A DNA stretch of 64,000 nucleotides, taken from Neckera pumila (Eukaryota; Streptophyta; Bryopsida; Hypnales; Neckeraceae). The stretch is from the NCBI GenBank assembly GCA_963969595.1, contig OZ018418.1:6391001-6455000 (forward strand), given 5' to 3'. This document shows, in pieces, positions 1 through 64,000 of this stretch. Every line of letters starts with the position of its first letter. Within the stretch, counting starts at the first letter, position 1. The translations under genes were made by a program, and so were the position numbers. The notes beneath the pieces were generated by a model that was not told where the DNA came from, did no database searches, and was given only the letters and a program-made list of their open reading frames with translations.

Positions 1-2939
1 ATATCTTGAGAATTCAAAACTGTTGTCAACAGTTCTGTAATTTTAGCTGTCACAATGGCTGTAGTGGTCTTCCTCATGAGTAGGAGGAAGGGGGTGAAAA
101 TCTCCTTGTCCTCTTCCAAAGCTACAATGTTGCGCACCATGCTGCCACATGTTGTAATCAATGCATCTGTGATAAATTATATCAAATTCAATACTTGAAT
201 GATTCGTTATATAAATTAAAATTTGAACACAAAATCATTGAATTTGAAAGTTACCTGTAGATGTTGTGTAGTCCAAAACCAAATCTCCTTCATTAGTTGT
301 CTCCTATATGAGGAATTGAAAAAACCTAGTGTCCTTTTCAGAAGCCCCCTACCATGGCATTGATGTGGCTTTGTTCATCAACATGGTTTCTTTGGTGGTG
401 TAGTTAATCAACGTGTTGTGCCTTTGGAGGTCTACTTTCACCTTCTTCATCGACATTGTGCGCTTGAAAGAGAAGTTAAATTTCCCTTTTTTGCCAAGGT
501 CCTTCACCTAGACTTTCATTTTGCAGCATTGAAACAAATATACATCAAAAATAAATAAAACAAATTGAAGTACCAAATGCCATTCAAATCATGATAAATT
601 CAAAAAATCATATTGTATTCATAACGTTGAAGGCAAAGTTCGAGTGCACTTGGTTGATGCCCAACCACTTGATCTTCTTCACCAATGTGGAATACGTCTC
701 ATACAATCCCACAATGATGCCTTTCAAAGTGGTGCCCTGTGAGTGAAACACAATCACGCAATCATGGTCCTGCAAATGCTTCTTTGCAAAAAGATATGCC
801 ATTTAAATGGCCTCAAACTCTGTATTTGTGTTCCACGCAAGCACCGCATGTGCTAGAATAGACACATTTGGGACATGCAAATTTTCTTGACATTTAAAAA
901 ACATGAGGTCCACTCCTGGCTGACGGTTCACTTTACCATCTTACGTGCAAGCCTTCCTTGTCAACAACTACAAACAAACAATTCTCCAAACAATCAATAA
1001 TTACCATAAAAATATTTGTGTCATTCAATTATATAGTCAATTGGCAAATTTCAAATACTAATAGTTTATCTTTTTCAAAAAACCCATCACCTCGATGAAG
1101 CATGTTGTTGCCTTGGTGTCCATGTTATCCATGATGTCAACAATGGGGATGTTCAAGATCAATTCCTCCAAGTTGACTTCATCAACATCACTGATGACTG
1201 TCACTTGTTTACCTCATGTAATCATGTCTTCCATCAACTCCACAAGCACCACCTTCTTCTTCACGTCACTCTAACATTCGGCTTGTATATGATCTACCGT
1301 AGGAGACATTAGAATCTAGCCACCAACTTCAACTATCTTCTTGCCTTTGCCCTTCATCTTCTTGTCTTTTTCCGCCTCCTCATTCTTTGCCAATTTCACC
1401 AAGCGCTCCGACTCTTTCTCCTCCTTGTTTGCTTAAATCTCTTATTCTCTGCCTTCCTTTTTTTTGTTAGCAACCGTCCTCCTTATCACAATGGTCCTTT
1501 TCTTCTGTCTATCAGTGAGATCAACAAATTTGGAAACCTCCAAGGCAATAACACAGAGGCCTTCAAATGAGTAAATGTCATGAGACAATCCAAGTATTAC
1601 TCTCCCCTTGTGAAATTTGTTGTTGTGAACATTGGAAGTTGGCTCAGGGTATACATGCACTCTGTCAAGTTCCAATTCAGTCCTGTAGACAAGCATTGAA
1701 GAAGATCCTCCCAAGCAATGGCATTCTTCACTAGAAGCTCATGCTTGAAGTAATTGCAATAAAAACAAAAAGAATCAATAGTGACAATATTGCAACTAAA
1801 AAGAAAAGCATTTAGAATTCATCATTGCTACACATGATAAGCCATTTCTATTAACAACCACCAGACGGAACTCCAAAATACAGATCAAAAACATCACTGT
1901 ACAAAAAACATAAAAAGAACGTGAAAAACATATACACAATTGTTGACAAAACCAAAAGTGGGGGTATCATGAGGTACTCTAAAAACAACCATCAGACCCA
2001 ATGGATGTTTGGAGCGGTGCTCAAAGTACCTCTACTTTTGGCATCGTCACTATAATTTATAAAAAAGTTTTACTACATCAGCTAAAGTAGTCATGAAATA
2101 CAAATTGTATATGCAATGCATTTCAATCAATGAAAAAAGTCAAGATTACTAAGTTTCACACACGTACCAGAAAATAATACTTTAAACGGCCTGTTCTGAT
2201 CCGTCAAAGAGTCATAGTCTGACTTCTTGAAAGCATTTTGTCCCTTCAGAGCAAGGTCAAACCTCTAATCCCAAATCGACTTCCTCCATCCTTTGATATA
2301 TTTGGTAAGATACTCTGGTTCAAGCGAGGCTGCCATGTTGATCTTGAGGTTATCCTTCTTCACTACATTGTCAACGTACTCAATAGTAGTGTTGTCAATC
2401 TATATGAAGTCCCCATTAATTTATTCTTAAACAATTTGAAAGCAAATGGATATTAAAAAATTAATAATGCAAAAATTTGAAGAAATAAACTTTAAATTCA
2501 TGTGTCTAAATTTAGATGAATGAAAACCACCTCATGCCTGTCCACAGTCCTACTAAAAGCATAATCATGATGCTCTTCAAATTGAAGACTAGAAACTGAG
2601 TTTGAGGAATGTATTTGAGAATTGTACTTAATGCTAGATCTCCCCACTAAAACCACTTGTTGCTTCTGCTTACGTTCTTTTGGCCAGTAAGTGACTAAGA
2701 TGTGGTTGTTCCGCATAGTCACATGCACAATTGCAAACATTCAAGACGGCACCAAAGCTTTTGAAGTCTGCTTCTTCATGTCTCACGAATCCATTAGAAG
2801 CCTCAGTATTTGTATCTTTTGGAGTCATTGGCTCCAAAAGGCCCGCCACATCTGCAATTGAGACTATCATGGTTGCCACCACTAGTGAAAATATGTGCCT
2901 AATGTGACCATCATTTGTATCCATTTGCACATGCAACAA
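1..2939 (-). pseudogene. Decayed multi-exon gene with class-beta DNA-methyltransferase-like C-terminal segment
   Basis: The gene reads leftward and runs off the left edge. Exon-like pieces are seen at about 2939-2670, 2399-2168 (acceptor before 2399; donor GTACGTG after 2168; residues LTKYIKGWRKSIWD, one internal TAG), 1760-1100, 945-608 and 515-1. The last piece has an EKD..F segment, then GDLVLDYTTST at about 290-255. A GTAACT donor follows at about 252 and a CAG acceptor near 160. After that comes CGSMVRNIVALEEDKEIF. An EKP-like segment, then GDxVLDxxxGTG, then a xGRxxxxxExD strand is the layout of the SAM-binding region of N4-cytosine/N6-adenine DNA methylases of the beta class. The glycine-rich motif is degenerate, and no (D/N)PPY motif could be placed. 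Stops and frameshifts (for example near 1530) make it non-functional. The family call is inference; the coding character is fairly clear. Confidence 0.5.
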
Positions 2940-3309
2940 ATTTCATGTCAATTATATCATTTTTGTCTAAGATTGAAATCAATGCACCTTTAGAGAATTT
3001 TTCATAGGATTAAGAGGACAAAAATGACTAAAAATTAATACTTGCAAAATGCAAAAAGATATAAGCCTCATTCTAGAACATGATATCAATGTAATATGAT
3101 ACAAAGATCTCACTTTATACTTTGATAACTTCTAAGTAAAACTAAGAACTTGGTTGCATCAATTACTTGTACTTTTCACTATTCACACACTTGCAAGTAT
3201 GTACTCCACCACAATCCATAATAAAACTAACACTAAATGAAAAAAATAGATACAACAATTAAAAGAAATGTTTTGTAAGCATTTGTACCTACTTAGAAGA
3301 TTGGAAACA

Positions 3310-4330
3310 AATGGAAGGTATACTCCAACTTTTGGTCACATTTCTTAGGCATTGCATAACGTGACCAAAAAATGAGGTAGTGTGAACTACCCCCACGATC
3401 CCATTTGGCACCAAAAGGGGTCGTGGAGGGAAGTCACGGTACTCCCACTTTTAGTCACTTGTCTTAGGCATCACATGACGTGACCAAAAATGGGAGTAGT
3501 GTGAGCTACCCCCACAACCCCATTCGGGACCAAAAGGGGTTGTGGAAGGAGGTCGCAGTACTCCCACTTTTGGTCACTTTTCTTAGGCATCGCATGACGT
3601 GACCAAAAATGGCAGTAGGGTGAACTACCCCCATGACCACATTCGGCACCAAAAGGGATCGTGGAGGAAGGTCGTGGTACTCCCACTTTTAATCACATTT
3701 CTTAGGCATTGCATAACGTGACCAAAAATGGGGGTAGTGTAAACTACCTCCACAACCCCATTTGGGACCAAAAGGAGTCATGGAGGGAGGTCATGGTACT
3801 TCACTTTTGGTTACATTTCTTAGAAATCACATGAGGTGACCAAAAATGGGGGTAGTGTGAACTACCCCCACAATCCCATTCGGCACCAAAAGGGGTTGTG
3901 GAGGGAGGTTGCGGTACTCCCACTTTTGGTCACATTTCTAAGGCATTGCATGACATGACCAAAAATGGGGGTAGTGTGAACTACCCCCATGACCCCATTT
4001 GACACCAAAAGGGGTCGTGAAGAGAGGTCGTGGTACTCCCACTTTTGGTCACATTTCTTAGGCATCACATGACTTGACTAAAAATGGGGGTAGTGTGCAC
4101 TACCCCTACCGCCCCATTTGGAATCAAAAGGGGTTGTGGAGGGAGGTCACGGTTCTCCCACTTTTGATTACATTTCTTAGACATCGTATGACGTGACCAA
4201 AAATGGGAGTAGTGTGCACTACCCCTACGACCTTATTTGGGACCGAAAGGGGTTGTGGAGGGAGGTCGCGGTACTCCAAGTTTTGATCACATTTTTTGGG
4301 TGTCCCATGACTTGACCAATAGTAAGGGTA
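3310..4330. repeat. 119-bp tandem repeat array (about 9 units), each with a hairpin
   Basis: The anchor ACGTGACCAAAAATGGG recurs at about 3359, 3477, 3597, 3715, 3834, 3953, 4072, 4193 and 4313, giving a period of 117-121 bp. Each unit holds a short inverted repeat (GGGGGTAGTGTG / ACTACCCCC). It then has a segment reading TTTGGCACCAAAAGGGG and a GGAGGGAGGTCGCGGTACTCC segment. Open frames over the array simply translate the repeat and are not genes. Confidence 0.9.
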
Positions 4331-4500
4331 GCATGAGCTATCTTTACTCTTAGTCAAGTCTTGGGACATCCAAAAAATGTGACTAAAAGTGGAAGTGCTG
4401 CAAGCTACCCCTTTTTTTGGTCAAATCATGTAATGTGCAAAAAATGTGACCAAAAGTGGGAGTACCGCGACCTCCCTCTACAACCCCTAACAGATGCCAA
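4331..4500. repeat. Inverted copy of the 119-bp unit at the array end
   Basis: AAATGTGACCAAAAGTGGG followed by AGTACCGCGACCTCC at 4444-4477 is the reverse complement of the GGAGGTCGCGGTACTCC...CACTTTTGGTCACATTT stretch of the array. The array therefore ends in an inverted unit, forming a large imperfect palindrome. Confidence 0.75.
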
Positions 4501-6125
4501 AATTTAACGTTCAAAAAGCATGGCAACAAAATTTAATGCCCTCCAATTTTGGGGGCGCTTTTAGTTCTCTTGAGGTTAGAAATTGTTCTAGACTTTAAAA
4601 AGATCTACAAAGCCACCCGCTCCCAACAATTCCCTACTATTGTTGCATTTGCATTATTCAATTCCAAGTGCCTAACTCGCAAAATCACGGAGCGCCGGTG
4701 CAACCATGCAAGCTCTATTTTCTCTAGTTCTCAACAAATTTTCTACTTGCCTTTTTGCACGTGTCTTGCTGTCAAACAAAAAAATCTCATTGCTGTTGCT
4801 TTTGGGAAATTCCTTGCAACTTTATACGTGGTGGTTTCAAGGTTCAAGGTTTTAGGAGTAGAATTAGAGGACCTCCAAGAGGGTGGGTGGGACATTCCTT
4901 CTCAGGGCTATTCCTATCATTTTCTTAGAGTGCATACTATGTAAACACCCAACTTTACATGGCATACAAGATACATATCAATCCCATCATAAGCCGTTTT
5001 TTAAACAAACTCTCTCTTTTCTTTATCGAGGTAATATCGTCATTAGACAGCTTACCTAACTAGTTCACGGCAAGTTTCTAAGCTCATCACAATATTTGTT
5101 TGTCTAACATAATGCTATAACTCATGTCTAAATCAATTCTTGTCTAATCATAAGATCTCATATTAACAAGAATTGCATTATCCCAATTAGTTGTTGCAAT
5201 TGTTGGAAGCTCCGGACTGGGTGAGTAGTCTTCGAAGAAGTGGACCTCACCTGTCTCCATGAAGAAACCCAACTTAACTATGTGAGGTTAGTTTGTAGGC
5301 AAGGTATTTTAAGTCCACTTGCAGCTTGTTATTGCAATTACAAATATTACAAAGCTAGAAAACCAAAGCATGAATTCACAAAAGACACAGCAAGTGAACA
5401 AACTAACTCATGAAAAGCAGAAAGAACTTTTTGAATCTATTGTGCCGCCATCCCTATTCCCGTAAGCCTTAGTCCAATCACACCAGCACCTCAAAGAGTC
5501 TCGATAAGCCCAAATCAACATATATCGATACAGTTCATTTACCTTACACCAGCTGTGTTCAAACTGCTTGTGAATTTCTCCCTTTATACGACATTCACTC
5601 GGACACGTGAATCATACCTGAGGTGGCTTGTTACCAAATTAATCTGGCCTTACCAAACTAATCAATTATTGGGTAATTGTACAGACATGTATACAGTGTT
5701 TTAACAATCAGGTCAATTACACTTTTTAGTTGCTTAGTGGGCTTGTTAATCAAGCATGAGTCCCACTAATTTTGAATTAATACATTGCTCATGGTGTAAT
5801 TTCTGTAAAACCGAAGTCTTTAATAAGCCCTTCTTTTACAAACATATATATTATAGTATAGGCTTAATGGATGGGTGGGTGGGACAAAAAATAAAAGGGA
5901 ATTATAAAACCTTTCTTTGTTTTAAGATCATATAGTACTCATAACTATAGTATTATAATCCATCTCTTCTAATATCTATAAAGACAATGAGATATCCTTT
6001 TATAGATTGGAACAGCTTGTATTTCCATTATTCTAATCTTTTCCTTTTCCTTTTTTCATAAGTTCTAAACTTATGCTAAAAAAGAAAACACAACTCCCAA
6101 ATTTTTGTTACATATCCAAACAAAA
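4501..6125. other. Non-coding stretch, no recognised feature
   Basis: There is a 131-codon open frame at 4549-4944, but it lacks recognisable domains, and I do not call it. The rest is AT-rich unique-looking DNA without a gene or clear repeat. Confidence 0.5.
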
Positions 6126-6131
6126 AGGAGA

Positions 6132-6175
6132 GTTTAGGGTTTAGGGTTAGGATTTAGGGTTAGGGTTTAGGATTT
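6132..6175. repeat. Interstitial plant telomere-like repeat
   Basis: TTTAGGGTTTAGGG-type heptamers with some TTAGGG and GGATTTAGGG variants, about six units. TTTAGGG is the common plant telomere unit. The degenerate, internal copy suggests a relic rather than a chromosome end. Confidence 0.7.
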
Positions 6176-6199
6176 GCGGAACAAAAAACCAATGACCCA

Positions 6200-6515
6200 T
6201 ACTCTATACTTTCATTAACTACAAGTCTGTAAACCATAAAAACAATGCATGTCCGTATGGAAAGAAACTGTATGGTGACATAAATGCGGCCATAGATTTG
6301 AAAGTAGTACCTAGACTATTTTCAACTTGTACATTTATTTTAAGAAGCCCACAAGCACTTTTTTTTGGACTCATGCATTTGTGATTTTCTAAAATTACAG
6401 GGCAGGGATCATTCTTTTGGGGTTCCAATCTAACATACAAAACGTGGGTAGTGAATTGGATGTGGCCATACATTTGAAAGTAATGCCTAGACTATTTGCA
6501 ACTTGTGCAGACAAA
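6200..6515 (-). repeat. Units of the ~176-bp satellite (minus orientation), left of the plus-strand array
   Basis: ACTATTTGCAACTTGT..., AAGCCCACAAGCAC and GGGTTCCAATCTAAC-like segments match the units at 8200-9200. About one and a half diverged units lie before the plus-oriented array. Confidence 0.65.
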
Positions 6516-6529
6516 TAAGTTCATCATCT

Positions 6530-8205
6530 TTAATCATTCATGAAGTTGGTTGCGTATTTAAGACCATTCATGAGAATTAAACAAAATTGTCACTATATTT
6601 TATACAATGAATCTCATGAAAATCATGCATGGGATATATTATTTATTATTAAAATCCAAAATGTCATGAAATTTGAATGCAAAGAACATGGTAAAAGAAT
6701 TGTACAAGTTGTGAATAATCCAAACATAAAGAATTTGTGAGTGCACTAAAATTGGAAACCCCATTTTATTGAATGTAATTCAAAAAGAAAAAGAAATCAA
6801 TTATCCATGCCTTGTAGTTAATTTAAAGACCCTAAAACTCAAATGTTATGAACTTTGAATGCAAAGAGCATGAAAAAAAAATGTACAAGTTGTCAGTAAT
6901 CCAAACATAGAAAATTTGTGAACGCACTAAAATTAGAGCCTCATATTGTTGAATATAATTTACAAAGAAGAAAACATCAATTACTCGTGGACTCAAATGT
7001 AGTTTAAAGAACCAAAAACTCAAATGTCATAAACTTTGAATGCAGAGAGCATGAAAAAAAAATGTACAAGTTATAAATAATTCAAATGTAATGGATTTGT
7101 GAGCGTACTCAAATTAGAGCCCCATTTTGTTGAATATAATTCACAAAGGAAAAAACATCAATTACCCGTGGACTATAGTTTAAAGAACAAAAAATTCAAA
7201 TGTCATGAACTCTGAATGCAAAGAGCATGAAAAAAAAAAGTACAAGTTATAAATAATTCAAACATAATAGATTTGTAAGCGCACTCACATTAGAGCCCCA
7301 TTTTGATGAATATAGTTCACAAAGAAAAAACCACCAATTATCCGTGGAATTGTAGTTTAAAGACCCTAAAACACAAATGTCATGAACTTTGAATGCAAAG
7401 AGCATGAAAAAAAAAAGTACAAGTTATAAATAATTCAAATATAATGGACTTGTGAGCATACTCAAATTAGAGCTCCATTTTGTTGAGTATAATTGACAAA
7501 GAAAAAAAACATCAATTACCCGTGGACTATAGTTTAAAGACCCTAAAACACAAATGTCATGAACTTTGAATGCAAAGAGCATGAAAAAAAAAAGTACAAG
7601 TTGTCAATAATCCGAACATAGAAAATTCATGAGCGCACTAAAATTAGGGCCCCATTTTGTTGAATACAATTCACAAAGAAAAAAACATGAATTACCCGTG
7701 GACTGTAGTTTAAAGAACCAAAAACTCAAATGTCATGAACTATGAATGCAAAGAGCATGAAAAAAAAATGTACAAGTTATAAATAATTCAAATATAATGG
7801 ACTTGTGAGCATACTCAAATTAGAGCTCCATTTTGTTGAGTATAATTGACAAAGAAAAAAAACATCAATTACCCGTGGATTATAGTTTAAAGACCCTAAA
7901 ACTCAAAATAATGTCATGAATTTTGAATGCAAAGAGCATGAAAGAGAAAATGTACAAGTTATAAATATTTCAAACATAATGGATTTGTGAGCGCACTCAA
8001 ATTAGAGCCCCATTTTGTTGAATTTAATTCACAAAGAAAAAAACATGAATTACCCGTGGACTGTAGTTTAAAGACCCTAAAATTCAAATGTCATGAACTT
8101 TGAATGCAAAGAGCATGAAAAAAAAATGTACAAGTTGTCAGTAATCCAAACACAGAAAATTCGTAAGCGCATCAAAATTAGGGCCCCATTTTCTTGAATG
8201 TCATT
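6530..8205 (+). repeat. ~177-bp satellite array, about 9 units, plus orientation
   Basis: The segment GAACTTTGAATGCAAAGAGC recurs at about 6670, 6850, 7028, 7205, 7383, 7560, 7737, 7915 and 8095, a period of 176-180 bp. Units share AAAAATGTACAAGTTGT, then GAGCGCACTAAAATTAG, then CATTTTGTTGAATATAATTC and AATTACCCGTGGACT. It is 5-20% diverged between units by eye. No coding capacity. Confidence 0.9.
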
Positions 8206-9200
8206 TCTTGAATTTCATGCTTTATGGGTTTCAACGTAAGAAAAATAAAATGGGTGGTAAGTTGAATGCGGCCATGGATTTGAAACTAATGCTTGGCTAG
8301 ACTATTTGCAATTTGTACATACTTTTCTAAAAACCCACAAGCACATGTTTTTTAACTCACGCATTTGTCATTCTCAAAAATACAAGGCACCTGTCATTTC
8401 ATTTGGGTTTCAACGGAAAATAAGAAAAATGGGTGGTGAATTGAATGTGACCATGGACTTGAAACTAATGCCTAGACTATTTGCAACTTGTACCTTTTTT
8501 TTAAGAAGCCCACATGCACATGTTTTTTAACTCATGCATTTGTCATTCTCAAAAATACATAGCACTTGTCATTTAATTTGGGTTTCAACGCAAATTAAAA
8601 AAAATGGGTGATGAATTAAATGCGGCCATGGATTTGAAAACAATGCCTAGAGTATTTGCAACTTGTACATTTTTTTATAAGAAACCCACGTGCAAATATT
8701 TTTTAACTCACGCATTTGTCATTCCCAAAAATACAGGGCACCTGTCATTTCATTTGGGTTTCAACAAAAAATAAAAAATATGGGTGGTGAATTGACTGCA
8801 ACCATGGCTTTGAAACTAATGCCTAGACTATTTCCAACTTGCACATATTCTCTAAAAAACCCATATCCACATATTTTTAAACTCAAGCATTTGTAACTCT
8901 CTAAAATATACGGTAGCTGTAATTCATTTTGGGTTTCATAACAAATTTTGAAAAATGGGTGGTGAATTGAATGGGGTCATGGATTTGAAAACAGTGCCTA
9001 GTACAATATTTCCAAGTTGTACATATTTTCTTAAAAACCCATGTCTATATATTTTAACTCAGGCATTTGTGACTCTCTAAAATATAGGGCAGCTATAATT
9101 TGTTTTGGGTTTCAAGGCAAATTAAAGAAAATGGATGGTGATTTGAATGCGGCATTGGATTAAAAATAATGTGTAGATTATTTCTAACTTCTATTTTTAT
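8206..9200 (-). repeat. ~176-bp satellite array, about 6 units, minus orientation
   Basis: GGGTTTCAAC-type anchors lie at 8226, 8405, 8580, 8756, 8931 and 9107 (period 175-179). Read on the minus strand, units carry GCCCTGTATTTTTGAGAATG and ATGTACAAGTTGCAAATAG, matching the order of motifs in the arrays at 6530-8205 and 32330-34650. It is therefore the same satellite superfamily in opposite orientation. Open frames here are repeat translations. Confidence 0.85.
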
Positions 9201-11099
9201 TTTTCCACACCCACATGTCTCTTTTTAATGACTCATGAAGCTGAAGGCCTTTGAAATGCATGGCCAATTTATGTTCACAAACACTAAAGTACAACAAACA
9301 CTGTACCTTGAAGGAGTCATGGCAAGAATGTCATGCAATTTCTACGTGATTGCATAAAATCAAATTGTGGGTGAAGTTGTAAACATTTTCCATCTATTGA
9401 ATTTGTGATCAAGTTCTGTTTATGCAAATTTTTACAAATCTTAAAATGCCAAATAACAGTAAAATACAAGAACCTTGAATGGTATTACAAGAGCCATTGC
9501 ATAAGTGTCATGCAATTTGTACGTAATTGCATGAAACCAAAGTGTGGTTGAAATTGTCAATATTTCTAATGTATTGAATTCAAAAATGACTTTGCATTTG
9601 ATAAAGTTGAAACATTTACAATCTTTTGGACAACTTCACTGGACCATTCCTTCACAAAGAATAAGTATTGAAATAAATGATAATAATCAACCAACGAGTT
9701 GAAATTTTTTTTAATATTTAATATTTATAATTATCCAAAATTCATGCACATACTTACATATTTTAAATCGTGAATCAAAAATAAATTTTTTATTGAAGAC
9801 TGTGTTTTAATGAACCCAAGTCTTACAAAGTCATTGAGTTAGTATTGAAATAAATGAAAAGAATGTACAAACAAGTAAGAAACTTTTTTAATATATAAAA
9901 TTTTTATAAATCCAAAACTCATGCACGTGCTTACACAATTTAAACCTTTATTTTAAATTAAATTTTTAGCATCATAAACACTTTAATGGATCCAAATGAA
10001 TTATTATAAAATCATAGAACTTGTATTGAAAAAAATGAAGAAAATCAACCAGCAAGTTCAAAACTAATCCAAAAATTGTCGTAAATAGTCATCTTCACTT
10101 TGTATACATCTTCAAAATCAAGTCATATCTAAGTATTTTGAAGAAATGATTTTATAACCAAACTTCGTAAGTTCTTTAACATCTAAAGGACCAACATGCG
10201 TTTTATGGCTATATAGAAATTTTGCACAATACATGTGATTGGAGATTTCCGTTTTTTTGGTTGGACTTTTAATGAAAGGTGGGAGTAAGGAATATATTTT
10301 ATATACATTAAGTTTCATAACATTTGGAAATGTGAATTAGTAGTTATGGCCTAATATGCTAGTTTTTTTTTGACTAGGCAGTCCGAGTAGATCAAGAAAA
10401 TTACTTTAATTATAGTCTGGGTAGATAAAAAAACTTTAACATTTGGAATTGGTTTTCTAGAGTTATATATATATATCTATATCTACATCTATATCTATAT
10501 CTATATCTATGTATATGGAATGCTTTGAATGCTTTTAATCAATGAGGCAAAAATTATGAAGACTTTTAGTTTGCGGACAAATGAAGATTTTTAGCTTGCA
10601 GGTAGGTATGGATTCTCTCTTCTAGAATAAACTTTGATGTCCTTCATCATTCAAACTCAATTTTCAATTTAGAGAAAAAATAAAAGTCATAGAATGTAGA
10701 TTGTTTATTACATCATTGCAACCATTGGGGTTGGCATTTTCCAATTCTACAATTTAATTCTTGACAATTTAGTATTTTGAATCATTCTCTATTACTATTA
10801 AACAAATTCTTTTTTTTCATTTTCAATGAAGTGCTAAGTTGGCGATTTTGAATGTTATGGTGGTGCTCCAAATTTCAACATTCATCCACATATTGGATAA
10901 AAAAATATAATATTAGAACATATCACATACCCATAATTCAATTTTCATCCACAATTTGGCGATTTCATCCAAGATTTTTTTTATTTGAAGTTTTCTGGCA
11001 ATTTTAGACCTTTCTAGTACTATTATTATTTTCTATAAGCGTGGTGCCAGGCCATAAAATTTGGTGCAATTTTGCACCAAATCGCCAAAAAAAAAAACA
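9201..11099. other. AT-rich non-coding stretch
   Basis: No gene is seen. It holds a TATATC microsatellite (about 10464-10515). A short hairpin near 11059-11081 reads TTTGGTGCAA / TTGCACCAAA, immediately before element A. Confidence 0.6.
10464..10515. repeat. TATATC microsatellite
   Basis: A TATATATATA run followed by tandem CTATAT hexamers. Confidence 0.9.
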
Positions 11100-11396
11100 C
11101 TACTTGTCGCAGCACAAGGCAAGCAAATTCCCAGTTATACTCCCCAAAACCACTCTAAAGCATAATAAAGTGACTCTATAGATTGAACCCGCGAGATTCT
11201 GTGAAGTACCTAACCTTATTTAGTATCTAAGGTCAGCCAGTAACTATATTTCTCTTTTCGATCAAAATACTATAACCGGAAACACAACAACACCAAAAAC
11301 TATAATCAAACCCTTCTCTCTTTTCTCGGTCCGTCCAACTCTCCGATCCGGTCTGATCAACTCATATCCGCTCTTACCTTCATCCGATTTAGTTTT

Positions 11397-11420
11397 ACCT
11401 CTGTTTCACTATCAGAGGGT
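11397..11420 (-). other. Conserved 24-nt hairpin of element A
   Basis: Minus strand ACCCTCTG - 8 nt loop - ACAGAGGT. The same 24-nt layout is at 18715-18738 in B and 38775-38798 in D, with the stem unchanged and the loop varying. It lies 292 bp from the 3' end of A. Confidence 0.7.
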
Positions 11421-12201
11421 TTGCCGCTTGCTTTTGAGAGTAGCAAGTCCACCACTCCTTTTGTGACTTATAGTGGCTGAAGACCCACTTTTCTATCCTC
11501 CAATCTCCTACACTAATTCGGATCTGGTTTGATTCCTCACAGCAATCTAGAGAACTCTTCGGATCACAGATTACACAAAGATCCCCGTAAGATCTTCTCA
11601 TACTACAACGACCTTGGCGCCAAGTTCCATCTGTACGAAGTCAGGTGGTTACAAATGTACCTGTCTGTTCCAACATCAACTAAAGCTCTTTCAATTATCA
11701 ACTAGGGCAGCAAGATCTCTCAGGAGATCGGACATTCAACCGGATTTCCCACCCAAGAGTTCTAGCACGACTAAGGAATCCCTCCCTATCCGCCTAGCCT
11801 AACAACAGCTTTCTTCCCGGAAACCTAAACCTTAGAAGTACTGAGGAACTGAAATCCACTCCCAACTCTTTCACTACCCGCTCACTTGCATATAAGATCA
11901 AAACAAAAACACCAAAGGGAGAAATCACCCCCAAACCGATGTGCGCCTTCCTAACTCCTCACCATACAGCCCTGCCACACACGGGAGAGACACACAACAA
12001 GAAGCCAATAAAAGGTACAAGCAAAATTTAGGTGAAAAGACTCCTAGCTCCCAAGCAAGGACTGACTTTATATGCAACTGATTTACAAAGGCAAAAAGGC
12101 CCCTACAAATCCGCGCGGAACTTCCAGATCCGATCCTAACCGGCCAGACCGAATCAACATCCGATCCGGTCCAAACTATCTTACACAAAATACATTCGTA
12201 C

Positions 12202-13650
12202 CTACCTTGCAACTCCCTCACCTAGTGGAGGACTTTTGGGTTTCGCAAGTAATTGGTTGAAGACGTCTGTCAAATTCCTGCTCCGCTCCCCGACAGCAGG
12301 ATCCGGAAGATTTGATCTTGGCAATGAATCTAGCTGAATTGCTTGTCCAGGCCCAGTCCTTTGTTGACTCTTCTTTGACTCGAGAGTCCAATCCTTAGGC
12401 TCCCTCGGATTTGATCCTTCTGCCGCGAACAAATCTGGCAGCGAGAGGTCCGAAAGATGGATCTCTCTGGAGTACATAGATCCATTCAACTTCTGGCTGC
12501 TAACGTCCATCCGGTCGGCTGCCGCTTGTGCCGCCACCATTGTCGCTTCCACCCAATTGATAAAGTTGGTCAGGATCCGAACTATTCGGGAACCGGATAC
12601 TTTCTTCTCCTCGTGTACTCCCTTGTCAAACAACTCTGCCTTGACAGCGGCAGATCCAAAAGCTCCAAGAGTATCCTTCACTGTCTTTGCCACCTTCCGT
12701 GTTGCATCCGCCATCTCCCGGACGGCGGTCTTAACTTCTTTGAAGGTGACCATATCTACCTTCAACGTGTCAACTTCAGGAGGAAGCCGACGAATCTCTG
12801 CCTCTTGCTTCTTGTGCTTGTCCGGATTGGTGATGTGTAGTGCTACCTTAGTCAATAGCTTCTGTCTACCGGCGCACCTACCAAGTCTCCGATACTAGAG
12901 AAGGTCCTTCTCTTGACCTCCCAATCCACTTGTATTCTGCTGAGGATGCCGGTCAACTAATTGAATGGATCAGTCAGGTCTTTGAGATCCGGTATCTCCA
13001 CTTCCGGTCCTTGTTTTGGAGTCAACCGGTTGGTAGAAGGGGTTCCTCTCTTACGAAGAGGCATCGTCTTCATCCGCTTCCTCGTCTTGAGGTTCTCCTC
13101 CTCATCTTCTTCTTTCGTCTCTGCTTTGGATTCGGATAATTCCTCCAATTTGTCATCCAAACCCGACTCCCCATACTTCAGGATTCTTGAATATTCCATG
13201 TCTTCTCCTCTATGTTGGTGAGGAATTGGTTGCGCTGGTAGAGGTGAAAGAGGTAGGGACTCAAAGGAGTGGCCCTACTCTTTCCAACTCTTGTAACAAG
13301 CTGGGACACCAGATTGTAAAAGATTTGGGCCCAGTTTACTTTCCATTCCATGCTCAGGGCCCCGAAAATAGTGTTGCCGATGGTCATCTTCACCCTCATT
13401 GGCTTCTGCGAGTGGACGATTGGAATCAGGAACTGGAGAAGGCAAAGGTGTCGGTCGTCTATGCAATCCGCAACCACGTATCTGTCCTTATTGCTTGGCT
13501 CTTCATAAAACTTATCATGGATGAACTCAGCCCTCTGTTCTGCCATGCTTAAATCCCCTAACCGGAAGTTGTAGACCTTTCTCCACCTTTCTTCTTCCCA
13601 TTGGTTGGATGCCCCCAGACAATGTTGTCGAATTGATTTGACAATTTGCC
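12202..13650 (-). pseudogene. Gene of element A (YLFHLY-family protein), frameshifted
   Basis: The N-terminal domain is at about 13650-13178, with residues WRKVYNF, DKFYEEP, LLQFLIPIV, TIGNTIFGA, VNWAQI and PLSPYLFHLY. After a frameshift near 13190 comes a charged, KE-rich linker (13199-12957). Another disruption follows, then a 217-codon open segment (12855-12202). This has a heptad-rich stretch (EVDTLKVDMVTFKEVKTAV) and a polar C-terminus. The domain order matches the genes in B, C, D and E, but the C-terminal half is strongly diverged. I recognise no database family. The conserved core motifs are TIFGAM, VxWA and LSxYLFHLY. It is probably inactive here because of the frameshifts. Confidence 0.65.
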
Positions 13651-14121
13651 CTTTAGCTCTCTCACCATTCGCTCCACTCTAAATTCTTAGGGTTTATCCA
13701 TCAAGCCCAAATAGCCATCGCATTGAGGTCGTCCATGAGCTCGGTTCTCGCCGGTTCCTCGGAGGGGATGACTGGAACTACTTTCCGGAGCTGAATTTTT
13801 GAGGAGGAACTGGGTGCTCCCGGTCTAGTTTTGCGAAGCTGAGGCATGGACACAGACTTGGCTAGCTGGACCCTTTCCGGTCGCTACCTCACTCTCTCCT
13901 AGCCGCACGTCCTGTTCCTCACTTTCTCTAGTCCAATCTCAACCGGAAGACAACACAAAACCTGCAGCCCATACAATCTTGACCTCTCACACACTCTCAT
14001 GCATTTGCACTTAAGTCTTCACGCATGCAACGGCTCTAGCGCAGACGGAGGCGTTATAGTGCTCAAGGTTAGCTCCAAAACTCGAGGGAAGTAAAGGAGA
14101 AAAAATGGAGAAGACCAGCCT

Positions 14122-14131
14122 TTATATAGTC
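14122..14131 (-). promoter_or_regulatory. TATA box of element A
   Basis: Minus-strand ACTATATAAA sits in the element leader, where B and D have the degenerate form TACTTAA (at about 21686 and 35139). In B and D this site is about 172 bp upstream of the ATG. Confidence 0.5.
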
Positions 14132-14400
14132 CCAGGACCTCGACTGGTCATCATGACCTTTTTCGTTCCAGTCCATAGCAATCTGGTTCAACCCTAATCA
14201 GATCCGAGATAAGTTTTGGATGTGGTTCCGCTCTTGAGTACTAATACTTTGACCGGATCAGATCTAGTTTACCCCTTACTGCATTAGCTTTGTCTATCTT
14301 CAGTCTTCTTCTACCTCCTAGCAGGATTCAAATCCAAATTACTCATTTCCGTTCCAACTTTTAGGTAAACAAAGGAAAACCAAAAATTCTGGTTGCGACA

Positions 14401-16229
14401 ATACTACTATGTATTTATTATTTTTTTTCCAATATGTTGAACAATTCCAAATGATGTGAAGTTTTTCAAGCATGATTATAGCCAACTTCTATAGGAAAAA
14501 GAATCCAATGAAGCACCATCATTTTGAACAATTTTCATCAAAAGTGAGCTTGTAAAGTGCTGTTGCCATATATTTTGTGGGGCCAAAAAAATGATTTCAG
14601 TGAATTTGATTTCTTATATTTTGCAGTCCACGCTATGGATATTTTTGAAGTTTTTACTACGTGTTCTCAAGTTAGCATACTACAAGATCTTGTGGTTACA
14701 TATGTTTTTAAGTCTTTTTTTTCCCAAAATTTGTTTTTTGTATTAAAAATGGCAATTTTGGAGGTTCGGCATGGAAGATTGGAGTTCAGCAAGGAGGTTT
14801 GGTGGAGGTTTGAGGTTCGATAGTGAGGTTCTAGGTTTGGCAGTGAGGTTGAGGTTTGGTAGGGAGGTTTGCGGGCGCTTTCCAGGTGGGCGGTTGTTGT
14901 CTCCCGACGAAGGCAACACCAGGGTTCCATTTTGGTAGGGTTCTTTGCAAAAGTGTGTTTCCGCCCCAAGGTTCCATTTTGGTAGGGTTTTTTTGCAAGT
15001 TGTGTTTCTGTGGGTACTGCGGTGTTTCTCTCTAGGCTGTCCGCTGCGGTGTTCACCTTGCTTCAGAAGTGGACGGTTTTAGGTGATCATCTCTCGCAAG
15101 TAGGCGGTGCGATTTTTGCGGGGCTGAAGCGAGCAAATCCAAAAATTGGGTAGCTGCGGTGTGTGGGCGAGTGCGGTGTATTCTGCATCAATGTCTTCAT
15201 GAGTGCTCTGCTGAAGCGAGCGAATGTGGTGGAGCTTTTGTAATAGGGTGTGCAAGTGCTGGTGCAAGCCAGTGGAGGGTGGGTGTTGGAGGAAGTTAAA
15301 TCCTTCTAATCTTTTGGAGCAGATTGATCGCTACTGAAGCGTGCGAGTGGAGCCTTTGTGGTGCTAGAGCAAGTGAGATCTTAGGTTTGCATGCATTCAC
15401 AAACTTTTGTTGTTGTTGTTGACTTCAATTGTTGACTTCACTTGTTGTTGTTAATACCCTTAATTGTTGTTTCATGCACAAGTTGGAGTTAGCGAGTAAG
15501 AGATTGCAAATTTGCGGTTTCTACATTTGATTCAATTTCCGGGTAGATTAGATTGCTGTGATTTTTCTCAAATGGATTTACGGCAGGTTTGATTGTTGTT
15601 TCTCAAATCGATTTGCAGCAGATTTGATTGCGGCAAGTTTAATAGCTTAGATTTGCGGCAGGTTTAGCTTAGGTTTAGATTAGATTTCTCGAATCAATCT
15701 GTGGCAGGTTTGATTTACGGCAGGTTTAGCTTAGGTTTAGCTTAGTTCAAAGATCAGCTTTACTTTGAGAATTTTCTTCAGCATATGAGTTTAGAGTTTC
15801 TGGTGGATGGCTTACTGAGACAATTGCATTCAGGATTTAGCTATACAATTTGTATTGAACATTTTATTAAGTTTCAACTCAGAGGATTTCTTAGATTTCA
15901 CATGATGATTTCTATTTCATGTTGTTCTTCATTTCTTTCTTTCATGTTGTTCTTCATTTCTTTCTTTCATATGTTCTAGGTCTTGTTTTTTGTTTTTCCG
16001 ATTAGCTGAATTTTGCCGTTGTTATTGTAGAATTCGGAGCTTGTTCTTGTCTTTTTTCTTGGATTTGAGGAGAAAGCTTTGTTCAGCTTCTAGGTACATT
16101 TCATTTGTACAATTTCTCATAAAATACTAAATTTATTATATTTACCTAAGTTGGTAGTTGCAAATTAGGGTTTAGGGAGTGTAGGTCACTATGCTGTGGA
16201 TTAGGGTTTAGTGAGTACAGGTCATGCGT
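14401..16229. other. Leader-like stretch with short degenerate repeats, no gene
   Basis: GGTTTGGT/GAGGTTTG-rich repeats lie at 14755-14880, AGGGTTCCATTTTGGTAGGG occurs twice (14920-14990), and GATTTGCGGCAGGTTTAG repeats at 15590-15745. Short open frames lack coding character. By position (upstream of G1) and style it resembles the repeat-rich 40.3-41.9 kb stretch upstream of G2. A shared promoter/leader role is inference. Confidence 0.4.
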
Positions 16230-16990
16230 TCAAAGAAGTCCTTGTTATGAAGTTTATTCTTGGGTCAAGGATATCATCCCTCAGCACAAAAGATTGCCCT
16301 TGTTATACTCAACCCAATGATAAATACATATACAAATTACATTAGTACAGTGCTGATGCACAAGGATTGTATACTATAAATAATAAACATCCCAAAAAGT
16401 TTTTGTCCAACTTATACTTGGATTGAGTATAACATCCCGTAGCACAGAAGCTTGCCCTTGTTATACTCAACCCGACAATAAAAACAAAATCTAATTACAT
16501 TAATAGACTACTGACGAACAAAAATTGCGTACTAGAACTAATAAACATCCCCAAAAGCTAATGTCCACCTTATACTTGGGTCAAGTATAACAACCCATAG
16601 CAAAAAAGATTGCCCTTGTTATACTCAACCTAATGATAAAAAAACAAAATAATTACATTAATAGACTGCTGACAAACAGGGGTTGGCACACAAGAACTAA
16701 TAAACATCCCAGAAAAGCTAATGTCCAGCTTATACTCATGTCAAGTATAATGAGCAATAGAATAGAAGATTGCCTTTGTTATACTCAACTCGATGACAAA
16801 CACATAAATCAATTACACTGATAGAATGGTGACGTACAAGGGTTGCATACCAAAACTAAGAAAAATCCAAAAAAGGTAAAGTACACTATATACTTGGATC
16901 AAGTATAAAATCCCAAAGCACTAGTAATTTCCCTTGTTATACTCAACCTAATGATAAACACATAATTAATTATATTACTAGACTGTTGAC
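16230..16990. repeat. 158-bp tandem repeat array, about 5 units
   Basis: CTTGTTATACTCAACC recurs at about 16298, 16457, 16615, 16773 and 16932. Each unit pairs TTGGGTCAAGTATAACA with TTGTTATACTCAACCC, an inverted repeat around a ~25-bp loop. The array sits just upstream of the G1 coding relic. Confidence 0.85.
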
Positions 16991-17205
16991 GCATAAAACA
17001 TTAATAAACATCAGACAAATAGAAGGCGTTCCTCCCAGAAGTCCCTATTCGATTATCGGTCCGACTAGAAAAGAAATGACTACACTTCAGTGTTGAACTT
17101 GTCATTGCTTAATCAAGTAAACCCAAAGCCTCTCAATATACCCTCAGCTCAAAGATAAGCAGTACTAAACCATACAATAAAATTCTTTTTTGCAAATCTC
17201 AAACA

Positions 17206-18467
17206 ATGGACGAGAATGACGTCTATGACTACAGAAAGACAGAGCATCACATGGAGCCTTTCATCAATTCATTACAAGACCAATCATTCATTTCCGAAAC
17301 AACAGACAACTTCAACAAACTCTGGCAATTCAAAGATCACATACAAACGTGGAGTTTTGGGATGAATAGGTGGAAGAACTACATCTACCTAAGATACAGA
17401 GTCTAAGGTCATGTTCATTAGCCATCACCAAGTAAACTATGTGGTCATTACCCTCCACGTATTACGCGACAACTTGGTAGTTGGGAAGCACTACCACTCC
17501 ATTGTCATAAATGTGTGCTCAAGCCACGGAAAATTTGACCTTGAGAATCTAATGACATTCCTCGCGGGATCCAAATGGACGCACTGAATGAAGAATTCGA
17601 GACACTTGGGTATGTGCCTTGGAGAGACACCACAGCTTAAGGAAACGCAACAAGATTGCAATTGCTCTTCATGACCCTCTACAGGTACGCGGGAGAAAAG
17701 GTAGAGCCCCTACCAAGAGTCAGTAGGAATGTTGTATATGACAGGAGTGCTGTGACAAGTGCTGCACAGCAACCTCCATCTGGTGCCACTAGAGAAGGGA
17801 GTTAGGGTGCCAGACCCAGCTAGAGAAAACAAATTCCGCAGGAGCTGAGTTGTCAAAAAAGAGGAAAAAAAATAATCATGGAGAAGCTGCTGGGGCTGGA
17901 AGTTCCGGATCAGCCCTTATCTAGGTCACAGCTAATCCATCTATTGATCCCATCAAAGATTACTAGAAGTACGCTATCATTCAACGAACCTTTTGGGCCG
18001 ATCACAAGCATTGCTTCCTCTTTGACAACGCAACAGTAAGCGTGGACATCAACAAGTGCATAATCACTAAAGACCAGTATGTCATCCGCGTGCTTTAGAG
18101 AGACTGGATTAACAGAAACAAGGATTTCCTCATCATGCTCGTAGACATAAGGTAGTGGCAGAAGGTGTGCCTCACACCAGTCAACAAAAAAGATGAATTG
18201 CTCTTAAGGAAGCCGAGATCTTAGGACAAAATCAAGAACGGTCGTTGCATGATCATTATAGGCCAATACAGCATTATCGCATCAAAAAAGCTCCAGATAT
18301 TAGGATGCGGCAAAGAAAGGCGGGTGGAACTTTAGAGATGGGATGCATACATTGTGTGGACACTTGATGCAAATAAGTTGCGGAAGATATCCCAATTCTA
18401 CAATGCAACCAATCACGTGGAATTTGCTCAGCCAACATGGGGGAACCAAATTGTCAGTTGTCGAAAT
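17206..18467 (+). pseudogene. G1, 5' part: decayed copy of the G2 gene, interrupted by element B
   Basis: After an open stretch (17206-17403) there are frame-broken segments. VNYVVITLHVLRD lies near 17440, and 17960-18467 reads RTFWADHKHCFLFDN, GQYSIIASKK, WDAYIVWTLDANKLRKIS and NATNHVEFAQPTWGN. The latter match G2 at about 43770-44215 (GQHSIKASKR, WDCFVVWNKDAAIIRKIS, NRVNH...FQPTWAM). Internal stops are mostly TAG. I do not recognise the protein family beyond this pairing. The exon breaks off at ACTTG (18468-18472), where element B begins. The reading frame resumes after B. Confidence 0.65.
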
Positions 18468-18472
18468 ACTTG
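18468..18472. repeat. Target-site duplication, left of element B
   Basis: ACTTG here and GCCTG at 22004-22008 differ by two transitions. Keeping one copy restores an AAT ACT TGG ATC ACC reading frame in G1. Confidence 0.6.
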
Positions 18473-18714
18473 TGTCGTACGCACAATCTAGGCGTAAGTA
18501 TCTTTAGCCACAATATTGTGCTAAAATGACACGAATTATCGTCCCAGGGAATTCCAAGATGATGTTGCACATTCCAAGTTTTCCTGCTTCTCTTTTCTCC
18601 TCAATCCAATCACCTATTTACTCATTTCCGGAACTTTCCCCTATCCGGAATTCTATCCGAATCCGGTTCAACCCGGAATCCGGTTTCCACTTCCAAATCA
18701 AGATGGTTTCTTTC

Positions 18715-18738
18715 ACCTCTGTTTTACCCTCAGAGGGT
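18715..18738 (-). other. Conserved 24-nt hairpin of element B
   Basis: Minus-strand ACCCTCTG / CAGAGGT stem with a loop differing from A and D, 242 bp from the element 3' end. Confidence 0.7.
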
Positions 18739-19586
18739 CCGCTTTGATCTTTTGACTTCACCACTCTGGTTCTCACAATCATTAAACTTGACAAACACAA
18801 ACACACACACACACAAATATTTAGAGGAGTTGCAACAAGGAAAGAAGATCCGGATCCTCACAACTTCCTAGACACCCGATCCGGAAAAGCAGGTCACTCA
18901 GGACTCAATCCACTCATCACTGCAATGATAGATCACAGGGTTTCGGAACCTACCGGGGGTGGTTTGTTAAGTGCTAGACCGTTCCGAGGTTGGCAGACCT
19001 TCCGGGAGAATGGCGACTTCCTCTGGGCGGGTGCTTACCTCCGCACGGGTTGACAGCCAGACTTGCTTCCGCTACTCAGTTGACCGGATGACCATTACGG
19101 TAATTTAAAGGTGCTGTGCACTTTCACTCAGTCAAGAATCTAACACTGTCTCAAATGTACCTTTCAAATGGAACCGACTACCCAAGATCCGGATTCCTCC
19201 TTACCCGTCTTCCCTCACACTCTAGTACAGTCATAAGCATTCAGACCAACACTTGAACACAAAGATGGAATGCCGGAAGCTCACACAGCACTTAGATTAA
19301 AAGAAAGGAATGGAATACAAGATGAAAATCTACTAGGAGGGAAATCCCAGCACAACTAGCTTGCCAGCCCTTAAAAACCCACCAATAGTCAACACCTAAA
19401 AGCCCAAAAAGCAGCTCCGAGAATCCGGGCAACCAATCAAAGAACCCCCCAAAAAACCCGGAAAATCCACTGCCGGCTCGTCTCCAAAATATATCCGGAA
19501 CTAGGGTCCCAAGCGCGGAAAACCCGTTCCGGAACTAGAATTCAAATCCTAATCTAAAATCCAAACATCCTAACTAACTACTTCCT

Positions 19587-21512
19587 CTACGACTTCTTTG
19601 AACTGCTGCCGCCTTGCGTTCCTCCTGTCGTCTTCGAGGGAGTGTTCCGGACACTTGCCCGGGTCTGGATTGGAAGCCGGATCAGTGGAGTTGTTGTGAC
19701 TTCCGTCTCCTCATCATCGAATAAGACTAACTCCTTATCCGACTCCATCTCAATGGGTTGCCCCAATGAAGCTCCAACCAGATCCTCTTCTTTGCCTTCC
19801 TGCTCTTGCTCAAATGCTTCCTCCATGTGGGTGAAGTCTTCCGGATGTGTCCGTGCCGGATTCTCCACCATAGGCATCCGGCTCATCAAATCTGTCTGAA
19901 CCGGAGAAACTAGGACCGTGGATTCTATGTTCCCCTTTGGTACCCTTGCTATGCGTGGAGGGAACGTGACCAGGATCGTCTTCACTGGAGTTTCCTGAAC
20001 CACTCGAGAACCCAAACCCTTCTTGGCAACATTTGCGGTTAACCTCTCCCTCCTTCGTGACGGCCCCGCTTGACCTGCACACTGAGCCGTAGCGTCCTTT
20101 AGCAAGGCTTGAAGCCCTTGCTCCGATATGGAAGTCCTTCCGGCGGGGATTGGTTTGGCAAGAGTCTTCCACAACTGCGCACTTTGCACTTCCGGAAATT
20201 TGGTGAAGTCCATAACTGCCGAATTGAGAGAGCCCAATAGCTTCTTCATCTTCGCCAGTACGTTCTCCATCTTGATCTCGTAATCCACCAGGATCTTGAG
20301 AATCATACTTCCGGTCCCGACGCCCTCTTGCACTAACTTATCGTTGAAGAGTCAGGCACGCATGATTTGATTTGCGGGCTGTCCCACCAAATCCATAAGT
20401 GTCCTCACTACTTGCATCGCATCCGACTCTCTCTTGGATGCGAATTGGAGGGCTTCATCCGCAATCCCCAAACGGGTCTGGAGTTGGATATTCTCCTCCT
20501 CCAGTTTCCGGATCTGGTCCTCCATTTTACTGAACAAGGTCGGATCTGGGCGCTTTCTCAGCTCCCCCAAAATCTCACTTGGCTCCACCTTCATTTTGTC
20601 CGATATCATGCATATAAAATCCGCCAATTCCTCATACCGTTTCCATGTCTCCTGAAACCACTCCTCTCCGGAATCGAACAACTTGTTCCCTCCAAGGTTT
20701 GAGAAGGTCCGGCCCGGTTCCCTCGTTTTCGGAACTTGCTGTTTCCCCCTTGCGTTCGGGTCAGTTGACTTTTGCTACAAACTTTCCGCTCTCTCCGGCC
20801 TTGGTGGTGTGAGTTCCGGAACGGTTTCCTTGACCTGCTTCTCTGATTCCGGAGCCAGACCGTACTTGAGCATCTCCTCGGCTACCTTGTAGTCTTTGGT
20901 TTCCTGCTCACTCACGATCCCGTTGTGGTAGTAAAGGTGGAAGAGGTAGGTGCTGAGTGGGCTGGACTTGGCCCTCTGGACGCTGTCCGCTAGTTTCTGC
21001 ACCATGGCTTTCAATATCCTCCCCCAACGTACCGACCTATCCTCCATCGCTCCGAAAATGGTGTTGCCCAACGTACTGGTGAGCCGAGTGGGCTTCTTTG
21101 GATACAGGATCGGAACCAGGAATTCCAGCACCTATCTCTACCTCACGTCAATGCAATCATGGATCACAAATCCTTCCTTTGGATGGGGTAGATTCCGGAA
21201 CTTCCCTTGAACGTACCCGTCATTCCTCGAGGCATGTCCGAAATCTGCCTTCCGGAATGAGTAGAATTCCGTCCACATCTCCTCGGTCCACTTGGCCGAC
21301 TTCCCTCGCTCTGTCAATTCAAACTGATTCGGAGCTTCGGCCACGACTTCGTGGATCATTGCCTCGTCCTTGAGATTCCAGGGCTTGTGCAACAACCCCG
21401 CGCATCCCATGCTGTCCAAATCACCTTCCAAAAGCACCCGCGCTTTTGGGTCCGTCAATATGACCAGATTGAGCCACTTGGCCATAACTGTCGGTTTGCG
21501 AGATTCCTCCAT
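19587..21512 (-). pseudogene. Gene of element B: 641-codon YLFHLY-family protein with four in-frame stops
   Basis: One frame runs from the ATG at 21512 (MEESRKPTVMAKW) to the TAG/TAA region at 19587. It has no frameshift, only stops: TAG twice near 21138-21132, TAG near 20775 and TGA near 20337. It is the best-preserved copy. The N-terminal domain (about residues 1-235) has LHKPWNLKDE, PNQFELTERG, WTEEMWTEFYSF, GKFRNLPHPKEGF, LEFLVPILYPKKP, LGNTIFGAM and PLSTYLFHLY. The middle part has RPDPTLFSKMEDQIRKLEEE, a predicted coiled coil. The tail has NPARTHPEDFTHMEEAFEQ, an acidic stretch and a Ser/Lys-rich end (SSSKKS). I recognise no family, no nuclease or integrase motif and no zinc knuckle. A structural or Gag-like protein is conceivable but unproven. 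Confidence 0.75.
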
Positions 21513-22008
21513 CCACGCCGACCGAATCCCACTAACCCGGTGCAATTGGCACCCTCCTTTCTTTCTCTCCCTATCCGATCCTATTTCACCACTCTTTCAC
21601 TCAACTAATGCACGCTCCAAACCTGCAAACACACACGCATCCTCGAGCGGAAGAAAGAGACAAAAGAAATGGAGGAGAACGGCTTAAGTAGCCGGCCAGC
21701 GACCGACACCCGTTGGGGCGGCCCATAAATGCGCTGCCTTTTTTTTCCAATGGAATCCTAATTCTTGGACCGGAAGCTAGGTCGTAGGTTTCTTGAATCC
21801 GGATGACCTTCCGGATTACGAATCCCATTAAGATCCGTTCCTTACCCATTTTACAGTTTTTGCTAAGCCAGAACTTATCCAATTTTTTGGTTTGGCTAAC
21901 TGTTTCGAGTTACTACTTCAGTATTCGAAAATTTCGAAAAACCTCACTAATCTACTCCTAAACTAATCCGGAATTCCGGAGTTTGACATTACGTACTCCC
22001 ACAGCCTG

Positions 22009-22650
22009 GATCACCTACAGGCGCCTAACACCCGAGAAGAATGACAACGCCATTTGCGGCAACGCGTCTTTCTACAACCTAACAAACTACAAGGTATAAT
22101 TTCATTCACTAGCAATTATACTCGGCTTGACTGTATAGGCATGTTGTAAAACTAGGACAACATGTTTTGGAGTATTGCAGAACTGAAAGTCTAATAGAAA
22201 GAGGAACCCTATAGTCGGGTCAACATTAGGCAGAGGATTTTGCACACTAGAACCTCACATATCTTGTTCTAATGTTAGTAATGCTCTAACTCAATAGAAC
22301 TTCACAAACGCGGTCATTGACAAATATCAAAGCCTGAACCCAAACAAGGCTGACGCAAGTATTGGTGGTCCTTTGGACCTAGAAAACAAGATCCAAATAA
22401 TCATGCTTCTGGACAATCTCTTTGAGTACTGGAGAGTATTTCTTGCAAAGCAAGCAGATGGTAAAATCATTAGTCCCATCACCTTGAAAACTTTCAAGGA
22501 CGAAAAGCATTACAAAGGGGTACCCCTCAAAAGAGATTTCCTTAGGTATGAGTGGCGCTTCATGAACAAGGATTTTGGGATGCAGGCGTGTGGGAGCCTA
22601 GAAAGTAAGATAAGTCTTGTTAATGAGGAAATTAGAAGAAGGAATTAATA
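22009..22650 (+). pseudogene. G1, 3' part after element B, with a conserved intron
   Basis: The exon resumes with TWITYRRLTPEKNDN (G2: VWLSLGRPPPPKDAN) and ends at a donor AAG|GTATAA near 22098. The acceptor CAATAG lies just before NFTNAV (about 22292), matching EFHAAM after the acceptor at 44485 in G2. The downstream open stretch (about 22300-22647) carries ISPITLKTFKDEKHYKG and RDFLRYEWRFMNKDFG, aligning with FSFKDSK and SREFLKWLRNTPKRA of G2. Both copies keep the intron at the same place, so they arose by DNA-level duplication, not retroposition. It stops shortly before element C. Confidence 0.6.
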
Positions 22651-22779
22651 TAGGTATAATTTCTTGGATTATCCAAGGGTATTTAAACTAAAACATCTTA
22701 CCACAATTAACGTTCCTTGCTAAAAGAGTATTGATAAATAGATTATTAGATTAAAAATAGTAGTTAAAGTTTCCTATTT

Positions 22780-25700
22780 TTATTAAGAACCGGAACCGGA
22801 TTGAGATCTGGAATCATTTCAATATCAAGACTGGGTACCAGAATTCACGGGAAAGGTAACAGAACACCTATCAAGAGCTGGTTGAGCGGATGTAGGATCC
22901 AACGGCCATATCGGAGATTAGGACTGACCATTCAAACGTTTGGATTTTATGAGCACGCAAAAGGGTAACGGCTACCCTAATCCGGCGGCCGTTGATTTGA
23001 GGGAAGTTCTAGGGGTCCGAACTTCCATCCTCATTCTTACGTTTGAGTTTGGCTGGTGTTTGGAGTGCGAGTTAGTAAAGCTTTTGCATGCAGATGTGTC
23101 TGGAGAGGATAGAAATGTTTCCGTTCTTGGAGTGGAGGAAGCGGAAGAGGTTCTTACCAAACAGAAAACTGCTCGTAGTTCTTTGAGAGAGGCATCAGTT
23201 AAGTGGATTGTTAGCGGCTTGAGCAATGGTGAACGTTGAGGGCAGCCAATCAGGACAGCTCTAGTTTAAGACAATCTATTCGGACATTCCAAAGGATGAT
23301 GGAAAGTAGAATCAATTGGAGGAGGATCTGGGTCAGATTGAGGTCACCTCTTTTTTGAAGAAACCTTGGAGCTTGAGAGACAAACACATGATTGGCGAGC
23401 TCCTGAAGGGCTAGTCAAACAAGTGGGTGAAGATTGCTTGTGCTCTCTCCAACAAGTGGACGATCAAAGTGTGGAAGAGTGTATACAACTTTCCGCGCGC
23501 TGGAGAGGGATTGGCCTCGCGGTTAGATAGGCACACAAAAGGTAAATTCCTAAACCCTCCTCATGCCAAGGACGGATACACAGTTGCAGACAATAAGTCA
23601 CCCAAAGATAAGAGAGTGTTAGAATTCTTGGTCCCCATCCTGTAACCGGAACAGCCAAACCAGATTATAGTAATATAAGCCAACACCATATTGGCACGTT
23701 GAGTGGAGAGAGGAAGGTATTCTGGGCAGGAATTGTGAGAGAATTAGTCTAGAAGATGGTTGCCTCTCTAGGAGGTATGAAGGCGACTTCCATAGGACCT
23801 TTTCTATTTCACTTATACGACCATCTAGAGGTACTGAGGAAGACGGAGGAAGTGGTTCTAAAAGCAGCCTCCACAATGAGTAAACTTGACATTAGCCCCC
23901 CTCAGAAGAAAGAGAGTGAGAATAAGATGAAAGGAACGGATGAGGAATCCGAAAAAGGGTCATCAGCAAAGAAGCAAGAGTCTTTAGAGAAGATCCCATC
24001 CTCTAAGAAGAGAAAAGGGTCCCAGAGTGGTTTGAAGGGTTTTGAGGAACCAAAAGTTGAGAGAGAAGATCCTCTAGGGAAAATTATTGAGGACCTTGAA
24101 AAGATAAAGGAGGACTTGGATACTGAAAGGGGAGCAGTCAGGAAAATTTGTAGGCTGCTTGGTGGAATCAAAGTATCTGAGCTCGTAGACTCGGTAGAGG
24201 ATCCGATGCAACAGAAGGATACCGAGCAATGGAAAGAGCAATTTAAAGGACTGGCCAATGAGAATGAGTCACTTCGTCAGAGGTTAGACAAGAGTGAGGC
24301 AAAGAGTAGGAAAGTGCGGAAACTTTCCGCTAAGTCAAAAGAGACCCTCATGAGGGTCAAGAAGTTCATCCAGCATTCCGAGAACGTTCTCAACAAAGCC
24401 AAGTGCTTTGACGAGGAAGTCCACAAGGCTGGAGCAGAGTCCTTGGTCAAGGCTGTCCTGGTTTGTGTGGAGTACTTGGATAGTGAGGAGAAGATAATGT
24501 ATGACATTCAAGACGCTCTACAACAAGCGGGTCAGTTTCCGGACACGCTTGTGAAGTCAGGGAAGAGTGAGGAAGAGAAGACACCTGCCAAGGATCCTTC
24601 CAAGCAGAAGTTGGAAGGAGGTGAGGGTTCGGCACACGGATCCAAATCCAAGGGCAGGATCCAGAAGAAGAAGGATGAGTTCCGGATTCCGAAGAGCAAA
24701 GGCGCCAAACCCTCTTTGCAAAAGACAAGCAGGGTCAAGTTGAAGACCACATTCAAATAGGCACGGGAGGTATCTTCTGAGAGTTACTATATGAGGGAGG
24801 ATGAGTTGCCAGTCAATCAACAAAGGAGGATCCGGATCCGAGTCCAAGTCTCAACCTGATTTGGAAGAGGAAGAGGAAGAGGAATCTGACCTAGCCATGA
24901 TATGTTCGTTGAGCTTTCAAAGAGAAAACTTCCGCTAAGGGTAAGATAGTTAAGCCTTCAGCAGCAGGAAGCAGCCGCCAAGGAAGGGCGCATCCAAATC
25001 CAAGGAACCTTTTCTAAAGAAAGGTAGAAAGTAGAAAGTAGAAGTAGAAGTTCTTAGAATAGGCCTAGAAACAGTAGGCAGAAATTACAGTAAAGTATAG
25101 TTCAATTCAGTTAAGGAAAGTTAAGTTTTTGAGTGTTAGAAGATACTTGGCAAGTACTTTTTAGCTGTATGCACCTGGACTAAGGCTTTCCGGGTTTTTA
25201 GGATCTGAGATTCACATTTTGCGGATTGGATCGGTTGGTAGGAAAGTCAACTTAGAAGGATAAGGAATGACACTTGTCATTCCTTGGTCCTTTGCTTTTG
25301 TTTCTGGAGATCTTAAGGGTTTTCTTTGGTTGGTTATTTAGGGGTTGGAAGTTAGTTTCAACTTTGGGCAGTTTATACTCTTGTTTTCTATTTCAATCTT
25401 GCATAGAAAGCTTGGATTTCAACTCCATGAGTATTGGTCTAGAAAGTCCTGGTATTGTGTTGAGGGGTTAGGCGGTGCTTTTACCATTGCTGGTTCAAAT
25501 AGCTTGGTTGTGGAAATTTGAGAGGAGAAGTTACCCCCGGATTCTGTCTGAAGTCAGTTCCGGGAATTGAAGTGAGTTGGTTGAGATACCTTGTGTACTA
25601 GGAGTGAAGTTTAGTTGCTGCCGTTACTTGGAAACTTCTGTGGAAGATAGCTGCTCTTAGATTGGGTGCGTGTTGCAGGAAGCAGGCGTATGCTAATTGA

Positions 25701-25905
25701 CGTGTTGATGAGGTCCTCCTACATCTGGAAGTGAGTGATGTGCAAGTAATTAGGATCGCTTAGATCTAGTCACCAGATTCTGCCTTAAGGAATCGGGTTT
25801 GGATAGGTCTGTCGTTGTAATAAGCAAAGGTTGTGGGGGGTTCCTGAGTGACCTACTAGTTTGGATTGATTTCCGGATCAATTGTGACAAAGAATCCCCA
25901 TCCAA
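22780..25905 (+). mobile_element. Element C of the TGT...ACA family, ends missing
   Basis: CCGGAACCGG-rich DNA starts near 22785. The gene is at 23226-24760. A 3' region follows that still matches D up to TTCCTGAGTGACC and TTTCCGGATCAATTG (25837-25890; D at 38607-38640). The last ~400 bp of the family, including the 24-nt hairpin and terminus, is absent, and no 5' terminus could be placed. No target duplication is visible. Confidence 0.6.
23226..24760 (+). pseudogene. Gene of element C: YLFHLY-family protein, broken N-terminal half
   Basis: From the ATG at 23226 the frame reads FKTIYSDIPKDDG, FLKKPWSLRDKHMIGELL, GKFLNPPHAKDGY and LEFLVPIL. It has TAG stops at about 23262, 23307 and 23412, a TAA near 23643, then a frameshift near 23710. 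The second half is open for 334 codons (23756-24760). It contains GPFLFHLYDHLEVL, a charged Lys/Glu linker, coiled-coil heptads (KGLANENESLRQRLDKSEAK) and a basic C-terminus. The C-terminal half differs from that of B and D, so C represents another subfamily. Most stops are TAG in place of likely Gln codons. Confidence 0.65.
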
Positions 25906-26150
25906 AACATCATATTCATTTAAATGAGAGATTTATAACCTCCCAAAATAATATCACTCATTTTTAAACCAAGATTTGAAGTCAAGATGAAATATATTTA
26001 AGTTGATGGGAACTCATTTTTTTAGTTGTGAACTTTACATTCCATTAAAATGAAAATTTAAAGTAGTCACTGTGTCCCTTACAAATCATGGCTAACAATG
26101 ATCATATAGATTTTCTATATAAATGCATATTGTGTCCTTTGTTGAATACC
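25906..26150. other. AT-rich stretch, no feature
   Basis: Nothing recognised between element C and the SINE-like unit. Confidence 0.5.
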
Positions 26151-26154
26151 AAGT

Positions 26155-26335
26155 CATGAGCTGAATGGTTGGTTGTAAGAGTCTGTTTATCTCATTTAGG
26201 AAGTTCGGGTTTGATTCCCATTGAATCTGAATGAGCGGCTATGAGATATACATGACTTAATGCTGCTAAGTGAGCCTTGAGGCAGGAAAGTGGTAACAAC
26301 CAACCAGCCCCACCCCCCAAAATTGTGACAAGTGC
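26155..26335 (+). mobile_element. Possible tRNA-derived SINE
   Basis: GAATGGTTGGTTGTAAGAG (A-box-like) is followed at the right distance by GTTCGGGTTTGATTCCC (B-box-like), as in tRNA-headed SINEs. The following body ends in a C-rich segment near 26320. There is no paired copy in the window to confirm it. Confidence 0.35.
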
Positions 26336-26737
26336 TACATGTATAAACAAAATAAAAAGCGGTGTTCTCCACTATTAAGCCTTTGTACTCGTATTTTGTT
26401 CTTAAAAAACTTTATAAAGTGAATAAACAATGAAAATAATGTCAACATACATACAAGTAGATATGGTAATATGAAATATATTAAGTATTATGTATTAGTT
26501 CTCTTATTAAGCAAGGAACTTCATACAATAAAAAATCAAAATTCCAATACAAAACCACTAAATCAGATCAGAATGCTCCACTCTGTACTACATACTATAC
26601 AGCATGTGGCATAAAATCATATAAAATCAACTATGGTATGCTAACGCAAAATTAGGAAATACAACATCATATAAAAACTATAAAACAAAAGCTTCAACAC
26701 TACAAAGTATCTCTAGAGTACCTCGTACATCCTCAAT
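26336..26737. other. AT-rich stretch, no feature
   Basis: Nothing recognised. It lies downstream of the DUF7869-like gene. Confidence 0.5.
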
Positions 26738-29566
26738 CTAAAGGGGTCGAAGCCAAATTTTCTTTGATTATATCAATCTGGGCCCTTGGGATTTTAAGGA
26801 CACACTCTATTGTGTCCTTCTGGACCCTAGACTTCTATGCCGTCACTAGAGCCTTTGTATCCTGCCAAGTCGGATCTTTGGTCTCATTAACTTTCCAACA
26901 CAATCCTTTGATGGAGTCCCACGCAGTATAGAATTGCTAAACATTTTGGTCTTGTGACGTGGAATGAAAGTATTGTACCAATATAGAATTCAAATGCTCG
27001 GTGTTTGTAAATGGATCGGAGAAGGCTCTTGCAATCCATATAGGCTTTGTATCATCATCAACCGGTCAAAGAGCAAGAAAATACCCTTTGTAAACATCTT
27101 GTGCTACTCAAAAAGATGGTAATGGGCGATTGCGGCGTTGCCCTACAAAGGCGTCATCCTCAACAAATTCCTTGCAAACTTCACCATCTTCATCAAGTTC
27201 GTCCTCCTCCGTTGCTTTGATTTGCGAACAAGGCTAGAAGCCATCTTTCAACGCTTGGGACGGTTCAGTTGTGTCCTTCAAAGCTGCATTCACCGCCCGC
27301 CAATAGAACACCAAATGCTCAAACCGTCTTTGATACTCCCCACTTCCATCTTCATTACATAATGCCTCCCAATATTTGATGAATCCAGACAACCCCTTGT
27401 AAATGTTGTCCACGTTGCGCATTGGAAGGTGGGCAACGGGCAACAACTCTCCATGAGGCCACAGGCTCTGTCCTTCAGAATCCTCCCGCCACAACTTGAT
27501 TCCCCCACCTTCCTCTGGGAGCCAATCACTATCCGTGCAGTAATGCTTGTACTTCATGATGGGCACACCCGCGACATTCAGATAAAACTTGAATTGTTGC
27601 GCCTTTGTATGGCCACAAAGTGATTTGTCTCCATCCAAAAGCGAGCCTTCTATGAAGGCTTTGAAATTTGGCACCTCCTCAATAAGGTGAGGAATTGAAG
27701 GCACAGAATCAACATCCATGAAGGACTTCATGAGGGATGGGATGGTCGGGAAGTTTTCTTTCTTCAATTGCATACTCCATCTCCCAAACAACGCATCAAT
27801 GTCATCATGCATGTGACCAACTAGCATGAAATTCACATAAACCTCACTAAAGATCTTCTTAGCAACAAGAAGGGACCAAAACGCAAACACAAATCTATTC
27901 TTGTTGTCTCTTGTGGCATTGTCCATTTGAACATTGAGAACCAGCAAAAGGGGAGGCGCCAGAATTACAACTTTCAGAGTTGGCCAAAGCGATGACTTGC
28001 ACATATTAGCCCCTTGCAGTAATGTGCAAAATAAAGGAGCAGAGCCCCCTCCAACAAATAGATCTCAGGATGAATACTTTGGCGGCAATTCCAGGTCCCG
28101 CAACAGCTTTGCTAATGACCCCACCGTGTAGTTCAAGTCGTGCGGAAAGATATCAAGACCGTAATGCGCATAATGCACATCACCGTAACTGTGAGCAATC
28201 ATTCCCGTTACAAACACTGGCAACTTCATGAGTCCGTCAAGCTGCTTGCTCTTGTGCAAGAAGACAAGGAAAGCCGTTTTTGCATGATCCATTTTGTCAT
28301 GCATGATCATCAAGCACTCGTGAGGGTAGGCAGTCGACCTATAGCGATTTGCATAATACTGGTCTCAGTGTGCCCGAGCTATAGCCAAATGTTTCTTTAA
28401 GAGATGGATCCATTTATGTTGTAAGGCACCAACAACGGTTCTCCTCAGAGTCTGCAACCTATCACATTTTGAGCATTGTGCAATATTGTCTCCGGGCTTC
28501 TTGGCACCGTATTTAGGGAAGTTCAACTTCTCGATCTTGTTGATATTAGAAGCTGAGACTTTCTTCAATCCAAACACAGCATTTGTCGTATTGACCTCGG
28601 GAATAGTCTCCTTCCATGTGAACGTCGCCGGTAACACCATAGACACCACTTTCTCTCCAGAAGGAAGAATATGCATGTGATGTGGCATATGGTCCGCCGA
28701 CTTCTCCGCACGCACTTAAATTTTGCGTTTGCCTGCAACGTATGTTTTTGAGGCTTCAATGTCCCCAAATTACTGTGACGCTGAGCCTGTACACCTTTGG
28801 CAACGTACCCTTGAAAACAAGGAAAGGTGGATTCCGGAATGCCCAAAATATGCCTCCATGCCGCCAAACAAACGTCAATCCCATCGACAGTGACTACCCT
28901 CTTGCCTTCACCGTTTCGATGGATCTGTCAATGTACATCCAACTTTATGTTGTACCAGAATTTGAATGTGGAGTTCTGATACATCCATTCTCAGAATGCC
29001 CGAATCTTCTTCCTTGGAATAGACTGAACACAATTTTTCGAGCAATAAGTTTGGCTCGAAATAGAATTGATCAACACTTGCGTGAGCAATGTCTTAACCT
29101 TCACACAAGTCTGTGGAGGAGGAGTTCTGACAACACTTGCATATGGTCTGGTCCTTGAGGAGGACGGCTGCAGCATGCTTGTTTGTCGACGGTTGTAATT
29201 GTCACAAACTCCATGATCCCGGAGACTTGCCCCATTCAAGTGCACAAGATGAATGGGCCAGGCGCGGAGAGAGTATCTCCATTCATCCAGAACCTCCGCA
29301 GCAAGCAGAGACTTTGAGATTTGGACCACAATAAGGGAATCTCCAAGGGGACCTTCAACACCTATGACAAGGTCTAAGTTCACGCTGTGACAAATTCCCT
29401 CTGCCACTAGAACACCGGCCGCGTTGTGCAGCGTCACAACCTTCGTGATCCACAGACATTACAGGATGCCTTCACAATTAGGAATATCCACAACTTCTTT
29501 AAGAACATCGTGATCGTCGTCTTCATCAAAGGAGTAATCTGGTATAGGAAGACCTGATGACACCAT
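26738..29566 (-). pseudogene. Decayed DUF7869-like gene
   Basis: A likely start is the ATG at 29566 (MVSSGLPIPDYSFDEDDD). Fragments follow: TPPPQTCVKVKTLL, a C...NCVQ.IPR.KI motif near 29030, and AAWRHILGIPESTF (28867). After a frameshift near 28720 one frame runs from 28715 to about 26740. This frame has DNIAQCSKCDRLQTLRR (Cys pair), LMIMHDKMDHAKTAF, VQMDNATRDNKNRFV, LVGHMHDDIDALFGRWS, LIEEVPNFKAF and GHTKAQQFKFY. A further segment (QFYTAWDSIKGLCWKV) lies beyond the TAG at 27234. Interrupting codons are TGA (28365, 28065) and several TAG/TGA after 27234. The GH-x-HDDIDA and QxDN signatures are those of the DUF7869 family, from memory. Function is unknown to me. Conserved Asp/His could be metal ligands, which would fit a nuclease or transposase, but this is speculation. 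Confidence 0.75.
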
Positions 29567-29616
29567 AATGTCTGCACAAGCAACAGAGGATGATCAGAAC
29601 AAAAACATAAACAAGC

Positions 29617-30341
29617 TTCAACTTGAGTTGACTTGAATAAGTTCTACAAAATGACTATAGAATGAAAAACATTCATATATGAGAAACCAAAGGGTATCAA
29701 TAATAAAACCATAACAGTACAACAGGTTCAGAATCCACGTCTACTAGGATGTTTAGCACGTATCAAGACAATCAACTCGAACCGAGTTGAACAAGTCTAG
29801 ATGTATAATCTAGTCTATACCGTACACAAACAAGAGCACAAGTTGCTACCAGCCATTGTTCAAGTTGAGTCGACTTGAATTATGAGAACTCTAACAGAAC
29901 TAATGTTGAAATAATAATATGGTTGTCTAGTAACACAGAAAAGCATATCAGATTATACTGCCATTAGATATTTGGAATACAGATACTAAAAAAATCCCTC
30001 ACGAGGACATTCAACTCGCATTGAGTTGAAGAGACTGCGCTGATTGTAGGTCTACTTAGTGGTTCCTCATGCTGGTATCAAGTCGGTTTGAGTTGATTAG
30101 CAATAATTTCATGTCTACAAGCATCATCTAGATATCAGAGTAGATCTTATCTCTTCAACTCGACTCGAGTTGAATAAGTTGTTCCTGTATCAAATATTCC
30201 AATATCAGCTAATCCTATATAAGTATTCACCTATATCAGTTATTCCTGTTTAAATATTCAACTTGGCTCAAGTTGAAGGGACTAGTTTATTATTCATATA
30301 TCTCGTTCATCTCTGATACATTTAAGTCAAATTGAGTTGAT
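29617..30341. repeat. Cluster of eight 21-bp palindromic motifs upstream of the DUF7869-like gene
   Basis: Starts at about 29617, 29771, 29859, 30010, 30077, 30154, 30257 and 30321. Each is about 21 bp, with arms TTCAA(G/C)TYGA... and ...YRA(G/C)TTGAA. The copy at 30154 pairs TTCAACTCGA with TCGAGTTGAA. The spacers (43-134 bp) are unrelated to each other. The cluster begins 51 bp upstream of the likely ATG. The same motif is clustered at the 5' side and in introns of G2. Confidence 0.8.
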
Positions 30342-31510
30342 TATATATTAGAAGGTACACTTATAGAGCATTCTAGGATTTATGGCATAAAAATCGGGAG
30401 CATTTGCCGATCATCCATTCCCACAATCAGAAAATGATACTGGTACTGAATCATATGGGAGTCATAATTCTCAAATTGACATTATAAAAAACACCCATCA
30501 CTATATGAAATGCGATTGAACATTCACTGTAAAATTGTCAAAAACGCAACATAATTGAAATTATGTGTCCTGCAAAAGCAATGGGCAACATTGTAATGCA
30601 CTAATAGTAAAGCCGGTCAAAGATATTCAAAACATGCAATTGCTGGGGTTATGCATCTTAATGTCAATAGTGCCTTCCGAAGAGCCTACGATCCTAAGAG
30701 GCAACAGAAATCACAAAATTGCTTCGTTCGGATACCAAATTCGTGTAACTCAAGGACAACTGCTCAAATAACATCAACTTTACAAAAGAGAAGAGTCCAC
30801 TAAACGCAAGTGCAAGATCGTATTGACAGAAGAGCGCACTAGTAAAGCATGGAGTGAGTACCAAAAAAAGAAATGCTTGTACAAGATCGCACTGGACTAT
30901 CACACAACGGCGGAAATAGAGTGGATGGCCAAGTATCGGTCCGCCTCCGCAACAAACGAAAGCCGAAGAAATGAGCTTCGGATTGCATTGATTGACAGGA
31001 GAGAGGCAGAAACAAGGCAGCAAAAATCGCAGCGGGACAGCGTGAAAAGTACCGCGGGAATTTTAGATGGAACTCCCGCGGGAATTTGAAACGGAACTCC
31101 ATGACCACACCGTCAAAAAAGATCCGCGCAAAATTTGGGGGGAATTCACTGAATCTATACAGTCTTTAGATTTTCCTTGTACTCTATTACTATTGAAAAG
31201 GTTGGTAGACAGATCAGCAAAAGAATGAAGGACCGGCTAAAGGCGCGGAGTTTTTGAGAAAATCCAAAGTCAACGTACATAAATGGGGTGCACGCTTTAT
31301 TTTCTAGCTTTTACAAATGATAACATTTAATAGGGGCGGTTTAGGAACTGCCACGTCCAGAACTAATGTTAGAATCTCCAATGTGAAAACAAGTGTCATA
31401 ACTTTTTCAGATTTTCTGAGATAGATTTCATATCATACCAATATTTCCAAACAAATGAACAATGCATTAAAAAAGAAAAATAACAAAAACAGCGAAGCTT
31501 TCAAGACTCA
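30342..31510. other. Stretch without recognised gene
   Basis: An 88-codon open frame at 30823-31089 (Lys/Arg/Glu-rich, EIEWMAKYRS) has some coding look, but no homologue is recognised and the frame is closed on both sides. GCGGGAATTT-type short repeats lie near 31050-31090. Confidence 0.35.
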
Positions 31511-31517
31511 TATTATT

Positions 31518-31615
31518 TGGGTTTAGGGTTTAGGGTTTAGGATTTACGGTTCTTGGGGTTTGGGATTTAGGGTTCACGGTTCACGGTTCACGATTCCAGG
31601 TTCAGGGTTCAAGGA
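31518..31615. repeat. Interstitial telomere-like TTTAGGG and degenerate GGTTCACGGTTCA repeats
   Basis: GGGTTTAGGGTTTAGGG grades into GGTTCACGGTTCACG and CCAGGTTCAGGG. Plant telomere-type relic. Confidence 0.6.
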
Positions 31616-32329
31616 TTTTTTACACATGGACTATTTGAATAAAAAATTTGGGGTTCAAGGTTTGGATTAGTAAGTAATGTCCCACAGCTAAATGAACATT
31701 AAAAGTAATTTTGAATTTCTTTGGTTAATAGAAAAATTCGAATTAAAATTCTTTTAGGGTTTTAGATCCAAATGCCATCAGAAAAAAGCTTGTACACCCC
31801 TCTTTATTGATGGCTTTCCAACATTACTACAAAAGAAAAATTGAGTGCTTCATGCCGTCTCCACAATTGAAATAAAAATAAAAGTACATCTCTAATTTTG
31901 TTCATCCAAGAAGTTCATGCTAGGAACTTACATGTAGTTCATGTGTTAGCAACTTACATTTAGTTTGTGTGTTATCCTAAGGGGATAAATTTTTCTCGCC
32001 TCATCCACATACTATGTAACTTTAAGGCCCCCAACTTGCAAGGTTACTTAATGGAAATTGTACTTGAAATATTTTTTTCTTTTAATTTGGAAGTTCTAAT
32101 TATTCTAAAGTTGAAAAACCAATTGGCATGCTAAATTCATGCTTCATTGGGTTTATGAAAAAAAAATTGAAATGAAGTGAATTATCTTCTAAGGAACCAC
32201 CAAAACTCATAGAATATATTTGTAAATTTTTTCTTAAAACATAGAACATGTAAGTATTCCAAAGAATACTAATCCATTAGTTTTATGGTTTTATAATATT
32301 TTAATTTCTTTGCTATAAGAATGACAAGA

Positions 32330-34650
32330 AATAAATTCTAAACCATGTACTGGACTTTTTGGACTTCAAGCTCTAAAACTTATAGAATTCGTACAAGAAA
32401 GAATTAGCATTTAAAACGTACAAGTTGTGAACATTCATAGCATCAATTTCAAATTTATAGGCGCATGAAATTTACGCTTTTTTTTTCTTAATCTACTAGT
32501 AAGTAACCCAAATTTCATGGATCCTACCATGTATTTCATAGAATAATTATTTCCAAAATTAAAAAAAAAATGCATGTTGGAATGGGAAAAAAATTGTAGT
32601 TACCAATAATGAACATTGAAAGAATCACTTTGGATTTCATTGGTGCATTAAAGTTACAATATCTTTTCTCTAATCTACTATGATATCTCCCAAATTCAAA
32701 AATTAGTGCACGTTGGAAACCTAGAATGAGTACAAAAATTGAACAGGTTTTGAATATTTAGAACATTCCATTAGAATCCAGAGTCACCTGCATCAAATTT
32801 ACGCTTGAATGTCCTTATTTAATCCACTGTATAATCCAAAACCCATGGGTCATGCCCTGTAATTTTTGAACTTGTACTTCTTATATTTAAAAATTAAAGC
32901 ACAATTGTATGGGAAAAAAGTTGTACAAGTTGTAAACATTGAAAAAATCACTTTGTAACTCATCATGGTTGCATTAAAGTTACGCTTCATTGTTTTAAAT
33001 CCATGATGTAATTCAAAATCCGTAAGTGTTGCCCTGTATTTTATAGAATTAATAACTTAAATTTTAAAAATTATTGCACGCTGGAATGAAAAAAAACTTG
33101 TGCAAGTTGTAAACATTGAGAGAATCACTTTGGATTTCATAAGCGCATGAAAGTTACACTTGATTTTTTTAAATCTACGACGTAACTTGAAAATCTTGGG
33201 TATAGCCCTGTATTTTATAGAACTGGTAACTATTAAATTAAAAAAATTAGACCACATTGGAATGGAAATAAATTGTACAAGTTGTAAACATTGAAAGAAT
33301 CACTTTGGAATTTGTAGGCGCATGAATGTTACGCTTGTTTATTTTAAATCTACAAAGTAACTTAAAAATCATGGATCCTGCCTTGTATTTTATAGAACTG
33401 GTAACTCTTAAATTTAAAAATTAGTGCATGTTGGAATGGAGAATAAATTGTACAAGTTGTACATGTTGAAAGAATCACTTTGAATATCATGGGTGAATTA
33501 AAATTACGCTTGATTTTCTTAAATCTACTACATAACTTACAATTCATGGATCTTGTCCAATTTATAGAATTGGTACTTCTTAAATTTAAAAATTAGTGCA
33601 CATTGGAATGGGAAAAAAATTGTACAAGTTGTAAACATTGAGAGAATCACTTTGGAATTCTTGGGCATATATAAGTTATGCTTTTTAAAAAAAAATCTAC
33701 TATGTAACTTGAAAATATTGGGTCCTACCTGGTATTTCATAGAATTGGTATTTCTTAATTTTAAAAATTGGAGCACAATTGAATGGGAAAATTATTTTAC
33801 AAGTTGTAAACATTGAGAGAAGCACTTTGGAATTCATGGGTGCTTGAATGTTACGCTTGATTTTTTTAAATCTATGGTGTAACTTAAAAATCATGGGTAC
33901 TCCCATGTATTTTATAGAATTAGTACTTCTTAAATTAGAAATTAGTGCACGTTGCAATGGAAAAAAAGTTGTACAAATTATAAACATTGAGAGAATCACT
34001 TTGGAATTTATGGGCGCATGAAAGTTACGCTTGATTTTTTAAAATCTATGACGTAATTTACAATTCATGGGTATAGCCTTGTATTTTATAGAGCTAGTAA
34101 CTCTTAAATTTTTTTTAAATTAGACCACGTTGGAATTAGGAATAAATAGGACAAGTTGTGCGTGTTGAAAGAATCACTTTGAAACTCACGGGTGAATTAA
34201 AATTATACTTGATTTTCTTAAATCTACTACGTAACTTACAATTTATGGGTCCTGTCCAATATTTTATAGAATTAGTACTTCTTAATTTTTAAGAGAAGAA
34301 CAGTACTGAATGGGAAAAAATTTGTACAAGTTGTAAAGATTGAAAGAATCACTTTGGAATTTATGGGTGCATGAATTTAATGCTTGATTATTTTAAATCT
34401 ACAACATTATTTTAAAATCATGGGTCCTGCCCTGTATTTCATAGAGTTGGTAAGTCTTAAATCTAAAAATTAGTGCACGTTGCAATGGGAAAAAAGTTGT
34501 ACAAATTGTAAACATTGAGAGAATCACTTTAAAATTCTTGGGCGTATAAAAGTTACGCTTGGTTTTTTTATATCTACTGCGTAACTTACAATTCATGGGT
34601 CCTGCCTTGAATTTTATAGAATTAGTATCTCTAAAATTTGAAAAACAATG
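32330..34650 (+). repeat. ~176-bp satellite array, about 13 units, plus orientation
   Basis: The motif ATTGAGAGAATCACTTTGG recurs at about 33114, 33291, 33467, 33637, 33813, 33989, 34166, 34343 and 34516, with diverged units back to about 32400. Units share AAAATTGTACAAGTTGTAAAC, GGCGCATGAAAGTTACGCTT, AATCTACGACGTAACTT and CCTGTATTTTATAGAATTGG. It is alignable in motif order and spacing with the arrays at 6530-9200. Short open frames here are repeat translations. Confidence 0.88.
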
Positions 34651-34652
34651 TA

Positions 34653-34815
34653 TAGGAAGAACGGGAGGATAATACCGGGAGGGGGGTATTTTTTTCACAG
34701 TGTAACTTCACCTCCCCAAAATCTTACTTAAAATAAAAATTTCAGGCTAGGGGGGCGTAGTTACACGTTGAAAAAAATATCCCCCCTTCTCGATATCGAC
34801 CTCCTGTTCTTCCTA
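34653..34815. mobile_element. Small MITE with long terminal inverted repeats
   Basis: The left end AGGAAGAACGGGAGG...GGGGGTATTTTTTTCA...GTGTAACT pairs with the right end AGTTACACG...ATATCCCCCC...CCTCCTGTTCTTCCT. The imperfect arms are about 60 bp around a ~40-bp centre. TA or TAT flanks both sides, as for Stowaway/Tc1-mariner MITEs, though the exact duplication is ambiguous. It lies in the satellite array, 9 bp before element D. Confidence 0.75.
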
Positions 34816-34818
34816 TTA

Positions 34819-34823
34819 TGCAT
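34819..34823. repeat. 5-bp target-site duplication, left of D (TGCAT)
   Basis: Identical TGCAT follows the element at 39030-39034. Confidence 0.8.
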
Positions 34824-35136
34824 TGTGGGAGCACGCAATGTCATTATTTAGAAATCCGGATTAGTTTAGGATCAATTCCGTAAATATTTTTGAAATTTTG
34901 TAGTAGTGGAACCTTGAACCGGAACTTTTAGTAGAAACTAGGTAGCCCGAAAGTTCCGGCTCACAAAAGTTTGTACAAGGAATAAGGGACGGACTTTTAC
35001 CGGATCCGGAAACCGGAAGGAGATCCGGATTCCGGCAAACCTACAAACTAGGGGTCCGGCCTAGGGAAACTAGGGATCCGTTTGAAAAAGGCGATGCATT
35101 AAATGACCGAACCAACGGGTGTCGATCACTGGCCGG

Positions 35137-35148
35137 GTACTTAAACGG
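35137..35148 (+). promoter_or_regulatory. Possible core promoter of element D
   Basis: GTACTTAAACGG corresponds in position to TACTTAAG in B and to the TATA box in A. It is about 175 bp before the ATG and is followed by a TTCTCATTCTTCTC initiator-like tract. Confidence 0.4.
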
Positions 35149-35314
35149 ATCATCTTCTCATTCTTCTCATTCTTCTCCCTCTTTCTTCCGCTCGAGGAGG
35201 TGTGTGTTTGCAGGTTTGGAGCGTGTTTTCTCTTAGAAGAGTGAAAGAGTGGTGAGTTAGGCCGGATAGGGAGAGAAGGAAAGAAGGGTGCCGATTGCAC
35301 CGGATTAGAGTTCA

Positions 35315-37933
35315 ATGGCGGAAACGTCAGCGCAAGGACAGAAGACAGTTCCGTCTGTCAAACTCTTATACCCAATCATTCCATCTGATCCTGGTGAACG
35401 TTTAGAGTTAGAGCAAGATCTGTCCACACTAGGGTGTATAGGGTTCATCCGGAAACCCTGGACGGTGAGGAGTGAGGACTTTCTTCGGGAGTTAGTTTTT
35501 GGGGCGCCGAACCAGTTCGAGCCGACGCCAAGAGGGCGGTTATCATCCTGGACAGAAGGGATGTGGGCGGAAACTTACGGGTTAATGCAGTTCGGATCCG
35601 GAAGCACAACCCGGACGGATAAGTTTCATGAGGGAAAATTCAAGAAGCCACCGCACCACAAGGAGGGCTTCTCTGTGGGTGACTGTAGCAATGAGCATCA
35701 TAGGAGGTTACTGAATTTCCTGATTCCCATAATATATCCGAAAAGCCCACGAGAGTTACGGTCACAGTCGCGAATACGATTTTTGGAGCGCTAGAAGGCC
35801 GGGTCGTGAATTGGGCAGGCCTAATTCACCAGAAGGTCAAGAAGATGGCGATGGCGGTCGAGAAGGCCAAGCAAAGTCCCGTCAGTACGTACTTGTTCCA
35901 TTTGTATCATTATTATGATTACATGACCCCGCCGGAACAAGTTGCGTATGAGACCGGAATGCAGATCCTGAAATACGGACTCACAGAGGAGTTGAAGCCG
36001 ACGGGAGAAGCGACTGAAGAAGAAGAAGAAGAAGAGGAGTATCCGTAACCGAAGCCGCTGGAGAAGAAGAAACGGCATAAGTTAATCAATCCGGATTCAC
36101 GAAGAGCAAGTATGGACGTGCCGGAATTGAATCCGGCCCTGAACCAACCATTGCCGGAGTATACCGATATCTCCGACTTCTATGATGCCGAAGCCCGGTG
36201 GATGGCACAGTGTCAGAAGATGCACGCCGAGATGGCAGGGGTGATCACGGGAGTCGCCAGCAAATTGAACGTTGAGACGGATCGGATCTTCAACGAAATC
36301 TGGAAGAGACCTGATCCGGCATTACTCCAAGAGAAGGACAAGGAGATCGCACTACTGAAGGCGGAACGGGATAACTACAAGAACAATTTTCACTGGACGG
36401 AGGGACAGATGATCTCAGCCCAGAAGAAGGAGACGGATGCCCTGAAGCTCGTCCAAGATTTGAAGGGGTTGGTAGAACAACCGGAACATTTGATCATCCG
36501 GTCCGCGCTCTTCACGAAGAAATTAGATACCGATGGCATCGTCACCGAATCTCGAGTGTTGCAGGTCTTGATCGATTACGAGGCCAAGATGAAGACCGTT
36601 TTGGACGAAATGAGGCAGCTGCTGAGACCTCTGGATGTGGCCAAGGACAAGTTTGGGCCGCTTCCGGATATCTTCATGGCCCGAGGAGGGCACTTGGTTC
36701 TACTACTACAAACAACGTGCGAACAAGTGGTTTCTAATAAACTATAATTTCAACCTAAAATTTTGAGCATTGTTTGGTAATGACTATAGGTTTCTATTGC
36801 CAAAATTTCCAACTCAAATGAAATATGGAATGATTTCTAGAAGGGGTTGAAAATGAACCTAAAATGGCATATTTTTCAACTCAAATATTTATAGAGAACA
36901 CATTTAGATGACTATTGCATCAATATTCAACTCAAAATGAGCTTTCAATAGAGAATTATTTTTAGGATTTTTTTGTTCATTTTTTAGACAATTTTTGAGG
37001 ATATAATATAGGGGTGTGAAAGTTATTTTTCAGTTCCGTAGTGTATCTATTTACTTCAAAAATTTGTAACTAATTATCATTAGCAAATAAAAATATCAAT
37101 AATTCAAAACATAAACTTTCAAATTAGGAGAATATATTCATATTTTTTTTGTTTTCATTTACTTAAATTTTAGGATATAATATAGGGGGTACAAAGTTTT
37201 GTTCGCACGTTGTTTGAATTAGATACACTAAGTGCACCCCCTGAGCTTCATGGAGTCGCCGGTCAAGTACGGAGTCGGAACTTCCGGAACAAAAGAAGAC
37301 CCAGGTTTGAAGTCTCTCTTCAAGCTGCCCCAGGTACCTTCCTCAGATCAATTCCAGAAGTGGGGAACCGTGAGTACTTTTAGTCCTTCCTCACAGTCTC
37401 CGGCAGGATCCGGAAAGATAGGGCAGAGATTGCCAATCCGGAGGGACCTCTTAGAAGGTATGGGAACGATAAATCCGGCAAGGGAGCATCCGGAGAAATT
37501 CCCCCACATGGCGGAACCATCAACAGCACAGGGGACACAGTTGATCGATTTGGGAGATCCGGCTCCAGAGGCGAGATCGGAACTCAAGCCGGAAATCCGG
37601 AAGAACACGAAGACGGAAATAGTGGAGGTTGAATTCTCGGATCCGGAAGAAGAACTGGAGATGGTAGAACCTGGGAAGCAACTCAAACTTCAGAAGTCGG
37701 AGAAGCGAAAGCCGGAAGGTAAGAAGCCAGCCAAGCAAGAAATCGAGGACTCTGAATCCGGTGAGTTTGAATCCGCTACTGATTCTGAGGAGGATACGGA
37801 TGAAGAGGAGACGTCTCCTGCGACTCGGCAGAATCCACCTCGAGCTGCCAAGATGACGCCAGCCAAGGGTTCCGGTAAATCAACAACCAAGCAAGGAGCC
37901 GGGAGTTCAAAGAAGTCTCGGATGACCAAATAG
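35315..37933 (+). pseudogene. Gene of element D: YLFHLY-family protein, split by frameshift, stop and MITE
   Basis: ATG at 35315 (MAETSAQGQ). The N-terminal domain has FIRKPWTVRSED, PNQFEPTPRG, WTEGMWAETYG, GKFKKPPHHKEGF and LLNFLIPIIYPKSP. A one-base shift near 35748 moves the frame to NTIFGALEGRVVNWAG and PVSTYLFHLYHYY. A TAA at 36046 interrupts a Glu-run linker. The same frame continues with KRPDPALLQEKDKEIALLKAE (coiled coil) and VLIDYEAKMKTVLDEMRQLL. The 508-bp MITE enters at 36709. The C-terminal part (37217-37933) carries NPAREHPEKFPHM, an acidic/Lys-rich stretch and an SSKKS end, as in B. The family is unrecognised, and the copy is inactive as it stands. Confidence 0.75.
36709..37216. 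mobile_element. 508-bp MITE inside the gene of element D
   Basis: Perfect 18-bp terminal inverted repeats CAAACAACGTGCGAACAA (36709-36726) and its complement (37199-37216). The interior is AT-rich, unlike the CCGG-rich host element, and non-coding. It has repeated AACTCAAAT and AGGATATAATATAGG segments. I see no clear target duplication. The family is not assigned. Confidence 0.85.
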
Positions 37934-38774
37934 TTCAAAGGGGATTACTTGTGGTGGTGGATTAGAATTTAGTTAGTTAGGTCCGGAACCGGAATCCTAG
38001 TGTGGGTCCGGGTTCCAGAAGTTTAGGGATAAGGACTTTCCGGTTAAATCGGGATTTCCTTGGTGTGTGTGTGAGGTTGCCCTGGTTTTGGGCTGCCCTT
38101 TGTTGTTTTTAGGCTGTTGACTTTGGTTTTGATTTGGGTTTTTAAGGGCGGGCAAGTTAGTTGCTTCTCATTCCCTCCTAGTTGATACTCATTTGTATTT
38201 CATTCCCTTTTCAAAATCTAAGCTCTCGGGTATGCAGTTTGGCTTTATCAGTGTATCCGGATTGTGTTGCCTTGTGGTTTGAGTGTTGGAAGGAAAGGAC
38301 GGGTGAGGAGGAATCCGGATTTAGGAGAATATGGTCTAAGTCGAGAGTGTGCTATTGTAATGTTGTTGGATTGTTGACTTAGGAGCTGCGCACTGTGTCT
38401 TTAAATTACTACTAGAGTAGTCTGGATCTGAGTAGCGGGGAAGCGAGTCTGGTTGTCAAGCCGTGCGGAGGTAAGCGCCCGCCCAAGGAAGTTCCCACTT
38501 GTCCGGAAGATCTGCCAACCTTAGAATTCATCCAACCTCTAGAAAGATCACACTCCCTTATACTTAACTCCGAGATCTGTCATTGTAGTTAGGGAGAGTG
38601 AAGTATTCCTGAGTGACCTGCTTTCCGGAATTACCATCCGGGAGCTGTGAGGATCCGGATCTTCTCATCTTGCTACAACCCTTTGAGTACTTGGGGTGTT
38701 TTGATTTGTGTTTGTTAGAATTGTAGGAGAACAACGAGTGGTGAGTCCCTACCCCTCTACAAGACCAATAGTGG

Positions 38775-38798
38775 ACCCTCTGATGGTAAAACAGAGGT
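38775..38798 (+). other. Conserved 24-nt hairpin of element D
   Basis: ACCCTCTG - ATGGTAAA - ACAGAGGT, 231 bp before the element end. Equivalent hairpins of identical length are in A and B. Confidence 0.7.
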
Positions 38799-39029
38799 AT
38801 AGAAAACCAGATTGGAAACAGAGACGTAAACCGGATTCCGGATAGTTTATGATCCGGATTGTGAAGGAAGCCGGAAAGAGAGAAAGTAAGTAAGAAGAAA
38901 AGAAAGATAGAAAAGCCGGATAGCTAGAACATACTATATAGAATCCGGAAATTCCCTGGGACGATATTTCGTGTTATCTTGGCACATTTCCGTGTTAAGG
39001 ATACTTACGCCTAGATTGCGCGTACAACA

Positions 39030-39310
39030 TGCATGTTGGAATAAAAAAAAATTGTACAAGTTGTGAATATTTAGAGCATCACTTTAGAATCTAGGTGCAC
39101 ATGAAAGTTAGTTTTTTTTTTTAATCTTCTACGTAACCCAAAATTCATGGGCCTTTGCATGTAGTTTATAAAAATGAAATCTCCTAAGTTTAAAAAATAG
39201 TGCATGTTGGAACGGGAAAAAAAATAGACAAGTTGTGAATATTTAGAGCATCTCTTTGGAATTCATGGATGCATTAAATTTGCATTAAAAAAAAATCTAC
39301 TATGAAAATC
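39030..39310 (+). repeat. ~176-bp satellite units continuing after element D
   Basis: GCATGTTGGAATAAAAA, TTGTACAAGTTGTGAATA and, about 180 bp later, GCATGTTGGAACGGGAAA. This is one and a half units in the same orientation as 32330-34650, which shows D and the small MITE split one array. Confidence 0.8.
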
Positions 39311-40255
39311 AAGACCCACTTGGCCCCTGGCCGGCTTGTAGTTATGGACCTGATATCTTATAGGATTTTTTTATCTTTCATTTTATCTTTCATCATTTGA
39401 AACAAACAAAACAATGAAAATCGCAATTTCATTTTAGATGCAAAGCTACAAGTGTGGCAAATTCATGTGGGTATTGTTGCAATCATTATTCAAATCATTA
39501 GAGTTATTTGGGATAGTTATCTTTGAAAAAATTATTTTTTATTTTATTCCTATTTGTACACATGGAGGTTCATGATTTGTACTAGTTACAAATGAATAGT
39601 ACTGTAGACATGTGTCCTCGTAACGTTGCCACAATTAAAATAAAAGTAAAAGTCTTTTTATATTGTTTCTAAATCCATATAAAATTGATTTTGAATGACT
39701 TTCACACCGTCGTTCCAAACTCTACAAAACCATAAGGCAAGGCTAGTAGACCCTCCTTGTCAAGGGCTTTAATTTGGATGGTCACAATTATGTGACCAAG
39801 GGATGCACAGTTCAAAAGATCCATAATTCAACAAAATTTAATATCCAAAAATAATTCTAAATCCAAAAATAATTCTAAAATCCCCTATTCTAAATTACAA
39901 CTTGGGATTTCAACTCCAATTAATATAGCTGTTGCCACAGACAAAATAAAAGTAAAAATAAGTTTCTAATGACTTAAATGACTTAAATGTGTGCACCCCT
40001 CCTTATTGATGGTTTTTTCATAGAATACCAAAAATATGGCTAGGAGACGGATGGTCCATGAGATCTAAATGTAAAAAGAAAAAACAAAACAAAACAACAA
40101 AAGAAACAAGAAAACTCTCTTAAAGTGTTGGATAATTTGCAAGTTGTGTATAGTGATTGCCATTTTTTGTAGAGTGACAAGTGTCGAGAAAGTAGTGTGG
40201 GTTTAGGATTTTAAGCTGCACGGGTATAGGGGTCAGGTCACGATCATAGATTCCA
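39311..40255. other. AT-rich stretch, no gene
   Basis: Nothing recognised beyond short A-rich tracts and a duplicated CAAAAATAATTCTAAA (about 39845-39880). Confidence 0.5.
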
Positions 40256-40539
40256 GAGCACGGTCTTAGGGTTCCTAGAGCCGGGTCATCTCTCTCGTTG
40301 GTCTTGCTGGAAAAATCCTAGCTCTCTCAATTTGCGGATTGCCTGTGAGCGTCGTGTTGTGAGAACGAGTGTTTGAGAGCGTCGTGCTATCTACGAGCGT
40401 TGTGCTATGAGGTGAGTGAGAACGGGTTTTTTGAGTGACGGGTGTTCTTGAGAGTGGCGGATGATTGTAAGGAGGAGCCATTGCATTTCAATCAGAAAAT
40501 TTTGCAACGATGCGATTGACGCCCCCGCTGCTGAAGCCC

Positions 40540-41250
40540 ATTTGAAGCTTTGATTCTTCTCCGGATTCCCCAGCGCTTGCCAATTTGACTTTTGATATTG
40601 TTGTTTTTCCATGCAGTGACTCTGGAGTTTGTAAGGTTAGGTTTTTTTCATGGCAGTCACAGCAAGTGAGAGCGGGTTTTTTGTGAGGGTGTGTTTGTGA
40701 GAGTGCATAGAATTTTTGTTTTTGAGAGTGTGTTCATCTCTTACAAATTGTTTGTGTGAGGGTTTAGGGTCATGGATAAAGCTTTGATTCTTCTCCGGAT
40801 TCCTCAGCGCTCGCCAATTCAACCTCCTATATTGTTGTTTCTTCCATGCAGTGACTCTGGAGTTGGAGTTTGTTGGGTTGGGTTTCCTAGTTTGATGGCA
40901 GTCACGGCAAGTAAGAGCAGGTTTTTTATAAGGGTGTATTTCTGAGAGTGCACTGAATTTTTGTTTTTGATATCTCTTGCAAATTATTTGTATGAGGGTT
41001 TACAATTGCGGGTGAAGCTTTGATTCTTCTCTAGATTCCCTAGCGCTCGCCAATTTGACCTTTGGTATTGTTGTTTTTTCCACGCAGGGATTCTGGAGTT
41101 TGTAGGGTTAGGTTTCTTTGATAGTAGTCACGGCTAGTGAGAGTGGATTTTTTGTTAGTGTGTGTTTGTGAGAGTGCACAGAATTTCTGTTTTTGAGAGT
41201 GTTTATCTCTTGCAAATTATTTGTATGATGGTTTAGGATCACAGGTGTTT
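40540..41250. repeat. ~235-bp tandem repeat, three units
   Basis: AAGCTTTGATTCTTCTC recurs at 40545, 40779 and 41015. Units share GCGCTCGCCAATTTGACC, TTCCATGCAGTGACTCTGGAG and AGAGTGCATAGAATTTTTG. Flanked by GTGAGTGGCGGGTGTTTTGGGAGA repeats. Confidence 0.85.
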
Positions 41251-41324
41251 TTGATTTTTTTTTTTGAGTGGCGGTTGTTTGTGAGGGTGGGTGTTTCTGA
41301 GGGTGGGTGTTTCTGAGGGTTTTT

Positions 41325-41515
41325 TTTTTCCTGAGTGGCGGGTGTTTTGGGAGAGTGACTGTCAATAAGCGTCCTAATGTAGTGAGTGGCGGGTGTTTTG
41401 GGAGACTGACTGTCAATAAGTGTCCTAATTTAGTGAGTGGCAAGTTTGAGAGTGCCGACTTTTTGACTGACGGTGTGTCTGGCAAGTTTGACAGTGCCGA
41501 CTTGTGTCTCGTTTT
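41325..41515. repeat. ~62-bp short tandem repeats
   Basis: GAGTGGCGGGTGTTTTGGGA followed by GACTGTCAATAAG occurs twice (41334, 41395). AAGTTTGAGAGTGCCGACTT then occurs in two variants. Confidence 0.75.
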
Positions 41516-42100
41516 GTGAGTGATAATGTGCTGATTCTCTTGTCTTGTTTTGTAAATGACGGCCTGTCTGAGTGGTTGTTGGAGTGACATTTTATGTGAT
41601 TATGGTGTGTCTATGAGTATTTGTAAGCGTCGCTTTTTCAAGTTTTGGAGATTTTGTTTTGCCACCAAGCTTCAGAACTTGGAGGTGTTGCAGTTCTGAG
41701 AACGGAAGCTCCAGGACTTGGAGGAGGACTTCTCAGTGATCAGGTATGATTTACTTTTCTATTTCTTGTGTGTGGTTGTTTGACCATTGATGTTTGTGTG
41801 CATGTTCATTCAAATATGTGTTTTTTAAGTTGTTTTTTATTGTTTTCTTATTTGATTACTTCTAGGTTGCTTTGGCATGGACTTGAATGGCCTAGCTAAA
41901 GTTGTGGTTATCATTTCTCTCTGGTTTAGGATTCGGTGGTGCTGCTTTTAATGTTGTTGTTTGTTCGCAATTGTCTATCATTGTAGTATCAACCGAGGTT
42001 TAGGATGTTGTCCATGTCAGAGAATAACATGAACCCTAAATCTCAAAACCACTAGTATTAGAACCTACTCCAGAAGAATTCAATTTGACAGCACTAAAAG
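41516..42100. other. Possible 5' leader of G2
   Basis: GTTCTGAGAACGGAAGC...CAGTGATCAG|GTATGAT (about 41690-41750) looks like an untranslated exon ending in a splice donor, followed by T-rich DNA. No coding region is seen. The leader role is inference from its position upstream of G2. Confidence 0.3.
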
Positions 42101-42110
42101 CCCAAATAGA

Positions 42111-42868
42111 TCTAAGTCGATGCCAATTCAAGTCGGTACCAATTCAACTTGATCCCAATACAAAAATAGATAAATACAACTGCTATTTAACTTGAACAAG
42201 TTGAATTAGCAGATGATCGACTCAATAAAACAAGCCACGCTGAGAAAGAATCAAAATTTGCCAGAAACCATATTCAAGTCAATTCGACTTGAATGTAGAG
42301 GTTAGACACCATGAATTCAACTCAACCCAACTTGAACCAACCTCGGCAGTAACATAGTTTATGCAAAAAAATATTGATAAAAAGGATAAATCAAAACAGA
42401 TGGAGTAGATGTTCAACTTGAATTGACTTAATCCTTGAGCAGAAGAAGATTATACTTAAGTCGAGTCGGGTTGATATAGATGACACAGACGAATTCAAGT
42501 CGATACGACATGAATTGAAGTAGGTACAGAGAACTAAAAGAACGGACGTGCTGGCTAGACTACAAGAGAGTAAATGGCACCTGAGATAGAATCAAGTCGA
42601 CACAACTTGAATTGCAGGGGGAGAGAACTAAAGAAAAGAAGACCCACAGAAATGCTAAACTGGTGCCAAGAACCACTCATTCAAGTCGGATCGATTAGAT
42701 TAAGAGTAGTATTGTCTAGAAGTGTATGAAACTAGACTTCAAGTCTATTTGACTTGAAGGGCAGGGTTAGCGGTAACTAGAACATACAATAATGCTACGT
42801 GGGGAACTGGAGCAAATAAGGGAGGAGTATTAGTTTTGGTATTAATGTTCAAGTTGATTTGACTTGAA
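42111..42868. repeat. Cluster of about twelve 21-bp palindromic motifs 5' of G2
   Basis: Motif starts at about 42111/42128, 42186, 42273, 42316, 42412, 42455, 42494, 42591, 42680, 42738 and 42848. Arms are TTCAAGTYRA.../...YRACTTGAA with a variable centre and constant length. For example 42738 pairs TTCAAGTC with GACTTGAA. Spacers are unrelated. The cluster ends just before an acceptor-like ATATATAG (about 42895) that opens the first G2 coding exon, so it probably lies in an intron or leader. Confidence 0.8.
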
Positions 42869-44352
42869 CTTCACTAATGGATGTTCTAATATATAGGAAG
42901 GGAGGAGCAGAGTAGTCTTCTCTAGACAAACTTCAGGAGGTTCTTGATCAAGGGTGACAAGAACCCAAAAGAGTATGGCAACGAGCTTATCCTTGGAGAG
43001 TGCTGGACATAAAAGGACCCAGAAGAAGTGGAGTACTGGAGTGTGATCATCACCCCAGCTTTGTGGCATCTCAGTTTTGTGACAAAGTACAAGAAGTGCC
43101 AACCCACGCTTCCAGTTATCCTCTACAAAGCAATAAGAGAAGTCAGCGTGGGACCTTACAACCAGCTCATCGTCGTGTCCTGCAAAACCATTTAGCCCAA
43201 CCAAAAGAAGGAGTTTGCATTGTCCTATGTCATACCCTCTACAGACATAACATTTTTGATTTCAGCGACTGTGAGAAGCCTGGACAATACACTATACGTA
43301 GGGCTCTAAGAAAATATAATTGAACACATTGAGAAGAAGAGGTGGGTCTCCAAGACTGATGGACCCCTCCCAGCGAAGACCCTAATGTTGAGGCTAAATA
43401 ATGTAATCAAGGTCTTCAATCACAATCAGAGGATGATCAAGGACATAGCTAGGAACATGGCGTCCATGTCTACAACCTGGCAGTATAGCAAAGTGGGTGG
43501 TAGTCACGGGTCCCCCGTAGTGGTCACTACGGACACGGGCCGCCGTAAGACGAAGAGGAAGACAACACCCGTAAACACCTGGTCGTCCTCGTCCAATAGT
43601 CTGATGAAGGCAACCAGGGCTCGCGCAAAGGCTGAAGCCGAGGAGAGAGCAAAGGAAGTCAAAGCAGACAGCATAGCCTTCGCTCTAACCGAGCTACTCA
43701 AGGATATACATGGGGTATACAAGAATATCAATTTCGAGGAGTCAAGAAAGGTGTGGGAGGATCATTGGGCATTGTGCACAAGCACTTACATATTTGGAAC
43801 TCTCAAGAAATTTACCATCCCTATCAAACTGTTGGAGACACCTCCAAGAGACCTTAACATCCAAGAGCTTAAGGAGAAAGGGATCATTGACACACTGAAC
43901 TTTTACCTTGAGATGTCCGACCTGACTCAGAAAATGACGCTGTGCGCTATGCCCCAAGATCTCACAATTGCACTTGAGGACTTCAAAGACATATAGTCCG
44001 GGAAGTTCTGGATGGTGAACGGGCAGCATAGCATCAAGGCTAGCAAACGCATGAAGAAAATGAAGGGGGCCAAAAAGAAGTTCTAGCATTTCAAAGAGTG
44101 GGACTGCTTTGTGGTTTGGAATAAGGACGCCGCTATCATAAGGAAAATATCGGCGTACTACAACCGTGTCAACCATTTGTAGAACTTCCAACCAACGTGG
44201 GCGATGAATATCATTAGCGCCAGGCACGTCTGGCTTTCTCTTGGAAGGCCTCCTCCTCCCAAAGACGCAAACAAGTTGGGGAAGGTTCTCCCGCAGAAGG
44301 CTAAGACGTCCAGGGATGCCGTGTTGGCAAAGAAGTGGGCGGTAAGTTATCA

Positions 44353-44442
44353 TTCAACTCGAGACGTCTTGAATGCATATGCAAGTACTGATCTCCATAT
44401 CATATTCATGATGCTGTATGCTTCAACTCAAGTTGACTTAAT
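44353..44442. repeat. Two 21-bp palindromes inside G2 intron 2
   Basis: 44353 (TTCAACTCGA / TCTTGAA) and 44422 (TTCAACTCAA / GACTTAA), both within the intron between the donor at 44342 and the acceptor at 44485. The equivalent intron in G1 lacks them. Confidence 0.75.
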
Positions 44443-45893
44443 TCATGTTTGCGCTTGTTAATCATCATCTCCTTTGATTGTTCAGGAATTCCACGCTGCC
44501 ATGAAGCTTTGCTTTGCAATGATTGATGTGAAGAAGTCCTAGAGCCAATTTAAATCTCAGAAAAAAGACATTGGCCATCCACAACGAGATTAAATTCATA
44601 ACGTTGTCGGATGCTATCCACAAGCTCTAGAAGGAGGTCATATCCGGGCAAACGCATGGGCTTCTGATGGATCCAGAGACCAAATTTTCATTCAAGGACT
44701 CAAAGTCCTAGGATCGGGAGAGGAATGGGGTAATCAGCCGCGAGTTTTTAAAGTGGCTTAGGAATACACCGAAGCGTGCCCTGAGGAAGTTGGCGTTGCA
44801 CCTTCTGAACAGAACGCCTGGACGGGAGCTCACTCACCCAAAAGTGACCTTCAAGAAACCCACACTGTCGTTGAAGATTGCTATAGCGCAAAGGATTGGT
44901 TGGAGCGCAACAAGAGGAAGCAAGCAGTCAAGAAATATCTGTATTTAGAGAACCGTCACCTAGGATTCTTTGACAACGAAGGGAATTACAAGGCAAGTCA
45001 GTGGAAGGCCTTCAAATGTGATTACAAAATTACAAAAGCCACGAAGGAGCTTCTCCTCACTGGTTCAAAAGAGAGTTTCTTTTCCCAGGTGAAGAGGCCT
45101 GCTAACAAGAATAAGACCACTCAAGAGCTCTTCCCCTTTGCCGCAGAATTCTTTAAGGTCTTCCTCAAAAGCAAGGGGAAATACAAGAGGCCCGAGGCTA
45201 TAGCATTGATGAGGCCCTACAATGTGCCAAAGGCTATAGTTTAGTGAATGGCCGTAAGGCATGTGGGATGAAGGCATGGACTTGTTGAAGTTGGCGGTTA
45301 TTGACTTCCGGAGTATCCCAAGAGTGATCAATAAGAACATAGACTCCCTTGATGCTTCGTACTTCAATGACTTTCTAAAGAAGCTGAAGACTTGTAGGAT
45401 CTAGCCGTCACAGACCCTCAGGTCTGGCTGTGGATTTGCAGTGACAAGGAGGTCAACAATGCCTTGAGATCTGAAGTGAGGGGTGGTGTCTTTGAGACAA
45501 AATACATGCCTCATTTTGCCGAGTACAGACCTGCTTTGGTGGAACATCTGGAAGACCTGTTGGCCAGTTCGGCTCACGCAAAGGCGCTTGTGCACCTCAT
45601 TTTTTTGTTGAAGCGGGGGTCCAAACCAAATTCAAAGACCATTCCTCGGAATTTCATTGCCGCGAAACTCCCGAAGTGGGAGAAGGTGGGATTGTACTCT
45701 GAGCTGGGGTACCGCATGTACGATATTGAACTCCGAATGGAGTTCTATATCACAGTCTTGGATCTCTTCTGTGAAGAGAGAGATGATATTGTCTCATTCT
45801 TTGTCGGCAAAAAATTTGTATGCGCTGCATGGGTGAGTCATCATCTGCAAATTAATACTTTGCTAGATTACTTATGATTGAATTTGTTATCAA

Positions 45894-45993
45894 TTTAAGT
45901 TGAACCGACTTGAATTCCTCTTTTGGCATATTGCATTTTCTACCATGCCCTCTTCCTTTATATGTTTTGATGTTCAAGTTGTATCAACTTGAA
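45894..45993. repeat. Two 21-bp palindromes inside G2 intron 3
   Basis: 45894 (TTTAAGTTGA / CGACTTGAA) and 45973 (TTCAAGTTG / CAACTTGAA). A shorter relative (TTCAACCCGAGTTGAA) is at 46984, also just past an exon end. Confidence 0.75.
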
Positions 45994-47199
45994 CAGACAT
46001 CTGACTCCTCTTCCTGTTGGTCGAGCAGATGTGTTCAGTGGATCATTTTGATGTTGAAAACATGGATTTCAGCAACAAGTATATGAACTTGGTCTTGGCC
46101 TCCAATAATATAGACAAGAACAATTTCCTTGACACTAGCTACTTCGTCGACAAGGAGGAGCACCTCAAAAAGGCTCTATAGAAGCATCATCCTCAAAGAA
46201 GGGAAAGGAGGTAGTCAAGGAGGAGGAGGAGGAGGAGGAGGAGGAAGAAGAAAAGCAAGAAGAAGAGCAGGAAGATGATATCATAGTTTTGGAGGAGGAG
46301 GGGGTGACAAGGAGAACCGGCTAGTTTCGAGAAGTGAACAGGATTCCCTTGAGGTGGTCAATCCTCCCAATCCAACCCACCTATTCGTCGGGGGTCTTTG
46401 GCCTCGACTGGGGACTTGCAGATCGTGACTCCAATCTCCAAGAAGCGCAATCCTTGGAAGAGGGCCAAGGAGGACTCTCCGGAGAAGGAGTCAGAGGTGT
46501 CCCAATTGGTAAGGATACTTATGGAGGAACGTGACCACAAGAAGAGGCAGCTTGTGGAGGACAAAGAGGACATGAAGATTTTGATGGTGCAGGTAGCACA
46601 AGCGATCTTCTCCAAAATACATTCTCAGAACTCCGCGCCGCTCCAGATGAGAATGCCAGAGATCTCTCCCAGCCAGCAGCTTCTCTTGGACGAACGACCA
46701 CATGGGTCAGGAGATAGTGTAAAACAGGTTCCTCAGGGGTCCGCAAACCTGTTGCAGACAGCAACAACTTTGCAAGGAACTCCTGACACTGAAACGTCAG
46801 ACTCTGCTCCTGAGGTCCTAAAAGCAACGGTCGAGTTGACACAGGAGGAGAGGTTGGTCGAGGCTACCCAAGAAAATCTGGTCGGCCCGACTCAGGATGA
46901 GAGTGCGGCCGACCAAGATCAATCCCAGGACTTCATGATTGAGGAACCTGCAAGTTGTTCTCGGTGACCTCTCTTGCCCACATTTCAACCCGAGTTGAAC
47001 CTGCTTCCCGATTTTTGTCTGTTCCATGAATTTGCTGTGCAATTATAGCTAGATAGGTGGTCGAGAAATCGGGAGTTTTTCTTAATAATGTGTACAATAT
47101 ATAAATTTTTTTTCTTAATGAGATTCGGTAATAAACTTTTTTCCTTACAAAGTATTTCTTGTGTAAACTTATACAGCCGCAGGCCCAATCATTGTCCAC

Positions 47200-47565
47200 A
47201 ATGCTCTCCCCCAGACCTCCTCTGCTGCATTCTAGTCTGCTCCTGAGTCTTGTCCGGATTGTGTCTACAATGAGTCATTATGCCCTCATAATGATTTGTT
47301 GTTAGACTTCGATGCAGTCCATCCTTCTTCGCCTGGTTTGGAAGTGGCTATGGATGGTGTTTCTGAGGCTACAAAGGAGATCGTCGATGAAGATATTCCT
47401 GACAAGGCACTTCTAGATTTGGACATCCCTGCTTCTGAGACGTTGGTTGACGTGCGCTCTGATTCTCACATAGCGGTTGACACGGATCCCATAAGTACTC
47501 ATACATTTTTAATTTGTAATGGTGCCTCAGTTCCTTGGAGTTTTCCTCTTTCACAGTGCAATTAG
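47200..47565 (+). pseudogene. Acidic open segment between G2 and the HAD-like exon
   Basis: About 110 open codons (DLLLDFDAVHPSSPGLEVAMDG..., then EIVDEDIPDKALLDLDIPASE), Asp/Glu-rich and without recognised domain. A donor-like TTTGTAATG follows. It probably is an exon of the same gene as G2 or the HAD-like protein. Confidence 0.35.
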
Positions 47566-47734
47566 TTTTTCTTTCATTCTTTTTTTTGGAACTCAAAATG
47601 TGCTGGACAGTGCAGTGGTTTAACTATCTGCACATTTTGCTGTAATTCTTGAGCAGGTGAGCAGTGAGGCATGCGTTTCAAGAAGTGAGGCGGAGGACCA
47701 AGTCCTCCCCCCATTCACGTACGGGGTGACTCAA

Positions 47735-48555
47735 AATGGCTTCATGTTGTCCTGGATTTGAATGGGGTTCTATGCGTTTGTGAGGATAAGAGGTATCATA
47801 TGAGGGAAGGAAGATACACCAAACCCGATGAAGTTTTTCCAGACTTAGAAACATTCATCTATGGGGTCAAGAAAATCACAATTCAGCCCCACTGCCTTAC
47901 TGTTCTCCGGGAGTTGTCAAAGGTCGCAAACTTGTCCGTGTGGAGCTCTATGAAGAGGTCCACAGCCATGTAGGTGTGCGATTATCTCTTCAAAGGCTTA
48001 GATCCGTCGTTACATGTCTTCGGACAAGAGCAATGCGACGTGTTGAAGTGCAAGACCAGATATGGGAAGATAGGCAACTACAAGGTTAAGGGGACGAACA
48101 AGGACTTGTTCCTGAAACCACTGGAGAAGTTGTTCCAAATTAGCAACTCAATGTTCTCGACGGAGAATATAGTCATAGTAGACAACAGTCTTGCAAAGCA
48201 CGTAGTTAATCATCCAAAGAATGTGATCCTCTTTGAACCATGGTCACATGTGGGTGATAGAACGACGGATGGGATCCTCATAGATCATCTTTTGCCCTAT
48301 ATCCATCGCTTGCACTTAGACAGGCCCTTGGATTTGTACCCCTTTCGGAGAGATAATTTTTTTGGGTGCTTGCACCTCTTTAACGAAGAAGACACAACCA
48401 AGTATAGAGAGCTCATGGATGCTGTCAAGTACTCTAATACCATATTCTCTGAGTGGAATGTGAGGAATCTCAATCATACATCAATCTTTGAAGAATCTCA
48501 GAGAGTCCAGCACAGGAAGGTGGAAGTAGAGAAATTCTGTATGTTGTTCTATTAG
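47735..48555 (+). pseudogene. FCP1-like HAD-family phosphatase domain (DLNGVL type), one in-frame TAG
   Basis: The exon reads HVVLDLNGVLCVCEDKR (motif I), LREL...NLSVWSSMKR (motif II, S in WSS), KDLFLKPLEKLF (motif III Lys), then ENIVIVDNSLAKHVVNHPKN (motif IV VDNS). After this comes the FEPW..VGDRTTDGILIDHLLPYIHRL tail typical of FCP1/TIM50-like domains. The TAG at 47971 splits it. The second motif-I acidic residue is Asn (DLN rather than DxD), as in the plant DLNGLL-type members that I recall. Hydrolase activity is therefore doubtful even before the stop. An acceptor-like GAGCAG lies at 47655. Downstream exon candidates continue to about 49280. Position suggests it is the C-terminal part of G2, which I cannot prove. 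Confidence 0.65.
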
Positions 48556-48659
48556 GAGTCAGAGTCACAATGACGGGGACTATGGTATAACTTTGTATTG
48601 GATTGCCTGCATGTAATATTTGTGTCTAAACAAATGTTGTTTTAACAACAGTTTCTAAT

Positions 48660-49281
48660 TTGTGTCTCCAGGCTTCTTTGCGTGCTACTTTGGTACCTCC
48701 AATTGATTCCCACAGCAAGTGTGCTGCTTCTGCTGATTCCTTCTCTGATTATGGACATTTCGTCATATTGCAAGGCGGATGTGGACACATCATGTTGCCC
48801 GTGGCCATTGCACAATCGACAATGGATTTCTCAACAAAGCTTGTCAATGACGGGGTTGTCAACAGTCCTCCAAATGGAGGAAAGCGGCCTCAAGCAGTGT
48901 AGTCGCCTTCTCCACTCAAACGGCGTCCTGGATGGACTTCACCCCACCATTGCTCGGAGATGAATGTTGTCATTCCAAAAAAGCTGTACAAGGAAGGAAT
49001 AAACGTGGTGCTTGCCCATGAAGTAAAGGTTTTGCTCTTTGGAGTTAGAAATGCAACCTGTGTTCTACAAATATCTGCCATATGTCTTGGAATCTCACTA
49101 TAAAGTTGGATTTCATTTGTCCGTGCAGGGTGATGTCATATTGCAGAAGTCCATTGCCATACGCGCCAATAGTTTGAGTGAACTGCCTCCTCCTAATTAT
49201 AATTACAAAGAGTGGCCTTCGACATCTAACACCGCCCGCCGTATTTTGCCAAAGTTCAATTTCCTAGAAAATTCACAATAG
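48660..49281 (+). pseudogene. Possible further exons downstream of the HAD-like segment
   Basis: Open pieces are 48660-48899 (80 codons, VPPIDSHSKCAASADSFSDY), a frame at 48960-49090 (NVVIPKKLYKEGINVVLAHE) and 49039-49281 (NSLSELPPPNYNYKEWPST). The frames differ and need splicing or shifts. No domain is recognised. Confidence 0.3.
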
Positions 49282-49627
49282 CAGTGCAAGTCACATGATG
49301 TTAACCCTATTTCGATTCACTCGGGTCGTTGTCTGTGGGATGCTTGGGAGGAGAGATCCTTGAAGAAGCAATGATTGGAGTTTGCAAGCTAGAGATCGTC
49401 AAAAAATACTGGATACAATCGAGGGCCTAAGTTATTGACAACATTGAAAAAATTGAAGAGTAGGACACACTCATAGCTGTCATAGGTTCGATAGGGTAGT
49501 TCACCTGAAGAGAATGTAAATATTGAAATGTTTTAGAACATTACCAAACTTTGAAAACCATATTCATTGAAATGGATATTAGAAGAATGTAATCCACAAA
49601 AAGATGGCGGCACCAATGTGTTTGAAC

Positions 49628-49840
49628 CACTTTAGTTAGCAGCAGAGACAAACTCAGGGAAGGAAAGAGCAAAGAATTTGTAGAACCAAACTCTTCCACC
49701 ACATTTGAGAAGGATTCTCATAGGCTGCACTTTTTATAGTGTAGTGTGAAAGAATTCATCTCAAGGGAGATGGTAGAGTTTGGTTCTATGATTTCCGTGC
49801 TTTTCCTTTCCTAAATTTGTCTTTATTGTTGGCTGAAGCG
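49628..49840. mobile_element. Foldback (inverted-repeat) element
   Basis: Left arm AGACAAACTCAGGGAAGGAAAG...TAGAACCAAACTCT (49644-49693) is the imperfect complement of the right arm AGAGTTTGGTTCTA...CTTTCCTAAATTTGTCTTT (49774-49824). A ~75-bp loop lies between. Non-coding. Confidence 0.65.
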
Positions 49841-50309
49841 TTATTGCTGTCGTGCTAACTAGTGGAGTACATGATTTTTTGAATTTGTGTTGGACACATT
49901 ACCATTCCTATAGACTTCTATGATGATGGCTCTAGTACAGACTCCAAAAAGAATGTACTTCACTACAAGGATAGCGACAGCTCGTGACGTCATTTACTTA
50001 TACAAAAATAACATTGCATAGTGATTGTACTTTATAGATGAAATATATATACATTTATTAAATACTTTCAATAAATTGCAATGTAATTTGTAATTACTAC
50101 GTGATATTGGTCAATTTTGCTACTATATACGTGCTTCATGTGTCATTGCAATGCCTATTTTGAATCTATAGAGAAAAATTTCACTTCAATTAATGATTTC
50201 TAGTGCTTCTTAAACTTCTCATTTCTCTGAAAAACTCCCATTTTAATGAATATGATGTTCCAAGTTTAGTGTGTATCTTGTGTTTTCTCTAAGTGAAACT
50301 TCAGTCACT

Positions 50310-50770
50310 TTATTCTATTAAAGGGTAGGGTTTACATTCCCTTCCTAAAACCAAAAAACGGACCCCTCTGTTATAGAGGTTAAACAGTTTCACTAGTTAC
50401 TTTGCTTACTAAATCTGAATCTCGGAAAGGTATAGGATCATGACACTCCTTCTAGTTCTGCATTTAGTTAAGTAGGACACTAAATTACAGCTACTATTGG
50501 AAAGAATGCATAGCTGTTCTAAGTGGTCTAGAGTATGGTTATTGGTATGAGTTGAGAGAGAAGGTTTAGGGAATACGGATGAGGAAGTACAGTTCCTAAT
50601 TATCAGTTCCGGATTCTTTTACCTTGGGTTTGGTTTTCCGTATTTCGATTCCAATAATTTTGAGGAAACTCTAAGTTAAAATCCTTTGGGAACAATACAC
50701 GAGTCATCTTGAGTGTTTTACACTAATTTAACACCTAAAGGTAGGATTTGTGCTTTCTTGTGCTACAACA
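50310..50770 (+). mobile_element. 3' fragment of a TGT...ACA family element
   Basis: It ends TTCTTGTGCTACAACA, like the 3' end of element A (CCTTGTGCTGCGACA) and D (GCGTACAACA). It carries GACCCCTCTGTTATAGAGGT (hairpin-like) about 400 bp upstream and a CCGGATTC segment. The 5' part and gene are missing. Assignment rests on the terminus and partial similarity. Confidence 0.4.
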
Positions 50771-51057
50771 CCGTTGTTGACTGAAGTGCTTTAAAGACAT
50801 TGTTTCCATCATCTTTCTATGGATCCCATACTTTATTCTATCTAATAGTATAAAAACTACGCTATCATTTTTGAAATACTATATGAGTCCTACTGCTATT
50901 TGCTATTTGCAATTAGATTTTGGTTCTTTGCTACATAATAGCAAAACAATAAGAATCCAAAATTCTAAATCACTCAATAGTTTTTGAGTGATACATCAAA
51001 ATTCTATACCATTGAAATGTAGGGAATATAATGTCCTCCATAGTCTTAATCTATGCA

Positions 51058-52197
51058 CTATGAGTGCGACCTACTCTTCAACATCTCCATTGTCTTCATT
51101 AACTCTGGCCCTCGACAATATCTAGTACTACCACTAGACCTTGGGAGAGCAATTCTTGCCGCTGTTTCTTCAAGGATGTCTGCTACAAGCGTCCCATGGA
51201 CAATGGCTGCAATGAAGCGCAGGCAATCCATCATAGGTTTTGCATTGCCATTTGGTGAGGCCCAATGAAGACGGATGAGGCTGAGGAGGCAACATGCCAT
51301 TATATGTAGTAGACCGTTCTTCATATTTTCCTGGCTTTACATCCTTATAGCTGTTGCCGCTAATGGCAAGAGATGTAGGCACCATGTCTTCCACCTTCAC
51401 CATGCCACAGTACTGCACCAGGCTGCCGACCGCCCACTTGCCCGCCCTTCTTCTTGTGGTATAGTCTTTCTTTGTGCCATCCCATTTTGGCTTTCCTTGC
51501 ACAATGCTCCCGTTCAGCATCTTCAGGAACTTTGCTTTTGAAAACCTGTCCATTCCGTTCACGTAAACCTCCTCCTTCCCCTCTTGTACTGTGAAGTCTC
51601 TGAGGCACCTCAAGAAAGCGCTGTCAAGAATTTCAATTGCACTATGCAAATGATAGAGAACATGTGCAATTACTTCTGCTTTCACTTGCATGAATTGCAT
51701 CCGTCATCGCTTATGCACTCACTGTGCAGTAGAAATTGGATTTGCAGTTCACAGAGAGCAGAGCATTGTGACAACTTCTGCGTGCCTCTGAAAAACATAT
51801 GACACGTCTCCACTTTGTGACATACCTCAGGTGGATCCTGGAAGTTGCCATCCGAATCGGACTGCACCGGTGAATCCCTGTGCTGTGCCTGTATCCGCTT
51901 TCCCTTCTCTTTCGTGTCTCTTTCTCTCACAGAATCTGTTGCTTCTGACCACACGTTGCCAGCTTTGTTCTCGCCTTCTTCACCAACGCTCTTTCCTAAC
52001 TGGTCCTCCGGTACTTTGTTGGATGCAGAATGCCACTGACACATGTCGGGGGACTTCAATTCTACTTTCTGAATAACCACTGGCACTTCTGCAATAGGAG
52101 TGGCGTTCTTGCCAAAAGACACTCTTGATTTTTTTCCTGAACAAGAAAAAAACATGCAAATGAAATGCCTAAGAATGTTCCACTGAACTACTGGCAA
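51058..52197 (-). pseudogene. Unrecognised decayed gene in three frames
   Basis: On the minus strand, 52197-51682 (MPVVQWNILRHF..., then a hydrophilic Glu/Lys-rich stretch) passes by a frameshift near 51700 to KAEVIAHVLYHLHSAIEILD and YVNGMDRFSKAKFLKMLNGS. It shifts again near 51330 to LIRLHWASPNGNAKP and MMDCLRFIAAIVHGTLVADI, ending at 51058. The continuous coding look across frames suggests one gene broken by indels. No family recognised. Confidence 0.45.
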
Positions 52198-52199
52198 CG

Positions 52200-52914
52200 T
52201 TCATGGGTAAGGAAAACTAGATTGATTGAAAGTGTCTTCCACCTTCTATAGATTTCTGAAACACTTAGTAAATGACCTCCAAGTTTGTCGACCACGACCT
52301 CAGCGCACACTGAAATCCGAGACCTACGTTTCTTTGTAGTCTTCACCTACATTATGCTCACCTGTTAGAAGATTTTAAACATGCGCTCTGTTACAGTTAT
52401 TCCTGATGCCTATCATTCACTATCCTAGCATTGAATGCAAACAATATCCACCAAAAATTCTAATTTTTCTCTGAAGTAAAGAAGACATATACTTTCATCT
52501 TTGAAAAATAAATATAGAATTTTTCATACATATCCAGTTGCATAATGGTAGCAAATTGAGTGATGGACAGTGAGGTTTGAAATCAATGGTCATGGGTCCA
52601 TCATTTAGGGGTTAAAATTCCATAAGCTAGCACCCTTGAAGCCTCTCTCAGCACCAAAAGGCCTTTTGTTGGTGAAGAGTCATGGAACTTTTACAAACAT
52701 TAATCAACAACTAACAAAGTTTGACTAGATTTATTTTTAATTTTACTTGTCGAATATCATTAGTCCAGTGACCATCTACCATCAATAAAAAGTTCTGATG
52801 GCAATGTGAAAGACTTGCCACATTGACATTAAATGAGAAGGAAGGGTGGACAGGTTGTTATTACAAAGAAATCAATTGTCCATCATGACTCTTCAAAGAG
52901 TATCACAAAACTTG
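52200..52914. other. Non-coding stretch, no feature
   Basis: AT-rich and unique-looking. Nothing recognised. Confidence 0.4.
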
Positions 52915-53367
52915 AAGTTGAGATCTTGGCCACTCATTGTCAAAACGTAGAAATTGTATTAAAAGTCAAATTTTAGACCTCATTTAGGCATAGTAGAATA
53001 ACATTTTTCCAAAAACCTTGAACAAAAATAAGATGTATAATCAAGAAAAGTTTTACCTCCGTAAATCCAATTGAGGTTTTGAGACTTCAATAAAAAGTTA
53101 TGGACAAATTTCAGATAGGGTCTCTAAAAATGTCCAAAAAAATGTCCCTTCCGACCCCTCTCTGAAATTTCTCTACAACTTTTAGTTGGAGTTTCAAAAC
53201 CTCAAACCAATTTTTGGAGATGAAATTTAGCCTTGAATCTCCACATGAACTTAGTTCCAAGTTTTTTGAGAATAGATATTCTACTATGCGTAAATGAGGT
53301 TTGAAATTTGACTTTTAACACAATTCCTGCATTTGACTAAACTATGAGCGGTTGAACTCCTATTGTT
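52915..53367. mobile_element. Foldback element with ~215-bp inverted arms
   Basis: TTAAAAGTCAAATTTTAGACC and TCATTTAGGCATAGTAGAA on the left (about 52960-53005) match the complement of TTCTACTATGCGTAAATGA and TTGACTTTTAACACAATTCC on the right (53280-53330). The similarity continues inward to ATTTCAGATAGGG / CTCTCTGAAATTT near 53105-53170. The centre is only about 15-40 bp. No gene. Confidence 0.75.
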
Positions 53368-53589
53368 CCTAGTTTACATATCGCACATGAATTGTCTCCC
53401 CTACTACTACCCTACTAGTATAAACAGCTCTAATTCTCATCATCATCCACAAAATACTAAGTAAGTCACTTCTAAAGCTTTGTACCCTAACAACTAGCTT
53501 TAAAACCCAATACCCATGGCTTACAATTACATCATTTTTAAAATTTTCCAATTAAACAAATGAAGTCACTTTAAATCACATAAAAATAG

Positions 53590-54440
53590 GAAATGTGGAT
53601 GAAGTAGTGCCTTGTAAACTCCCTCTTGCAAGAGGGAGTTTTTAGGGCACTACCTCATGCACATTTTCTCTTAAAATTCATACTTTTTAGAAGTCCTATT
53701 TTTTCTTAAAAACATGTTAAAATAAATTTGCATGAAGTAATGCTTTGCAAATTAAACCCCTCTCATCACCGAGAGGGGGTTTGGAAGGCACTATCTCATG
53801 CACATTTTCTTCTTAAAATTCAAACTTTTTAGAAATTCTTAGTTTTTTTTTAAAACATGTTAAAATAAAGATGCATGAGTTAGTGCCCTACAAACCCCTT
53901 CTTGGTACTGAGAGGGGCTCTAGAGGGCACTACCTCATGCAGATTTTCTATTTATAATTTGTACTCTTAAGAAATTCTAGTTTTTTCCTTAAACATGTTA
54001 AGAGACACATGCATGAGGTTGTGCCTTCCAAATCCTGTCTTAATGCTGAGAAGAGGTTTGGAGGGCACTACTTCATGCATTTTTTTCTTAAGTGTTTTTT
54101 TAAGAGATTTGAATTTCTAAGGGATTTTTGCAAGGCACTATCTTCTGCATATTTTTTTAAATGTTTTTTTAAGAACTTAGAAGTTCTAAAATTCAAATTT
54201 ATTAAAATGTGCATGAGGTAGTGCCTTCCAATCCCCCTTTTGGTACCAAGAGAGGATTTAAAGGTCACCACCTCATGCAATATTTTATTTTTAACTCTTT
54301 TGGAAAATGAATCTAGTCAACTATATTAGTTGTTGATTATTGTTTGTGAAAGTTGCATGAGGTAGTGCCTTCCAAACCTCGTCTTGTCACTGAGAAGGGG
54401 TTTGGAGGGCACAATCTTATGCTTATTTTTTTCAAAAATT
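53590..54440. repeat. Tandem hairpin repeats of ~130-150 bp, about 6 units
   Basis: Each unit contains an inverted repeat: GCATGAGGTAGTGCCTTCC with AACCCC, then a 14-nt TCTTGGTACCGAGA-type centre, then GGGGTTTGGAGGGCACTACC. Occurrences are near 53600, 53731, 53873, 54010, 54211 and 54356. Spacers hold TTTTTCTTAAAAACATG-like DNA. Confidence 0.85.
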
Positions 54441-54559
54441 CTAACTCCAAATAAATGAATCTAGTCAAACTTCACCCTTGCATTCATTCAATCAATTAGT
54501 CTAGCCCTTATTGCACTTAAAACTTTTTTTCTTTTTAAAAAATCAAACGAGATGTTCAA

Positions 54560-55600
54560 CGTGATATTATAAGGCAAACATGAGTGCTCATTCTCTCACA
54601 AGAAGCTCAAATATACCAAACAAGAATAAAAAACAATGGGAAGGGAGTTAATCACCCCTCCATGTTTTTAGTTTTGGTCAAGAGGTCACCCCGTTGGAGA
54701 CCCCTCTTGATACTAAGAGGCCCCTTGGGGGGTCCTTGGCCTTGCATTCACTCAACCAGTTGGTCTGGCCCTCGAGGTAGTTGGCTTTTTTTCCTTAAAA
54801 AAATCAAGCAAGATGTTCAATGTGATATTATAAATTAAACACAAGTGCTCATTTTCTCACAAGAAGCTCATATATATCAAACAAGAATAAAAAAGAATTA
54901 GGGAGGGAGTTAATCACCCCTGCCACCCCCTTCATGTTTTCAATTTTGGTTAAGAGGTCACCCCTTTGGAGACCACTCTCGGTACTGCGAGGTCCCTTGA
55001 GGGATCTTGGGCCTTGCATTCATCCAACCAGCTGGTCTGGACCTCGCGGCAGTTGAAGTTCAAAAAAAGAAAAAATCAAGTGGAATGCGCAACGTGATAT
55101 CATAAAACAAACACAAGTGCTCATTCTCTCACAAGAAGCTCAAATATACCAAACAAGAATTAAAAAAATGGGGAGGGAGTTATTCACCCCCCCTCCTTCA
55201 TATTTTCAATTTTGGACAAGAGGTCACCTTTTTAGGGACCCCTCTTAGTACCAAGAGGCCCCTTGGGAGGTCTGTGGCCTTACATTCACTCAACCAGATG
55301 GTTAGGCCCTCGCGGCACTTGAAATTTTTTTCTTCTTAAAAAAATCAAGTAAGATGCTCAACATAATATTATATAACAAACAAGAGTGCTTATTCTTTCA
55401 CAAGAAGCTCAAATATACCAAACAAGAATATAAAAAAATGGGGAGGGAGTTAATTATCCATCCTTCATATTTTTAGTTTTGGTCAAGAGGTCATCCTTTT
55501 GGGGACCCTTCTCGGTACCAAGAGGCCCCATGGAGGATCCTAGGCCTTGCATTCACTCAACCAGCTAGTCCGACGTTTGCGGCAGTTGAAATTTTTTTTG
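54560..55600. repeat. ~268-bp tandem repeat array, four units
   Basis: TCTCACAAGAAGCTCAAATA recurs at about 54594, 54857, 55127 and 55398. Units share GGGAGGGAGTTAATCACCCC, AAGAGGTCACCCC, GAGGCCCCTTGG and CAACCAGCTGGTCTGG. Confidence 0.9.
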
Positions 55601-57745
55601 TTTAAATTTATCAATTAAGATGCAAAGCTTGAGATCCATAGGAATAATTCTTAAAATGTGAGGACACCAACATCGGAAGCAAGGTCACTGTACACTTGAA
55701 TAGTTGAATCTATTCAATTTATAATGCAAAAGTAGAATCTGTCTCTAGACTAGACTGCGTTATGCCACCGCAAGTTGAATCGCTGTCATATTGAAGTGAA
55801 TACATTCCAAACCTAGGTTGATTTTCCTCTTGCGCTAGAGATCTTGAGAAGCCTCAAAGCTAAATTGGAATTGACTTAATGATCAACTACACTGCTGTAT
55901 CTATAAGCAAATAGACAGAGATCATCAATCTAACCTAGGTGCATTGGTTCTTGAATCCTAGCACTCCAAGCCAAGAGCAACCTACAAAGTATTACAGAAG
56001 CACAAAATTTACAAGACCACGGCGAAGCTAGCATCAATCCATACGTCCTCAATCAAAGGAGCAACCTAATGTGGAGGTGCCTTGCCACTTCTTGCGCATG
56101 GCTATCCGCATCTCGACTCCAAATTCCGTTCCATGATTATTTGGTTCCTGATGCAAGTAGCCTCCATTGTGTATTGCTAGGTGTAGTGTGAAGGTCAATT
56201 ATGTCATTAGAAATGAGTTGAGTACTTGTGATTTTGTACTTATGGAGATGGGGAACTCTATGCCATGAAAGAGAGAACTCGGACTTTGATTGGAGAACAG
56301 ATGGAGAGAACACCAAGTGGCACAAACTCCTTAATTTTCATGGAGGCTATAGAAGAACTCTTGGACGAGCTTCTTCTACATCCGGATGGAGTGCTGCTAA
56401 TCTGCTATAGACTCTTGATTTTGATGAACTTGCTCCAGTGCTCGACAAGTGCAAATACTTTAGCTCCCTTAATAGCAAAATGAGGTAACATCTTTCAAAT
56501 ATTAAAGGAGATTTGAAGTGATTGACAACATTTTCAAGTTGAGGGGGTCAAGCACGTTGGCGTTTGTTTAGGAGAGTAAATTCCCAAGTCAAGGGATGGA
56601 TATAAACAAAGTTTTTATTTTCAAAATGTCACATGTAGGACCTGAAAGTACAATTGACCTGGTGAAGTGAATGCAAAGTGAAAGGAGGCTTTGAGATGTG
56701 TAGCTAATGTTTGATCATGTCAAACGCATCAAAGGATGGACCACCATGGCATGTCATGTATATAATTTTGTTTATTATTGTTTAATGACCATTGCTTTCC
56801 AGGTCTGTATTGTACACATAAATGAAAATCTAGTGAGACTAAAAGGGCCACTACTTGCATTACAATGACGTCAGAGAATTGTAAATCTGCAAGCAATGAC
56901 TACATGATGTTCTTTTGCTTGAAGTGCCGACGCGTATGACCACGGCACCCGAGGCCATTCATAGTGTGCACCCTAAATTCTTTACCCTTAATTGTAGGCA
57001 TAATGGAGAACTAATTTTCATTGCCATCCACATTCATTTGTGCCTTCAGCCAACATGTTGACTAGCCCCTAACCCTATACCCTTCCACAATAATAGATAT
57101 AGTTTGGTTATACTCTAATATACCAACCACGGCAATAGGAGACAAACCCTAAATCCATGACATGACAACAAAAACTTTAATTTACATCTGAAATGTTCCT
57201 ATAGGTACTGACTTTGGAGTATTCTTTTCCTATGCCAACCAAGCTGTAAAGTCTGCAATTTGCTTTAATTGCGGACGCCCTACCATTTTCATTGGCCTTG
57301 CTAATACATTTTTCTTTTGACAAATGAAAATTCCAAGTTTGAATAATATGAAAAACACTTTCATTAAACAGCAAGACAATATTTCATGTATTGCCAATAG
57401 AATTTCTACGTTGATGTCATTTAGTTTAAAAAAAATTTCATCCATCCATTCTTATACTTTCATCCAATTTATTCACCCATCCATTCTCCTATTTTCTTCC
57501 ATTTTTTCATGAATCCATTCTTCTACTTTCATCCAATTTTTTTCATCCAATTTTTTTATCCATCCATTTTTCTACTTTCATCCAATTTTTCCACTACTTT
57601 CATCCATTTCTTCCAGCTCCTTCTATATAGATCCCGTAACTCCCACCATCCCAATTTTCAACAAATTCTTTCCTACTTTCCATTCACTTTCACCCTAAAC
57701 CAAGAATAATTCCATCCAAATTAAGGTTGACTTTCAATCCATTTT
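55601..57745. other. Non-coding stretch with pyrimidine-rich repeats
   Basis: TTCATCCATCCATTC-type simple repeats lie at about 57437-57610. Otherwise AT-rich DNA with short open frames (for example 56137-56483 on both strands) that show no conserved motif. Confidence 0.45.
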
Positions 57746-57785
57746 AATTTTTTTTCGCCTCACTTTTTACTTTTTTGTTGAAGAT

Positions 57786-59500
57786 CTATGCTTCCCCCGC
57801 ACCATTCCCTGCTCGCCACTCATCACTTGTCACTCCCCACTCGCAATGTTGCTTTGGCGATGTCGCATCTTCCTCCGTTTTTGACTCAGTCACATACTCG
57901 TCTTCATCGGAAAGCTTGACCCGATCCATCAGCTCCTTGATAGGTGAAGTTTGCTCCATGTATACAAAGCCTGTCGGATGGATCCGGGCTGGATTTGACA
58001 TGGTCCCTATCCGCTGAATAAGATCATGACGGACATTGGATCTGGGCGTCTTAAACCATCCTTCTCTACTTGGCTGGATTTGCAAATCAGTGGGTGGAAC
58101 GGAAAACTTTTGTTTGCATCGGAACAGACTATCTACTCGGCTCCTTCATACTTGACTGAAGTTCTGTTGGCTGATCCAGAAGTATCCCCAAACCCCTGGA
58201 CGGAGTCTGATCTGGTTTGCTTGGCTTGGCCAGAGTTTACAGGAACAAGGTGCCAGAAACTTCCGGAAACTACGAGAAGTCCATGTACTTGTTTGGACCA
58301 AGATGCTCCAGCAGTTGGCTCATTTCCTTCAACACCTTCTCCACCTGAGCTTGAAAGTCAATAATCACCGTCATCACCTTCAATCCGGTTAGATGGCCTT
58401 CACTCGTCAGCCAGTTGTTGAAGAAGTTGGCTTTCATCACGACCTCCGCCGGTGGTCAACCAGTGCTGTCAAATTCCAGACAAGCTAGATAGCTTCTGAC
58501 TCCTTCTGCCTTGCTACTTCCAGTTCTCCCTCCACCCGGTTCACTCGCGCTTGGAGGTCATTTCGGTCTTTCTCCAAGTTCCGAATTTGCTCTTCCTTTT
58601 TGTGTAGCACCTAAAGCTCCGCTCTTTGCTTGATTTTGTCTACAATTTGCTTTGGTTGGTTCACCTTCAACTCTTCCATGACATCGATGAGCAAATTTGA
58701 CATGTCATCGTGGAACACCCGAGCCTGTTTCACCCAATTGATTTTGGTTTTGAAGAATTTTGTAATCCTTCTAGCTTCTGGAATCTTGTTGGGCTCTCTT
58801 CTATCCAATGATGCCTGTTTGTCTCACATAGCGTCTATCAACTTCCTCCATTACAGAAAGTTTGGGCCTTGTGGAGAGCCATCTGACAAGCCGTCAAATG
58901 TGCAAATCCAGAGAAAATTCCCCTTTTTTTTTTTTTTCAAAATAAAAATTAAAAAAAATTAAATTAAATCCCAATCTTGCATGGCACATCCCTTGACAAT
59001 ATTTTTGAGAATTTTTTTTTTTTTTTATTATTTTTTTAATTTTTTAATTTTTTTTTTTGTAAATGCACATTTTACTGTGGTTGCAGCGGCCCTCAGCAGG
59101 GTCCAGATATCTTCTATTGCCTTCTTCCCCTATGTGAGAATGGCTCTTTTTTCTCCTCCAATTCTTCATCTTTAGATTCCATTGGATCCGGCGGATCCAG
59201 TTGGACTTCCTCCGTGAGGTCATATCACAAAATCTCAGCCCACGTAATGTACGCGACTATCTCGGTAGCACCTAGAAACTCTCTCTGGTCGTACAGGTGG
59301 AACAAGTACAGACTAATTGGGCTAGTTTTACCCCTCATTACATAAGCAGACAACTTGGATACTACATCTACGATGATCTTTCCCTAATGTACGGATCTAC
59401 CCTCCATCGCCCCAAAGATGGTCTTAGGCATTGTGACCATCATCCGGATTGGCTTTTTCGGATATAGGACCGGAGTCAAAAATTCTAGCGCCCATTGCCA
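57786..59500 (-). pseudogene. Gene of element E: YLFHLY-family protein relic
   Basis: Segments are LEFLTPVLYPKKPIRMMVTM, KTIFGAMEGRSV and SPISLYLFHLYDQREFL (59490-59260). After low-complexity T/A-rich DNA at 58921-59065 come KINWVKQARVFHDDMSNLL and KKEEQIRNLEKDRNDLQ (coiled coil, near 58600). The tail is NPARIHPTGFVYMEQTSP at about 57990. The order equals that in B and D. Stops and frameshifts are many. It is the most decayed copy, and the 5' third is missing. Confidence 0.65.
58921..59065. repeat. Poly-T/A-rich low-complexity tract inside element E
   Basis: Runs of T and A interrupt the E gene. Confidence 0.85.
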
Positions 59501-59935
59501 GGGTTGGCCGGACGTCTGGGCGTCTGCGTCCGTGTCAGGACGTCCGCGTCCGGACGTCAGGGGGGTGGCGGACATCCTGTGACATTTTTTTTGGGGGGGG
59601 GGTCCTTTTTTTTTAAAATATAACGCCCGTCCGATGTCTACTCAGCCACAATTGCAGGAAGCGTCCACCAGTCCGTTCGCCATTTTTGGCAGACGGTCTG
59701 GCGGTCGATGGGTGAGTCCGTCCGTCCGTCCGCCAGTCCGTTCGCCGAATCCTGCGGACGGAATGGCAGACGCACGCACCGACCGCCAAATCATCCGCCA
59801 AAAATGGCGGACGGGCTGGCGGACGCAGTCACTGTCCGCCAGTCCTCCAATGTCCGTGCATTGCCGCGTTGACTGTCTGCACCGCGACAATTCGCTCCGT
59901 CCACAAAATCCGTCCGCTTTGCCGTCCAATTCCCG
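59500..59935. repeat. GTCCGCC/CGGACG minisatellite-like GC-rich repeat
   Basis: Degenerate GTCCGCCAGTCCG and CGTCCGCGTCCGG units on both strands, with a G8 run near 59595. The base composition is far from the AT-rich surroundings. A 145-codon open frame across it is a repeat translation. Confidence 0.7.
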
Positions 59936-59994
59936 TGCGCCGTATTCTCGGATAGTTTTGGTGGATGCGTACAAATTCAAATTAGACATGTTAA

Positions 59995-60932
59995 CCCCTA
60001 AAAGCCCGTTGTCCCTTTTGTGGACAAATGTGTTTTTGGACAGGTTCGTACGGGCTGAAATTTTGTGGTGATTTTTTGAAACTTTTTTGGGAGGTACATA
60101 AACTCATTAGCTTGATGGGAATATAATTTTTTGCTCAATTGGTGCCCGGCAACAAAAGTTATGACCAAACAAGCTCAAAGTAGGAGACGGCGGGTAGGCC
60201 AAAAAATGCAAATTTTTTGTTTTTAGTACTTTTAGTATTTTTTTCCTCATAAATTATATTTTTGTCTATCTAAAGGGCTTTGAATCATTTCATTTGGATT
60301 TGTTATGAGAAAGTTATGGACATTCTTGTTTATCGAGCAATTAGAGCATCTTTTTGAAAAGAATTATTAATAGGATTCATTTTTGAATGCAGTTTTCCTA
60401 ATTTTTCAATTTTTTGTTTTTTGCATGGTTAAGTTTACTTGCTAGAACAATTTGACCATTGGAATTAGTGCATTTTAATTCCATGTAAAATATATGAATA
60501 TTTTAGATTTTCCTTCTATCTTGGACCTACTTCTACTTAACAATTTTTTCAACAATGAAAATTAAGTTTTTTTGAATATATTTTTTTGGGTACATTTTCA
60601 ACTCAATTCTCCACTATAGAGTATAGAAATTCAAAGCTCAAAACTTTGTAGTGTAAAAATTTTAAGTAAAAAATTTCCAAAATCAAAAAATCTAGTCCCA
60701 CAATGTGTTGAAAATTTTGTTTTTTTCACTTTAAACGTAGATATTTTGCAATCTGTGTGGTCAGAAATTCTGAAATTTTTTCCACACATTCTCATACTAG
60801 TTACTTGTAAGATCCTACGGTTAGATGTGGAAAAAAAACATTTTCAATTTTTTGTCACTCTTTGCTTAAAAAATGGCAGTTCTGGGTGTTTTTTGGCAGA
60901 AAAAAGGTATTGGCCTATTGGGCCTTCAGGGG
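59995..60932 (+). mobile_element. piggyBac-like MITE 1 (938 bp) with TTAA flanks
   Basis: TTAA (59991-59994) | CCCCTAAAAGCCCG ... GGGCCTTCAGGGG | TTAA (60933-60936). TTAA duplications with CCC-starting inverted termini are the piggyBac hallmark. The interior is AT-rich and non-coding. Confidence 0.7.
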
Positions 60933-61014
60933 TTAAGAATCACATAGAAAAACAATACACAAGAATATCACTTACAGATTGAAAGACTATAATGTTTCAT
61001 CATGAGGTTGTGAC

Positions 61015-61805
61015 CCCCTAAAGGATGCACGCTTTTCTTTTTTCAAAAGACACTTGAAACTCACATTTCTATAAGAAACAGCAAGTAGAACTGAAAAATA
61101 GTTTATCTCCACATCGGCACATCTATCCGTAGAATCTTATACCTCACTAGTATGACAATGTGTATCTGAAATTTTAGAATTTTTGGCCGTAGATACTAGA
61201 TACTGCATTACTGCAAGATATTTGCAATTAAAGTGAAGAAAACAAAATTTGATTCACACTATATGGCAAGATTTTAGGACTTCCAACATTTTTAATGCAA
61301 TATTTTTGCAATACAGAGTTCTAAGCTTCAAATCTTCATAGAGGAGAATTGAGTTTAGAGTCTAAGAGAAAAAAAAAAAAAATTTAAACTATTTTTCATT
61401 AATAAAAAAGTTGTAAAAATGAAGATAGAAGGAAGATGTAAAATCTTCATATGTTCAATATGGAGTTAAAATGCACTAATCCCAATGGTAAGATTGTTGT
61501 AGCAATGAAACTAAACCGTGTGGAATTTTGTTGGGGAGAAATTGTAAAAATTCCTGTAAAAATTCCATTATTAATTTAATCCTACATTTTTAATCTTTGT
61601 TGCTGCCCCTTCTCTCTTGTTTTGAGCTCATTTGGGCATAACTTTTCTTTTCAAGCATCGATTAAAAAATTATACATATATCCCACGAAGCTTATCATTT
61701 TTTCTATTTTGAAAAAAGTTTAAAAAAATATGGACAAAAAATCAGCTCGACGTTACCTGCCCAATATCCCAAATGTCCGCTGTACGGTCAATGGCCCTTT
61801 AGGGG
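61015..61805 (-). mobile_element. piggyBac-like MITE 2 (791 bp), opposite orientation
   Basis: CCCCTAAAGG at 61015 and CCTTTAGGGG ending at 61805 are the termini. The flanks TGAC and TTAG look like decayed TTAA. Its interior is the imperfect reverse complement of MITE 1: for instance GCACTAATCCCAATGGTAAG near 61470 pairs with CCATTGGAATTAGTGC near 60455. MITE 1 and 2 therefore form a large inverted repeat with a 78-bp gap. Confidence 0.7.
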
Positions 61806-61809
61806 TTAG

Positions 61810-62755
61810 AATTGCTAAAGTGATTTGAAAGCTTTTAATGTTCTTTTCTCATGTCAAATCTAAATAGTTGGTCAGCCTAGAATATGAGGTTAAAGTGCCT
61901 AACATGGATAACTGCAATGAACTTATAGCTTTGGAAAATATACTCCACCATTTTGTAAATGAATTTCTAATGTGTTTTCTTCTCCAAAATCTGTTGTGGG
62001 AGAGGCGCATTTACAACAAAGCTCAACACTATGGAAATTGAAGATTGCCATGGGTACCCTTGCATAAACTCTTGAACATAAAAATCAAAATCAATCATTG
62101 TCAAAATTGGACAATGCTACAAGTAGACTTCAAATAAAATGGTGCAAAATTTTTCAATGAAGAATCAAAACTCATTAAAAATTCGAATTAGCATGTAATC
62201 TCACAAAATATATAGTTCAGTACCCAAACTCATAAAAAAAAATCCTCCTTCTATTAATGATGAAAAAGAAATGCTAGTTCTTCATAGTTGTATCACGTAC
62301 ATCCATCAATACTAAATGTCAACCTAATTTTGATCGAATTACCAAGAAAATTTTAAATCTTTTATGAAGCTATCCTTTTTGTACTTTCAAGGTTAAAGAA
62401 TAAAGATACACTCCCTGAAATTAATTCAATTTCGATTTCCCTATTCCATCGATACAAAATACTTTATACGATTTGGACTACATCTTTACCAATGTCCAAA
62501 CCAACATCCATCAACATTTAATACTGCCATTCTCATTCAAGATGAATAGATCTTCAGGGTCACTAAAGAGTAAAGACTGTAATCATTAGTAATTGAAAAT
62601 TTGGATTGGAGTAGAGAATTTGAAAAGTACATGAAATTTCACTTATACTATCATACAGTGCTACTGTATACATAACATACAGTTTCCGCGCATACATCCG
62701 GATTCCTACATTTACTAAAGATATAGGCATACTTCCTGCTATATATTATGGAAAA
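61810..62755. other. AT-rich stretch, no feature
   Basis: Nothing recognised. It lies downstream of the kinase gene. Confidence 0.5.
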
Positions 62756-64000
62756 CTATTCATATGAACGTCGAAAATGTTCATCAGGTATAGGCCAACG
62801 AAAAATATTGCAGAACCGATTGATGATGTGGGCTAAACCGCCTGCGTTCTCCGGGCCTTCTCGACAAGGCCGCTCCAAATAATCTTGAAATGCTAACGCC
62901 AATGTGTGGTGGCTAAACTTGCTCGTACTGTTCGTTTCCATGTTCAACTTCCAGTACTCGTCGGACATGCAGTCCCCGTTGATTCGCCGAGCTAATTTGC
63001 AAACCGCATATTCCTCCGATGCACGTGACAAACTTGGAATGATAATTGCATCTCCATTTCTCTCGTGTAGATATGCTATTTTGGGATTCAACCACCACCT
63101 CCGAGACAAAGCCTCCTTCATGTCACTTGCTGAAGTGAATACATATAAAGATTTAGGCGGTTCTACTGCTAAGGTAGTCATTCCCCAATCGCAAACTCCA
63201 ATGTACACACATGACTCTTCTTCTGGAAAGTAAAACATGATGTTGTCTGGAGAGATATCATTGTGAAGATGTCTTGCATTGTGCACTGCTCGCATGATGT
63301 GCAGTAATGGCCATGCAAGCTCCATCCGTTTCTTTCTAAACCGAGCTAGGCGGAAAGTGTCAATCGTCTCTGCATCCGTTGGATTGCTAGACATCAAGTG
63401 AACATGTATGTTGTCTGCAATAGAGCAATCCAGGTTCAGCATTTGTCGTAGTGTTCCGCCGTTCCACCAATACGAGTACCCGTCATACTTTGTTGCATGA
63501 ACAGCAGCAAACCGTATAGCTCCAACATGTGGAATTCTCACTGCCATTGACTCATTCTGGTGTTCCAATTTTGCAAGCTCAGGATGTCTGATGTATTGGT
63601 TGGATGTCTTTGCTACAAATTCCCGATAATTAGGAATCTCTGGACAACCCTCAATCTTGACCCTCTGAATTGTCGCATACCTGCCCTTCCGGACTTCTTC
63701 GTCTTGCGGAATCACTCTTGCCGTGTTAGGAAGCGCTATGAGATGCCGTCTACCCTTACCCAATTCAACAACTCCATCAGCGCTTTTCCACCAATGCAGA
63801 GACCCTCATCTATTCTGACTCTTTGCGAACGGAGCAGAACGGCTAACGAACAATTCGGCTTTGAGAATCACTTGCTCAAAGGCTTCATCACCTACATGGT
63901 GATGCTTCCCATACTTTACTAAGGTGTCCTTTGCATTCCACAATGAATCTTGGACCCTATTTGTCAAGAATTGGTTGAAGCCCCTCTTGTCTGTCTCTTG
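62756..64000 (-). pseudogene. Atypical protein-kinase-like gene, 5' end off window, one in-frame TGA
   Basis: The frame is continuous from 64000 to the stop at 62756 except for a TGA at 63808-63806. Kinase landmarks: RKGRYATIQRVKI (glycine-loop-like), EFVAK (N-lobe Lys), HLHNDISPDNIMF (HxD loop with its Asn), CDWG in place of DFG, and RRWWLNPK where an APE-type segment would be. Counting from codon 63763, the Lys is near 52, the HND Asp near 169, the Asn near 174 and the DWG Asp near 192. All catalytic positions are kept. The TGA may be a decayed CGA (Arg), or the upstream part may be separate. ATG starts are absent near 63763. It resembles an expanded kinase-like family that I recall from non-seed plants, with unknown substrate. 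Confidence 0.65.

What the first reader, a model, noticed from the sequence alone, without database searches (positions are those of the whole stretch)
34824..39029. A family of TGT...ACA elements with 5-bp target duplications but no LTRs and one unrecognised gene
Seen: D (TGCAT/TGCAT), A (CTACT/ATACT) and B (ACTTG/GCCTG) have short inverted TGT/ACA termini, 5-bp flanks, alignable leaders and 3' regions, and one long gene. C, E and a 3' fragment are partial copies. Known: TG...CA ends plus 5-bp duplications are the signature of retroviral-type integrases (LTR retroelements, and Ginger-like DNA transposons with 4-5 bp duplications). Inference: these are either gene-carrying solo LTRs or, since promoter and gene fill the element and no LTR pair is seen, non-autonomous elements moved by an integrase supplied elsewhere. 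I know of no described plant family with this layout.
Basis: partly seen in the sequence, partly recalled or inferred. Interest (0 to 1): 0.88.

Follow-up and report, generated by a model that had tools for sequence, protein, structure and literature searches.

The report
Gene-carrying mobile elements dense with CCGG

Summary
The observation largely holds. D (34824-39029) is a real insertion: its ends coincide to the base with the homologous copy B, and it interrupts a ~175-bp satellite with a perfect TGCAT duplication. A and B have weaker flanks (4/5, 3/5); C and E are decayed. No direct-repeat pair lies inside A, B or D. The gene is broken in every copy, but codon positions show past protein-level selection; its family matches no Pfam family or solved fold. 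Best reading (0.6): solo LTRs of a retrotransposon whose 3.3-3.7 kb LTR holds a gene cassette. Support: TG..CA ends, 5-bp duplication, promoter-gene-tail order, and one relative whose gene model runs into a protease-RT polyprotein. No LTR pair was seen; the host genome could not be searched. New: 88 of the window's 103 WCCGGW sites lie in these elements. TCCGGA occurs 20 and 22 times in B and D (shuffles 1.3, 1.7), mostly at non-homologous positions and also within codons; A prefers ACCGGA, equally in both orientations. That resembles VANC target motifs and suggests, without proof, that the gene product binds its own element.

The parts
34824..39029 (+). Element D, best-defined copy (4206 bp with its nested insert, 3706 without)
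34819..34823 (.). Left copy of D's 5-bp duplication, TGCAT
39030..39034 (.). Right copy of D's 5-bp duplication, TGCAT
35138..35144 (+). TACTTAA promoter-like box of D, 177 bp before the gene
   Evidence: no transcript data
35315..37933 (+). Gene of D, broken by a frameshift, an in-frame stop and the nested insert
36713..37212 (.). Nested MITE-like insert in the gene of D; no WCCGGW site
37934..39029 (+). Non-coding tail of D, with blocks conserved in B up to the last base
18473..22003 (-). Element B (3531 bp)
19587..21512 (-). Gene of B: one frame with 4 in-frame stops, 641 codons read through
11105..14400 (-). Element A (3296 bp), divergent subfamily, TGTCGCA inverted ends, 4/5 flanks
12202..13847 (-). 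Gene of A, broken by several frameshifts
22589..25890 (+). Element C, decayed; 5' end intact, 3' end set by eye
57500..59700 (-). Element E, decayed gene remnant; limits approximate

Best explanation
A, B and D (and the remnants C and E) are most likely solo long terminal repeats of an LTR retrotransposon, probably Ty3/gypsy-like, whose unusually long LTR (3.3-3.7 kb without the nested insert) contains a complete gene cassette: promoter, open reading frame, 3' region. In the intact parent two such LTRs would flank gag-pol; recombination between them leaves one LTR with the 5-bp duplication. Shown: precise ends of B and D, the insertion and duplication of D, the layout, past protein-level selection on the gene, and the dense WCCGGW motif. 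Inferred: that the parent has an LTR pair, that the gene is read from its own promoter, and that its product (helical domain, coiled coil, disordered tail) acts on the element itself, most simply by binding the dispersed motif and marking or shielding its own copies.
For: Ends identical between B and D to the base, start shared with C. D in a satellite with a perfect 5-bp duplication. D's 3' end TACAACA fits the LTR consensus YNYAACA; B's TACGACA and A's TGCGACA miss it by one base; 5' TGTGGGA and TGTCGCA miss TGTTRNR by one base (consensus: PMC3601003, passages). TACTTAA 177-178 bp before the gene in B and D; TATATAAA 281 bp before it in A, about 10 alignment columns away. No terminal repeats inside. 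P0012's tail finds 23 other proteins; of 10 scanned, Asp_protease_2 matches 4 and RVT_1 matches 1, all below Pfam's curated cut-offs. Besides P0012's own contig, one contig length (191,674) occurs in both the 38-protein gene set and the 24-protein pol set. Identity at codon positions 1/2/3: 57/61/31 and 49/62/39% in two parts of B-D.
Against: No copy has a partner LTR or adjacent gag-pol: 126 scanned ORFs (of 201) show no RT, integrase, RNase H or gag family at E<=0.001, and the relatives' pol proteins find nothing here. B's flanks match 3/5 and its ends are not significantly inverted. No AATAAA in A-D and no TATA-like box in C. P0012 is one gene model and may be a prediction artefact; shared contig lengths are weak evidence for abundant repeats. 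A gene filling an LTR turned up in no plant paper I listed, so the prior is low.
Confidence: 0.6

Rival explanations
1. Non-autonomous DNA transposon, Ginger-like: short inverted TGT/ACA ends and a passenger gene, moved by an integrase-type transposase supplied from elsewhere.
For: TGT...ACA ends, a 5-bp duplication in D, gene-filled interior without LTRs. The ends of A and D are more inverted than about 98% of random pairs.
Against: Inverted similarity is short and not significant in B. No integrase family among the ORFs scanned. The two ends are otherwise asymmetric.
Confidence: 0.2
2. The gene belongs to the internal region of a retrotransposon, or was captured by one lineage, and the present copies are rearranged remnants.
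For: Known plant additional ORFs lie in the internal region (PMC3485330, PMC11728184, PMC7264820, passages). All copies here are decayed.
Against: B, D and the far more divergent A share the order end, promoter box, gene, tail, end although synonymous sites are saturated, which looks like the inherited unit. The gene family has many copies elsewhere.
Confidence: 0.1
3. About the motif only: the WCCGGW excess has nothing to do with the encoded protein; it consists of sites for a host factor or reflects a mutational or copying bias of the element.
For: Short GC-rich motif in elements that are richer in GC than the rest (0.44-0.50 against 0.38). D is also rich in ACCGGA (12 against 2.3), so the split between subfamilies is not clean. 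In the middle part of D's gene the excess is absent. No binding has been shown.
Against: Dinucleotide shuffles of the elements and synonymous-codon shuffles of B's gene do not reach it. A differs from B and D in the preferred variant, Fisher p 0.0008 and 0.005, variants chosen after looking.
Confidence: 0.4

Closest known systems
MMTV superantigen gene (sag) in the LTR
   Same: A complete accessory open reading frame inside an LTR, read from LTR promoters (PMC9412291, passages)
   Different: Animal retrovirus; sag lies in U3. Here the gene lies downstream of the promoter-like box of a 3.3-3.7 kb unit. No protein relation was tested
Plant LTR retrotransposons with additional ORFs (Retrosat2/RIRE3 ORF0, Tekay 5'aORF, Athila 3'aORF)
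   Same: Extra gene of unknown function in plant Ty3/gypsy elements; Retrosat2 also has LTRs over 3.2 kb with ends TGTCACACCC...GGGCGTGACA (PMC3485330, PMC11728184, PMC7264820, passages)
   Different: There the aORF is described in the internal region, not in the LTR. The present proteins show no match to Transposase_32 or ATHILA among the hits listed
VANC/VANDAL anti-silencing system of Arabidopsis
   Same: A mobile element with an accessory gene and a short motif strongly enriched in its own copies and varying between related elements (PMC5735166, abstract and sections 8-9 read)
   Different: VANDALs are MULE-type DNA transposons (recalled). The VANC21 motif YAGTATTAY lies mainly in non-coding DNA, often in tandem repeats, arrayed in one orientation; here the motif is orientation-free, dispersed and also in codons. 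No DUF1985 or DUF287 match listed
Ginger DNA transposons
   Different: No integrase gene found and no long inverted repeats

Membership tests
LTR of an LTR retrotransposon | TG...CA ends with short inverted repeats | tested here: met
   A, B and D all TGT...ACA; inverted repeat significant in A and D, not in B; consensus TGTTRNR...YNYAACA from PMC3601003
LTR of an LTR retrotransposon | Short (about 5 bp) target-site duplication | tested here: met
   D 5/5 with a satellite context; A 4/5; B 3/5
LTR of an LTR retrotransposon | Promoter (TATA) and poly(A) signal | tested here: inconclusive
   TATATAAA in A, TACTTAA in B and D, none in C; no AATAAA in A-D
LTR of an LTR retrotransposon | Occurs as a direct-repeat pair around gag-pol | not testable with these tools
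   No such pair in the window; 18 requests to search the host genome did not complete
Ty3/gypsy superfamily | Associated gypsy-type protease and RT | tested here: inconclusive
   Only through gene model P0012 and one shared contig length; nothing in the window
Ginger DNA transposon | Own integrase-type transposase | tested here: not met
   No such family in element ORFs nor in 126 window ORFs; a supplier elsewhere is not excluded
VANC family | DUF1985 / DUF287 domains | tested here: not met
   Not among hits at E<=10 for 8 proteins nor in the 25 shown of 52 families for 39 members
VANC-like self-recognition system | Motif dense in own copies, rare elsewhere | tested here: met
   88 of 103 WCCGGW sites in elements making up 25% of the window; rest of the genome not searched
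VANC-like self-recognition system | Encoded protein binds the motif and removes silencing | not testable with these tools
   Needs an experiment
Plant aORF proteins (Transposase_32, ATHILA) | Pfam match to PF20167 or PF03078 | tested here: not met
   Not among the hits nor in the 25 shown of 52 families, both at E<=10

The most novel reading that the evidence does not exclude
A retrotransposon lineage has put a sequence-specific self-recognition gene inside its LTR. Every LTR, even a solo one, is then a self-contained source of a DNA-binding protein whose target (WTCCGGAW in B and D, RACCGGAW in A) has been spread through the whole LTR, codons included, and which shields the element and its relatives from silencing. 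It would be a VANC-like system evolved independently in LTR retroelements.
Probability: 0.22. Interest if true: 0.88.

Novelty: new variant of a known kind. Interest (0 to 1): 0.64.

Why it matters
LTRs are normally thought of as regulatory DNA. An LTR that is itself a complete gene cassette would keep its gene even after recombination has removed the rest of the element, and could go on supplying its protein in trans. If the protein binds the motif that saturates these elements, this would be a second, independent case of transposons that mark and protect themselves, testable with a defined protein and a defined 8-bp target. It also points to a many-copy protein family that matched no Pfam model.

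Tried and rejected
Pfam scans of the gene products gave only weak matches below cut-off, largely coiled coils. Foldseek with the full model (PDB and viral) and with the 225-residue domain (PDB), and VIA-align on 242 chains, gave no credible fold. A PDB profile search gave weak matches, best E 0.021, to a designed coiled coil. IMG/VR scans with the gene alignment, the pol alignment and two DNA patterns, and one scan of prokaryotic genomes, found no relative. Plasmids (DNA of D) and phages (P0001): no match. Rfam: no match. The conserved CCCTCTGA..GTAAAACAGAGG block looked like a hairpin, but the RNA around it folds no better than shuffles in the three copies. That the tail resembles the end of Athila/Tat LTRs is recall only and is not used as evidence. 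A suspected precedent in roo/rooA was a mere phrase match. PMC4963935 and PMC10508981 (passages) did not decide the lineage. An RNA-level role of the motif is disfavoured: the asymmetric form lies 6 times in each orientation in A, 3 and 3 in B, 8 and 4 in D.
Full report
WHAT IS THERE. Five relatives lie in 64 kb: A 11105-14400 (-), B 18473-22003 (-), C 22589 to about 25890 (+), D 34824-39029 (+), and E about 57.5-59.7 kb (-). B and D align from TGTGGGAG at one end to GTAC(A/G)ACA at the other and no further. C starts with the same eight bases. D sits inside a ~175-bp satellite; unit anchors run at about 175-bp spacing up to 34481 and resume at 39036, directly after D, and the TGCAT duplication is perfect. 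A MITE-like insert (about 34651-34816) lies just left of D; leaving out that insert, D and one TGCAT, the unit after D is in register to within a few bases (my arithmetic). The flanks of A match 4/5 and those of B 3/5. At randomly shifted positions a 5/5 match occurs in 0.0016 of trials (D), 4/5 or better in about 0.025 (A), and 3/5 or better in about 0.12 (B). Inverted ends score as high in 36 of 2000 random pairs for A and for D, but in 672 of 2000 for B. So the insertion signature is strong for D, fair for A, weak for B.

NO LTR PAIR, NO ENZYME. Self-comparison of A, B and D shows no terminal direct repeat. I scanned 126 of the window's 201 stop-to-stop ORFs of 70 aa or more; the 75 left out are shorter than 76 aa or lie in the elements, except three of 76-82 aa outside them. 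Pfam at E<=0.001 found only DUF7869 (2 ORFs), a kinase (1) and an NIF phosphatase (1). The main ORFs of the element genes were scanned and show no enzyme domain above cut-off. The pol-type proteins of relatives find nothing in the window. By eye, no flank of A, B, C or D shows a PBS after the 3' end or a purine tract before the 5' end.

THE GENE. Layout: 5' end, a promoter-like box (TACTTAA 177-178 bp before the gene in B and D; TATATAAA 281 bp before it in A, about 10 alignment columns away; none in C), a pyrimidine-rich leader, the gene, and a non-coding tail of about 1.1 kb to the last base. The gene is broken in every copy: B has 4 stops, D a frameshift, a stop and a 500-bp nested insert, A several frameshifts. 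Identity at codon positions 1/2/3 is 57/61/31% and 49/62/39% for two parts of B-D and 57/63/34% for the N-terminal part of B-A, but only 34/48/34% for the C-terminal part of B-A and 44/47/28% for B-E. Synonymous sites are saturated (NG86 dS 2.2-3.7, or not computable in 6 of 11 pairs) while the N-terminal protein is kept: selection acted before decay. Outside the gene, blocks of 72-85% identity between B and D alternate with stretches of 48-68%; bins within the gene show 46-58%. So parts of the non-coding DNA were also under constraint.

THE PROTEIN FAMILY. A search with B found 18 proteins at E<=0.01; the profile search listed 36 at E<=1e-3; 38 ids were collected in all (in both only about 8000 candidates were scored). 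The sources are ENA, JGI and Logan; none carries an informative name. Identity to B's N-terminal 225 residues is 38-45%. AlphaFold on 39 sequences gives mean pLDDT 63 and pTM 0.48 for the whole: a confident helical domain (about residues 11-60 and 71-220), long helices to about 450, and a disordered tail. The domain folded alone gives pLDDT 73 and pTM 0.72, with weaker ends. No credible Pfam, PDB or viral match.

LINK TO A RETROELEMENT. One relative, P0012, is a gene model whose first ~345 residues are this family and whose last ~40 belong to another protein. That tail finds 23 further proteins. Of 10 scanned, Asp_protease_2 matches 4 and RVT_1 matches 1, all below Pfam's curated cut-offs; the longer sequences read as protease followed by reverse transcriptase (my reading). 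Apart from P0012's own contig, one contig length (191,674) occurs in both sets. This suggests that the gene lies upstream of, and in the same direction as, a gypsy-type pol. It rests on one model and one contig and could be an artefact.

A SECOND SIGNAL: THE CCGG MOTIF. The elements are full of WCCGGW: 88 of the window's 103 sites fall in A-E, which make up 25% of it. By element: A 16, B 26, C 7, D 34, E 5; the nested insert in D has none. In the six 1-kb flanks of A, B and D there are 3 sites, two of them inside C. TCCGGA occurs 20 times in B (dinucleotide shuffles: mean 1.3, maximum 5 of 200) and 22 times in D (mean 1.7, maximum 5). A has only 3 TCCGGA (mean 0.9, maximum 4) but 12 ACCGGA (mean 1.2, maximum 5); D is rich in both (ACCGGA 12, mean 2.3, maximum 6); B's 6 ACCGGA equal the shuffle maximum; C is weak. 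B and D share 14 CCGG columns (B sites within 3 columns of a D site: 19) of 43 and 58 sites: most sites turn over while density stays. In the gene of B, TCCGGA occurs 9 times against 1.4 in synonymous-codon shuffles (0 of 500 reach it), in all three frames. In D's gene the C-terminal part has 6 against 1.4 (0 of 500), the N-terminal part 2 against 0.2 (4 of 500), the middle part 2 against 0.9 (101 of 500, no excess). In A the asymmetric ACCGGA lies 6 times in each orientation, 11 of 12 as RACCGGAW; in B 3 and 3, in D 8 and 4. That argues for recognition of double-stranded DNA. TCCGGA versus ACCGGA differs between A and B (Fisher p 0.0008) and A and D (0.005), not B and D (0.40). The variants were chosen after seeing k-mer ranks, so these p-values are optimistic. 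The elements are also richer in GC and CpG than the rest; without CCGG sites CpG observed/expected is 0.61, 0.72, 0.47 and 0.76 in A-D, against 0.53 for the rest with its CCGG sites.

HOW IT MOST LIKELY WORKS. I think these are solo LTRs of a retrotransposon with a gene-bearing LTR (0.6). The published LTR end consensus (TGTTRNR...YNYAACA; PMC3601003, passages) is met at D's 3' end and missed by one base at the other ends. The product may bind the dispersed motif and act on the element's chromatin, as VANC does (PMC5735166, abstract and sections 8-9 read): there a TE-encoded protein binds a short motif dense only in its own family, and motif and protein both change between related TEs. Against a plain VANC: no DUF1985/DUF287 hit listed, no tandem arrays, and sites in coding DNA. 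Binding, expression and the LTR pair are all unproven.

PRECEDENT. MMTV has sag within the LTR (PMC9412291, passages). Plant aORFs are described in the internal region (PMC7264820, PMC3485330, PMC11728184, passages). Library searches for genes inside plant LTRs listed none that I recognised (listings only unless stated). The library lacks most subscription journals.

LIMITS. The host genome search did not complete (18 calls), so copy number, LTR pairs and the genome-wide distribution of the motif are unknown. Five relatives, all decayed, carry the DNA evidence.

Noticed in passing
34651-34816: MITE-like palindromic insert (TAGGAAGAAC...GTTCTTCCTA) in the satellite, immediately left of element D
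   Followed up: partly
36713-37212: Nested MITE-like insert in the gene of D, with inverted CAACGTGCGAACAA ends and internal imperfect repeats
   Followed up: partly
22004-22588: 585-bp piece with a gene-like ORF between the 5' ends of B and C, which lie head to head; its ORF 22298-22645 has no NCBIfam match and no listed Pfam match
   Followed up: partly
27237-28064 (-): ORF matching DUF7869 (E 1.7e-34)
   Followed up: no
42800-49500 (+): Series of long ORFs, one with an NLI-interacting-factor phosphatase domain (E 2.4e-11)
   Followed up: no
62759-63805 (-): Kinase-like ORF, weak Pkinase match below cut-off
   Followed up: no
3209-4340, 6660-9166, 32400-34676, 40543-41202, 54525-55608: Several tandem repeat arrays with units of about 119, 177, 175, 235 and 267 bp
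   Followed up: no
38776 (+), 18714 (-), 11396 (-): The block CCCTCTGA..GTAAAACAGAGG is kept in A, B and D 253-314 bp from the 3' end; role unknown, no stable RNA fold
   Followed up: partly
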